64,000 nt of DNA from Sipunculus nudus. Its lineage: Eukaryota; Annelida; Sipuncula; Golfingiida; Sipunculidae. Under the pieces are notes generated by a model that worked only from the letters and a program-made list of their open reading frames with translations, was not told where the DNA came from and searched no databases. Both the position numbers and the translations under genes were made by a program. Shown here in pieces: positions 1-64,000 of the stretch (position 1 is the stretch's first letter; the number at the start of each line of letters is the position of its first letter). Location: contig CM049308.1 in NCBI GenBank assembly GCA_026874595.1, positions 96,520,624-96,584,623 on the forward strand, in the 5' to 3' direction.

Positions 1-15
1 GGCAAAAATAAATTA

Positions 16-540
16 GGGACCCATGGGTCACTGTGCTCAGCTGAAGTTGACCTTGAAGTTAAAAATCTAAAATAATATCAAATGGGGATAATGTCTGAGA
101 GGAACAGGTAATATAGGGTATGGATGGTTGATATAATTGAAGATATTGTTGCAAATTATATTTTGTGATCTGCCCTTATGCTTCCTAATGCTGAAACTGA
201 AGCATGTAGGCAGTTTGTGAATTTAAGATCTATACTACTACCATGCTCATTGGTTGGCTTTTTGATAAGCTGTTGACAATTCAGCAGTTTACACATTTGT
301 TCAGTTAAAACTATTTTTTTTATTAAACCATTTTTTTCAATTTTATAAAATGCAGTGGGGGGGGGGGGTTGATACAGATGGGAGTTAAGGAGTCAATGGG
401 GGAGGGCAGGGGGGATGGTGGGAGTTACAACACCTTTGCATATACATACAGGATATGAAATTTAATTCAACAGTGCTTACAAGGGAAAAAATAATAAATA
501 ATTATAAAATGTTTAAAACAGGCAGATAGATGGAACAAGG
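16..540 (+). mobile_element. Helentron/pearl-like 5' end, type A
   Basis: GGGACCCATGGGTCACTGTG at 16 followed by GCTCAGCTGA and CTTGAAGTTAAAAATC. The first about 330 bases parallel 14126-14450. A poly-G tract lies at 358-369. A second element start interrupts it at 541. Confidence 0.6.
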
Positions 541-1140
541 GACCCATGGGTCACGGCGCTCAGCTGTTATATATGATAAAAAATATGATTTGGGAAAGAG
601 GCATATGCTGGTTTTGTGTGGTAATAAATATAAGCTTTATTATGAGTTGTTGGTGTTTAGCTTATGTATGATTTTGATAGTATTTTTGGAGACAGGGAAG
701 CGGATTGATTTCATTTATTTTATTAACAAATGGAGTGCTATTGTCACACAGATTTTGACCTGGCCATATAACTTATAAGCAGCACATAAAATAAAAGAGT
801 TCAACTATTTATTAAAATTTAATAACAAATGTTGTGCCAATATAATATTTATTAAAAATAATAAGAGAATCATATGATTTTTTTAATAAAATATAACTGA
901 ACTAATTATTAAAATAATATTATAGAATATATGCATTCATGAATACATTTTGAAAGTATTTGCACTGGTATTCAAATACTTTCATTTTTACCTGAATTCC
1001 CATTCTTATGCAAGAAATTTTATAATGGAGTACATATTCATATTCATATTCATAAACATTTGCAAAGTATTTGCACCATGTCTGGTATTTATTCAGTTTT
1101 ATCCAAACAATGATGTGGAGAATCCAGAATATAAACAAAG
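531..1140 (+). mobile_element. Helentron/pearl-like 5' end, type B
   Basis: AACAAGGGACCCATGGGTCA then CGGCGCTCAGCTGTTATATA. The segment to about 1130 closely matches 3930-4545. The short open frame starting at 530 is part of the repeat, not a gene. At 1141 a further GACCCATGGGTCA marks another nested start. Confidence 0.6.
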
Positions 1141-3016
1141 GACCCATGGGTCATGACAAAAGTTTGAAATTTTTGCAAATGCAAAATATGAAAAATATTC
1201 TATTGTAATGTTTTATATTTATATAAGCATATGAGAAGCTAAGAGGAAAGGGTCCTCCTACTTGGTTATAGTAAAGTTCTCAATATATGATTGCAAACTA
1301 ATACTCTGACAAGACTGTCATGAAGAAAAACAGTAAAAGTTTTGAGATACTGTGATGCATATGAAAAATTTACAGATGGACAGGCAAGTGGACAGAATGG
1401 ACTAATACCTTCATTTCACTTTCAAAGGAATAATGCATTTAAGTTTATATACAAGCCTATTTTTTTAGCATTTCCACTTTTTTCATTAATAGTTTTTATC
1501 TGATTCATTTTTTTTATTTACAAGTGTTATAAATTTGTAATATAAAAGTGAAAATATAAGTTTAAAATATTAGAATTCTAAGTTGCAATCATTATATATC
1601 CAGATTGTATCTCACATTGGGTCATATTATGCATACACATATATTTTATTATTTTTAAATCAAATGTTTAAACTGAATGTAAAAGAAAATAATGCCACAA
1701 CATGGCATCTACAAAATTATTCCTTGAATTCCTATTAAAAAGTTTTGCACATTGGAGTTTTCAGGACAAGCTTAATTTTATTCACCGAAATAAAATAAAA
1801 GATTCAGTAAATTTGATAAAATAAAAACATCTTTTCAAATAAAGTATACACACTGTTGGTTGAATGAGGGACAAACAATATCATTATGTTAATTACAATC
1901 TAAGCTATAATTAATAACTGGAATTAATAGTCAATTTCACACCTGGTGAAGTTTTACTCTTCTGAAGTAAAGCATTACTTATCTGATGAACATCCATACT
2001 TTCATAGCAATACATCACTTTGTGGACACAATTAAATGTGCACTTTAATCATTGTAACCCTGGTGGTACAATCCAAAATCTAAAATGTAGCATGTCTAAG
2101 AATAAAATAAAATACAGAAAATTATAACATTTATCTAGTTTATGCACCAGCTGGGGGGGGGGGGGGGGTTGAGTGCAGGGCAGAGGAGAAGCCTGCTAGT
2201 AGTGGCCAAGCTGGGTCAAGGCAAGCTGCCTGGGGTGGGTTATATAATGCAAGTGAAGGCTGTACTACTAGGTGGGCCAGATATAAACAACACTAGACAT
2301 GGTGTATGAAAACTTGAATAAAAGCTACTCTTTTCAAACAATTTCTTTGAAATTTCAGATTTTAAAAGATTAAATCCTTATGTATATATGCTGTGAAAAT
2401 TAAATCAACAGTGCTTACAGGGAAAAAACGTGCCACTGCCAAAGTTGGACAAAATTTAAGGTATTAATTTTTTATTTATGCTAATACTTGAAAAATTTGC
2501 AAAATTCAGATCTAATTTTGGGTAAACAATTTAATCTTGATTAAATAAAGTTATATTCCTGAAAAAAAGTCTTCAGTTTCAGCAATTCTCATGTTAAGTG
2601 AGCAAATATGTTTCCTGATTTTTAAAAAATTGCATTATATTTGGGCCTATAACTTCAAAATAATACCCAATACTGACCTAATTTTTGGTATGTGCACAGA
2701 AAATATATGGAAGAATATGAATACTAAATATGATCAAAAACAGATCAGTGGTTTTGATATTAGTCAGACTTGAAGTGTAACAATTGCTTTTTTTTGGAAA
2801 ACGGAGGTTTTTCCTTAATATCTTGAAGGAACGAAGTTCTAATGACCCAATTTTCGGTATGGTAGGAGATTTTGGGGACATCTAATGGTATGCAGAATTT
2901 TGGATTCGTAGGTCCAATGGTTTTCAAACGTGCCCTGTTAACGGCCGGACGGCCGGACGGACGACGGACAAAGGACCACGACTATAGCTCAGATGACTTA
3001 CAGTCAGCTGAGCTAA
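1141..3016 (+). mobile_element. Nested Helentron/pearl-like segment with complete 3' terminus
   Basis: It starts with GACCCATGGGTCATGACA at 1141. AT-rich filler follows (a poly-G tract at 2152-2168), then the common tail (about 2330-2940), a GGCCGGAC tract (2942-2972) and a hairpin at 2986-3014 ending GAGCTAAAA. The pairing of this 3' end with the starts at 16, 541 or 1141 is uncertain. Confidence 0.5.
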
Positions 3017-3930
3017 AAACAAAGCAAATTCCAATGCCACTGAGGCAGGAGAATAGTTACGCTCCTGAGAAAGAAGCTACTGATTTTCCCACTGCCTGCT
3101 TTGACCTTCACTTCCGAGGCAGCGGAAATCTTGCACTTCTAAAGAAGCTACTGATTTTCCCGCTGCCTGCTTTGACCGTTTATGATGCACTTAAACACCA
3201 GGCGGTGGGCCTGTCTGCTGAAAAAAACTGCTGATGTGACTACCAGCCAACCAAATGCCAGTCAACAAATACTCGACAGGCATCAGGCTCCGCCCAGAAA
3301 CCACGTGTGGGGCCATTCTCTCTGAGCCTGTGGCCTGTTCAAACAGTTGCCGAGGCAATAAGCTGTCACTCAAAACAAAATGAACAACATAAGCTCCATG
3401 TATTCCTCTCTTGGCTGGTAAACCGTTTTGTCTTCCAGCACAGGGTTTCATCTGATTGGACCAAAATACAGTGCTCCCCTCTTGTGTACAGATTCAGGAT
3501 ACGAGGTCAAAACAAACAGCGCTTACAATATAGGTAGTAAGCCTATAGGTAAAGCGCTGTGTAAAGAGCGTAGAGAATAGAAAACAAATGTTTGCATTAG
3601 ATCCTGAAATGAGAATAACTGTACACCTGTGACAGCAGAAGTGCTGGACCAATGTTGCATCACTAATCAGGTTACCCAGGCAGGGCTGTAGTGATGGAGG
3701 TGGGCAGCCTGCCAGTGAGCCTGGAGATGTAAATGAATACAATAAGAGCCTCTGAAAGAAACTTCAATAACTAGCCTAATATTTTAGCTTTCATTAACAA
3801 ATTTCAGAATTTAACAAATCAATTACTTATGTGTACCTGCTGTGAAAATTAAATCAAATGTACTTACAGGAAAAAACGTGCCATGATCAAAATTTAAGAT
3901 ACTGATTTGATATAAATGCTAATAACTTAA
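3017..3930. other. Intron/repeat sequence without a recognisable gene
   Basis: It holds a local duplication of AAGAAGCTACTGATTTTCCC (near 3071 and 3143) and a segment near 3610-3640 (ATGAGAATAACTGTACACCT) that recurs at about 15148 and 19154. The part from 3780 to 3900 matches the front of the Helentron-like tails. Small open frames on both strands here have no family resemblance. Confidence 0.5.
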
Positions 3931-5639
3931 ACAAGGGACCCATGTGTCACAGCGCTCAGCTGTTATATATGATAAAAAAAATGATTTGGGAATGAGGCAC
4001 ATGCTGGTTTTGTGTGGTAATAAATATAAGCTTTATTATGAGGTGTTGGTGTTTAGCTTATGTATGATTTTGATAGTATCTTTGGAGACAGGGAAGAGGA
4101 TTGATTTCATTTATTTGATTAACAAATGGAGTGCTATTGTCACACAGATTTTGACTTGGCCATATAACTTATAAACAGCACATATAACAAAAGAGTTTAA
4201 CTATTTATTAAAATTTAATAACAAATATTGTGCCAATATAATTTTTATTTAAAAAAATAATAAGAAAATCATGATTTTTTAAAATAAAATATAACTGAAG
4301 TGATTATTAAAATAATATTTAGAATATATTCATGAATGCATTCATGAATACATTTTGAAAGTATCTGCACTGGTATTCAAATACTTTCATTTTTACCTGA
4401 ATTCCCATTCTTATGCAATAAAATTTTTTAATGCAGTACATATTCATATTTGTATTCAAATACATTTGCAAAGCATTCACACCATGTCTAGTATTTATTC
4501 AGTTTTAGCCAAACAATGATGTTGAGAATCCAGAATATACAAAATTCACAAATTTAAATAATGATCATAAGTACCTGGTTTTATGGCTTTTATTTATGTT
4601 AAAAAAATAAATGTAATATATTCACTTTGGACAACTTTCACATCAATCTACACACTAGACACAGTAGGAATCTAGATTAATATTAACAACTGCATCTTTG
4701 TCTATCATTAATTTCCTTCATATAATCCCTAATGATTAGTAATGAATAATATGATTTATTTTTTTATCATTAAAATTGAACTGAAAAATACCATAGGTGA
4801 CTGCATGGTGTTATTTGGAATAACACTGATATTGACATTCTTTCCATCCATACAAGATTCTTACATCATCAGTAACTGCAAGTTAATTTCCTGTTACTCA
4901 TCAACTAACAAATTCCTTTTCTATTAATTTTTCTTTAATTTGTTAATAAAAACCAATAAAAATTTATTAATTAATTGTTTATTGTTATGTTGTTTTTCAA
5001 AATACAGGTGGTGCCACCAGTCTGCAGAAACTGATGAAACAGTCCATGATCAATATCCATGTAAAGAATCATGGTGATCAATGCATTAGTTGTTCAGACA
5101 CTTGAGCTTTTGTATAAAATTTTTCATTATTGAGGGGGTATGTCGGAACCGCATAGCTTGAAGAATATTGGTAATAGAGACCTAATTCCAGGTTTCGCTG
5201 GAGTCTTTTCATGGACCTCTCTGGATGTAAAGTTAGAAGATTCCAGGTCCAGGGGTTACGATTTGTGCCCTGTTAACAGATGACCACATCTTGAAAGGTC
5301 TCAAAAACCGAGAAAAACAATAGTAAAAAATTTTTAAACCAGGCCTACAGGCCTAATGCGAACCTGTGCAAAGTTTGGGAGTATGAATGGAGATTTATTT
5401 TTAAAATTTAATATTGATCCTCTTTAAGTCCTGCATATCTACCTTAGTCATTATGATTGCAGCAAAATGGACATTTTGGACCTGCAAGTTTCAGACTAGG
5501 ACATTTTAAAACTAGAATATGGATAGTCGACAAGCGACTATGTGTATCCGCAGAAATCAGAGTGGGACAGGTGAAGTGAGGCATGGATTAAGTGGCAAGG
5601 GGAATAGAGTGAGGTGTGTTGCATATTAGCATGGATGTC

Positions 5640-6830
5640 TGCAGTGTAAATGTGAATATAGGTGGTGCCACCTGTCATAAAATCCAGAAAATTGTCCAGG
5701 ATGTATAAACCTGTAAAATTTCAGGTGGATAAGTCAAACCACTGCTGAAATATGAGTGATTTTATCCCATGGCAGATGAACAGATGGACGCTGTGCATAA
5801 GTGGTTGCAGGTGGTGCCACCAGTTTTGCCTATGATGAAGAGCTATGTGAGTTCTATACACATGCAAAATTTTGGCCCAATCGGTCAAATGGTTCCAGAG
5901 ATATGAGCTTGGATGTCTGCAGAGTAAACCTGAATGTAGGTGGCGCAACCTGTCATAAAATCAAGAGAGCTGTCCAGGATGTATAAACCTGCAAAATTTC
6001 AGGTGGAAAAGTCAAACCACTGCTGACATATGAGTGATTTTATCCCATGGCAGATGAACAGATGGACGCTGTGCATAAATGGTTGCAGGTGGCGCCACCA
6101 ATTTTGCCTATGATGAAGAGCTATGTGAGATCTATACACGTGCAAAGTTTTGGCCCAATCGGTCAAACGGTTCCAGAGATATGAGCTTGGATGTCTGAAG
6201 AGTAAACCTGAATGTAGGTGGCCCCACCTGTCATAAAATCAAGAGCTGTCAAGTATGTATACACATTCAAAATAACAGGTGGATAAGTCAAGCCAATGCA
6301 GAGATATGAGTGATTTTATCCCAAGGCAGATGAACAGATGGACACTGTGCAAAAATAGTGTTTGTTATGAAGCTTTTCAAGGGCTACATTTGTGCAAAAT
6401 TTTTAGCCTGATCGATCAAATGGTTCCCGAGATATGTGGGTTTATGTGTGGAAACAGACGCACAAATGGACGCTGGGCAGAGAGGAAAGGTCAGAGGTCA
6501 ACCAAATATGAGGGGGCAGCAGTTCACATGTGACCGATCATTATTCAGAATTTTAAAAAATTCTGCCCAGTGGTTATGGAGGAGTTCTCTGGAAACCTAT
6601 GCGATGAAGGCGGCAGCATCGGCGTCTGACTGAAAACATAGTATCCACAAAACTCACAAAAAGTGTAGGTGGCGCCACTAGTCTTGTACACTATAAAGCT
6701 ACCCAATATGTATAAACATGCCCAATTTTAGGCTGATGTATCAAATTCCTCTGTAGAAATAAGCAGGCGCATACACTGCAAAAGTCAATGTAGGTGGCAT
6801 CACCTGACTTGTAAATGAGAATACCATCAA
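5640..6830 (+). repeat. About 140-bp core monomers, left locus
   Basis: GGTGGTGCCACC or GGTGGCGCCACC occurs near 5660, 5812, 5940, 6088, 6219 and 6668, with alternating spacings of roughly 150 and 128 bp. Alternate monomers share CCATGGCAGATGAACAGATG and ATCGGTCAAATGGTTCC. The family is the same as at 19880-20880. Confidence 0.8.
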
Positions 6831-6899
6831 AGACGCATAGACAGGTCAAAATATGTCCAATACATCAAACTTACCCAGAGTTTGATGCACTGGGCTGAC

Positions 6900-7330
6900 A
6901 AGGATTAGGTGAGTAAGGCAGTTGTTCACAAGTGACCTGTGACAAATTGCTGCCTCAAGCTACTGCACTGAGTGAACTCTTGACCTGCACCTGGCTAGAC
7001 TGAGTGAACTTTTGACTGGTACCTGGCTGCACTGAGTGAACTTGACCTGTTGCATAATCTAACACAGTTGGCAGTCTGCCAAAGCTATAAATAGATTCAG
7101 GCTGAACTTTGGTGCCAAATATGATGCAGTGAGCAGTCTGCCAAAGCTATAAATAGAATGCAGCTACTGCACTGAGTGAACTCTTGACCTATAGCTGGCT
7201 GCACTTCTTCCAATCCAGGCACTGTGCCAAAACTATTTATGGAGCTGACATCATCTTGGCTAATGGCCAACATCAAGGCACTGGCAATCTGCCAATGGTA
7301 AACCAAGTGCTGCCATCTGTACACAGAAGT
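6900..7330 (+). repeat. Local degenerate duplications
   Basis: GCACTGAGTGAAC occurs four times and CAGTCTGCCAAAGCTATAAA twice, in an irregular tandem. No gene. Confidence 0.6.
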
Positions 7331-8825
7331 GGTCCCTACTTGAAATAACTTTCAAATTTATTTTCCCAATACAAAATGCTTTTCAGCTGACTTATTATAA
7401 AAAAAGAAATCAGGAATATATGTAAAATTATTACAGATGCATACTGAATGCAAAATTAAAATACAGATATTTCTCATTGATGGCAAATTCTTAAATTAAG
7501 TGGAGTAGGGATACCAATAATTTATAATCCACGTACAGTTGTCTTTATATAGTCAAAGAGAGCTGAATATCCATGGTTGTAACATTGCCTGGTATGATGA
7601 ATAACTAAATAATTAATCTAAATTTTTTAAAAGCTTTTAAAAAAAAACTTTCTTGTCAATATTAACCAAAGTTAACCTGAAATCTAAATGTCTAGTGGCA
7701 TAATGAAATAGATGCTGATAAATTGGTGCCAGGCTAGATGTAACAGCATCACACAGCTAACATATATGGTAAAATGACTCAATTCAATCTCCATAATTCA
7801 GCCAAAAATCATTAATGTGGAACCATTAATGACAAATATTATAAGAATTATTGTAGGGGTTATTCTTGTAAAATATTTAACAAACTGGCGTCAGTGACAT
7901 CAGTCGAAAAACGTTTTGCAGGTTTATAACTCATATAGGAAGATACAGCAAACTAGCTAAGTACAGCTTCCCGTAACTCAGCCAAAAAGCACTGAACCAA
8001 AACCATTTGAACAAACTTGAATTATCAACATCTGAGGATAATTATTGCATGAGATGTAAGAAATTGGCCCAGTGGTTTTTGAGAAGAAGATCTTTGTAGC
8101 CACTGAGCTAAAATGGTCTGTTATGGCATATGACTAAATTCAGCTTCAAATAACTTAGCCAAAAGTCACTGAAAGGAGACCATTTGAACATACTTCAGAA
8201 AGCACTATCCTAGGATCATTTCTGTGCGATATTAAACATTTTGGCCATATGGTTTCAGAAAAGAAGTTTTTTGTAGCCCTCAGTGTGATACAGACACTGA
8301 TGACCCCATACAAAAAAGGCCGATGCAGGTGGCGCCACCAATACCTCAATTTCAGATATGACCTACTTGACCAACATTGGCATAAAATTTGGTGATGATA
8401 GCTCCAGCCGTTTCTGAGATTTAAATTTTAATATGCTTTTTTGCACATTTAACAAAGTTCAACCTCCTGTAACTCGGCCAAAAATCTCTGAACTGGGACC
8501 ATTCAAACAAACTTGAGAAAGATTGTTCCAGGGATCATTTCTGTGAAATATTGGACAATTAGGCTGGACAGTTTCGTTGAAGAAGATTTTTAAAGCTTTT
8601 TTAGCTTTTTACCAATAAAATCTAAGAAAATGAAGTTAGAAAAAAAATAAACAAAATCCAATATAGTTTTTTGGATGACTGATTATTTGCAAAAAATTTT
8701 GTGATGCTAGCTCTTGCCAATTTTGAGATAGCTATGGTTAACGTACAGACGACGCACGACGTACAACGTATGACACAAGACGGACAACGCCGCACCATCG
8801 CATAAACTCAAAGGTTCGCTAAAAA
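7331..8825 (+). repeat. Diverged tandem units and a second repeat tail
   Basis: Units with (A)ACTCAGCCAAAAA..CACTGAA..ACCATTTGAACA recur near 7795, 7975, 8153 and 8470. They are followed by an end-like stretch with CAGACGACGCACGACG and GGACAACG, then TTCGCTAAAAA at about 8815. This tail is only distantly like the main hairpin tails. Confidence 0.5.
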
Positions 8826-9546
8826 TACAGGTGGCACCATTAGTCTGCAGAAACCGATGAAATATTCCATGACAAATATCCATGCAAAGAATCATGGTGA
8901 TCAATGCATAAGTTGTTCAGATACTTGAGCTTTTGTGTCAAATTTTTCATTTTTCTCGTGGGGGCGGGGGTGTATTTCGGAGCCCCATAGCTTGAAGAAT
9001 ATGGGTAACAGAGACCTAATTCCCAGTTTCCATGGAGTCTTCTCATGGACCTCTCTGGATGTAAAGTTAGAAGATTCCAGGTCAAGCAGTTACGATTTGT
9101 GCCCTGTTAACAAATGACCACATCTTTAAAGGTCTCAAAAATGGAGAGAAAAATCGTAAAAAAATAAAAAAAATACAGGTGGCGCCACCAATCTGCAGAA
9201 TCTGTTGAAACACTCCATGATCAATATCCATGCAATGAAACATGGTGATCAATGCCTAAGTTGTTCAGATACTTGAGCTTTTGTATCAAATTTTTTATTA
9301 TTCTGGGGGGTACTTCGGAGCCCAACAGCTTAAAGAATATGGGTAACAGAGACCTAATTCCCGGTTTCCATGGAGACTTTTCATAGACCTCTCTGGATGT
9401 AAATTAAGAAGATTCCAGGTAAAGCTGTTACAATTTGTGCCCTGTTAACAGATGACCACATCTTTAAAGGTCTCAAAAATAAAAAAAAAAATCGTAAAAA
9501 ATAAAAAAAGGTAAAGGTGGCGCCACCAGTTTGCAGAATCTGCATT

Positions 9547-10437
9547 ACTACTGTGACTGGTATTATACATTCTACGTGTCGACACGGCGACTTTGCATGC
9601 AGCAGTGATACCAGTCACAGTAGTGACGCCACTTCGCTGGTTCCTATGAAAGTGTGCTGATACACAGAGGCAGTTGGGGATCCCTGTCAGCTCAGTGGTA
9701 GTGCAGACGACCGGCAATCAGAGGGTCATGGGTTCCATTCCCATAGGGGGTGATCTGACTTTTTCTGTGTATTCTTGTTCTATATCTCCATGAGATGGAC
9801 CAGCATGGCCATTCAACATCTTTCTATATAATATTTGATGCACACCATAAAAGGCCATCAGTTTATCACTGCTGCCTGCAAAGTCGCCGTGTCGACACAT
9901 GTAGTATGTATAATACCAGTCACAGTAGTGAAGCCACTTCGCTGGTTCCTATGAAAAATGTGCTGATACACAGAGGAAGTTGGGGGTCCCTGTTAGCTCA
10001 GTGGTAGAGCAGATGACAGGCAATCGGAGGGTCATGGGTTCCATTCCCATACGGGGTGATCCGACTTTTTCTGTGTATTCTTGTTCTATATCTCCATGAG
10101 ATGGACCAGCATTGCCATTCAACATCTTTCTATATAATATCTGATGCACACCATAAAAGGCCATCAGTTTATCACTGCTGCCTGCAAAGTCGCCGTGTTG
10201 ACACATGTAGTATGTATAATACCAGTCACAGTAGTGACGCCACTTCGCTGGTTCCTATGAAAGTGTGCTGATACACAGAGGCAGTTGGGGATCCCTGTCA
10301 GCTCAGTGGTAGAGCAGATGACCGGCAATCGGAGGGTAACGGGTTCCATTCCCATATGGGATGTTCAGACTTTTTCTGTGTATTCTTGTTCTATATCTCC
10401 ATGAGATGGACCAGCATGGCCATTCAACATCTTTCTA
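9547..10437 (+). mobile_element. Three tandem tRNA-derived SINE-like units with a foldback arm
   Basis: Each unit of about 306 bp has a tRNA-like head with an A-box-like TAGCTCAGTGGTAGAGC and a B-box-like GGGTTCCATTCCC (9730, 10036 and 10341), followed by TCTGTGTATTCTTGTTCTAT and CCATGAGATGGACCAGCAT. Heads lie at about 9678-9752, 9983-10057 and 10289-10363. The cluster is flanked on both sides by 336-bp core sequence, so it was inserted into a core monomer. At its left edge, 9547-9597 is the inverted complement of the unit end at about 9877-9930. The heads do not fold as functional tRNAs because the acceptor stems mismatch. Confidence 0.72.
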
Positions 10438-10900
10438 GGTACCAGAGACCTAATTCCAAGTTTCCATGGAGACTTTTCAAAGATGATTTTTCATGAATGT
10501 AAAGTAAGAAGATTCCAGGTCCAGCAGTTATGATTTGTACCCTGTTAACAGATGACCACATCTTTTAAGGTCTCAAAAATAGAGAAAAAAAATCGTAAAA
10601 AATCAACACCAGTCTGCAGAAACTGATGAAACACTCCATGATCAATATTTGTGCACAGAATCATGGTGATCAATGCATTAGTTGTTCAGACACTTGAGCT
10701 TTTGTATCAAATTTTTCATTATTCTGGGGGGTACTTCAGAGCCCCATAGCTTTAAGAATATGGGTAACAGAGACCTAATTCCAGGTTTCCAAGGAGATTT
10801 TTCATGAACCTCACTGGATGTAAAGTTATTTCCAGGTCCAGCGTTTATGATTTGTGTCCTGTTAACAGATGACGGCATCTTTTAAGGTTTCAAAAATATT

Positions 10901-11518
10901 GAAAATTAATCGACAGCAGTTACAGGAAAAAAACGTTCCATGGTCAAAGTTGGGCAAAATTTAAGGTACCAATTTTTTATTTTTTGCTAATATTATAAAA
11001 AAATTTAAAAGATTTTGATCTTATTTTGGGTATACAATTTAATTTTGATTAATAAAAGTTATATTACTGGAAAAAAAGTGCTTAGCTTTAACAAGTTTTG
11101 TGTTAAGTGATCAAATTTCTTTCCTGATTATTTACAAAATGCATTATGTTTGGGCCCATAACTTTTTTAAATTATATAATACAGACCTAATTTCTTGCAT
11201 GTACACAGGAACTATATAGAGGATTATTTATGGTAAATATGAGGAAAAACAGATGAGTGGTTTTGATATTAGGCAGTCCTGAAGTGTGAAAATAGGTTTT
11301 TAATAAAAAATTGAGGTTTTTCCTTAATTTCTCAAAGGAACAAAGTCGCAAAGACCCAGTTTTCGGCTTAGTAGGAGATCTTGGGGACATCTAACATTAT
11401 GTCAAATTTTGGATTCCTAGGTCTTACAGTTTCTAAATGTGCCACATCTACAGACAGACGGATGGACGGACAATGGACCACGACTATAGCTCAGATGACT
11501 TATAGTCAGCTGAGCTAA
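10901..11518 (+). repeat. Helentron-like tail with 3' hairpin (copy 1)
   Basis: It runs from CAGTTACAGGAAAAAAACG through GGGACATCTAACATTATG to a weak GACGGATGGACGG tract and the hairpin at 11488-11516. The same tail occurs at about 2400-3016, 17400-18040 and 27530-28155. The minus-strand open frame in it (MSPRSPTKPKTG...) recurs with each tail and is a by-product of the repeat. Confidence 0.75.
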
Positions 11519-12042
11519 AAATTTACAAATTCAGATATAATTTAGGGTATACAATTGAATCTTGATTAAATAAATTTATATACATGAAAAAAGTCTCTAG
11601 CTTCAACAATTATCATGTTAAGTGAGTAAATATCTTTCCTGACTTTTTACCAAATGCATTATAATTGGCCCCATAACTTTTATAAATTAGGTTATACTAA
11701 CATAATATCTAACATGTACATAGAAACTATATAGAGGAATATTAATGGTAAATATGAAGAAAAACAGATGAGTGGTTTTAATATTAGGAAGTCCTGAAGT
11801 ATAATAATAGGTTTTCAATGGAAAATTGAGGTTTTTCCTTAACTTCTCAAAGGAACAAAGTTGCAGTGACCCAGTTTATATTATGGTAGGTGATATTGGG
11901 GACATCTAACAGTATGCAAAATTGTAGATTCGTAGGTCTAATGGTTTCAAAACTTGCAAGTCTAACGGATGGAAGCTAAGACAGACGACGGACAATGGAC
12001 CATGACTATAGCCCAGATAACTTATAGTCAGCTGAGCTAAAA
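11519..12042 (+). repeat. Helentron-like tail, degraded copy, beside an ABCB10 donor
   Basis: A second, more diverged tail follows the first directly, with a degenerate hairpin at 12010-12038 (AGCCCAG against CTGAGCT) ending GAGCTAAAAA. It ends about 26 bp before the GT of the exon 12069-12148 donor. Confidence 0.7.
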
Positions 12043-12068
12043 ATGGAAATAAGGTAGTAACCTCCTAC

Positions 12069-12148
12069 CTGACTGACAGTGCCGATGTTAGACCTCAACC
12101 AAGTTGGATCAAGATCTTTTATGTTGGTGCCATCCACCTTCACCACAC
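12069..12148 (-). CDS. ABCB10: ABCB10-like transporter, exon ending at the Q-loop
   Basis: An 80-bp exon joined in phase 1 to the Walker A exon across a 480-bp intron. After completing the split glycine it encodes VVKVDGTNIKDLDPTWLRSN, then IGTVSQ, the last glutamine being the Q-loop residue that coordinates magnesium and senses the transmembrane domain. The acceptor is TACTCAG ending at 12149 and the donor is GTAGGA starting at 12068. The remainder of the ATPase domain should be in exons further along the minus strand, but none is recognisable between here and position 1. A Helentron-like 3' terminus (hairpin 12010-12038) lies about 30 bp inside the downstream intron. Confidence 0.92.
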
Positions 12149-12628
12149 CTGAGTATAGAAATATTATCAAGTCAGTTTTGGAGACACATGTTTCTACGTC
12201 AGCCATGGAACTGTTGCAAGTAAGGTCTTGTTAAACACAAAAAGTACATATTGTACATGAAACCAAACAATTATGATAATGAGGGGAAGATGTTATCATT
12301 AATAAAACTGTAAATCACTTCTATAATGTTCATCATAATGATCCTATAGTAATATAAACTGTATACTATAATTATCATGTTTAAAGAATTCCTGGTCCTG
12401 TTTGGGGATAACAAATCAGATCCAAGCAATTTCTTTTTTTATCATCTTGGGTAATTATCCATGTATGTGATTCTTCAAAATGTTAAATACAGAAATCATT
12501 AAAACACAAAATTTTCAAGCCATACCACAAAGAGTGTTTTATATATATGATGTATTCTAATTAAACTAATCTCATAATTATGACCGCACCTCCTTTTTTC
12601 ATGAATCAATAACAAAATTAAGCTGTAC
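12149..12628. other. Short ABCB10 intron (480 bp)
   Basis: AT-rich unique sequence between the Q-loop exon and the Walker A exon, with a GTACAG donor and a CTCAG acceptor on the minus strand. No repeat family recognised. Confidence 0.8.
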
Positions 12629-12835
12629 CTGAATCTGGGTCATAAAATCGTAACAGTAGAGAAGCGAGAGTGGACTTCCCAGAACCACTTGATCCGACCA
12701 CAGCCATCACAGAGCCCTGAGGGACAGTCAGACTCAATCCAGAAAATATAGGAATATCTTTTCTAGTTGGATAGCTGAAACTGATATCACTAAACTCAAT
12801 GGTCCCAGCTAGGTCTGTATGGGGGATAACACCAC
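12629..12835 (-). CDS. ABCB10: ABCB10-like transporter, exon with start of the nucleotide-binding domain and Walker A
   Basis: A 207-bp exon (69 codons), phase 1 to phase 1. It encodes the entry strand TIEFSDISFSYPTRKDIPIF, where the SYP tyrosine is the A-loop aromatic that stacks on adenine. Then comes GSVMAVVGSSGSGKSTLASL, whose GSSGSGKST is the Walker A phosphate-binding loop, and LLLRFYDPDSG, the conserved strand after the P-loop helix. The acceptor is TTTCAG ending at 12836 and the donor is GTACAG starting at 12628. The next intron is only 480 bp, the shortest in this stretch. All P-loop residues are intact, so nothing here suggests a pseudogene. Confidence 0.93.
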
Positions 12836-14120
12836 CTGAAACAGTAAAGAATACAGGAATATCTGAAGCTGACATCAACTATAGGACAAATCTGTCCAAA
12901 TACAGCCAGGTAAATCAAAGGACACTGCTAGGTCAAAATAAAAAGGTACACATCACCAATGGCTAACTATCTCACTGAATGGTAAAATAATTAATAAAAA
13001 GTTCTACACAAACAAATGTAAGACTATGTACCGATAATGTACAATGTCATGCCTTTATACTAGAACCACTGATGACAAGATTAAAACTGACTCATATTAT
13101 CCACTGCTAAAAGCAGCTTTAAAAAGATCCTGTTTATTCTTAATTAGTTTGAATACAATTAAATAATTATTATCATAGAAATTCAAATTAAAACAATAAA
13201 ATTAGAAATCCGTCTCTTGCCATTGTTTGTGCCATTTTTCTACAATAATTTATGAGTAGACGATAATAACAGAGGTTAAGAGGTAATTATAGCCAAATCA
13301 ACCAGTCATGACAGGCTAATAGCAGTGGGCCTTTATAGCATGGGTTACAAATCTAAGGTCTTTTCCATTCATTGCAGTCCTATCATAACAAACCCAAATA
13401 AGATCTCTACCTACAGGAAAATGCTGATAAGACAGATCAGTAATATATAATTTTCACTCCACCTGCTGAACGTCATATACAGTGGGCCCTGCTTTAAGAG
13501 ACCACAGATAAGAGAACAGTCATTAATTGCAGGTGGTCCAAAACTAAGGAGAATGAAAAATCGGACCCTACATGGCAGTTTAATTGATAATTTGGGTATT
13601 TACCAGGATTCAGAATAAAACTGTTTATGTTTCTTTATTCATTGGTAATGGGTTATTCATCGATATTTTACCTTGTATGATTATTTGCATTGTCAATGTC
13701 CGTCACCATTCATAAATCTGGTCTCAGCCATAATATGTGATCATGCATTATGGGAACTTAATGGGCAGTATTACCAGAAAATTGGCGAAAATTAAACTAT
13801 GCAGAAACATAATGATCAATTTTGAGAACAAAACAAAGTTGTGGACGGGAAAATTTAATTATAACAAAACACTTCACCTGCATTCTTCAAGCGAGCAAAA
13901 TCAGACTGACAAAAAATATGTTTTCATGAATTATAACATTGGATGATGCATGATGGGAGTTTACCAAGAGGGATTACCTAAATACTGCCAGAAATTAAAC
14001 TTTGCATATTCATGTAATGACAAAAATTGGCGAACCAAACAAAGTGCTGATAAAAAAAATTTTTAATTGTAAACAAAATTGATTTCACCAGCAATCTCCA
14101 ATCGGCAAGAACAGTTGATT
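12836..14120. other. Intron sequence with a Tigger-like end and a diverged direct duplication
   Basis: ACAGTGGGCCCTGCTTTAAG at 13480 resembles a pogo/Tigger terminal repeat, but I see no matching right end. Two diverged copies of about 150 bp (about 13737-13890 and 13940-14090) share ATGCATTATGGGA/ATGCATGATGGGA and AATTAAACT..GCA phrases about 205 bp apart. Open frames here look like chance. Confidence 0.5.
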
Positions 14121-17100
14121 AACAAGGGACCTATGGGTCACTGTGCTCAGCTGACGTTAACCTTGAAGGTAAAAATCTAATATAATATCAAATGGAGATA
14201 AAGTGTAAGAGGAAGAGGTAATAAAGGCCATGGTTGGTTTATATGATTGGTTTGTATTGATGAGCAAGAAATTGTGGCAAAAAATATTTTGTGACCTGAC
14301 CATGTGTTTCCTAATGTTGAAACTAAAGCATGTGAGCAGTTTGTGAAAAAATGATCTGTACAATTACCATGATCATTAGTTGGTTTTTCGATTAACTGTT
14401 GACATTTCAGTAGTTTACACATTTGTTCAATTGAATCTATTTTTTTTGTATAATATATATTATTAAATATATATGTATTTTTTATGAAATGTATACAGTT
14501 GAAATATAGCTAATTAACAACATAAAACAGGGCAAACAAAGCCTGATCTCAAATTCTGCTGAGGCAGAATTTAATGAACAAATCTTTGTATTAAATCCTC
14601 ATTTTTTTATCACATCAATTATATTCTAGTTTAAGTTTATATTTCTATACATTTCCAATTTAACATATATATCTGAATATAAAAGTTGATTCATAATTCT
14701 CAATTGCATCATCATAAATCTCAATCTTGTCAGATAACACCACATCATGCATACAAATGTTTATTTATTTTTTACCACAAAAATATATCTTTTAAATCTG
14801 CAAAACAATAAATATCTAAAAAAAATACTGGATTTAGATTTCAAATTTTTAATTGTGTCCTTATTTATCCATAATGTGCTTCATATTTTATAATAATTTA
14901 AGCATACTGATGGGTTCAATTATATTTGTTAAAATCATTTAAAAGAAATTGATTTCTTTAAAAATGCTACATTACACAACATTGCATCTTCTGGATTACA
15001 CCTTGAATTATTTTTTCAAGGAAAGTTTTTGCATATCGGAGTGGAAACAGCATTACAATTAAGGAGATACAGTGAAAACAATAACAATTACTGCATAACA
15101 CTTGGTGGGTTGGGTTTGCTAGGGGGGGGGGGATTGGGGTGGTGATATGAGAATAACTGTACACCTGTCACAGCAGGGGATCTCCCCAAGTGACTGTAAC
15201 AAATCAGAAACCCTGGCATAGCTGACTTCCAGTGACCTGGAGTGGGACCCTGCATCTGTAATCAAAGCAAGTGACTACAGAAACCATTTGAAAAGCTAAG
15301 AGAAAATGGCCCAGCTTAAATGAACCTCTGTAAATTATAGAATAATGGACATGAGCTAAAGCATATGGACTGTGTAATAAATGAAACCTTTGGCCTGAAA
15401 CCATTTAGTGATGCACCAAGGGAAAAAATGAGCCTACAGTAAGTGTCATATAAAAGTTCCATTTCATAAACAAATAATGTGTGAAGGTAATTAAGTTTTC
15501 AAAAGTTAAATATATGGCCATATGAGTTAAAAATTATTCCCACAAAGTTTGACCAATATTCCTAATTTTAAAAACTAGGTTTAACAGTGTTATTCACACC
15601 TAGGCCCCGCCAATTTTAAGAGATATGAATGAAATGCTACCAAGTATTTATATCTTCTTAAATCTTGTCAGTTAGCACTTACATTAGGTCCTTATATTTT
15701 ACCATATTTGAATATTAGGATAAAATTCCAGAAAATTTTGTTCTTTAAAAAAATCAAAATTGTCCAAGTCTCAACAAAAAGAATTTTTTAACATAAAAAT
15801 TATAAGCTTTGTCTTGTATATTAGTCCTGTGTATCGAAGCGGTGGGTCAGGGAGGGGTCTCTGTTGTTACTGTTCATCGCTGAAAAAATGTGAAATTATA
15901 AGATTCATCTTGTTTAGAGTACACGTCTGTCAACAGAATGGGGTGGGGTGGGGGGGGGGGGGGGGGGGGGGAGAGAAAGGCTCCCTGTGGTATTTATGCT
16001 GGCAGCCTGATCAAGCTCAACAAGAGAGAGGGCTTGCCTGAGTGATGGGATTACATAATAGCCTGGGGAGCATTGAGAGTTGCACTGAATGACCTACATG
16101 ACCTCAGTGGACTGCTTGACAATGTAAGGGAATACAACAAGAGCCTCCAAACAAATTAAATCATCAGCCTAATTTTGCAGCTTTTATTTTCAAATTTCAG
16201 ATTTTAACAGATTAAATCCTTATGTGTACATGCTGTGAAAATAACATCCACAGTACTTACAGGAAAAAATCGTGCTGTGGCCAAAGTTGGGCAAAATTTA
16301 AGGTACTGATTTTATATTTATGCTAATAACTTAAAAAAAATGCATTTTTCAGATCTAATTTTCGGTAAACAATTGAATCTTGATTAAATGATGTTATATT
16401 CCTGAAAAAAAGTCTCAGCCATTCTTATTTTAAGTGAGTAAATATATATCCTGATTTTTTACAAGGTGCATTATGTTTGGGCCTGTAACTTCAACAAATT
16501 ATGCAATACTGACCGAAATGTTGGTATGTACATAGGAAATGTATGGAAGAATATGAATATTTACAATTACATCTACCAGGTAAACAAAAGTAGGGTCATG
16601 ATGCTAGAAAATACAAATACATTAAGGCTTCTAAATAACTTCAATAGCTAGACTAATTTTTAAGCTTATACTTTCAAATTCAAAATTCATCAGGTTAAAT
16701 CCACATGTAAACTGGCTGTGAAAATTAAATCAAATGTACTTATAAGAAAAAAACATGACATGGTCAATTTAGGCAATTTTAAGGTACCTATTTTTTATTT
16801 TTGCTAATATTTTAAAAAATTTAACAGATTTTGATCTAATTTTTGGTATACAATTTAATTTTGATTAATTAAAGATATATTACCGGAAAAAAGTCCATAG
16901 CTTTAAAATGTTTTGTTTTAAGTGATCAAATATCTTTCCTGATTTTTTACAAAATGCATTATGTTTGAGCCCATAACTTTTTTTAAATCATATAATACAG
17001 ACCTAATTTCTGACATGTACATAGGAACTATATAGAGGAATATTTATGGTAAATATGAGGTAAAACAGGTGAGTGGTTTTGTTGTTAGGCTGTCCTGAAA

Positions 17101-18040
17101 TGTGAAAATAGGTTTTTAATAAAAAATTGAGGGTTTTCCTTAATTTCTCAAAGGAACAAAGTCTCAAAGACCCAGTTTTCAGCTTGGTAGGAGATCTTGG
17201 GGCATCTAACATTATGCCAACAACCTTGGGAGCATAGAGAGCTGCACTGAATGACCAACAGTGACCACAGTGGACTGCCTGACAATGAAAGGGAATACAA
17301 CAAGAGCCTCCAAAAAATTCAATAACTAGCCTAATTTTGCAGCTTTTATTTTCAAATTTCAGATTTTAACAGATTAAATCCTTATTTGTACATGCTGTGA
17401 AAATCAGATCCACAGAACTTACAGGAAAAAAACGTGCCATGGTCAAAGTTGGGCAAAATTTAAGGTACCAATTTTTTATTTTTGTTAATATTTAAAAAAA
17501 TTTAAAAGATTTTGATCTTATTTTGGGTATACAATTTAATTTTGATAAAATAAAGTTATATTACTGGAAAAAAAGTCCATAGCTTTAACATGTTTTGTGT
17601 TAAGTGATCAAATTTCTTTCCTGATTTTTTCCAAAATGCATTATGTTTGGGTCCATAACTTTTTTAAATTATATAATACACACCTAATTTCTGGCATGTA
17701 CATAGGAACTATATAGAGGAATATTTATGGTAAATATGAGGAAAAACAGATGAGTGGTTTCAATATTAGGCAGTCCTGAAGTGTGAAAATAGGTTTTTAA
17801 TAAAAAATTGAGGTTTTTCCTTAATTTCTCAAAGGAACGAAGTCGCAAAGACCCAGTTTTCGGCTTGGTAGGAGATCTTGGGGACATCTAACATTATGCT
17901 GAATTTTGGATTCCTAGGTCTTACGGTTTCAAAACGTGCCACATCTACGGACATACGGACGGACGGACAGACGGACGGACGGACGGCGGACAATGGACCA
18001 CGACTATAGCTCAGATGACTTATAGTCAGCTGAGCTAACA
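14121..18040 (+). mobile_element. Helentron/pearl-like element or nested set, type A 5' end
   Basis: The 5' end AACAAGGGACCTATGGGTCA (one change in the palindrome) is followed by CTGTGCTCAGCTGACGTTAA, as at position 16. A GGAC tract (17942-17990) and hairpin 18008-18036 close it on the right, ending GAGCTAA. Two further tail-like segments (about 16280-16620 and 16740-17220) lie inside, so it may be several nested insertions. The duplicated 4-kb block begins inside it. Confidence 0.55.
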
Positions 18041-19118
18041 AAGATGATATGCTAATGAGATTGATCTGCTAGCTAGTACATATAGATAGTGACGATATAT
18101 ACATTGATAATAACAATTTACAATATAAGTTTCAGAAAAAAATTACAAGTCATAATGTAGTATTTATTATAATAATAGTTTTATTATCCAAGCTCTGATA
18201 TTCTTAGTTCACGTTAAACAATAAGACTTTGTATCAGACAACAAAGAAAGTTATGGCTAGATTATTTTATGACATTCATAGAGACTTTTAACAGGTATGT
18301 GCAATAAAATTATTTTTTAAAATTATTTTGTTTGCTTTGACTCTTTGCCCATTTAAAGCAAATGACTGTCAATTTCCTCCATTCCATTGAAAATTTCACT
18401 AAAAAAGAGATGTATTATCTGAATGAACCACAAAGTCCCTCAACTCCGGAAGAATCAGGATTGTTTAGGAAAAAGAAAATGATCACTCCACCAGGAAATA
18501 CCAATCTTGCACAACTGCTAGTTGCAGACAGCTGATCTCTCTCCTACTGCAATAACTTAGAAATGCCTGCCCTAAACTGGTACCCCTCACTATGAAAGCA
18601 CTCTGCTCTCACCCAGTCAGTGGGCCATTATACTGCAGGGTACCTGACAATTATTACCAAATCATTCCACCCTTTCTTATCTGCAACATGAGTCAGTTTT
18701 ATTCTTATTTCATGACATGATATCATGCAGCATCCATATCAAACTTGAGCTTGTTTGGAATATAATTTTTTTCCAGGGAAGCAATAAACATCTATGCTAT
18801 TACTCACTTTTTGCAACAAAACTATATGTCTGTGTGGTGGAACAATGGTAATGCTGTAGAATCAATCATCTTTGTTAAACCTGATCAAGTGGGGTTAGCT
18901 TTTGGTAGGGTGACCTCGTGTACAAAAGTGTGTCCGATCGAGAACAATGGGGAGCAAGAGCTATTTCCAGTGGTATATTTTTTAACGCGCCTTTACTCCC
19001 CACTATTTATTACATATTATGCAAATTAAAGTTATCTGATAATAGCTAGTTATTTTTTATAAAGACTTCTTCTATATATCTTATGTACAGCTGCTTGTCC
19101 CTCTGTCCGCTGATATCA
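15098..19118 (+). repeat. 4-kb tandem duplication, left copy (empty site)
   Basis: This block starts at CACTTGGTGGGT and recurs from 19119, split in the second copy into 19119-19579 and 25701-29225 by the 6.1-kb element. Identity is very high by eye, with differences mostly in single bases and in the length of poly-G (15950-15971 against a shorter run near 26080) and GGAC tracts. It contains two Helentron-like tails, and the 3' hairpin at 18008-18036. The junction CTCTGTCCGC/TGATATCACC near 19115 marks the join. Non-coding throughout. Confidence 0.88.
18041..19118. other. Low-repeat intron sequence, left copy
   Basis: Begins CAAAGATGATATGCTAATGA. Contains a small plus-strand open frame (18811-19029) that also exists in the duplicate at 28927-29145 with the same amino-acid reading; both copies are young, so this shared openness is no evidence of selection. 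Nothing recognised. Confidence 0.5.
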
Positions 19119-19579
19119 CCACTTGGTGGGTAAACTTGGGATTGGGGTGGTGATATGAGAATAACTGTACACCTGTCACAGCAGGGGATCTCCCCCAGTG
19201 ACTGTAACAAATCAGAAACCCTGGCATAGCTGACTTCCAGTGACCTGGAGTGGGACCCTGCATCTGTAATCAAAGCAAGTGACTACAGAAACCATTTGAA
19301 AAGCTAAGAGAAAATGGCCCAGCTTAAATGAACCTCTGTAAATTATAGAATAATGGACATGAGCTAAAGCATATGGACTGTGTAATAAATGAAACCTTTG
19401 GCCTGAAACCATTTAGTGATGCACCAAGGGAAAAAATGGGCCTACGGTAAGTGTCATATAAAAGTTCCATTTCATAAACAAATAATGTGTGAAGGTAATT
19501 AAGTTTTCAAAAGTTAAATATATGGCCATATGAGTTAAAAATTAATCCCACAAAGTTTGACCAATATTCCTAATTTTAA
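19119..19579 (+). repeat. 4-kb tandem duplication, right copy, first part
   Basis: Matches 15098-15571, from CACTTGGTGGGT through ATTCCTAATTTTAA. It is interrupted here by the Helentron-like element and continues at 25701. Confidence 0.88.
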
Positions 19580-19879
19580 CAAGTGACCCATGGGTCATGA
19601 CGCTCAGCTGACTGGGAAGAGATTCGCAAAAGGAAATTTTATCATCAGAATGGTAGTATATACCCATTCAACTGAAGCATCAAACAGATTAACCAACAGG
19701 CCAAGATTTAGTCTGTATTTATATATCTCAAAAATAGAGAAAAATGTGTAAACTTTTAAAACTAGAATACGGGTAACCGACAAGTGACTACATGTATCTG
19801 CCAAAATCGGATAGTGAGGCATGGATTGAGTGGCAAGGGGAAATAGAGTGAGGTATGTTGCATATTAGCATGGATGTCT

Positions 19880-20880
19880 GCAGCCTAAATGTGTATGTAG
19901 GTTGTGCCACCTACCACAAATCCAGAAAGCTGTCCAAGTTGTATACACCTGCAAAATTTTAGGCAGAAAAGTCAAACCACTACATGTATATGAGCCATTT
20001 TTGCCCATGGCAGACAAACAGACAAACACTGTGCAAAAATCTTTGCAGGTAACCCTTCCAGTTTTGTGTATGATAAAGACCTATGTGAGATCTAAACACA
20101 TGCACAATTTTGGCCCAATCGGTCAAATGGTTCCTGAGATATGAGCTTGGATGTGTCCAGCGTTAACTAGAATGTAGGTGGCGCCACCTGTCATAAAATC
20201 AAGAAAGCTGTCCACGATGTATAAACCTGCAAAATTTTAGGCAGTTATGTCGAACCACTACAGAGAAATGAGTAATTTTAGGCCACGGCAGACTAACAGA
20301 CAGACACTGTGCAAACATTGTTACAGGTGGCACCACCATTGTTTGTGTATGTTACAGAGCTATCAAAGGGCTACATTTGTATAAATTTTATTTCCTGATC
20401 GGTCAAACAGTTCCCGAGATATAAGCTTGGATGTCATCAGCGTGAACGTGAATGTAGGTGGCGCCACCTGTCATAAAATCAAGAAAGCTATCCTGGATGT
20501 ATTCACATGACGAATTTCAGGTGAATTAGTCAATTCACTGCAGAGATATGAGTGATTTTAACCCAAGGCAGATGAACAGATGGACACTGTGCAAACATGG
20601 TTACAGGTGGCGCCACCATTTTTTGTGTATGTTATAAAGCAATCCAAGGGCTACATTTGTATCAATTTTATTTCCTGATCGGTCAAACGGTTCCCGAGAT
20701 ATGAGGGTTTATGAGTGGAAACAGACCCACAAATGGACACTGGATAGAGAGGAAAGGTCAGAGGTCAATGCAAATTGGTTAGGCACCAGTTCACATGTGA
20801 CCCGATAATAGGTGTAAGTTTGGGAAAAATCGGTCCATTAGTCTCCGAGGAGCTCTCTGGAAACGAACGCCCCTGCAGCG
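19880..20880 (+). repeat. About 140-bp core monomers with GGTGGCGCCACC
   Basis: Units carry GGTGGCGCCACC or close variants near 20177, 20326, 20457 and 20606, with shared phrases such as ATCGGTCAAATGGTTC and GATATGAGCTTGGATGT. The same monomer type is found at 5640-6270. It differs from the 336-bp family except for the palindromic motif and the general layout. Confidence 0.8.
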
Positions 20881-21965
20881 GAGGAACTTGGTCAAAAACA
20901 TAGTATCCGCAAAACTTCGTTTTGGTGGATACAAAAATACAGGTGGCTCCACCAGTCTGAAGAAACTAATAAAAACACTTAATGGTCAATATCCATGCAA
21001 AAAATCATGGTGATCTCTGCATTAGTTGTTCAGATACTTCAGTTTTTGTATTAAATTGTCCATTATTCTGAGGGATACTTCGGAGTCCTATAGCTTGAAA
21101 GATATGGGTAACAGAGACCTAATTTCAAGTTTCCACAGGCACCTTTCATGGGCCTCCTTGCATGACAAGAATGAAGATTCTAGGTCCAGTTGTTGCGATT
21201 TGTACCCTGTTGACAGATAACCACATTTTTAAAGGTCTCAAAAAAAAGAAAAAAATTCGTAAAAATTTGAAAAAAAAATAGAGGTGGCACACCCAGTCTG
21301 CAGAAACTGATGGAACAGATCATGATCAATATGTATGCCGAAAATCATGACCATCAGTGTTGTAGTTATTGAAATACTGCAGTTTTTGTATCAAATTTTC
21401 CATTATTCTGGGGGGGGGGGGGGTATTTTGGACCCATACAGCTTAAAGAATATGGGTAACAGAGACCTAATTTCAAGTTTCCATGGAGACTTTTCATGGG
21501 TCTCCCTGTGTGTCAAGAATGAAGATTCTTGGTCCAGTTTTTATGATTTGTGCCCTGTTAACAGATGTTCATATCTTTAAAGGTCTCAAAAATACAGAAA
21601 AATTTCGTAAAAAAAACCGAACAAATACAGGTGGTGCCACCAGTCTGCAGAAACTTATGAAACACTCCATGATCAATATCCATGCAAACAATTATGGTTA
21701 TCTCTGCATTAGTTGTTCAGTTACTTTAGCTTTTGTATCAAATTTTCCATTATTCTGAGCTGTACTATGGAGTGCCATAGCTCAAAGGATATGGGTAACA
21801 GAGACCAAATTTCAGGTTTCCATGGAGACTTATCATGGGTCTCCCTGTGTGTCAAGAACGAAGATTCTAGGTCCAGTCGTTACGATTTGTACCCTGTTGA
21901 CAGATAACTACATCCTTAAAGGTCTCAAAAATGGAGAAAACAATTCGTGAACATTGAAAAATACA

Positions 21966-24900
21966 GGTGGCGCCACCAGTCTGCACAAACTGATGAAACA
22001 TCTCATGATCAATATGTATGTCGAAAATCATGACCATCAGTGATGTAGTTAATGAGATATTGAAGTTTTTGTATGAAATTTTTGACTATTCTGGGGGGTA
22101 ATTTTGGGCCCCATAGCTCGAAGGATATGGGTAACAGAGACCTAATTTCTGGTTTCCATGGAGACTTTTCATAGGTCTCTCAGTGTGTCGAAAATGAAGA
22201 TTCTAGGTCCAGTCGTTACGATTTGTGCCACGCTAACAGATGACAGCATCCTCAAAGGTCTCAAAAATAGAGGAAAAAATCTTAAAAAATCAAACAGTAC
22301 AGGTGGCGCCACCAGTCTGCAGGAACTGATCGAACATCTCATGATCAATATGTATGCCAAAAATGAAGACCATCAGTGATGTAGTTATTGAGATATTGAA
22401 GTTTTTGTATGAAATTTTTTACTATTCTGGGGGGTACTTTGGGGCCCCATAGCTCGAAGGATATGGGTAACAGAGACCTAATTTCTGGTTTCCATGGAGA
22501 CTTATCATGGGTCTCCCTGTGTGTCAAGAACGAAGATTCTAGGTCCAGTCGTTACGATTTGTACCCTGTTGACAGATAACTACATCCTTAAAGGTCTCAA
22601 AAATGGAGAAAACAATTCGTGAACATTGAAAAATACAGGTGGCGCCACCAGTCTGCACAAACTGATGAAACATCTCATGATCAATATGTATGTCGAAAAT
22701 CATGACCATCAGTGATGTAGTTAATGAGATATTGAAGTTTTTGTATGAAATTTTTGACTATTCTGGGGGGTAATTTTGGGCCCCATAGCTCGAAGGATAT
22801 GGGTAACAGAGACCTAATTTCTGGTTTCCATGGAGACTTTTCATAGGTCTCTCAGTGTGTCGAAAATGAAGATTCTAGGTCCAGTCATTACGATTTGTGC
22901 CACGCTAACAGATGACAGCATCCTCAAAGGTCTCAAAAATAGAGGAAAAAATCGTAAAAAATCAAACAGTACAGGTGGCGCCACCAGTCTGCAGGAACTG
23001 ATCTAACATCTCATGATCAATATGTATGCCAAAAATGAAGACCATCAGTGATGTAGTTATTGAGATATTGAAGTTTTTGTATGAAATTTTTTACTATTCT
23101 GGGTGGTATTTTGGGGCCCCATAGCTCAAAGGATATGGGTAACAGAGACCTAATTTCTGGTTTCCATGGAGACTTATCATGGGTCTCCCTGTGTGTCAAG
23201 AACGAAGATTCTAGGTCCAGTCGTTACGATTTGTACCCTGTTGACAGATAACTACATCCTTAAAGGTCTCAAAAATGGAGAAAACAATTCGTGAACATTG
23301 AAAAATACAGGTGGCGCCACCAGTCTGCACAAACTGATGAAACATCTCATGATCAATATGTATGTCGAAAATCATGACCATCAGTGATGTAGTTAATGAG
23401 ATATTGAAGTTTTTGTATGAAATTTTTGACTATTCTGGGGGGTAATTTTGGGCCCCATAGCTCGAAGGATATGGGTAACAGAGACCTAATTTCTGGTTTC
23501 CATGGAGACTTTTCATAGGTCTCTCAGTGTGTCGAAAATGAAGATTCTAGGTCCAGTCATTACGATTTGTGCCACGCTAACAGATGACAGCATCCTCAAA
23601 GGTCTCAAAAATAGAGGAAAAAATCGTAAAAAATCAAACAGTACAGGTGGCGCCACCAGTCTGCAGGAACTGATCTAACATCTCATGATCAATATGTATG
23701 CCAAAAATGAAGACCATCAGTGATGTAGTTATTGAGATATTGAAGTTTTTGTATGAAATTTTTTACTATTCTGGGTGGTATTTTGGGGCCCCATAGCTCA
23801 AAGGATATGGGTAACAGAGACCTAATTTCTGGTTTCCATGGAGACTTATCATGGGTCTCCCTGTGTGTCAAGAACGAAGATTCTAGGTCCAGTCGTTACG
23901 ATTTGTACCCTGTTGACAGATAACTACATCCTTAAAGGTCTCAAAAATGGAGAAAACAATTCGTGAACATTGAAAAATACAGGTGGCGCCACCAGTCTGC
24001 ACAAACTGATGAAACATCTCATGATCAATATGTATGTCGAAAATCATGACCATCAGTGATGTAGTTAATGAGATATTGAAGTTTTTGTATGAAATTTTTG
24101 ACTATTCTGGGGGGTAATTTTGGGCCCCATAGCTCGAAGGATATGGGTAACAGAGACCTAATTTCTGGTTTCCATGGAGACTTTTCATAGGTCTCTCAGT
24201 GTGTCGAAAATGAAGATTCTAGGTCCAGTCATTACGATTTGTGCCACGCTAACAGATGACAGCATCCTCAAAGGTCTCAAAAATAGAGGAAAAAATCGTA
24301 AAAAATCAAACTGTACAGGTGGCGCCACCAGTCTGCAGGAACTGATCTAACATCTCATGATCAATATGTATGCCAAAAATGAAGACCATCAGTGATGTAG
24401 TTATTGAGATATTGAAGTTTTTGTATGAAATTTTTTACTATTCTGGGTGGTATTTTGGGGCCCCATAGCTCAAAGGATATGGGTAACAGAGACCTAATTT
24501 CTGGTTTCCATGGAGACTTATCATGGGTCTCCCTGTGTGTCAAGAACGAAGATTCTAGGTCCAGTCGTTACGATTTGTACCCTGTTGACAGATAACTACA
24601 TCCTTAAAGGTCTCAAAAATGGAGAAAACAATTCGTGAACATTGAAAAATACAGGTGGCGCCACCAGTCTGCACAAACTGATGAAACATCTCATGATCAA
24701 TATGTATGTCGAAAATCATGACCATCAGTGATGTAGTTAATGAGATATTGAAGTTTTTGTATGAAATTTTTGACTATTCTGGGGGGTAATTTTGGGCTCC
24801 ATAGCTCGAAGGATATGGGTAACAGAGACCTAATTTCTGGTTTCCATGGAGACTTTTCATAGGTCTCTCAGTGTGTCGAAAATGAAGATTCTAGGTCCAG

Positions 24901-25327
24901 TCGTTACGATTTGTGCCACGCTAACAGATGACAGCATCCTCAAAGGTCTCAAAAATAGAGGAAAAAATCTTAAAAAATCAAACAGTACAGGTGGCGCCAC
25001 CAGTCTGCAGGAACTGATCGAACATCTCATGATCAATATGTATGCCAAAAATGAAGACCATCAGTGATGTAGTTATTGAGATATTGAAATTTTTGTATGA
25101 AATTTTTTACTATTCTGGGGGGTACTTTGGGGCCCCATAGCTCAAAGGATATGGGTAACAGAGACCTTATTTCTGGTTTCCAAGGAGATTTTTCATGGAC
25201 CTCTCAGTGTGTCAAGAATTAAGATTCTAAGTCCAGTCTTTATGATTTGTGCCTTGTTAACAGATGTTCACATTTTTAAAGGTCTCAAAAATAGAGAAAA
25301 AAATTCGTAAAAAATCGAAAAATACAG
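21966..25327 (+). repeat. 336-bp satellite in 672-bp dimers, core of the 19580-25700 element
   Basis: The motif GGTGGCGCCACC recurs at 21966, 22302, 22638, 22974 and then every 336 bp to 25327. Monomers alternate between two types: one with GTATGTCGAAAATCATGACC and GTGCCACGCTAACAGATGAC, the other with GCCAAAAATGAAGACCATC and GTACCCTGTTGACAGATAAC. Together they form 672-bp dimers that are almost identical over about four copies. More diverged 336-bp monomers flank it from 20941 and after 25327. No coding potential. Confidence 0.92.
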
Positions 25328-25596
25328 GTGGCGCCACCAGTCTGCAGGAAGTGATGTAACATCTCATGATCAATATGTATGCCAAAAATCATGACCATCA
25401 GTCAAGTAGTTAATGAGATATTGAAGTTTTTGTATGAAATTTTTGACTTTTCTGGGGGGTACTTTGGGGCCACATAGCTGGAAGGATATGGGTAACAGAG
25501 ACCTAATTTCTGGTTTCCAAGGAGATTTTTTATGGACCTCTCAGAATCCCAAGTTACAAGGTTCTAGGTCCAGCGGTTACGATTTGTGCCTGGTTA

Positions 25597-25698
25597 ACGG
25601 ACGGACAGACGGACAGACGGACGGACGGACAGACGGACAGACGGACGACGGACAAAGAGTGATCGCTATAGCTCAGATGACTTTCAGTCAGCTGAGCT
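25597..25698 (+). other. GGAC microsatellite and terminal hairpin of the 19580 element
   Basis: A run of GGAC and AGAC units is followed by the 3' hairpin: AGCTCAG pairs with CTGAGCT, TGACT with AGTCA, separated by an A/G mismatch, with a 3-nt loop. The same arrangement is seen at five other places in the window. Confidence 0.8.
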
Positions 25699-25700
25699 AA

Positions 25701-28700
25701 AAACTAGGTTTAACAGTGTTATTCACACCTAGGCCCCGCCAATTTTAAGAGATATGAATGAAATGCTACCAAGTATTTATATCTTCTTAAATCTTGTCAG
25801 TTAGCACTTACATTAGGTCCTTATATTTTACCATATTTGAATATTAGGATTAAATTCCAGAAAATTTTGTTCTTTAAAAAAATCAAAATTGTCCAAGTCT
25901 CAACAAAAAGAATTTTTTTAACATAAAAATTATAAGCTTTGTCTTGTATATTAGTCCTGTGTATCGAAGCGGTGGGTCAGGGAGGGGTCTCTGTTGTTAC
26001 TGTTCATCGCTGAAAAAATGTGAAATTATAAGATTCATCTTGTTTAGAGTACACGTCTGTCAACAGAATGGGGTGGGGTGGGGGGGGGGGGGGAGAGAAA
26101 GGCTCCCTGTGGTATTTATGCTGGCAGCCTGATCAAGCTCAACAAGAGAGAGGGCTTGCCTGAGTGATGGGATTACATAATAGCCTGGGGAGCATTGAGA
26201 GTTGCACTGAATGACCTACAGTGACCTCAGTGGACTGCTTGACAATGTAAGGGAATACAACAAGAGCCTCCAAACAAATTAAATCATCAGCCTAATTTTG
26301 CAGCTTTTATTTTCAAATTTCAGATTTTAACAGATTAAATCCTTATGTGTACATGCTGTGAAAATAACATCCACAGTACTTACAGGAAAAAATCGTGCTG
26401 TGGCCAAAGTTGGGCAAAATTTAAGGTACTGATTTTATATTTATGCTAATAGCTTTAAAAAAATGCATTTTTCAGATCTAATTTTCGGTAAACAATTGAA
26501 TCTTGATTAAATGATGTTATATTCCTGAAAAAAAGTCTCAGCCATTCTTATTTTAAGTGAGTAAATATATATCCTGATTTTTTACAAGGTGCATTATGTT
26601 TGGGCCTGTAACTTCAACAAATTATGCAATACTGACCGAAATTTTGGTATGTACATAGGAAATGTATGGAAGAATATGAATATTTACAATTACATCTACC
26701 AGGTAAACAAAAGTAGGGTCATGATGCTAGAAAATACAAATACATTAAGGCTTCTAAAAAACTTCAATAGCTAGACTAATTTTTAAGCTTATACTTTCAA
26801 ATTCAAAATTCATCAGATTAAATCCACATGTAAACTGGCTGTGAAAATTAAATCAAATGTACTTATAAGAAAAAAACGTGACATGGTCAATTTAGGCAAT
26901 TTTAAGGTACCTATTTTTTATTTTTGCTAATATTTTAAAAAATTTAACAGATTTTGATCTAATTTTTGGTATACAATTTAATTTTGATTAATTAAAGATA
27001 TATTACCGGAAAAAAGTCCATAGCTTTAAAATGTTTTGTTTTAAGTGATCAAATATCTTTCCTGATTTTTTACAAAATGCATTATGTTTGAGCCCATAAC
27101 TTTTTTTAAATCATATAATACAGACCTAATTTCTGACATGTACATAGGAACTATATAGAGGAATATTTATGGCAAATATGAGGTAAAACAGTTGAGTGGT
27201 TTTGTTGTTAGGCTGTCCTGAAATGTGAAAATAGGTTTTTAATAAAAAATTGAGGGTTTTCCTTAATTTCTCAAAGGAACAAAGTCTCAAAGACCCCGTT
27301 TTCAGCTTGGTAGGAGATCTTGGGGACATCTAACATTATGCCAACAACCTTGGGAGCATAGAGAGCTGCACTGAATGACCAACAGTGACCACAGTGGACT
27401 GCTTGACAATGAAAGGGAATACAACAAGAGCCTCCAAAAAAATTCAATAACTAGCCTAATTTTGCAGCTTTTATTTTCAAATTTCAGATTTTAACAGATT
27501 AAATCCTTATTTGTACATGCTGTGAAAATTAGATCCACAGAACTTACAGGAAAAAAACGTGCCATGGTCAAAGTTGGGCAAAATTTAAGGTACCAATTTT
27601 TTATTTTTGTTAATTTTAAAAAAATTTAAAAGATTTTGATCTTATTTTGGGTATACAATTTAATTTTGATAAAATAAAGTTATATAACTGGAAAAAAAGT
27701 CCATAGCTTTAACATGTTTTGTGTTAAGTGATCAAATATCTTTCCTGATTTTTTCCAAAATGCATTATGTTTGGGTCCATAACTTTTTTAAATTATATAA
27801 TACACACCTTATTTCTGGCATGTACATAGGAACTATATAGAGGAATATTTATGGTAAATATGAGGAAAAACAGATGAGTGGTTTCAATATTAGGCAGTCC
27901 TGAAGTGTGAAAATAGGTTTTTAATAAAAAATTGAGGTTTTTCCTTAATTTCTCAAAGGAACGAAGTTGCAAAGACCCAGTTTTCGGCTTGGTAGGAGAT
28001 CTTGGGGACATCTAACATTATGCTGAATTTTGGATTCCTAGGTCTTACGGTTTCAAAACGTGCCACATCTACGGACGGACGGACGGACAGACGGACGGAC
28101 GACGGACAATGGACCACGACTATAGCTCAGATGACTTATAGTCAGCTGAGCTAACAAAGATGATATGCTAATGAGATTGATCTGCTAGCTAGTACATATA
28201 GATAGTGACGATATATACATTGATAATAACAATTTACAATATAAGTTTCAGAAAAAAATTACAAGTCATAATTTAGTATTTATTATAATAATAGTTTTAT
28301 TATCCAAGCTCTGATATTCTTAGTTCACGTTAAACAATAAGACTTTGTATCAGACAACAAAGAAAGTTATGGCTAGATTATTTTATGACATTCATAGAGA
28401 CTTTTAACAGGTATGTGCAATAAAATTATTTTTTAAAATTATTTTGTTTGCTTTGACTCTTTGCCCATTTAAAGCAAATGACTGTCAATTTCCTCCATTC
28501 CATTGAAAATTTCACTAAAAAAGAGATGTATTATCTGAATGAACCACAAAGTCCCTCAACTCATGAAGAATCAGGATTGTTTAGGAAAAAGAAAACGATC
28601 ACTCCACCAGGAAATACCAATCTTGCACTACTGCTAGTTGCAGACAGCTGATCTCTCTCCTACTGCAATAACTTAGAAATGCCTGCCCTAAACTGGTACC

Positions 28701-29225
28701 CCTCACTATGAAAGCACTCTGCTCTCACCCAGTCAGTGGGCCATTATAGTGCAGGGTACCTGTCAATTATTACCAAATCATTCCACCCTTTCTTATCTGC
28801 AACATGAGTCAGTTTTATTCTTATTTCATGACATGATATCATGCAGCATCCATATCAAACTTGAGCTTGTTTGGAATATAATTTTTTTCCAGGGAAGCAA
28901 TAAACATCTATGCTATTACTCACTTTTTGCAACAAAACTATATGTCTGTGTGGTGGAACAATGGTAATGCTGTAGAATCAATCATCTTTGTTAAACCTGA
29001 TCAAGTGGGGTTAGCTTTTGGTAGGGTGACCTCGTGTACAAAAGTGTGTCCGATCGAGAACAATGGGGAGCAAGAGCTATTTCCAGTGGTATATTTTTTA
29101 ACGCGCCTTTACTCTCCACTATTTATTACATATTATGCAAATTAAAGTTATCTGATAATAGCTAGTTATTTTTTATAAAGACTTCTTCTATATATCTTAT
29201 GTACAGCTGCTTGTCCCTCTGTCCG
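25701..29225 (+). repeat. 4-kb tandem duplication, right copy, second part
   Basis: Matches 15572-19116 starting at AAACTAGGTTTAACAG and ending CTCTGTCCGC, where the 26-bp minisatellite begins. It includes a copy of the Helentron-like tail with a 3' hairpin at 28124-28152. Confidence 0.88.
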
Positions 29226-32200
29226 CAACTAATCCCCACATCACAGACATACACAACTAATCCCCATCACAGCAACACACACAATCCCCATCACAGACAT
29301 ACACAACTAATCCCCACATCACACACATACACACACAATCCCCATCACAGACATACACACATAATCCCCATCACAGACATACACACACAATCCCCATCAC
29401 AGACATACACACATAATCCCCATCACAGACATACATAACTAATCCCCACATCACAGACATACACATATAATCCCCATCACAGACATACACAACTAATCCC
29501 CATCACAGACATACACACACAATCCCCATCACAGACATACACACATAATCCCCATCACAGACATACACACACTATCCCCATCACAGACATACACACACTA
29601 TCCCCATCACAGACATACACACACAATCCCCACATCTCACACATACACACACAATCCCCACATCTCACAGACATACACACATAATCCCCATCACAGACAT
29701 ACACACATAATCCCCATCACAGACATACACACACAATCCCCATCACAGACATACACACATAATCCCCATCACAGACATACATAACTAATCCCCACATCAC
29801 AGACATACACACATAATCCCCATCACAGACATACACAACTAATCCCCATCACAGACATACACACACAATCCCCATCACAGACATACACAACTAATCCCCA
29901 TCACAGACATACACACACAATCCCCATCACAGACATACACACATAATCCCCATCACAGACATACACACACTATACCCATCACAGACATACACACACAATC
30001 CCCATCACAGACATACACACATAATCCCTATCACAGACATACACACAATCCCCATCATAGACATACACACACAATCCCCATCACAGACATACACACAATC
30101 CCCATCACAGACATACACACACTATCCCCATCACAGACATACACACATAATCCCCATCACAGACATACATAACTAATCCTCACATCTCAGACATACACAC
30201 ACAATCCCCATCACAGACATTCACACATAATCCCTATCACAGACATACACACAATCCCCATCACAGACATACACACACAATCCCCATCACAGACATACAC
30301 ACACAATCCCCATCACAGACATACACACACAATCCCCATCACAGACATACACACATAATCCCCATCACAGACATACACACACAATCCCCATCACAGACAT
30401 ACACACATAATCCCCAATACAGACATACATAACTTATCCCCACATCACAGACATACACACATAATCCCCTTCACAGACATACACAACTAATCCCCATCAC
30501 AGACATACACACACAATCCCCATCACAGACATACACACACTATCCCCATCACAGACATACACACACAATCCCCATCACAGACATACACAACTAATCCCCA
30601 CATCTCACACATACACACACAATCCCCATCACAGACATACACACATAATCCCCATCACAGACATACACACACAATCCCCATCACAGACATACACACATAA
30701 TCCCCATCACAGACATACATAACTAATCCCCACATCACAGACATACACACATAATCCCCATCACAGACATACACAACTAATCCCCATCACAGACATACAC
30801 ACACAATCCCCATCACAGACATACACAACTAATCCCCATCACAGACATACACACAAAATCCCCATCACAGACATACACACATAATCCCCATCACAGACAT
30901 ACATAACTAATCCCCACATCACAGACATACACACATAATCCCCACATCACAGACATACACAACTAATCCCCATCACAGACATACACACACAATCCCCATT
31001 ACAGACATACACACAATCCCCATCACAGACATACACACACAAGCCCCATCACAGACATAAAAACATAATTCCCATCACAGACATACACACAATCCCCATC
31101 ACAGACATACACACACAATCCCCATTACAGACATACACACAATCCCCATCACAGACATACACACACTATCCCCATCACAGACATACATACATAATCCCCA
31201 TCACAGACATACATAACTAATCCTCACATCTCAGACATACACACACAATCCCCATCACAGACATTCACACATAATCCCTATCACAGACATACACACAATC
31301 CCCATCATAGACATACACACACAATCCCCATCACAGACATACACACATAATCCCCATCACAGACATACACACACAATCCCCATTACAGACATACACACAA
31401 TCCCCATCACAGACATACACACATAATCCCCATCACAGACATACATAACTAATCCTCACATCTCAGACATACACACACAATCCCCATCACAGACATTCAC
31501 ACATAATCCCTATCACAGACATACACACAATCCCCATCACAGACATACACACACAATCCCCATCACAGACATACACACACAATCCCCATCACAGACATAC
31601 ACAAACAATCCCCATTACAGACATACACACAATCCCCATCACAGACATACACACACTATCCCCATCACAGACATACACACATAATCCCCATCACAGACAT
31701 ACATAACTAATCCTCACATCTCAGACATACACACACAATCCCCATCACAGACATTCACACATAATCCCTATCACAGACATACACACAATCCCCATCACAG
31801 ACATACACACACAATCCCCATCACAGACATACACACACAATCCCCATCACAGACATACACACACAATCCCCATCACAGACATACACACATAATCCCCATC
31901 ACAGACATACATAACTAATCCCCACATCACAGACATACACACACAATCCCCATCACAGACATACACACACAATCCCCATCACAGACATACACACAATCCC
32001 CATCACAGACATACACACACAATCCCCATCACAGACATACACACATAATCCCCATCACAGACATACACACACAATCCCCATCATAGACATACACACACAA
32101 TCCCCATCACAGACATACACACACAATCCCCATTACAGACATACACACAATCCCCATCACAGACATACACACACTATCCCCATCACAGACATACACACAC

Positions 32201-34350
32201 AATCCCCATCCCAGACATACACACACAATCCCCATGACAGACATAAACAACTAATCTCCATCACAAACATACACACACAATCCCCATCACAGACATACAC
32301 ACACAATCCCCATCTCAGCAACACACAGAATCCCCATCACAGACATACATAACTATTCCCCACATCACAGACATACACACACAATCCCCATCACAGACAT
32401 ACACACATTATCTCCATCACAGATATACACAACTAATCCACACATCACAGACATACACACACAATCCCCATCACAGACATACACAACTAATCCCCACATC
32501 ACAGACATACACAACTAATCCCCATCTCAGCAACACACACAATCCCCATCACAGACATTCACAACTAATCCCCATCTCAGACATACACACACAATCCCCA
32601 TCACAGACATACACACACAATCCCCATCACAGACATACACAACTAATCCCCACATCACAGACATACACAACTAATCCCCATCTGAGAAACACACACAATC
32701 CCCATTATAGACATACACAACTAATCCCCACATCACAGACATACACAACTAATCCCCATCTCAGCAACACACACAATCCCCATCACAGACATACACAACT
32801 AATCCCCATCTCAGACATACACAACTAATCCCCATCTCAGCAACACACACAATCCCCATCACAGACATTCACAACTAATCCCCATCTCAGACATACACAC
32901 ACAATCCCCATCACAGACATACACACACAATCCCCATCACAGACATACACAACTAATCCCCACATCACAGACATACACAACTAATCCCCATCTGAGAAAC
33001 ACACACAATCCCCATTATAGACATACACAACTAATCCCCACATCACAGACATACACAACTAATCCCCATCACAGACATACACACACAATCCCCATCACAG
33101 ACATACACAACTAATCCCCACATCACAGACATACACAACTAATCCCCATCTCAGCAACACACACAATCCCCATCACAGACATACACAACTAATCCCCATC
33201 TCAGACATACACACACAATCCCCATCACAGACATACACACACAATCCCCATCACAGACATTCACAACTAATCCCCACATCACAGACATACACAACTAATC
33301 CCCATCTGAGAAACACACACAATCCCCATTATAGACATACACAACTAATCCCCACATCACAGACATACACAACTAATCCCCATCTCAGCAACACACACAA
33401 TCCCCATCACAGACATTCACAATTAATCCCCATCACAGACATACACAACTAATCCCCATCACAGACATACACACACAATCCCCATCACAGACATACACAC
33501 ACAATCCCCATCACAGACATTCACAACTAATCCCCACATCACAGACATACACAACTAATCCCCATCTCAGCAACACACACAATCCCCATTATAGACATAC
33601 ACACACAATCCCCATCACAGACATACACACACAATCCCCATTACAGACATACACACAATCCCCATCACAGACATACACACACTATCCCCATCACAGACAT
33701 ACACACAAAATCCCCACATCTTACACATACACACATAATCATCACATCACAGACATACACACATATAACCCCACATCACAGACATATACACATATATACC
33801 CACATCACAGACATACACACATAATCATCACATCACAGACATTTATACCAAATTCCCACATCACAGACATACACACAAATTCCACATCAAGGACATATAC
33901 AAATATAACCCCACATCACAGACATACACACATATAACCCCACATCACAGACACACACACAAATTCCACATCACAGATATATACAAATATATCCCCACAT
34001 CACAGACATACACACCTTATCCCCACATCACAGACATACACACAAATTCCACATCACAGACATACACACAAAATCCCCACATCTCAGACATACACACATA
34101 ATCATCACATCACAGACATACACACATATAACCCCACATCACAGACACAAACACAAATTCCACATCACAGACATATACACATATATCCCCACATCACAGA
34201 CATACACACCTTATCCCCACATCACAGACATACACACATAATCATCACATCACAGACATTTATACCAAATTCCCACATCACAGACATACACACAAATCCC
34301 ACATCAAGGACATATACACATATAACCCCACATCACAGACATACACACAT
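29226..34350 (+). repeat. 25/26-bp minisatellite, about 200 copies, beside the 34363 exon
   Basis: The unit is CCCCATCACAGACATACACA followed by CACAAT, with 24- to 26-bp length variants (ACACACAAT, ACACATAAT, ACAACTAAT, ACACACTAT). From about 33720 the units change to a CCCACATCACAGACATACAC form with AATCATCACAT variants. The array starts at the end of the 4-kb duplicated block (29225) and stops about 12 bp short of the donor of the 34363-34458 exon, so it lies wholly in the 21.5-kb intron. It is purine/pyrimidine mixed and CA-rich. No coding role; the open frame at its left end is only an effect of stop-free units. Confidence 0.95.
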
Positions 34351-34362
34351 GGATTTTCTTAC

Positions 34363-34458
34363 CAGCTGTGGGGATGAGGGGGGGCTTGTCTATGAGTTCC
34401 CATATCCGGGAGCTGGCCCCGAGACCTCTGTTTAACTCTGTGTAGAAAGAGCTGAGTC
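34363..34458 (-). CDS. ABCB10: ABCB10-like transporter, exon encoding end of helix 6 and the linker to the nucleotide-binding domain
   Basis: A 96-bp exon, phase 1 to phase 1, giving [27 protein letters not shown] and a proline-rich linker. The GLSSFY.EL..GLGA..R.WEL pattern is characteristic of the segment joining helix 6 to the ATPase domain in ABCB10 and related TAP-like half-transporters. The acceptor is TTCCTGCAG ending at 34459 and the donor is GTAAGA starting at 34362. The 26-bp minisatellite begins only about 12 bp into the downstream intron. The upstream intron is 11.7 kb and carries the 59-bp exon-derived array; the downstream intron is 21.5 kb and is almost entirely repeats. Confidence 0.88.
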
Positions 34459-34530
34459 CTGCAGGAAAAGTTTGAAAAGAATCAAACACAAAAAAACTCT
34501 AAATCAACAGAATATAGCATTAGTTATCAC

Positions 34531-36170
34531 AAGTGACCCATGGGTCATGATGCTGTGCCAACTAATATGTCCTTGCACAGACAACTGATTAAGATAGGTG
34601 GCATCATATAGGTCACTGTGACCCAATTTCAGGTGTCTGGGGAGAATTTTTGAGGAACTCTCAGGATATCAAATCAGAAGATTCTGGGCCCCATGGTTAT
34701 GATTTGTGCCCTACTTTGGTATCAAATTTTCAATTATTCTGAGGGGTGCTTATAAGCCCCATAGCTCAGAAAATATGGGTAACAGAGACCTTAATTCAAG
34801 TTTCCAAGAAGACTTTTCACAGATCTCCCTGGATGTCAAGTCTAGGACCAATGATTACAATTTGAGCCCTGTTAAGGGACGATCGCATCTTTGAAGGTCT
34901 CATAAATAGGGAAAAAAGATGTGTTAAAATTTTTAAAATATTTAGGTGACACCACCAGTCTGCAGGAACTGATGAAACACTCCATGATGCATATGCATGC
35001 AAAGATTAATGCTGATCAATGCACTAGTTGTTCAGATACCAGAGCTTTTGTATCAAATTTTTAGTTATTCTTAGGGGTACTTCTGAGCCCCATAGCTCAC
35101 ACAATATGGGTGACAGAGACCTAATTTCAGGTTTCCAAGGAGACTTTTCATGGGCCTCCCAACATGTCAAGAAAGAAGATCCTAGGTCAAGTCTTTACGA
35201 TTTGTGCCCTGTTGTTAACAGAGGATGGCATCTTTTAAGGTCTCAAAAATAGATAAAAAAATTGATTAAAAAATCGAAAAAATACAGGTGGCACCACCAG
35301 TCTGCAGAAACAGATGAAACACTCCATGATCAATATCCATGCAAAGAATCATGGTGATCAATGCATTAGTTGTTCAAATATTTGAGCTTTTTTATCAAAT
35401 TTTCTATTATTCTGGGGGGAGGGGGGATAGAAGCCCCATAGCTCACAGGTTTTGGGTAAAAGAGACCTAATTCCAGGTTTCCAAGGAGACTTTTCATGGG
35501 CCTCCCTGCATGTCAAGACAGAAGATTCTTAGTCCAGGCATTAAGATTTGTGCCCTGTTAACAGACTGGTATCTTTTGAGGTCTTAAAAATAGAAAAAAA
35601 ATTGTAAAAAAATAGAAAAATAAAGATGGTGCCACCAGTCTGCAGACACCAATGTAACACCCCATGATCAATATCCATGCAAAAGATAATGTTGATAAAT
35701 GCATATATTGTTCGGATACTTGAGCTTTTGTATCAAATTTTTCATTATTCTGGGGGGGGGGGGGGGGTACTTCAGAGCCCCATAGCTTGAAGAATATTGG
35801 TAACAGTGACCTAATCTAGGTTTTCAATGAGACTTTTCATGGACCTATCTGGATGTAATGTTAGAAGATTCCAGGTCCAGCGTTTATGATTTTTGTGCCT
35901 TGTTAACAGATGACGGCATCTTTTAAGGTATAAGAATAGAGAAAAAATATTGTAAAAAAATTGAAAAAATACAGGTGGTGCCACCAGTCTGCAGAAACTG
36001 ATATAACACTCCATGATTAATATCCATGCAAAGAATCATGGTAATCAATGCTTTAGTTTTTCAGAAATTTGAGCTTTTGTATCAAATTTTTCATTATTCT
36101 GGGGGGTACTTTAAAGCTCCATAGCTTGAAGAATATGGGTAATAGAGACCTAATTCCACGTTTGCACATA
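34531..36170 (+). mobile_element. Truncated Helentron/pearl-like element with 336-bp monomers
   Basis: The 5' end CAAGTGACCCATGGGTCATG is at 34530-34549. Diverged 336-bp monomers follow, with GGTGGCACCACC-type motifs near 34945, 35290, 35627 and 35973 and a poly-G tract at about 35751-35767. It stops at about 36170 without microsatellite or hairpin, where LINE-derived sequence begins. It starts about 70 bp upstream (gene strand) of the 34363-34458 exon acceptor. Confidence 0.65.
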
Positions 36171-36690
36171 ATGGACTGTATACGTCTTCCAGATTTCAAC
36201 CATCTGATTGCTCCACTCAACGGATGCTGACTTCTCATCATGGTTTTAAACTTACTCAGTACCTTTAGACAATACATGCTTTCAAAGTTTTCAAAGTCTA
36301 CACCAATAATACGTTCTGCAATTTTCCTTTTCTTTCCAATCTTTCTTTGTTAGCGACACTACCAGATTATACCAAATTATTCCACCAGCAGATAATACTG
36401 ATAATACACTTTGTACAACAGATGTGTAAAACAAAGTAAGTATTTTCTTATCAATATTTTAAAGCATTAATATTTAATAAGAAAGTACATCCTTGACTGC
36501 CTTTTTTACATAAGGCGTCTGTGTTATCTGACCATCTAGTTTATCGTCAAAAACAGTACCAAGCTATTTGTACCAAGGCACAATCTCTACAGCATTGCCA
36601 TCAATGAAAACAGGGTAGTAGCATGTAGGTCTATTTCTGGGTTCAATTACAAGTTCCTTGGTCTTGTTAAAATTAAGTCAATTCTGGTTT
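36171..36690 (-). pseudogene. LINE (CR1/jockey-like) reverse-transcriptase 3' fragment
   Basis: On the minus strand about 36480-36690 translates, with one or two stops, to NKTKELVIEPRNRP, then FIDGNAVEIVPW and LGTVFDDKLDGQ. That matches the pattern N..KTKE.VI......I.G..VE.V..YKYLGT..D.KL at the end of non-LTR reverse transcriptases. Closer to the 3' end, 36171-36350 reads RIIGVDFENFE, MYCLKVLSKFKTMMRSQHPL and WLKSGRRIQSI, the C-terminal pattern DP.HPL......LPSGRR of the same proteins. The copy is interrupted and lacks catalytic motifs, so it is dead. Clade assignment is from memory of motif patterns. Confidence 0.65.
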
Positions 36691-36806
36691 TTAGAATATG
36701 ATTTCCTAGTACAAGTCGCGACTTCTACAACAACTTTTATGGTACCACAAAGTATGCTTCTTCACAACAGACTCGCTCAAATGAACACAGAAGTATGCAA
36801 AACACT
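36691..36806. other. Short non-array sequence before the 59-bp array
   Basis: Possibly more of the LINE fragment (a minus-strand reading is broken). No gene. Confidence 0.4.
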
Positions 36807-39800
36807 TTCTTACAAACAGACACTCCATCTTATGTGAAGGAATGTGGATCACATGACTTACCTCCAATAGACACTCCCACATATGCTGCTTAGAGGAGGA
36901 ATGTGGATCACATGACTTACCTCAAACAGACACTCCCACATACACTGCGAAGAGGAGGAATGTGGATCACATGACTTACCTCCAATAGATACTCCCACAT
37001 ACGCTGTTTAGAGGAGGAATGTGGATCACATGACTTACCTCCAACAGACACTCCCACATACGCTGCGTTCAGGAGGAATGTGGATTACATGACTTACCTC
37101 CAAGAGACACTCCCACATACGCTGGGTAGAGGAGGAATGTGGATTACATGACTTACCTCCAAGAGACACTCAAACATACACAGCATAGAGGAAGAATGTG
37201 GATCACATGACTTACCTCCAACAGACACTCCCACAAACGCTGGGTAGAGGAGGAATGTGGATTACATGACTTACCTCCAAGAGACAATCCCACATACGCT
37301 GTATAGAGGAGGAATGAGGATTACATGACTTACCTCCAAGAGACACTCCCACATACGCTGCTTAGAGGAGGAATGTGGATCACATGACTTACCTCCAATA
37401 GACACTCCCACATACACTGTGTAGAGGAGGAATGTGGATCACATGACTTAACTCCAATAGACACTCCCACATATGCTGCGTAGAGGAGGAATGAGGATTA
37501 CATGACTTACCTCCAAGAGACACTCCCACATACGCTGCTTAGAGGAGGAATGTGGATCACATGACTTACCTCCAATAGACACTCCCACATACACTGTGTA
37601 GAGGAGGAATGTGGATCACATGACTTAACTCCAATAGACACTCCCACATATGCTGCGTAGAGGAGGAATGTGGATCACATGACTTAACTCCAATAGACAC
37701 TCCCACATACACTGCGAAGAGGAGGAATGTGGATCACATGACTTACCTCCAATAGATACTCCCACATACGCTGTTTACAGGAGGAATGTGGATCACATGA
37801 CTTACCTCCAACAGACACTCCCACATACACTGCATAGAGGAGGAATGTGGATCACATGACTTACCTCCAACAGACACCTAATCTAGGTTTTCAATGAGAC
37901 TTTTCATGGACCTATCTGGATGTAATGTTAGAAGATTCCAGGTCCAGCGTTTATGATTTTTGTGCCTTGTTAACAGATGACGGCATCTTTTAAGGTATAA
38001 GAATAGAGAAAAAATATTGTAAAAAAATTGAAAAAATACAGGTGGTGCCACCAGTCTGCAGACACTGATATAACACTCCATGATTAATATCCATGCAAAG
38101 AAGGATTACATGACTTACCTCCAATAGACACTCCCACATACGCTGCTTAGAGGAGGAACGTGGATCACATGACTTACCTCCAATAGACACTCCCACATAC
38201 ACTGTGTAGAGGAGGAATGAGGATCACATGACTTACCTCCAACAGACACTCCCACATACACTGTGTGGAGGAGGAATGTGGATCACATGACTTACCTCCA
38301 ATTGACACTCCCACATACACTGTGTGGAGGAGGAATGTGGATCACTTGACTTACCTCCAATTGACACTCCCACATACACTGTGTGGAGGAGGAATGTGGA
38401 TCACATGACTTACCTCCAACAGACACTCCCACATACACTGTGTGGAGGAGGAATGAGGATCACATGACTTACCTCCAACAGACACTCCCACATACACTGT
38501 GTGGAGGAGGAATGTGGATCACATGACTTACCTCGAATTGACACTCCCACATACACTGTGTAGAGGAGGAATGAGGATCACATGACTTACCTCCAACAGA
38601 CACTCCCACATACACTGTGTGGAGGAGGAATGTGGATCACATGACTTACCTCCAATTGACAATCCCACATACACTGTGTAGAGGAAGAATGTGGATCACA
38701 TGACTTACCTCCAATTGACACTCCCACATACACTGTGTAGAGGAGGAATGTGGATCACATGACTTACCTCCAATAGACACTCCCACATACACTGTGTAGA
38801 GGAGGAATGAGGATCACATGACTTACCTACAACAGACACTCCCACATACACTGTGTGGAGGAGGAATGTGGATCACATGACTTACCTTCAATTGACACTC
38901 CCACATTCACTGTGTAGAGGAGGAATGTGGATCACATGACTTACCTCCAATTGACACTCCCACATACACTGTGTAGAGGAGGAATGTGGATCACATGACT
39001 TATCTCCAATAGACACTCCCACATACGCTGTGTAGAGGAGGAATGTGGATCACATGACTTACCTCCAATAGACACTCCCACATACACTGTGTAGAGGAGG
39101 AATGTGGATCACATGACTTACCTCCAATAGACACTCCCACATACACTGTGTAGAGGAGGAATGAGGATCACATGACTTACCTACAACAGACACTCCCACA
39201 TACACTGTGTGGAGGAGGAATGTGGATCACATGACTTACCTTCAATTGACACTCCCACATTCACTGTGTAGAGGAGGAATGTGGATCACATGACTTACCT
39301 CCAATTGACACTCCCACATACACTGTGTAGAGGAGGAATGTGGATCACATGACTTATCTCCAATAGACACTCCCACATACGCTGTGTAGAGGAGGAATGT
39401 GGATCACATGACTTACCTCCAATAGACACTCCCACATACACTGTGTAGAGGAGGAATGTGGATCACATGACTTATCTCCAATAGACACTCCCACATACGC
39501 TGTGTAGAGGAGGAATGTTGATCACAAGACTTACCTCCAATAGACACTCCCACATACACTGTGTGGAGGAGGAATGTGGATCACATGACTTACCTCCAAT
39601 TGACACTCCCACATACACTGTGTAGAGGAGGAATGAGGATCACATGACTTACCTCCAATAGACACTCCCACATACACTGTGTAGAGGAGAAATGTGGATT
39701 ACATGACTTACCTCCAAGAGACACTCCCACATACGCTGTGTAAAGGAGGAATGTGGATCACATGACTTACCTCCAATTGACACTCCCAAATACACTTTGT

Positions 39801-42800
39801 AGAGGAGGAATGTGGATCACATGACTTACCTCCAATTGACACTCCCACATACACTGTGTAGAGGAGGAATGTGGATCACATGACTTACCTCCAATTGACA
39901 CTCCCACATACACTGTGTAGAGGAGGAATGTGGATCACATGACTTACCTCCAATAGACAGTCCCACATACACTGTGTAGAGGAGGAATGTGGATCACATG
40001 ACTTACCTCCAATTGACACTCCCACATACACTGTGTAGAGGAGGAATGTGGATCACATGACTTACCTCCAATAGACAGTCCCACATACGCTGCGTAGAGG
40101 AGGAATGTGGATCACATGACTTACCTCCAATTGACACTCCCACATACACTGTGTAGAGGAGGAATGTGGATCACATGACTTACCTCCAATTGACACTCCC
40201 AAATACACTTTGTAGAGGAGGAATGTGGATCACATGACTTACCTCCAATTGACACTCCCACATACACTGTGTAGAGGAGGAATGTGGATCACATGACTTA
40301 CCTCCAATTGACACTCCCACATACACTGTGTAGAGGAGGAATGTGGATCACATGACTTACCTCCAATAGACAGTCCCACATACACTGTGTAGAGGAGAAA
40401 TGTGGATTACATGACTTACCTCCAAGATACACTCCCACATACACTGTGTAGAGGAGGAATGTGGATTACATGACTTACCTCCAATTGACACTCCCACATA
40501 CACTGTGTAGAGGAAGAATGTGGATTACATGACTTACCTCCAATTGACACTCCCACATACACTGTGTAGAGGAGAAATGAGGATAACATGACTTACCTCC
40601 AATAGACACTCCCAGATACCCTGTGTAGAGGAAGAATGTGGATCACATGACTTACCTCCAATTGACACTCCCACATACACTGTGTAGAGGAGGAATGTGG
40701 ATCACATGACTTACCTCCAATAGACACTCCCACATACGCTGTGTAGAGGAAGAATGTGGATCACATGACTTACCTCCAATTGACACTCCCACATACACTG
40801 TGTAGAGGAGGAATGAGGATCACATGACTTACCTCCAACAGACACTCCCACATACACTGTGTAGAGGAAGAATGTGGATCACATGACTTACCTCCAAGAG
40901 ACACTCCCACATACACTGTGTAGAGGAAGAATGTGGATCACATGACTTACCTCTAACAGACACTCGAACATACACTGTGTAGAGGAGGAATGTGGATCAC
41001 ATGACTTATCTCCAACAGACACTCCCACATACACTGTGTAGAGGAGGAATGTGGATTACATGACTTACCTCCAATTGACACTTCCACATACGCTGCATAG
41101 AGGAGGAATGTGGATCACATGACTTACCTCCAATTGACACTTCCACATACACTGTGTAGAGGAGAAATGTGGATTACATGACTTACCTCCAAGAGACACT
41201 CCCACATACACTGTGTAGAGCAGGAATGTGGATCACATGACTTACCTCCAATTGACACTTCCACATACGCTGCATAGAGGAGGAATGTGGATTACATGAC
41301 TTACCTCCAATTGACACTCCCACATGTGCTGTGTAGAGGAGGAATGTGGATCACATGACTTACCTCCAAGAGACACTCCCACATATGCTGCGTAGAGGAG
41401 GAATGAGGATTACATGACTTACCTCCAATAGACACTCCCACATAACCTGTGTAGAGGAAGAATGTGGATCACATAACTTACCTCCAATTGACACTCCCAC
41501 ATACACTGCGTAGAGGAGGAATGTGGATCACATGACTTACCTCCAATAGACACTCCCACATACGCTGTGTAGAGGAGGAATGAGGATCACATGACTTACC
41601 TCCAATTGACACTCCCACATACACTGTGTAGAGGAAGAATGTGGATCACATGTCTTACCTCCAATAGACACTCCCACATGCGCTGTGTAGAGGAGGAATG
41701 AGGATCACATGACTATCCTCCAATAGACACTCCCACATACACTGTGTAGAGGAAGAATGTGGATCACATGACTTACCTCCAATAGACACTCCCACATACA
41801 CTGTGTAGAGGAGGAATGAGGATCACATGACTTACCTCCAATAGACACTCCCACATGCGCTGTGTAGAGGAGGAATGTGGATCACATGACTTACCTCCAA
41901 GAGACACTCCCACATACCCTGTGTAGAGGAGGAATGTGGATCACATGACTTACCTCCAACAGACACTCCCACATACACTGTGTGGAGGAGGAATGTGGAT
42001 CACATGACTTACCTCGAATTGACACTCCCACATACACTGTGTAGAGGAGGAATGAGGATCACATGACTTACCTCCAACAGACACTCCCACATACACTGTG
42101 TGGAGGAGGAATGTGGATCACATGACTTACTTCCAACAGACACTCCCACATACCCTGTGTAGAGGAGGAATGTGGATCACATGACTTATCTCCAACAGAC
42201 ACTCCCACATACACTGTGTAGAGGAAGAATATGGATCACATGACTTACCTCCAACAGACACTCCCACATACACTGTGTAGAGGAGGAATGTGGATCACAT
42301 GACTTATCTCCAACAGACACTCCCACATACACTGTGTAGAGGAAGAATGTGGATCACATGACTTACCTCCAATAGACACTCCCACATACACTGTGTAGAG
42401 GAAGAATGTGGATCACATGACTTACCTCCAACAGACACTCCCACATACACTGTGTAGAGGAGGAATGTGGATCACATGACTTATCTCCAACAGACACTCC
42501 CACATACACTGTGTAGAGGAAGAATGTGGATCACATGACTTACCTCCAACAGACACTCCCACATACACTGTGTAGAGGAAGAATGTGGATCACATGACTT
42601 ACCTCCAACAGACACTCCCACATACACTGTGTAGAGGAAGAATGTGGATCACATGACTTACCTCCAACAGACACTCCCACATACACTGTGTAGAGGAGGA
42701 ATGTGGATCACATGACTTACCTCCAATTGACACTCCCACATACACTGTGTAGAGGAGGAATGTGGATCACATGACTTATCTCCAACAGACACTCCCACAT

Positions 42801-45800
42801 ACACTGTGTAGAGGAAGAATGTGGATCACATGACTTACCTCCAACAGACACTCCCACATACACTGTGTAGAGGAGGAATGTGGATCCCATGACTTACCTC
42901 CAATTGACACTCCCACATACACTGTGTAGAGGAGGAATGTGGATCACATGACTTACATCCAATTGACACTCCCACATACGCTACGTAGTGGAGGAATGTG
43001 GATCACATGACTTACCTCCAATAGACACTCCCACATACAAAGTGTAGAGGAAGAATGTGGATCACATGACTTGCCTCCAACAGACACTCCCACATACACT
43101 GTGTAGAGGAAGAATGTGGATCACATGACTTACCTCCAACAGACACTCCCACATACACTGTGTGGAGGAGGAATGTGGATCACATGACTTACTTCCAACA
43201 GACACTCCCACATACCCTGTGTAGAGGAGGAATGTGGATCACATGACTTATCTCCAACAGACACTCCCACATACACTGTGTAGAGGAAGAATATGGATCA
43301 CATGACTTACCTCCAACAGACACTCCCACATACACTGTGTAGAGGAGGAATGTGGATCACATGACTTATCTCCAACAGACACTCCCACATACACTGTGTA
43401 GAGGAAGAATGTGGATCACATGACTTACCTCCAACAGACACTCCCACATACACTGTGTAGAGGAAGAATGTGGATCACATGACTTACCTCCAACAGACAC
43501 TCCCACATACACTGTGTAGAGGAGGAATGTGGATCACATGACTTATCTCCAACAGACACTCCCACATACACTGTGTAGAGGAAGAATGTGGATCACATGA
43601 CTTACCTCCAACAGACACTCCCACATACACTGTGTAGAGGAGGAATGTGGATCACATGACTTACCTCCAACAGACACTCCCACATACACTGTGTAGAGGA
43701 GGAATGTGGATCACATGACTTATCTCCAACAGACACTCCCACATACACTGTGTAGAGGAAGAATGTGGATCACATGACTTACCTCCAACAGACACTCCCA
43801 CATACACTGTGTAGAGGAGGAATGTGGATCCCATGACTTACCTCCAATTGACACTCCCACATACACTGTGTAGAGGAGGAATGTGGATCACATGACTTAC
43901 ATCCAATTGACACTCCCACATACGCTACGTAGTGGAGGAATGTGGATCACATGACTTGCCTCCAACAGACACTCCCACATACACTGTGTAGAGGAAGAAT
44001 GTGGATCACATGACTTACCTCCAATAGACACTCCCACATACACTGTGTGGAGGAGGAATGTGGATCACATGACTTACATCCAATTGACACTCACACATAC
44101 GCTACGTAGAGGAGGAATGTGGATCACATGACTTACCTCCAATAGACACTCCCACATACGCTGTGTAGAGGAGGAATGTGGATCACATGACTTACCTCCA
44201 ACAGACACTCCCACATACACTGTGTAGAGGAAGAATGTGGATCACATGACTTACCTCCAATTGACACTCCCACATACACTGCGTAGAGGAGGAATGTGGA
44301 TCACATGACTTACTCCAACAGACACTCCCACATACACTGTGTAGAGGAAGAATGTGGATTACATGACTTACCTCCAATAGGCACTCCCACATACGCTGCG
44401 TAGAGGAGGAATTTGGATTACATGACTTACCTCCAATAGACACTCCCACATACGCTGTGTAGAGGAGGAATGTGGATCACATGACTTACCTACAATAGAC
44501 ACTCCCACAAACCCTGTGTGGAGGAGGAATGTGGATCACATGACTTACCTCCAACAGACACTCCCACATACGCTGTGTAGAGGAGGAATGTGGATCACAT
44601 GACTTACCTCCAAGAGACACTCCCACATACCCTGTGTAGTGGAAGAATGTGAATCACATGACTTACCTCCAATAGACACTCCCACATACCCTGTGTAGAG
44701 GAAGAATGTGGATTATATGACTTACCTCCAATAGACACTCCCACATACGCTGCGTAGAGGAGGAATTTGGATTACATGACTTACCTCCAACAGACACTCC
44801 AACATACACTGTGTAGAGGAAGAATGTGGATTACATGACTTACCTCCAATAGACACTCCCACATACGCTGCATAGAGGAGGAATTTGGATTACATGACTT
44901 ACCTCCAATAGACACTCCCACATACGCTGTGTAGAGGAGGAATGTGGATCACATGACTTACCTCCAACAGACACTCCCACATACGCTGTGTAGAGGAAGA
45001 ATGTGGATCACATGACTTACCTCCAACAGACACTCCCACATACACTGTGTAGAGGAGGAATGTGGATCACATGACTTACCTCCAATAGACACTCCCACAT
45101 ACGCTGCGTAGAGGAGGAATTTGGATTACATGACTTACCTCCAATAGACACTCCCACATACGCTGTGTAGAGGAGGAATGTGGATCACATGACTTACCTA
45201 CAATAGACACTCCCACATACCCTGTGTGGAGGAGGAATGTGGATCACATGACTTACCTCCAAGAGACACTCCCACATACGCTGTGTAGAGGAGGAATGTG
45301 GATCACATGACTTACCTCCAAGAGACACTCCCACATACACTGTGTAGTGGAAGAATGTGAATCACATGACTTACCTCCAATAGACACTCCCACATACCCT
45401 GTGTAGAGGAAGAATGTGGATTACATGACTTACCTCCAATAGACACTCCCACATACGCTGTGTAGAGGAGGAATTTTGGATTACATTACTTACCTCCAAC
45501 AGACACTCCCACATACACTGTGTAGAGGAAGAATGTGGATTACATGACTTACCTCCAATAGACAGTCCCACATACACTGTGTAGAGGAGGAATGTGGATC
45601 ACATGACTTACCTCCAACAGACACTCCCACATACGCTGTGTAGAGGAAGAATGTGGATCACATGACTTACCTCCAAGAGACACTCCCACATACACTGTGT
45701 AGAGGAGGAATGTGGATCACATGACTTACCTCCAACAGACACTCCCACATACACTGTGTAGAGGAGGAATGTGGATCACATGACTTACCTCCAAGAGACA

Positions 45801-46243
45801 CTCCTACATACACTGTGTAGAGGAGGAATGTGGATCACATGACTTACCTCCAATAGACACTCCCACATACACTGTGTAGAGGAGGAATGTGGATCACATG
45901 ACTTACCTCCAATAGACACTCCCACATACGCTGTGTAGAGGAGGAATGTGGATCACATGACTTACCTCCAAGAGACACTCCCACATACACTGTGTAGACG
46001 AGGAATGTGGATCACATGACTAACCTCCAAGAGACACTCCCACATACACTATGTAGAGGAGGAATTTGGATCACATGACTTACCTCCAACAGACACTCCC
46101 ACATACACTGTGTAGAGGAGGAATTTGGATCACATGACTTACCTCCAACAGACACTCCCACATACGGTGCTTAGAGGAGGAATGTGGATCACATGACTTA
46201 CCTCCAATAGATACTCCCACATACGCTGCGTAGAGGAGGAATG
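36807..46243 (-). repeat. 59-bp minisatellite derived from an exon end plus its splice donor, about 155 copies
   Basis: Read on the gene strand, each unit contains ATTCCTCCTCTACGC, then TATGTGGGAGTATCTATTGG and AG, the end of the helix 5-6 exon, followed by GTAAGTCATGTGATCCA, the first intron bases. That is 42 coding plus 17 intronic bases. The right-most unit is the real exon end (46202-46243). The array runs leftward through the intron for about 9.4 kb and degrades near 36807. Units vary mainly at two to four positions (CTATTGG, CTGTTGG, CAATTGG or CTCTTGG; TACGC or TACAC). Most keep GTAAGT. A minority carry changes such as ATAAGT, TTAAGT or GCAAGT. A foreign 227-bp patch interrupts it at 37876-38102. 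Copy number is estimated from length divided by 59. Confidence 0.95.
37876..38102 (+). repeat. 227-bp patch inside the 59-bp array, copied from 35809-36035
   Basis: The 59-bp repeat breaks off at CAGACACCTAATCTAGG and resumes after ATCCATGCAAAGAA. The sequence between is a same-orientation copy of 35809-36035, part of a 336-bp core monomer with its GGTGGTGCCACC motif. I see one clear mismatch by eye (CAGACACTG against CAGAAACTG). The source lies about 2 kb to the left, just outside the array. Near-identity and lack of element ends suggest template switching or break repair rather than transposition. Confidence 0.85.
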
Positions 46244-46337
46244 CAGAGAGGTCTCCCACCGTGATCTGAGACTCTGTCATCATCAGACCACCATAGTAAA
46301 ACACAGACAGAACTATCAGGTTTCCTGCCATACCAGT
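46202..46337 (-). CDS. ABCB10: ABCB10-like transporter, exon encoding transmembrane helices 5 and 6
   Basis: The 136-bp exon starts in phase 0 after TTTTAG and leaves one base of the next codon (phase 1). It encodes TGMAGNLIVLSVFYYGG, then a short loop (MTESQITVGDLS), then FLLYAAYVGVSIG. These are helices 5 and 6 of the half-transporter, and the GNLIVLSV.Y.GG and VGVSIGGLSSFY patterns match ABCB10 closely. The donor is GTAAGT at 46201-46196. The last 42 bp of this exon (46202-46243) together with the first 17 intron bases are the unit of the 59-bp array that follows directly in the intron, so the true exon end is also the first repeat copy. Use of a later donor copy would add 59 bp, shift the frame, and meet a TAA created at the exon/intron junction in one of the frames. 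Confidence 0.9.
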
Positions 46338-47270
46338 CTAAAATAAGAAAGTACCAGTCTAAAATGAGAAAGTTCCAGTCTAAAACTAGATTGGCTTTGT
46401 TTTTGCAGTGAGAAAACGGATAAATGCACCCCCTTTGGGCCATCCCAAAACATTAGGATTATAAATATGCACTATCTCAAAACAATGATTCTAGATTTTG
46501 GATATGACCTTGAAGGTCACGTTCAAGGTCACCACTTTTGGAAATTAGATGAGATTTTGGCAGAAAGAACTGTTGTGTCAAATTTGAGGATAAAATGTAA
46601 AAAACTTCAAAAGTTAAGGGGTTCACAAAAATTTCAAATTTTGACAGATTTGACCTTGAAGATTTAAAGATGAAGGTCAAGGTCACCATGTGTCAAACTT
46701 GTCCAAGATTTTTGGATAAACAATTAGTATTTAAAATTTCAAAGGAAAATATTCAGGCCTTTAAAAGTTATCGTATTCACAAGATATCCTACAGACGACA
46801 ACAACTGACCATGATAGATGACTAATCACCAACAGGTGTCGCCAGCAGGGACATAAATTCATTGAACTTTTTGCAGTAACTGCCAGGTGCTCCCATCTGT
46901 TGAGCGTGGTTAAAACTATTTGCACTTAGTCACCAAAGACTTTAAAACCATCCCAGACTTGAAGGCAGAAGTGGAGGATATAAATTCCTTGAACTTGCTT
47001 GTTGTTTCTACAAATGACTTGTTTTTATGACTGTTTTAATGTAACTAGATATGAACTGTTTTTATTCCTGTACTGATTTATACCACCTAAAAAATGTTTT
47101 ATGACTATGATAATGTTTACCATAATTCATCTGTTTTCAAATTGGAAGTGTCTAGGCAGCTGACAATGTGACTGTGGAGCATCAGAGGATTCTATACACA
47201 CTTTTAATTTGTGTTTGATTTTTACAGATTTTAGATTCATAATAACTCATGCACAATACATAGGTCTATA
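46338..47270. other. ABCB10 intron sequence with clustered AAGGTCA sites
   Basis: Mostly unique AT-rich intron downstream (gene strand) of exon 56556. No exon is expected or seen here. It contains two related phrases, GACATAAATTCATTGAACTT (46850) and ATATAAATTCCTTGAACTTG (46978), and the nuclear-receptor-like half-sites described separately. Confidence 0.6.
46505..46685. promoter_or_regulatory. Cluster of four TCAAGGTCA extended half-sites
   Basis: TGACCTTGA at 46505-46513, TCAAGGTCA at 46523-46531, TGACCTTGA at 46651-46659 and TCAAGGTCA at 46677-46685, two in each orientation. TCAAGGTCA is the consensus for monomer-binding receptors of the ERR/SF-1 type. This is motif matching only. Similar phrases are common in invertebrate repeats, so this may be repeat-derived. 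Confidence 0.3.
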
Positions 47271-47271
47271 T

Positions 47272-47692
47272 ATACATATATTTCAGGACTTAAACACACT
47301 TACTTGTGTTCGACAGCTCTGTTACGTTAGGTCCCTTACGGGCCCCTAAGGACCTCAATGTGCAATAAACCATACAATGGAAGATAATCAGCAAAGCCAG
47401 AGCATACTCCACATCATCTAAATCATGTAACCTTTGTTTTGAGGAAAAGTACTTTATTATTCACCACCCCTTGTTATGCACCCTTTACAAAAGAAATGAA
47501 ATCGCAGCAACATGCAGGCACCGATCAAAACACCTCCTGACTAACTACAAATCCCCTGTGTCAACTATTAGGAGCCCCAACAAGACCACTCAGTGTTCCT
47601 GAAGAGTGGGGGCCCGTAGGGGCCCTTAGGAAACAGAGCTGTCAAACACAAGTAAGTGTGTCCTGAAAGTAAGTCAAGTAAGTCCTGAAATA
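47272..47692. mobile_element. MITE-like element with about 70-bp inverted repeats
   Basis: The left arm starts CATATATTTCAGGACTTAAA and includes CACACTTACTTGTGTTCGAC, AGCTCTGTTACG and TTACGGGCCCC. The right arm (about 47600-47690) is its inverted complement, with CAGAGCTGTCAAACACAAGT, AAGTGTGTCC and CCTGAAATATATG. About 250 bp of non-coding sequence lies between. Target duplication unclear, possibly TA. Confidence 0.65.
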
Positions 47693-47767
47693 TATGTATT
47701 ACAGCTCCTAGTATTTGTTGAGCACTTTAAAACCCCATGATCTTTCAACAATCTTATATATATATAC

Positions 47768-48741
47768 AGTGAAACTCCTACTTGCGGACAACTCACTAAT
47801 GCTGACACTAAATCTCAGTCCCTTCAAATTTGCCTCTATATTATGTTTAACGTAAACTCAGTAAAGCGGACAACTCACTATCCCAGACAACTGACAAAAT
47901 TTCCCGTCCCGCACGCATATCCAGTATATATTTTGACCCTCTAAAAAGGACAGACATCGCGAGTTCTATTTTTGTTCATATATCTGCCGGGAGTTGGCGC
48001 TCTGAGGTTGTAACCTCACATGACCCGTTTGGTCAAAGCAACAGCCTGAGGACAAGTGTAATTTGATAAACCATCATGATGTTACATGTGAATATTCAGT
48101 CGAAATTGTTGTTTATTTCTATAAATGTGTAGATATTACAATCATTACTTTATTAAGACTGACTGGTCAATCAGTAAAAAAACTGAGCTTTCGACAGCTT
48201 AACATTTGACAAAACCTGCATCAAAGACTAAAAGTTTGTGCATTGCGATCAGCGTCCGAACCGGGGAGCCTCCACTAGTTAGCACTTTGTTACTGTGAAT
48301 GCGTGTGAAGGCTATCCTATGTGAAGACAAATAATCATGCTGTCCCAATGCTGTCAATAATCAACCTTCAATATACCTAGTGCAACCATCCATGAACTAT
48401 ACTTACTTAAAAGATGAAGCACTTTACGTTAAAGTGAAACTGCCTAGATTAGTGTGTGAGGCCTAGCTGATGAAGTTGAAAGAGATAAAGAAAATGTTTG
48501 TCTTTTCCTATATATTCCTTAATATTTTATAAATTACAAAGGCATATTTAAGCTATTTTGAAAATTATTAAAATAAAGTTTATGTATTTAAAATTAAGTT
48601 TAAACATAATCAAATCATTGGGTATCAGTAAAATTCAATGAAGAATTGACGCAATATTGCATACTCCTCTAAACAGGACAACTCACTAATACGGACAAAA
48701 TTGTCCAGTCCCTTGGGTGTACAGCTAAAAGGAGTTTCACT
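47768..48741. mobile_element. Tigger/pogo-like non-autonomous element
   Basis: Left end CAGTGAAACTCCTACTTGCG followed by GACAACTCACTAATGCTGAC. The right end is inverted: ACTAATACGGACAAAATTGT ... AAAAGGAGTTTCACTA, within TA-rich flanks. A second GCGGACAACTCACTATCCC lies at 47858. No transposase. The LTR retrotransposon sits directly against its right end. Confidence 0.6.
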
Positions 48742-48746
48742 ATATA

Positions 48747-49482
48747 TTATGTTACGGTCCCTTTTCACACCAAACAACTCAGGCCGAACCGTAACACATA
48801 TGCTCAGACACGTTCTCTTCAAATGAATACGTAACCAAAATATGGGTGCAAAAACAGTACTATATTACTAGATTACAATATTTACATTCATACACAAATA
48901 ATATAATAGTCAATACATAACGTAATTTATAACCAAGTCTCTGACGAAAACTGAGTCTCTAAATAACGAACTGTAACGAAATACTTAACTGAATCCGGTA
49001 TACGAGAAACTGAAGTCCATCATCAACACATAATTCGGGCACACACAAAACTGAAGTCCTGTATTAATCCATGTGGCACCAAACAAACATAAAGTCTCTC
49101 CTCTTCCTAAATAATAAAGTTCATGGCGTAGTTCATGGCATTCCGTGGGCTTGGGGACCAAGAGCCCACGGTCACGGTCCCCGGGGATAACAGCAACGTG
49201 GCGTAGCAAAGTCAATAGTCCCGCCTCGTACTGCAGGCGAGTTCGTTTTATAGGTTTTCAACAATGGGTGGAAACCGCAGAAGTTTGTGGTTTTGCCTGA
49301 GAGAAACGATAGCGCCGGCAGAACTGCAAAACCAGTACTGAATGGTCCAAGAATAGTTTTTATGTTTCTCAAAGCGCGTCAGTAGTCAATGATAGCGGGG
49401 TGGATCCATAAGAGTGGAAACGGGGGCGGCCACACCACTTCGTGGCGCCATCCTCCGATGTCCGGGTGACGTCCATGCAACA
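48747..49482 (-). repeat. 3' LTR of the Gmr1-like retrotransposon
   Basis: 736 bp, near-identical to 54694-55429. Its outer end abuts ATATA (48742-48746), the right edge of a Tigger-like inverted-repeat element, so the retrotransposon probably landed at that element's TA-rich end. Confidence 0.93.
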
Positions 49483-49494
49483 CCCCCACCCTTA
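49483..49494 (-). other. Polypurine tract of the LTR retrotransposon
   Basis: The element strand reads TTAAGGGTGGGGG immediately before the 3' LTR, the expected place and composition for plus-strand priming. Confidence 0.7.
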
Positions 49495-49717
49495 AAAGAA
49501 AGAAGGTAAGGAGAGCAAAGCATTAGCACTGTATGACGAGTATATGAGTAGTTTGACATCTTAAGCATTAGTTTATGCTTCTTACAGCTAATTAATTATC
49601 ATCATCACAAATAGTATAATCAGCAATATCTTAATACATGTAATATATGTAATACAACTCTTCCAAAAGGACAGAACATATCCGAGGCTATGACAAGAGT
49701 CAATCATCAGATCAAAA
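49495..49717 (-). other. 3' untranslated segment of the LTR retrotransposon
   Basis: AT-rich non-coding sequence between the end of RNase H and the polypurine tract. No envelope-like open frame is present. Confidence 0.6.
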
Positions 49718-50470
49718 TTAATGACGTCTTGATAACGTATCAGCGATTATATTATCGGAGCCCTTGATGTGTTTGATAACTAGGTTAAACTCTGACAGGG
49801 CTAGACTCCATCTCATTAATCTCTGATTATTATTCTTCATCTTATGAAGAAATGTTATGGGATTATGATCTGTATAAACAGTTATATCATAAGGCGTAGA
49901 GCCCAAATATACTTCAAAGTGCTGTAACGCCATCAATAGTGACAGAGTTTCCTTTTCAATAGTAGAATAATTCTTTTGATGAGGTAAAAATTTCTTTGAA
50001 TAGTAGCAAACCGGATGACTTATGCTAAAGTCATCGTCTTGGATGAGCACAGCGCCTACACCACAATCGCTGGCATCCGTCATGAGAGAAAACGGTTTAT
50101 CAAAATTTGGAGGCTGTAACACAGGTGCACTTTGTAATATAGCTTTGGCTCTTTCAAAAGCATTTTGACAGTTTTTATTCCAATGGAATTTTCTGTCCTT
50201 TTTCAATAGGTCCGTTAACGGATTCACAACTTCTGCAAAGTTTTGACAAAATTTCCTGTAATACCCAGTCATTCCTAAGAATCGCATTAGTTCCTTGCGA
50301 TTAGTAGGAACTGGAAATTCTACGATAGCAGATACTTTACTGGCAATTGGTTTTACACAACCTTGACCTACTTCGTGCCCTAAATATGTTACAGTTGCAC
50401 GACAAAAATCACTCTTGGCAAGATTAACTGTCAATCCTGCTTTTTTCAGTCTCTCAAAGAATTCTACCAA
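49718..50470 (-). CDS. Retrotransposon Pol, reverse transcriptase thumb and RNase H (after in-frame stop)
   Basis: 250 codons in the same frame as the upstream Gag-Pol part; the bases from 50497 to 50471 are open, so only the TAA at 50498-50500 separates them. It begins VEFFERLKKAGLTVNLAKSD and YLGHEV, the end of the gypsy-type reverse transcriptase, then FLGMTGYYRKF and the RNase H domain with TDASD, the ETLSLLMAL glutamate region, VYTDH and DTLSRRH at the end. As it stands this part has its own methionine but no visible way of being translated separately. A short Asn-His codon repeat (AATCAC units) follows the stop. Confidence 0.88.
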   Translation of the reverse strand: MVEFFERLKKAGLTVNLAKSDFCRATVTYLGHEVGQGCVKPIASKVSAIVEFPVPTNRKELMRFLGMTGYYRKFCQNFAEVVNPLTDLLKKDRKFHWNKNCQNAFERAKAILQSAPVLQPPNFDKPFSLMTDASDCGVGAVLIQDDDFSISHPVCYYSKKFLPHQKNYSTIEKETLSLLMALQHFEVYLGSTPYDITVYTDHNPITFLHKMKNNNQRLMRWSLALSEFNLVIKHIKGSDNIIADTLSRRH

Positions 50471-50497
50471 ACTTTGTTTATGATTGTGATTGTGATT

Positions 50498-53400
50498 TTA
50501 TACAACAACATCATCAATATAGCAAGTACAGTTATCTAAGCCAGATAATACACAATTCATAAGTCTCATGAAGCAGGCTGGCGCATTTTTCATTCCGAAG
50601 GGCATAACTTTGTACTGGAACAAACCGTTTGGCGTTACAAACGCAGATATTTGCTTAGCCCGTTCGGTAAGAGGTACCTGCCAATAACCTTTTAACAGAT
50701 CTAACTTGCTAATATACGTAGCAGATCCAATCCTATCAATGCAATCTTCCACTCTGGGCAAAGGGTAAGTATCTGTTATTGTTACAGTGTTAACTTTTCG
50801 ATAGTCTGTACAAAATCTGTAGGTCATATCAGGCTTCTTTATCAACAAACATGGGGAACTCCAGGCACTACTGCTATTTTCAATAATATCATTCTCTATC
50901 ATATACTTTATTTCATTCTTTATGGCTTGTAACTTTTGGGGGCCAGCTCTATATGGTGCCTGTTTAATAGGGGAAGCATCTCCTACGTCTACATCATGCT
51001 GTAGTACATTAGTTCTACTGGGGACATCAGGAAATAAAGAGTCATAATTTAGCAGGATTTCCTTCAACTCTGATAACTGATCGAAATCCAAATGTGACAA
51101 TTTCTGATCTAAATTATTTAAAATATCAGAGTTGTTCAGTTTTACAGGATGTTCAGTTTTCTTCATGAGAACATCCTCTGCATTCTTTTCAGTTTCTTTA
51201 ATGAGTACCAAATTTGTTTGGGGAGGACTAGATTGACATGTTTCCGCTGATCTGTCATGATATTCTTTCAACATATTTATATGACAAAGTTGTTGCGACT
51301 TTCTACGATCAGGAGTATCAATTACATAATTCAAATCTGATTTCTTCTCAACAACTTTGTATGGTCCAGAGTATTTTGCTTGCAGGGGATGTCCTGGAAT
51401 TGGGAATAGTACCAGAACTTTATCACCAAGTTTAAATTCTCTTTTTGTCGTCTTTTTGTCATACCATACTTTCATTTTGTTTTGGGCTTTCTTTAAATGT
51501 TCTTGGGCGATGTCATTTGCCCTACTTAATTTCTCCTTTAATTCCTGAACATATTTTAACAAGCTACTTTGAGAACTGTTTTCCATCCAAGTGTCTTTTA
51601 ACACCGCCAGGGGGCCTCTTACACAGTGCCCATACACTAATTCAAAAGGGCTAAACCCTAAGCTTTCTTGCACTGCTTCTCGGGCTGCAAATATCAGAAA
51701 GGGTAAACCCTCATCCCACTGGTTCCCAGTGTCAAGACAATAAGCTCTAATCATGTTTTTGAGAGTTTGATGAAATCGCTCTAGAGCACCTTGACTCTCA
51801 GGATGGTAGGCACTGGATTTGTAGTGTTTTATGCCTAGCTCTGCCATAACCTGGGCAAATATATTTGACATGAAATTTGAACCTTGATCCGTTTGTATTG
51901 TTCTTGGTAAGCCAAAAGTAGTAAAAAATTTAACCAGAGCTTCAACAATTTTCTTTGCAGATATAGTTCTAAGAGGAATAGCTTCTGGAAATCTAGTTGC
52001 AGTACACATGATTGTTAGAACATATTCATTGCCATGTTTAGTTTTTCTTAGCGGTCCTACACAGTCAAGTATTACTGATTCAAACGCATCATGTGTTGTT
52101 GGTATGGGCGAGAGTGGCGCAGGACTAATTTGGTGGGTTGGTTTTCCAATCATTTGACACACATGACAAGTTTTACAGTATTTCGCCACGTCTCGTTTTA
52201 ACTTGGGCCAATAGAAGTGTTGGAGAATTTTGTGTTTGGTTTTCCTGACACCCAAATGTCCTGCCATAGGATGATCATGTGCAAGTTTTAAGATTTCTGG
52301 GCGATACTCGGGGGGAACTACAATTTGATAAAGAGTTTTCCACGTTTCGTCCGCTGGTACGGTGGGAGGTCTATATTTTCTGACTAGTACATCATTCTGT
52401 AAGGTGAAACAAGTTGGAACTTTATCTGCTTCCTCTTTAGTCAAGGCATTTTCTCTAAGGGAGGCAATATCAGGATCTTTCTTTTGCATTTCTATCAAAT
52501 CATCAGTTTTCATGCTAACTTCTACATTCTTTACACTCCTATCCTTCTTTAACTGTTCATGCCCATTTTGATCAGGCGATTTCACGCCGTTTGTACTCCT
52601 TTGGAGATTTCTATTCAGGGTCTGTTTGCCCTGTACTACATTTGTAGTCGAGTCCTTTGGACTGGGTGTGCCACTTGGGTCACATACGGGCGATTTAATA
52701 TTTACTCGCGTAACGGGCTTTAAGCCACTGACGTCATCGTTTGAATGCGCCATAAAGGTTTGCGAGAGGTCAAGTACAGAACTCTCTGGTTTCAGACTTG
52801 CCTTTTTACTCATCGCTCGAGTCACTACACAGCCTGGAAATACGCCCGGAAACTCCTGCTGGAGCAGGTCTGTGTCCCTATCAGTGCTCGGCAATTTTGT
52901 CATTCTGGGATCAATTTTCACTCTGTCACCAGCTAAATCGTTGCCTAGGAGGAGCGAAACGCCCTCTACTGGCAACTTAGAACAAACTCCTACAGTTACA
53001 AATTCAGAGACTAAATCAGATTCTAGTTTCACTCTGTGTAATGGAACTTCTAAAAATTCCGAATTAACGCCCTGGACTAGAACTGAACACTCCGCGTAAC
53101 TCTCTTGAGAGAAGGGAAGAACAGATTTCAAAACGAGGCTTTGGGTTGCCCCGGTATCCCTTAAGATTTTAACACGGGCCTTTCTTGCATGGTTACCCTC
53201 TAACTGAACAAAGCCATCTGACACAAAGGGCTGAAAGCTCTCGTGGACAGGGCTTTGTGTTTCACCTTTAGTCTCTAGTTTACTGGGCATTGTTACCGGT
53301 TTCATGCTCTGCGTAACAGTCAATGCATTAGGTTTAGGCTTACTTTGACCGTATCTTTTTCTATAACACTCAGATTCTGTATGCCCCTTGAACTCACAGA

Positions 53401-54076
53401 ATGTACAATATTTGGGTCCAGTCCTAGGTTGTCCCTCTTTATGTTGAGCAGGAGAGTCAGATTGACTTTTATACTGGGGTTTACCATGATCGGACTGTGG
53501 TTTACCTGAGCCGGAGTGACCCCGATAGTAGGGACTACCCTTTCTCCGACCCAGTTTTGGGCTTTTGCTACCTTCTCTTTTCTCACCATACCTCCTCCTG
53601 TGACTGGTATAACTGGGGCGGTGCGTCAAGGCAAATTCATCTGCCAGGACACCAGCCTCGTTTACATTTCTTACTTTATGTTCATCCAAAAATATTTTAA
53701 TGTCACTACGGATATGCCTTTTGAACTCTTCTATCAAAATTAGTTGTTTGAGTTTTTCAAAATCCTGATCAATTTTCATAGACTGACACCATCTATTAAA
53801 TGCACTTTCTTTGTCTCTAGCATATTCAACATGAGTTTGATTTTCTCTTTTTGTGGCATTCCTAAATTTTAAGCGATACGCTTCGGGGACTAATTCATAA
53901 GCTCTCAGAATGACCTCTTTTACAGTGTCGTAATCCCTGCATTGTTCGTCTGTGAGCGCAGTGTAAACGTCCTGTGCGCGACCAACCAGAACGCTTTGTA
54001 ACAACAGGGTCCACTGGCCTTTAGGCCAAGCCATTAAAGTGGCCACTCGTTCAAAATAACTGAAATAACGCTCCAC
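50498..54076 (-). CDS. Retrotransposon Gag-Pol: capsid, zinc knuckle, protease, integrase, reverse transcriptase (ends at in-frame stop)
   Basis: 1,192 codons from the first methionine; the frame is open further upstream to the Gag stop at 54170. By residue: about 1-150 retrotransposon Gag (YFERVATLMAWP, then FNRWCQSM); 224-237 a CX2CX4HX4C zinc knuckle (C224, C227, H232, C237); 307-310 DTGA protease active site; about 600-640 HHCC zinc-binding integrase domain (H602, H607, C637, C640); 671, 730 and 766 the D, D, E catalytic residues with exactly 35 residues between the last two; 901-909 a GPY-type integrase tail (YSGPYKVV); about 1060-1192 reverse transcriptase fingers and palm, with LDLLKGYWQ and YIDD at 1186-1189. 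It stops at TAA 50498-50500, three residues after YIDD. Integrase lies before reverse transcriptase. Plus-strand open frames across this interval are shadows. Confidence 0.92.
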   Translation of the reverse strand: MERYFSYFERVATLMAWPKGQWTLLLQSVLVGRAQDVYTALTDEQCRDYDTVKEVILRAYELVPEAYRLKFRNATKRENQTHVEYARDKESAFNRWCQSMKIDQDFEKLKQLILIEEFKRHIRSDIKIFLDEHKVRNVNEAGVLADEFALTHRPSYTSHRRRYGEKREGSKSPKLGRRKGSPYYRGHSGSGKPQSDHGKPQYKSQSDSPAQHKEGQPRTGPKYCTFCEFKGHTESECYRKRYGQSKPKPNALTVTQSMKPVTMPSKLETKGETQSPVHESFQPFVSDGFVQLEGNHARKARVKILRDTGATQSLVLKSVLPFSQESYAECSVLVQGVNSEFLEVPLHRVKLESDLVSEFVTVGVCSKLPVEGVSLLLGNDLAGDRVKIDPRMTKLPSTDRDTDLLQQEFPGVFPGCVVTRAMSKKASLKPESSVLDLSQTFMAHSNDDVSGLKPVTRVNIKSPVCDPSGTPSPKDSTTNVVQGKQTLNRNLQRSTNGVKSPDQNGHEQLKKDRSVKNVEVSMKTDDLIEMQKKDPDIASLRENALTKEEADKVPTCFTLQNDVLVRKYRPPTVPADETWKTLYQIVVPPEYRPEILKLAHDHPMAGHLGVRKTKHKILQHFYWPKLKRDVAKYCKTCHVCQMIGKPTHQISPAPLSPIPTTHDAFESVILDCVGPLRKTKHGNEYVLTIMCTATRFPEAIPLRTISAKKIVEALVKFFTTFGLPRTIQTDQGSNFMSNIFAQVMAELGIKHYKSSAYHPESQGALERFHQTLKNMIRAYCLDTGNQWDEGLPFLIFAAREAVQESLGFSPFELVYGHCVRGPLAVLKDTWMENSSQSSLLKYVQELKEKLSRANDIAQEHLKKAQNKMKVWYDKKTTKREFKLGDKVLVLFPIPGHPLQAKYSGPYKVVEKKSDLNYVIDTPDRRKSQQLCHINMLKEYHDRSAETCQSSPPQTNLVLIKETEKNAEDVLMKKTEHPVKLNNSDILNNLDQKLSHLDFDQLSELKEILLNYDSLFPDVPSRTNVLQHDVDVGDASPIKQAPYRAGPQKLQAIKNEIKYMIENDIIENSSSAWSSPCLLIKKPDMTYRFCTDYRKVNTVTITDTYPLPRVEDCIDRIGSATYISKLDLLKGYWQVPLTERAKQISAFVTPNGLFQYKVMPFGMKNAPACFMRLMNCVLSGLDNCTCYIDDVVV

Positions 54077-54169
54077 TTCCTTTTCATTGAAGGGAGGTAC
54101 TTTTGTCGAATTTCTGAATAGGAATTCAGACGGCTCATGTGCTGTACGATTTTGAGGATTTTGTAACTC

Positions 54170-54538
54170 TTACTCTTTCAACTTAATTTGCGTTTCTCTT
54201 TCGATTTCACATCTACGGATTTCTGTTTCAACTTGAGCTTCATATTTCAATTTAAGTTCATACTTTCTCAACTCTAGTTCTATCGGGTCAATAGCTGTTG
54301 CCCCAAGAGGTTCCTTAATAGGTTTTTCCTCCAAATCAGATTCCTCTTTACTATCTATATCACCATATAATGATTTCTTAAGTACATTTCTTAAACCCTC
54401 TACAGTGTATACCTCCATGATGTCAATATTTAAATGTAGAGCAACAATTTCAAGTTCATTTTTCTTTAACGTATACAATAAGCTCCTATTTTCTCTTAAT
54501 TGTGGTATAATTTCATTGGGTTTAAATTCCGTACCCAT
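54170..54538 (-). CDS. Retrotransposon Gag, N-terminal part (ends at in-frame stop)
   Basis: 122 codons beginning MGTEFKPNEI, with a helical N-terminus and a highly charged C-terminal region (ELELRKYELKLKYEAQ...EIRRCEIERE) likely to be coiled coil, as in many Ty3/gypsy Gag starts in animals. The frame stops at TAA (54170-54172) but is the same frame as the large open frame that starts at 54076, and the 93 bases between are open. It therefore looks like the front of one Gag-Pol protein cut by a single stop. Whether the stop is a mutation or is read through cannot be told from one copy. Confidence 0.75.
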   Translation of the reverse strand: MGTEFKPNEIIPQLRENRSLLYTLKKNELEIVALHLNIDIMEVYTVEGLRNVLKKSLYGDIDSKEESDLEEKPIKEPLGATAIDPIELELRKYELKLKYEAQVETEIRRCEIERETQIKLKE

Positions 54539-54674
54539 ATTTGCAAAGTATCAAGATAACGTGTCTGAGAAATATACGAGTTCAATTGTAGTTAAATACT
54601 AGTTCAATAACTAGAAGTTATAGAGACCACTGTGAAATTTTACATCCAAATGTAGCCGTTATTACGAAATACAG

Positions 54675-54693
54675 GGTCTCGTCGCGGTCGCCA
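54675..54693 (-). other. Primer binding site of the LTR retrotransposon
   Basis: Directly inside the 5' LTR the element strand reads TGGCGACCGCGACGAGA. It begins with TGG, the complement of a tRNA CCA end. The implied tRNA 3' end ...CGCGGTCGCCA resembles a tRNA-Arg acceptor end as I remember it; the isoacceptor is unproven. Confidence 0.7.
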
Positions 54694-55429
54694 TTATGTT
54701 ACGGTCCCTTTTCACACCAAACAACTCAGGCCGAACCGTAACACATATGCTCAGACACGTTCTCTTCAAATGAATACGTAACCAAAATATGGGTGCAAAA
54801 ACAGTACTATATTACTAGATTACAATATTTACATTCATACACAAATAATATAATAGTCAATACATAACGTAATTTATAACCAAGTCTCTGACGAAAACTG
54901 AGTCTCTAAATAACGAACTGTAACGAAATACTTAACTGAATCCGGTATACGAGAAACTGAAGTCCATCATCAACACATAATTCGGGCACACACAAAACTG
55001 AAGTCCTGTATTAATCCATGTGGCACCAAACAAACATAAAGTCTCTCCTCTTCCTAAATAATAAAGTTCATGGCGTAGTTCATGGCATTCCGTGGGCTTG
55101 GGGACCAAGAGCCCACGGTCACGGTCCCCGGGGATAACAGCAACGTGGCGTAGCAAAGTCAATAGTCCCGCCTCGTACTGCAGGCGAGTTCGTTTTATAG
55201 GTTTTCAACAATGGGTGGAAACCGCAGAAGTTTGTGGTTTTGCCTGAGAGAAACGATAGCGCCGGCAGAACTGCAAAACCAGTACTGAATGGTCCAAGAA
55301 TAGTTTTTATGTTTCTCAAAGCGCGTCAGTAGTCACTGATAGCGGGGTGGATCCATAAGAGTGGAAACGGGGGCGGCCACACCACTTCGTGGCGCCATCC
55401 TCCGATGTCCGGGTGACGTCCATGCAACA
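54694..55429 (-). repeat. 5' LTR of the Gmr1-like retrotransposon
   Basis: On the element strand it starts TGTTGCATGGACGTC and ends CCGTAACATAA; the core termini TGTT and AACA are inverted. Including the terminal TAA gives a perfect 5-bp target duplication and puts the primer binding site directly adjacent. 736 bp, the same length as the other LTR; the only difference I noticed is AGTCACTGAT here against AGTCAATGAT in the 3' LTR. Short open frames inside it are identical in both LTRs and are not genes. Confidence 0.93.
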
Positions 55430-55434
55430 ATATA

Positions 55435-55594
55435 TATACCATTCCTTGCCTATTGACAACTCAAACTTCTAACCCTTTACTGCTCAAAAGGTCACTAAAG
55501 TGTAGTTTTTATTTCTAGGCGAGTAGAACCCCATTATATGGCTATATTTGAGTACATAAAATACAATTAGCTAATTATGGAATACATGTGGTGT
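55435..55594. other. Intron sequence between LTR element and next MITE
   Basis: Continuation of host or MITE flank after the target duplication; nothing recognisable. Confidence 0.5.
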
Positions 55595-55930
55595 AAAGGT
55601 CTGTTTCCATGTGTGTGTATATGCGTTTGTGCATATATGTGTGAAAAAAATAGGTGTGTTTCCATGTGCACGTATATGCGTATATGCTAGAACTTGCAGA
55701 CATATATATTTGTACAGTGGATCATGCAGGCCTTCCACAAAAAGATGGTGAAATGATGTTATTTTCCCTGAATCCCTGAGTTCACACAGACCCTATGCGT
55801 GAAAATCGCTCCTGTGGCGATTTTCATGCATATACGCTGACGGACACATGGAAACACCCCAGTTACAAAATCATATAAGCGATTTTTCAGGCATATATGA
55901 ATATACGCGCACAAACGCTGCTTTAGTGTA
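55595..55930. mobile_element. Foldback MITE-like element with central hairpin
   Basis: Left arm GTCTGTTTCCATGTGTGTGT, then ATGCGTTTGTGCATATATG, with a second GTGTTTCCATGTGCACGTAT. The right arm is inverted: GGACACATGGAAACACC and ATATACGCGCACAAACGC. A near-perfect hairpin (ATGCGTGAAAATCGC against GCGATTTTCATGCAT) lies at 55795-55831. Non-coding. Confidence 0.55.
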
Positions 55931-56555
55931 TGTATTTCAGTGCATTAGAAATGAAACATGTTTACTACTGTTTGAATTAAGCTATATGGAATGTAATGCA
56001 GCATTTTGATGTTTTTCTTAAATTTAGCAACTGTATACCTAGTCATTTTTATCCTTGCCATTATCAACTTAGCTATTTTTACCTAGCACTAAATTTTAAT
56101 AAACAGTCTTGTACTTCATAAAAAAATTATATGAATATATCTTAGGTCTGTAATATCAGCAGTACTGTAAATTACAGACACAGTATAAAACATGTGCACA
56201 TATATATACCTACAAAGACAATACAAGTGCTTGTAATATCAGTTAAAGCATTGTCGTCAGCTGTGCAAGGTTAGAATGTGAAAAGTGTCAGCTGCCTAGA
56301 CTTTTCAGGGACTCTAGTACTCGCCGGCCAACATCGGCAGCTGCCCAGACACTTCCTTTCAAATTTTCATGACAATCAATGTTACTACATATTAACTGTT
56401 TTTTTTTTACAATATTAATATTAACTACATATCAATTTCCTGACTGAACTGTTTACTGCATATCAACTGTTTTTGTGACAGCATTAATGTTTACTCTGTT
56501 TCTATGACATGATTTTTAATTAATCTGTGTTCTATGACACTAATTTTTAACATAC
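55931..56555. other. ABCB10 intron sequence
   Basis: AT-rich, no gene. A phrase near 56290 (AGCTGCCTAGACTTTTCAGG) and one near 56338 (AGCTGCCCAGACACTTCC) are related and also resemble 47157. Repeats of TTAACTACATATCAA-like text occur at 56420-56470. Confidence 0.5.
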
Positions 56556-56702
56556 TGATCCCCAGAAGATTCCTCTAGCCATGGCTTCCTTGTAGGATAA
56601 CTGCAGAACATCTTCAATGCGAGATTGATAGGATTTCAATTCTCTTTCCTCTTGGGCAAAGGCCCGTACTGTTCGAATATTACTGATCCTCTCTTCTGCC
56701 AC
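56556..56702 (-). CDS. ABCB10: ABCB10-like transporter, exon encoding the intracellular loop between helices 4 and 5
   Basis: The exon is 147 bp, phase 0 to phase 0, and encodes 49 residues from VAEERISNIRTVRAFAQEE to MARGIFWGS. The AEERI.N.RTVRAF motif is typical of the long cytosolic (here matrix-side) loop of B-family half-transporters, where a coupling helix contacts the nucleotide-binding domain. The acceptor is CATCAG at 56703-56708 and the donor is GTATGT starting at 56555. The junction to the next exon reads FWGS/TGMAGN and reproduces the FFGATG.SGN pattern I recall from ABCB10. The intron to the upstream exon is 1,514 bp and mostly filled by the 45-bp array. The downstream intron is 10.2 kb and carries the LTR retrotransposon. 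Confidence 0.88.
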
Positions 56703-56941
56703 CTGATGAAGAAAAACAGTACTTAAGGCCTTGTCCCTGACATTAGGTTTGGGTCACCTGGAACAGTTTCAATGTAGCATTCATGTTTCTGGTCAAAAGG
56801 ATTGTTCTAAGATATAGCAAATCAAAATAAGATAATAACAAGATAAGAACAGAAATACCAAAACTAGGAATTGGTACTAGAAGGATCAGTAGGTACGAAA
56901 AGTCAAGTTGACAAACCATAATAAAATAACAGCTGAGTCTC
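56703..56941. other. Unique intron sequence upstream of exon 56556-56702
   Basis: 240 bp of non-array intron containing the CATCAG acceptor; the minus-strand open frame 56743-56952 has no resemblance to a known family and is probably chance. Confidence 0.55.
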
Positions 56942-58190
56942 ATCAGTGACATCTATGGTTTAACTAATTCCTTCTTGGACTAACAAATCAGTGACATTTG
57001 TGGTTTAACTTATTCTGTCTTGGGTAAACAAATCAGTGACATTTGTGGTTTAACTTGTTCTGTCTTGGATAAACAAATCAGTGACATCTGTGGTTTAACT
57101 TATTCTGTCTTGGGTAAACAAATCAGTGACATCTATGGTTAAACTTATTCCGTCTTGGATAAACAGATCAGTGACATTTGTGGTTTAACTTATTCTGTCT
57201 TGGGTAAACAAATCAGTGACATTTGTGGTTTAACTTATTCTGTCTTGGGTACACAAATCAGTGACATCTATGGTTAAACTTATTCCGTCTTTGGTAAACA
57301 TATCAGTGACATCTATGGTTAAATTTATTCCGTCTTGGATAAACAAATCAGTGACATTTGTGGTTTAACTTATTCTGTCTTGGGTAAACAAATCAGTGAG
57401 ATCTGTGGTTAACTTATTCTGTCTTGGATAAACAAATCAGTGACATCTGTGTTAACTTATTCCGTCTTGGGTAAACAAATCAGTGACATCTATGGTTAAA
57501 CTTAATCCGTCTTGGGTAAACATATCAGTGACATTTGTGGTTAACTTATTCTGTCTTGGGTAAACATATCAGTGACATCTGTGTTAACTTATTCCATCTT
57601 GGGTAAACAAATCAGTGACATCTATGGTTAAACTTATTCCGTCTTGGGTAAACATATCAGTGACATCTATGGTTAAACTTATTCCGTCTTGGGTAAACAA
57701 ATCAGTGACATCTATGGTTAAACTTATTCCGTCTTGGGTAAACAAATCAGTGACATCTGTGGTTAACTTATTATGTCTTGGGTGAACAAATCAGTGACAT
57801 TTGTAGTTAACTTATTCTGTCTTGGGTAAACAAAATACTGACATCTGTGCTTAACTTATTCCGTCTTGGGTATACAAATCAGTGCCATCTGTGGTTAACT
57901 TATTACGTCTTGGATAAACAAATCAGTGAGATCTGTGGTTAACTTATTCTGTCTTGGGTAAACAAAATAGTGACATCTGTGGTTAACTTATTCCGTCTTG
58001 GGTAAACAAATCAGTGACATCTGTGGTTAACTTATTCTGTCTTGGGTAAACAAATCAGTGACATCTGTGGTTAACTTATTCCGTCTTGGGTAAACAAATC
58101 AGTGACATCTATGGTTAAACTTATTTCATCTTGGATTAACAAATCAGTGACATTTATGGTTAAACTTATTCCTTCTTGGATTAATCGTAA
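56942..58190 (+). repeat. 44/45-bp minisatellite, about 28 copies, filling an ABCB10 intron
   Basis: Units contain AAATCAGTGACATCTGTGGT, TAACTTATTCCGTCTTGGGT and AAAC, with 44- and 45-bp forms that differ by one T or A after TGGT. It fills most of the 1,514-bp intron between the exons at 58217 and 56702, ending 26 bp from the donor at 58216. Variants alternate (ATCTATGG, ATTTGTGG, ATCTGTGG), showing local homogenisation. Confidence 0.93.
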
Positions 58191-58216
58191 TCCTATTATC
58201 TGATGCCTCCACCTAC

Positions 58217-58351
58217 CTGTGTAGCCTCTGCCAGAGAATCCTGGACATTTCTCGTAATTCTCCGAACATATCGACCATAAACAATGGACAGCAAAGCCAC
58301 AGGAGGAACAATACTCAATGCAATACTAGCCAGCTTGGGAGACATGTAAAA
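58217..58351 (-). CDS. ABCB10: ABCB10-like transporter, exon encoding transmembrane helix 4 (most upstream exon in window)
   Basis: This 135-bp exon encodes 45 residues in phase 0, starting FYMSPKLASIALSIVPP and ending DSLAEATQ. The hydrophobic stretch with the paired prolines, followed by YGRYVRRITR and the QDSLAEATQ end, is the pattern of helix 4 and the start of the intracellular loop in ABCB10, an inner mitochondrial membrane half-transporter linked to haem and biliverdin metabolism. The acceptor is ...TTTTCAAG at 58352 and the donor is GTAGGT at 58216-58211; both fit GT-AG. A 23-bp minisatellite starts about 30 bp upstream of the acceptor and a 45-bp minisatellite ends about 26 bp downstream of the donor. 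Earlier exons (targeting peptide, helices 1-3) must lie beyond the right edge. ABCB8 is the nearest alternative, but the residues fit ABCB10 better as I remember the family. Confidence 0.86.
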
Positions 58352-58380
58352 CTTGAAAATAAAAAGAAAAAATAAGCACT

Positions 58381-58858
58381 GTACAATCCACAGTATTATT
58401 TATGTAGAGTCCACAGCATTATGCATGTACAGTCCACAGCATTATATGTGTACAGTCCACAACATTACACATGTACAGTCCAAAGTATAAGATATGTACA
58501 GTGTACAGTATTAAATATGTACAGTCCACAGCATTATATGTGTACAGTCAACATTATTACATATGTACAGTCTACAACCTTACACATGTACAGTCCACAG
58601 TATTAGATATGTAGTCTACAGTATTACATATGTACAGTCCACAGCATTATATGTGTACAGTCAACATTATTACATATGTACAGTCCACAACCTTACACAT
58701 GTACAGTCCACAGTATTAGATATGTACAGTCCAAAGTTTTACACACGTACAGTCCACAACATTACATATGTACAGTCAACATTATTACATATGTACAGTC
58801 CACAACCTTACACATGTACAGTCCACAGTATTAGATATGTACAGTCTACAGTATTACT
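58381..58858 (+). repeat. 23-bp minisatellite, first block, about 21 copies
   Basis: Unit GTACAGTCCACAGCATTATA plus TGT, with sub-types such as CAACATTATTACATAT and CACAACCTTACACAT. It begins about 30 bp upstream (on the gene strand) of the acceptor of exon 58217-58351, which overlaps where the branch point and polypyrimidine tract should sit. It then passes abruptly into the 35-bp array at about 58859. Confidence 0.92.
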
Positions 58859-59143
58859 GTCAACACATTACTGACCTCTGGTCATGGTGGCCTGTCAACA
58901 AATTACTGACCTCTGGTCATTGTGGTCTGTCAACACATCACTGACCTATGGTCATGGTGGTCTGTCAACACATCACTGACCTCTGGTCATGGTGTGCTGT
59001 CAGCACATCACTGTCCTCTGGTCATGGTGGTCTTTCAACACATCACTGACCTATGGTCATGGTGTGCTGTCAGCACATCACTGTCCTCTGGTCATGGTGG
59101 TCTTTCAACACATCACTGTCCTCTGGTCATGGTGGTCTGTCAA

Positions 59144-59772
59144 CCACAGCATTATGCATGTACAGTCCACAGCATTATATGTGTACAGTCCACAACCTTA
59201 CACATGTACAGTCCAAAGTATAAGATATGTACAGTGTACAGTATTAAATATGTACAGTCCACAGCATTATATGTGTACAGTCAACATTATTACATATGTA
59301 CAGTCCTCAACCTTACACATGTACAGTCCACAGTATTAGATATGTACAGTCTACAGTATTACATATGTACAGTCAACAGCATTATGTGTACAGTCAACAT
59401 TATTACATATGTACAGTCCACAACCTTACACATGTACAGTCCACAGTATTAGATATGTACAGTCCACAGTATTACACATGTACAGTCCACAACATTACAT
59501 ATGTACAGTCAACATTATTACATATGTACAGTCCACAACCTTACACATGTACAGTCCACAGTATTAGATATGTACAGTCTACAGTATTACATATGTACAG
59601 TCCACAGCATTATATGTGTACAGTCAAAATTATTATATATGTACAGTCCACAGCATTATATATGTACAGTCCACAACATTACACATGTACAGTCCACAAC
59701 ATTACATATGTACAGTCCACAACATTACATATGTACAGTCCACAACATTACATATGTACAGTCCACAGTATT
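59144..59772 (+). repeat. 23-bp minisatellite, second block, inserted within the 35-bp array
   Basis: About 27 units of the same 23-bp family as the block at 58381-58858, bounded on both sides by 35-bp units (junctions GTCTGTCAACCACAGC near 59143 and CAGTATTACCTCTGG near 59770). The order of sub-types partly repeats the first block, so this is probably a segmental copy of it rather than an independent expansion. Confidence 0.9.
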
Positions 59773-60978
59773 ACCTCTGGTCATGGTGGTCTGTCAACAC
59801 ATCACTGACCTCTGGTCATGGTTGTCTGTCAACACATCACTGAACTCTGGTCATGGTGGTCTGTCAACATATTACTGACCTCTGGTCATGGTGGTCTGTA
59901 AACACATCACTGACCTCTGGTCATGGTGGCCAACACATCACTGACCTATGGTCATGGTGGTCTGTCAACACATCACTGACCTCTGGTCATCGTGATCTGT
60001 CAACACATTACTGATTTCTGGTTGTGGTGGTCAACACATCACTGACTTCTGGTCATGCTGGAGTGTCAACACATCACTGTCCTCTGGTCATGGTGGTCTG
60101 TCAACACATTACTCCCCTCTGGTGATGGTGGTCTGTCAACACGTTACTCACCTCTGGTCATGGTGGTCTATCAACACATCACTGACCTCTGGTCATGGTG
60201 GTCTGTCAACACATCACTGACCTCTGGTCATGGTGGTCTGTCAGCACATCACTGTCCTCTGCACATGATGGTCTGTCAACACATCACTGACCTCTGGTCA
60301 TGGTGGTCTGTCAACACATCACTGACCTCTGGTCATTGTGGTCTGTCAACACATCACTGACCTATGGTCATGGTGGTCTGTCAACACATCACTGACCTAT
60401 GGTCATGGTGGTCTGTCAACACATCACTGTCCTCTGGTCATGGTGGTCTGTCAACACATTACTGATTTCTGGTTGTGGTGGTCAACACATCACTGACTTC
60501 TGGTCATGGTGGTCTGTCAACACATCACTGACCTCTGGTCATGGTGGTCTGTCAACACATCACTGACCTCTGGTCATGGTGATCTGTCAGCACATCACTG
60601 TCCTCTGGTCATGGTGGTCTGTCAACACATCACTGTTCTCTGGTCATGGTGGTCTGTCAACACATTACTCACCTCTGGTTATGGTGGTCTGTCAACACAT
60701 CACTGTCCTCTGGTCATGGTGGTCTGTCAACACATCACTGACCTCTGGTCATGGTGGTCTGTCAACACATCACTGTTGTCTGGTCATGCTGGTCTGTCAA
60801 CACATTACTCACTTCTGGTCATCGTGGTCTGTCAACACATTACTCACCTCTGGTCAACATGGTCTGTCAACACGTTACTGATTTCTGGTCTTGGTGGTCA
60901 ACACATCACTGACCTCTGGTCATTGTGGTCTGTCAACATATTACTGACCTCTGGTCATGGCGGTCTTTCAACACATCA

Positions 60979-61112
60979 CTTGAATTAAACTAGAAAACCA
61001 AGTCTTACATCCTTTAAAAAGTCAAATGAGCAGTGCTCACACTACAGCAAACACCATTCTTCAGGCAGAAATTTGCTTGTGTGAACAGGTCATAGACATA
61101 TGTTGGGCATGT
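60979..61112. other. Non-repeat island inside the 35-bp array
   Basis: Starts TGAATTAAACTAGAAAACCA and ends near GGGCATGTAACATGG. Translation on the gene strand gives no match to the expected upstream ABCB10 residues (helix 3 region), and I see no convincing exon. It may be original intron sequence separating two array blocks. Confidence 0.6.
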
Positions 61113-64000
61113 AACATGGTGGTCTGTCAACACATCACTGACCTCGGGTCATGGTGTGCTGTCAGCACATCACTGTCCTCTGGTCATGGTGGTCTTTCAA
61201 CACATCACTGTCCTCTGGTCATGGTGGTCTGTCAACACATTACTGATCTCTGGTCATGGTGGTCAACACTTAAACATATCACTGACCTCTGGTCATGGTG
61301 GTCTGTCAGCACATCACTGACCTCTGGTCATCGTGGTCTTTCAACACATCACTGACCTCTGGTCATCGTGGTCTGTCAACACATCACTGACCTCTGGTCA
61401 TGGTGGTCTGTCAACACATTACTCACCTCTGGTCATGGTGGTCTGTCAACACATCACTGACCTCTGGTCATGGTGGTCTGTCAACACATCACTGACCTCT
61501 GGTCATCGTGGTCTGTCAACACATCACTGTCCTATGGTCATCGTGGTCTGTCAACACATCACTGACCTCTGGTCATGGTGATCTGTCAACACATTAATGA
61601 CCTCTGGTCATGGTGGTCTGTCAACATATTAATGACCTTTTGTCCTGGTGGTCCGTCAACACACTACTGACCTCTGGTCATGGTAGTCTGTCAACACATC
61701 ACTGTCCTCTGCACATGGTGGTCTGTCAACACATAAGTGACCTCTGGTCTTGGTGGTCTGTCAACACATCACTGACCTCTGGTCATGGTGGTCTGTCAAC
61801 ACATCACTGACCTATGGTCATGGTGGTCTGTCAACACATCACTGACCTCTGGTCATCGTGATCTGTCAACACATTAATGACCTCCGGTCATGGTGGTCTG
61901 TCAACATATTAATGACCTTTTGTCATGGTGGTCTGTCAACACATCACTGACCTCTTGTCATGGTAGTCTGTCAACACATCACTGACCTCTGGTCATGCTG
62001 GAGTGTCAACACATCACTGTCCTCTGGTCATGGTGGTCTGTCAACACGTTACTCCCCTCTGGTCATGGTGGTCTGTCAACACGTTACTCACCTCTGGTCA
62101 TGGTGGTCTATCAACACATCACTGACCTCTGGTCATGGTGGTCTGTCAACACATCACTGACCTCTGGTCATGGTGGTCTGTCAACACATCACTGACCTCT
62201 GGTCATGGTGGTCTGTCAGCACATCACTGTCCTCTGCACATGATGGTCTGTCAACACATCACTGACCTCTGGTCATGGTGGTCTGTCAACACATCACTGA
62301 CCTCTGGTCATTGTGGTCTGTCAACACATCACTGACCTCTGGTCATGGTGGTCTGTCAACACATCACTGACCTCTGGTCATTGTGGTCTGTCAACACATC
62401 ACTGACCTATGGTCATGGTGGTCTGTCAACACATCACTGACCTATGGTCATGGTGGTCTGTCAACACATCACTGACCTCTGGTCATCGTGATCTGTCAAC
62501 ACATTAATGACCTCCGGTCATGGTGGTCTGTCAACATATTAATGACCTCCGGTCATGGTGGTCTGTCAACACATCACTGACCTCTCGTAATGGTAGTCTG
62601 TCAACACATCACTGACCTCTGGTCATGCTGGAGTGTCAACACATCACTGTCCTCTGGTCATGGTGGTCTGTCAACACATTACTCCCCTCTGGTGATGGTG
62701 GTCTGTCAATACGTTACTCACCTCTGGTCATTGTGGTCTGTCAACACATCACTGACCTCTGGTCATGGTGGTCTGTCAACACATCACTGACCTCTGGTCA
62801 TGGTGGTCTGTCAGCACATCACTGTCCTCTGCACATGATGGTCTGTCAACACATCACTGACCTCTGGTCATGGTGGTCTGTCAACACATCACTGACCTCT
62901 GGTCATTGTGGTCTGTCAACACATCACTGACCTATGGTCATGGTGGTCTGTCAACACATCACTGACCTCTGGGCATGGTGTGCTGTCAGCACATCACTCT
63001 CCTCTGGTCATGGTGGTCTTTCAACACATCACTGTCCTCTGGTCATGGTGGTCTGTCAACACATTACTGATCTCTGGTCATGGTGGTCAACACATCAACA
63101 TATCACTGACCTCTGGTCATGGTGGTCTGTCAGCACATCACTGACCTCTGGTCATCGTGGTCTGTCAACACATTACTCCCCTCTGGTGATGGCGGTCTGT
63201 CAACACGTTACTGATTTCTGGTCATGGTGGTCAACACATCACTGACTTCTTGTCATGGTGGTCTGTCAACATATTACTGACCTCTGGTCATGGTGGTCTG
63301 TCAACACAATACTGACCTCTGGTCATGGTGGCCTGTCAACACATTACTGACCTCTGGTCATGGTGGTCTGTCAACACATCACTGACCTCTGGTCATGGTG
63401 TGCTGTCAGCACATCACTGTCCTCTGGTCATGGTGGTCTTTCAACACATCACTGACCTATGGTCATGGTGTGCTGTCAGCACATCACTCTCCTCTGGTCA
63501 TGGTGGTCTTTCAACACATCACTGTCCTCTGGTCATGGTGGTCTGTCAACACATTACTGACTTCTTGTCATGGTGGTCTGTCAACATATTACTGACCTCT
63601 GGTCATGGTGGTCTGTCAACACATCACTGACCTCTGGTCATGGTGTGCTGTCAGCACATCACTGTCCTCTGGTCATGGTGGTCTTTCAACACATCACTGT
63701 CCTCTGGTCATGGTGGTCTGTCAACACATTACTGATCTCTGGTCATGGTGGTCAACACATCAACATATCACTGACCTCTGGTCATGGTAGTCTGTCAACA
63801 CATCACTGTCCTCTGCACATGGTGGTCTGTCAACACATAAGTGACCTCTGGTCATGGTGGTCTGTCAACACATCACTGACCTCTGGTCATGGTGGTCTGT
63901 CAACACATCACTGACCTATGGTCATGGTGGTCTGTCAACACATCACTGACCTCTGGTCATCGTGATCTGTCAACACATTAATGACCTCCGGTCATGGTGG

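Follow-up and report, generated by a model that had tools for sequence, protein, structure and literature searches.

The closest described systems are the "mirage" minisatellites of the amphioxus (lancelet) Adh3, globin, and troponin C genes, with related repeats in PGBD5 (PMC3087553, PMC3902484). In the parts of these reports available to us, the lancelet mirages are tandem repeats that cross exon-intron boundaries, regular splicing is reported to be undisturbed, and concerted evolution acts inside the cluster, with the boundary copies excluded (PMC3087553, PMC3902484). Mirages are further characterized by AG and GT signals in many, not all, repeats and by an array length that is unstable between haplotypes or somatic cells. 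In intron gain by tandem duplication, as the accessible part of PMC4974935 describes it, a duplicated segment containing AGGT provides both GT and AG; ATP2A1 and fission-yeast 24-bp repeats are its examples.

We found a boundary-spanning array inside ABCB10 in a 64-kb window of Sipunculus nudus DNA (the window is the whole stretch that was analyzed). We put the probability at roughly three in four that it is a giant minisatellite of the mirage type that is mostly passive, with the first donor used. The joined exons matched human ABCB10 (3zdq) end to end in a protein match (E = 3e-101), which identifies the gene as ABCB10. Among the best 120 of 879 matches, the closest protein was 71% identical. 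The exons and the parts of the array, all on the minus strand, are as follows.

58217..58351, minus strand: ABCB10 exon A
56556..56702, minus strand: ABCB10 exon B
46331..46385, minus strand: 21-bp tandem repeat (2.6 copies) over the exon C acceptor
46202..46337, minus strand: ABCB10 exon C, 136 nt, whose end is the source of the 59-bp repeat unit
46196..46201, minus strand: genuine splice donor GTAAGT of exon C (GAG/GTAAGT)
46185..46243, minus strand: unit 1, made up of 42 nt of genuine exon end and the first 17 intron nt
36838..46184, minus strand: 154 further full 59-bp copies, 136 with GT and 122 equal to the exonic donor at -3 to +6
37869..38102, minus strand: insert within the array, 231/234 identical to 35802-36035 of the same intron
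36807..36844, minus strand: degenerate last copy ending TTTGTAAGAA, whose first 7 bases are the array end piece
34363..34458, minus strand: ABCB10 exon D, the first exon past the 59-bp array
12629..12835, minus strand: ABCB10 exon E
12069..12148, minus strand: ABCB10 exon F

The 59-bp unit straddles the boundary between the end of exon C and the intron and includes a protein-coding exon-intron junction. Its composition is exactly what had been claimed, since unit 1 consists of the 42-nt exon end followed by GTAAGTCATGTGATCCA (17 nt), and the copies lie in the transcribed (sense) orientation, as had also been proposed. TRF gave a period of 59 and 159.1 copies (36838-46243). Wraparound alignment, unit by unit, gave 160 segments, of which 1 to 138 and 143 to 159 are full copies; segments 139 to 142 (insert plus edge) and segment 160 (the 7-base end piece) were left out of the count. 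The earlier estimate of about 155 copies agrees with the 155 full copies that we counted at 36838-46243 in this one assembly window. The lower limit of 36807 given before stands insofar as it includes the degenerate further copy, but by TRF the array ends at 36838. Full copies are 59 bp (152 copies), 60 bp (2 copies), or 58 bp (1 copy) long, and their mean identity to the consensus is 95.5%. All 130 occurrences of AGGTAAGT in the window, counted over both strands, are sense-strand sites within the array, which excludes chance.

An assembly artefact, in which a small true copy number was inflated or misjoined, is hardly credible. Its signature would be near-identical copies with no internal structure, whereas 93 distinct unit sequences are present among the 155 and the array has a block structure. 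Neither this diversity, nor the internal blocks, nor the insert is expected of a looped assembly.

Because the end of exon C (LSAFLLYAAYVGVSIGG) is conserved in other animals (nine relatives aligned), we concluded that the array derives from the exon. By eye, 12 of 20 database ORFs depart from the conserved sequence directly past the equivalent of SIGG. The intron position looks old, and such divergence is as expected of intron read-through. Intron gain by tandem duplication, which would have the intron absent beforehand, does not fit, since the shared point of divergence of these ORFs is consistent with an old intron there. Inside the array, runs of 10, 7, 6, and 5 consecutive units recur at offsets of 18, 6, 3, and 12, with at most 1 base difference per unit. 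The exonic A at column 31 is shared, among the 154 other copies, by distal units 144 and 157 only, where it is an ancestral state retained far from the source. Interior block duplications and the sharing of the exonic A with distal units alone agree with concerted evolution inside the cluster and less homogenized boundaries. The DNA that the insert matches lies about 2 kb from it, and we infer a templated insertion or conversion. Among proteins of other species, none had three 5-residue words in common with an array ORF. Two weak tests were also negative: the 30-base junction pattern had no exact match in viral contigs, and visual inspection of the short read-through sequence from 20 relatives of exon C showed nothing like the array.

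GT is retained in 137 of the 155 copies and lost in 18, and a single G-to-A change abolishes the donor in 12 copies. The exact gene donor, GAG/GTAAGT, is present in 123/155. The proposal of more than 100 near-perfect decoy donors was borne out, with 122 of 154 further copies equal to the exonic donor at -3 to +6; over -9 to +17, the context is the same as in the first copy in 23/154 decoys. We saw no extra constraint on the donor columns, which have 1.22 change types per column at -3 to +6 versus 1.16 in the other columns (probability of this few or fewer, 0.67). No purifying selection on the donor copies was seen. This lack of extra constraint, together with an insert that copies DNA about 2 kb away, points to recombination or repair.

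The donor copies could also form a U1 landing platform that shields the long intron from premature polyadenylation. Consistently with this, there are 130 AGGTAAGT sites in 9.4 kb, and the predicted duplex of GAGGTAAGT with the U1 5' end has an energy of -10.4 kcal/mol. However, a platform sits poorly with donors that lack extra constraint. AATAAA and ATTAAA do not occur in the 59-bp array, nor do they occur in the 26-27-bp and 35-bp arrays of the window, both without AGGTAAGT. Because arrays without this site lack the polyadenylation signals too, their absence is no pointer to U1. We consider the platform highly improbable. Neither it nor the copy-number brake, both put forward in the preliminary description, is borne out by the present evidence.

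Nearly every unit carries a pyrimidine-rich tract and an AG 24 nt upstream of the donor and thus looks like a full microexon of 24 nt that preserves the phase. The unit tract has 13/16 pyrimidines, compared with 12 to 13 for the acceptors of exons B to E and 15 for that of exon A. The cryptic AG is kept in 152/155 copies. AG and GT are both kept in 132 of the 154 nonexonic copies, and 130 of these are stop-free in frame. These numbers would suit an in-frame microexon reservoir, in which splicing now and then includes a single unit as a 24-nt exon. In contrast, the cryptic AG belongs to the exon sequence itself (TACGCAGCG) and therefore needs no selection, and 24-nt exons are usually poorly recognized. 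We regard such a reservoir as very unlikely. In such isoforms, eight residues such as VYVGVSIG would follow the normal YVGVSIG. A protein search with an array ORF found no match, but such a search would hardly detect microexon isoforms. At the exon C acceptor, there are three TTTTAG/ACTGG sites, and either upstream site would add an in-frame TAG. The preliminary description mentions neither the cryptic acceptor of the units nor the triplicate acceptor of exon C nor the putatively templated insert.

Acceptor-like sites (YAG with at least 12/16 pyrimidines) number 147 in the array, or 15.6 per kb; outside the arrays, the minus strand has 1.8 per kb. Among donors 1 to 8, the joined exons C, D, and E stay open with the first donor only. 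The seven later donors tested (donors 2 to 8) all give a premature stop, in line with the suggestion that later donors are nonproductive. Counted from the start of exon C, the stop falls at codon 73 for donor 2 and at codon 129 for donor 3. Donors 4 to 8 all meet it at codon 85, which lies in the array and is the TAA of GG/TAAGT, as foreseen for a frame ending at a TAA formed at the junction. The claim that later donors shift the frame needs refinement: the fourth donor adds 177 nt and keeps the frame, but this addition includes that stop. Pseudo-exons of 2 to 5 units (82 to 261 nt) contain a stop in all 596 placements examined, counted irrespective of AG and GT retention.

The stops and the dense acceptor-like sites are what would be expected if some transcripts used later donors or pseudo-exons with premature stops; a higher copy number would therefore lower ABCB10 output via nonsense-mediated decay. 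We nevertheless find such a brake unlikely, given that the donors lack extra constraint and that lancelet mirages are reported, in the available part of PMC3087553, to leave splicing undisturbed. Quite unlikely as well is a composite in which some 130 units act at a low rate as complete splice modules, each with an acceptor, a phase-neutral exon of 24 nt, and a donor. Single units would then insert eight residues in frame, multi-unit pseudo-exons and later donors would feed nonsense-mediated decay, and copy number would tune ABCB10 output between individuals.

According to the reading that we prefer, a mostly passive giant mirage, a 59-bp segment across the ABCB10 exon-intron boundary would have been tandemly duplicated inside a pre-existing intron and expanded via unequal exchange, slippage, or break repair. 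Exon definition by the spliceosome would run from the real acceptor of exon C to its first donor, the choice that makes the exon as short as it can be, and the remaining 136 full copies with GT would be removed along with the intron. We infer that the array behaves passively and that exon definition is the reason that the first donor wins.

As a counterpoint to first-donor choice, the first copy gains nothing over the decoys from its donor motif. In predicted folding, most of the following 13 intact donors are at least as open as the first. We also rejected RNA structure that hides the decoys: a GGAGG/CCUCC hairpin is possible, yet joining three units brings no gain in stability over shuffled units (z = +0.5). 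Where a 5' splice site is duplicated and U1 binds several copies, choice can shift to the intron-proximal donor, and strict use of the first donor is thus not assured.

Other arrays lie close to exons of the same gene.

56942-58179: 45-bp array of 28 copies, starting 38 nt past the last base of exon A
Past exon B: 30-bp repeat of 2 copies, starting 6 nt past the last base of the exon
29228-34349: 26-27-bp array of 195 copies, starting 14 nt past the last base of exon D

We rejected an exonic origin for these three, which start 6 to 38 nt into the introns and contain no exon sequence by eye. The 35-bp array looks donor-like, with 61 AGGTCAGT on the sense strand. It is probably not an exon copy, as its unit has no evident match by eye to the preceding ABCB10 exon.

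The locus offers a natural experiment on correct splice-site choice, with a real donor and 122 decoys in one pre-mRNA. Earlier work on how one of several identical donors is chosen used engineered duplications of a few sites. Because the 122 decoys equal the real donor at -3 to +6, mainly upstream context and order can discriminate. The array also indicates the extent to which boundary-spanning repeats can grow within a gene that is conserved, a point of relevance to intron-gain models.

The minisatellite of the human interferon-induced 6-16 gene (IFI6/G1P3) reportedly has a 12-bp unit in about 26 copies, with the first few donors used. By its title, the report on that gene describes a minisatellite that supplies multiple splice donors (Turri et al. 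1995). In abalone, an intronic 27-bp minisatellite is described in the accessible part of PMC6905558, and it is not of the boundary-spanning kind. The available parts of PMC12783039, PMC2964331, PMC11506328, and PMC2572611 contain no case of this kind, and the repeat strings had no relevant match in the open-licence literature. In contrast to intron gain by duplication (ATP2A1 and others), the intron here appears older than the array. Like the lancelet mirages, the array has a boundary-spanning unit, with GT in 137/155 copies and the cryptic AG in 152/155. In the accessible lancelet reports, BflGb6 has 6 and 3 units of 150 to 160 bp in two haplotypes, BflGb9 has a 157-bp duplicate, and Adh3 units are 10 to 72 bp; here, a 59-bp unit is present in 155 full copies over 9.4 kb. 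We found no boundary-spanning array of comparable size in titles and opening lines of abstracts of open-licence papers. The statement in the preliminary description that no case of this size was known can hold for size at most, since boundary-spanning tandem repeats are known in lancelets from the parts seen of PMC3087553 and PMC3902484. Compared with the known mirages, what is new here is the size and perhaps also the taxon.

Six exons of ABCB10, which encodes a mitochondrial ABC transporter, lie in the window, all on the minus strand:

58217-58351, minus strand, exon A
56556-56702, minus strand, exon B
46202-46337, minus strand, exon C
34363-34458, minus strand, exon D
12629-12835, minus strand, exon E
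12069-12148, minus strand, exon F

AG and GT flank every exon, the joined reading frame is open, and the encoded protein matches human ABCB10 (3zdq; E = 3e-101) along its full length. Exon C ends in CATTCCTCCTCTACGCAGCGTATGTGGGAGTATCTATTGGAG and its intron begins with GTAAGTCATGTGATCCA. As the preliminary description proposed, 42 exonic and 17 intronic nucleotides of this junction make up a 59-bp unit, which repeats along the following intron to 36838; one more, degenerate copy reaches about 36807. Wraparound alignment gave 160 segments, of which we left out 5 before counting (139-142, an insert with the adjoining partial unit, and 160, a 7-base end piece). The 155 full units that remained agree with the earlier estimate of about 155 copies. 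Exactly 59 bp long in 152 cases, they average 95.5% identity to the consensus and comprise 93 distinct sequences. GT is kept in 137/155 units, AGGTAAGT in 129/155, and GAGGTAAGT in 123/155; the commonest donor loss is G-to-A at +1 (12 copies). A scan of both strands of the whole 64-kb window found no AGGTAAGT outside the array.

Among donors 1 to 8, a reading-frame check showed that only donor 1, the genuine exon C donor, restores ABCB10. Donors 2 to 8 all led to premature stops, as had been anticipated for later donors. More than 100 near-perfect decoys were also found, as predicted: 122 of the 154 intronic copies match the exonic donor at -3 to +6, and 92 match at +1 to +17. The donor motif confers no advantage on donor 1. 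Matches at -9 to +17 number 23; wider ones are rare (2 at -20 to +17 and 0 over the whole unit), so differences in exonic context persist. No predicted local RNA structure favoring donor 1 was found. Upstream context and order would set donor 1 apart: it is transcribed first, and a genuine acceptor with its exon body lies no more than 136 nt away. Because motif and predicted structure give it no edge and context and order remain, we infer that exon definition best explains its use. Per-column variety at donor positions was not lower than elsewhere in the unit (P = 0.67), which argues against the decoys being kept for function, in a test that concerted evolution makes coarse.

The unit also holds a feature absent from the preliminary description: ahead of its donor, at a distance of 24 nt, lies the CAG that closes a pyrimidine-rich tract. 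The AG of this cryptic acceptor is kept in 152/155 units. In the consensus, 13/16 tract positions are pyrimidines, compared with 12 to 13 at the genuine acceptors of exons B to E and 15 at that of exon A. Both AG and GT are kept in 132/154 nonexonic copies, 130 of which would yield 24-nt exons that stay in frame and free of stops; for pseudo-exons spanning two to five units, all 596/596 placements introduce a stop. At the acceptor end of exon C, TTTTAG/ACTGG occurs in three copies at 21-bp spacing, and use of either upstream site would add an in-frame TAG. Both repeats extend outward from exon C, so the shortest exon is the only productive form found, single-unit microexons set aside.

Related sequences in other animals conserve the exon C end, so exon C is the source of the array. 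Its unit carries two CpGs, and the array consensus has neither; CG is kept at these positions in 16/155 and 39/155 units, the exon counted in both. The exon retains both CpGs and thereby its Ala-Ala; therefore, overwriting by the 154 neighboring copies either has not occurred or is removed by selection. The exonic A at column 31 recurs in just two of the other 154 copies, distal units 144 and 157, a pattern expected where the ends of an array evade homogenization. Near-identical runs of 10, 7, 6, and 5 consecutive units recur at offsets 18, 6, 3, and 12, respectively. The insert (37869-38102) is identical to 35802-36035 of the same intron at 231/234 positions and looks like a repair event templated from nearby DNA. 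Together, the recurring runs, distal units, insert match, and CpG pattern point to unequal exchange and repair as processes in the array. One piece of a 336- to 342-bp tandem repeat family scattered in introns (20933-25598, 34714-36163, and 8821-9542) matches the insert, and some consensus units of this family contain the palindrome GGTGGCGCCACC.

Twenty exon C-related database ORFs were read by eye, and 12 of them depart from conserved sequence directly after the SIGG equivalent (P0122 less clearly), as intron read-through would look. Lysine follows in 5 of the 12, as GTAAG would encode, and 8/20 run on into sequence resembling the next exon. Array-like sequence was not seen by eye in the 20 ORFs, whose read-through stretch is short. 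The intron therefore probably predates the array, which would have expanded within it.

Unrelated tandem arrays also start 38, 6, and 14 nt beyond the ends of exons A, B, and D (56942-58179, 56491-56550, and 29228-34349, respectively). The 40-bp stretches 5' of 21 array ends drawn from TRF rows cover about 1.3% of the window, and 3 of the other 5 donors fall within them (binomial P = 2e-5; post hoc, short repeats included). This suggests that ABCB10 intron starts are prone to tandem (minisatellite) growth. The introns are rich in AT and in satellite repeats, a composition that may suggest a mollusc. Upstream of exon A lies a 35-bp array (59773-64000) whose sense strand holds 61 AGGTCAGT and 6 AGGTGAGT; this may be a further donor-like array with its source outside the window. 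The window also contains a 3.5-kb direct duplication (15569-19110 and 25698-29226; 98.7% identity) and, within a 306-bp repeat, a tRNA-like match (9987-10058; 38.4 bits) that is probably a tRNA-derived SINE. In the exon B-C intron, an LTR retrotransposon (48746-55429) lies on the same strand as ABCB10, with 737-bp LTRs that are 99.9% identical and an in-frame stop breaking its reverse transcriptase frame. Its integrase domains precede the reverse transcriptase, an order unusual for Ty3-like elements (compare Gmr1-type elements).

A minisatellite in a human interferon-induced gene reportedly supplies multiple donors. In the lancelet globin gene BflGb6, two haplotypes have 6 and 3 repeat units; the globin paper describes AG/GT signals in many, not all, units, instability in length, and undisturbed regular splicing, and puts the repeats forward as a model of intron gain (PMC3087553). 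More lancelet genes with such repeats are named in a piggyBac paper (PMC3902484). Scale sets the ABCB10 array apart from described cases, as its 155 full copies span 9.4 kb; taxon is possibly another difference.
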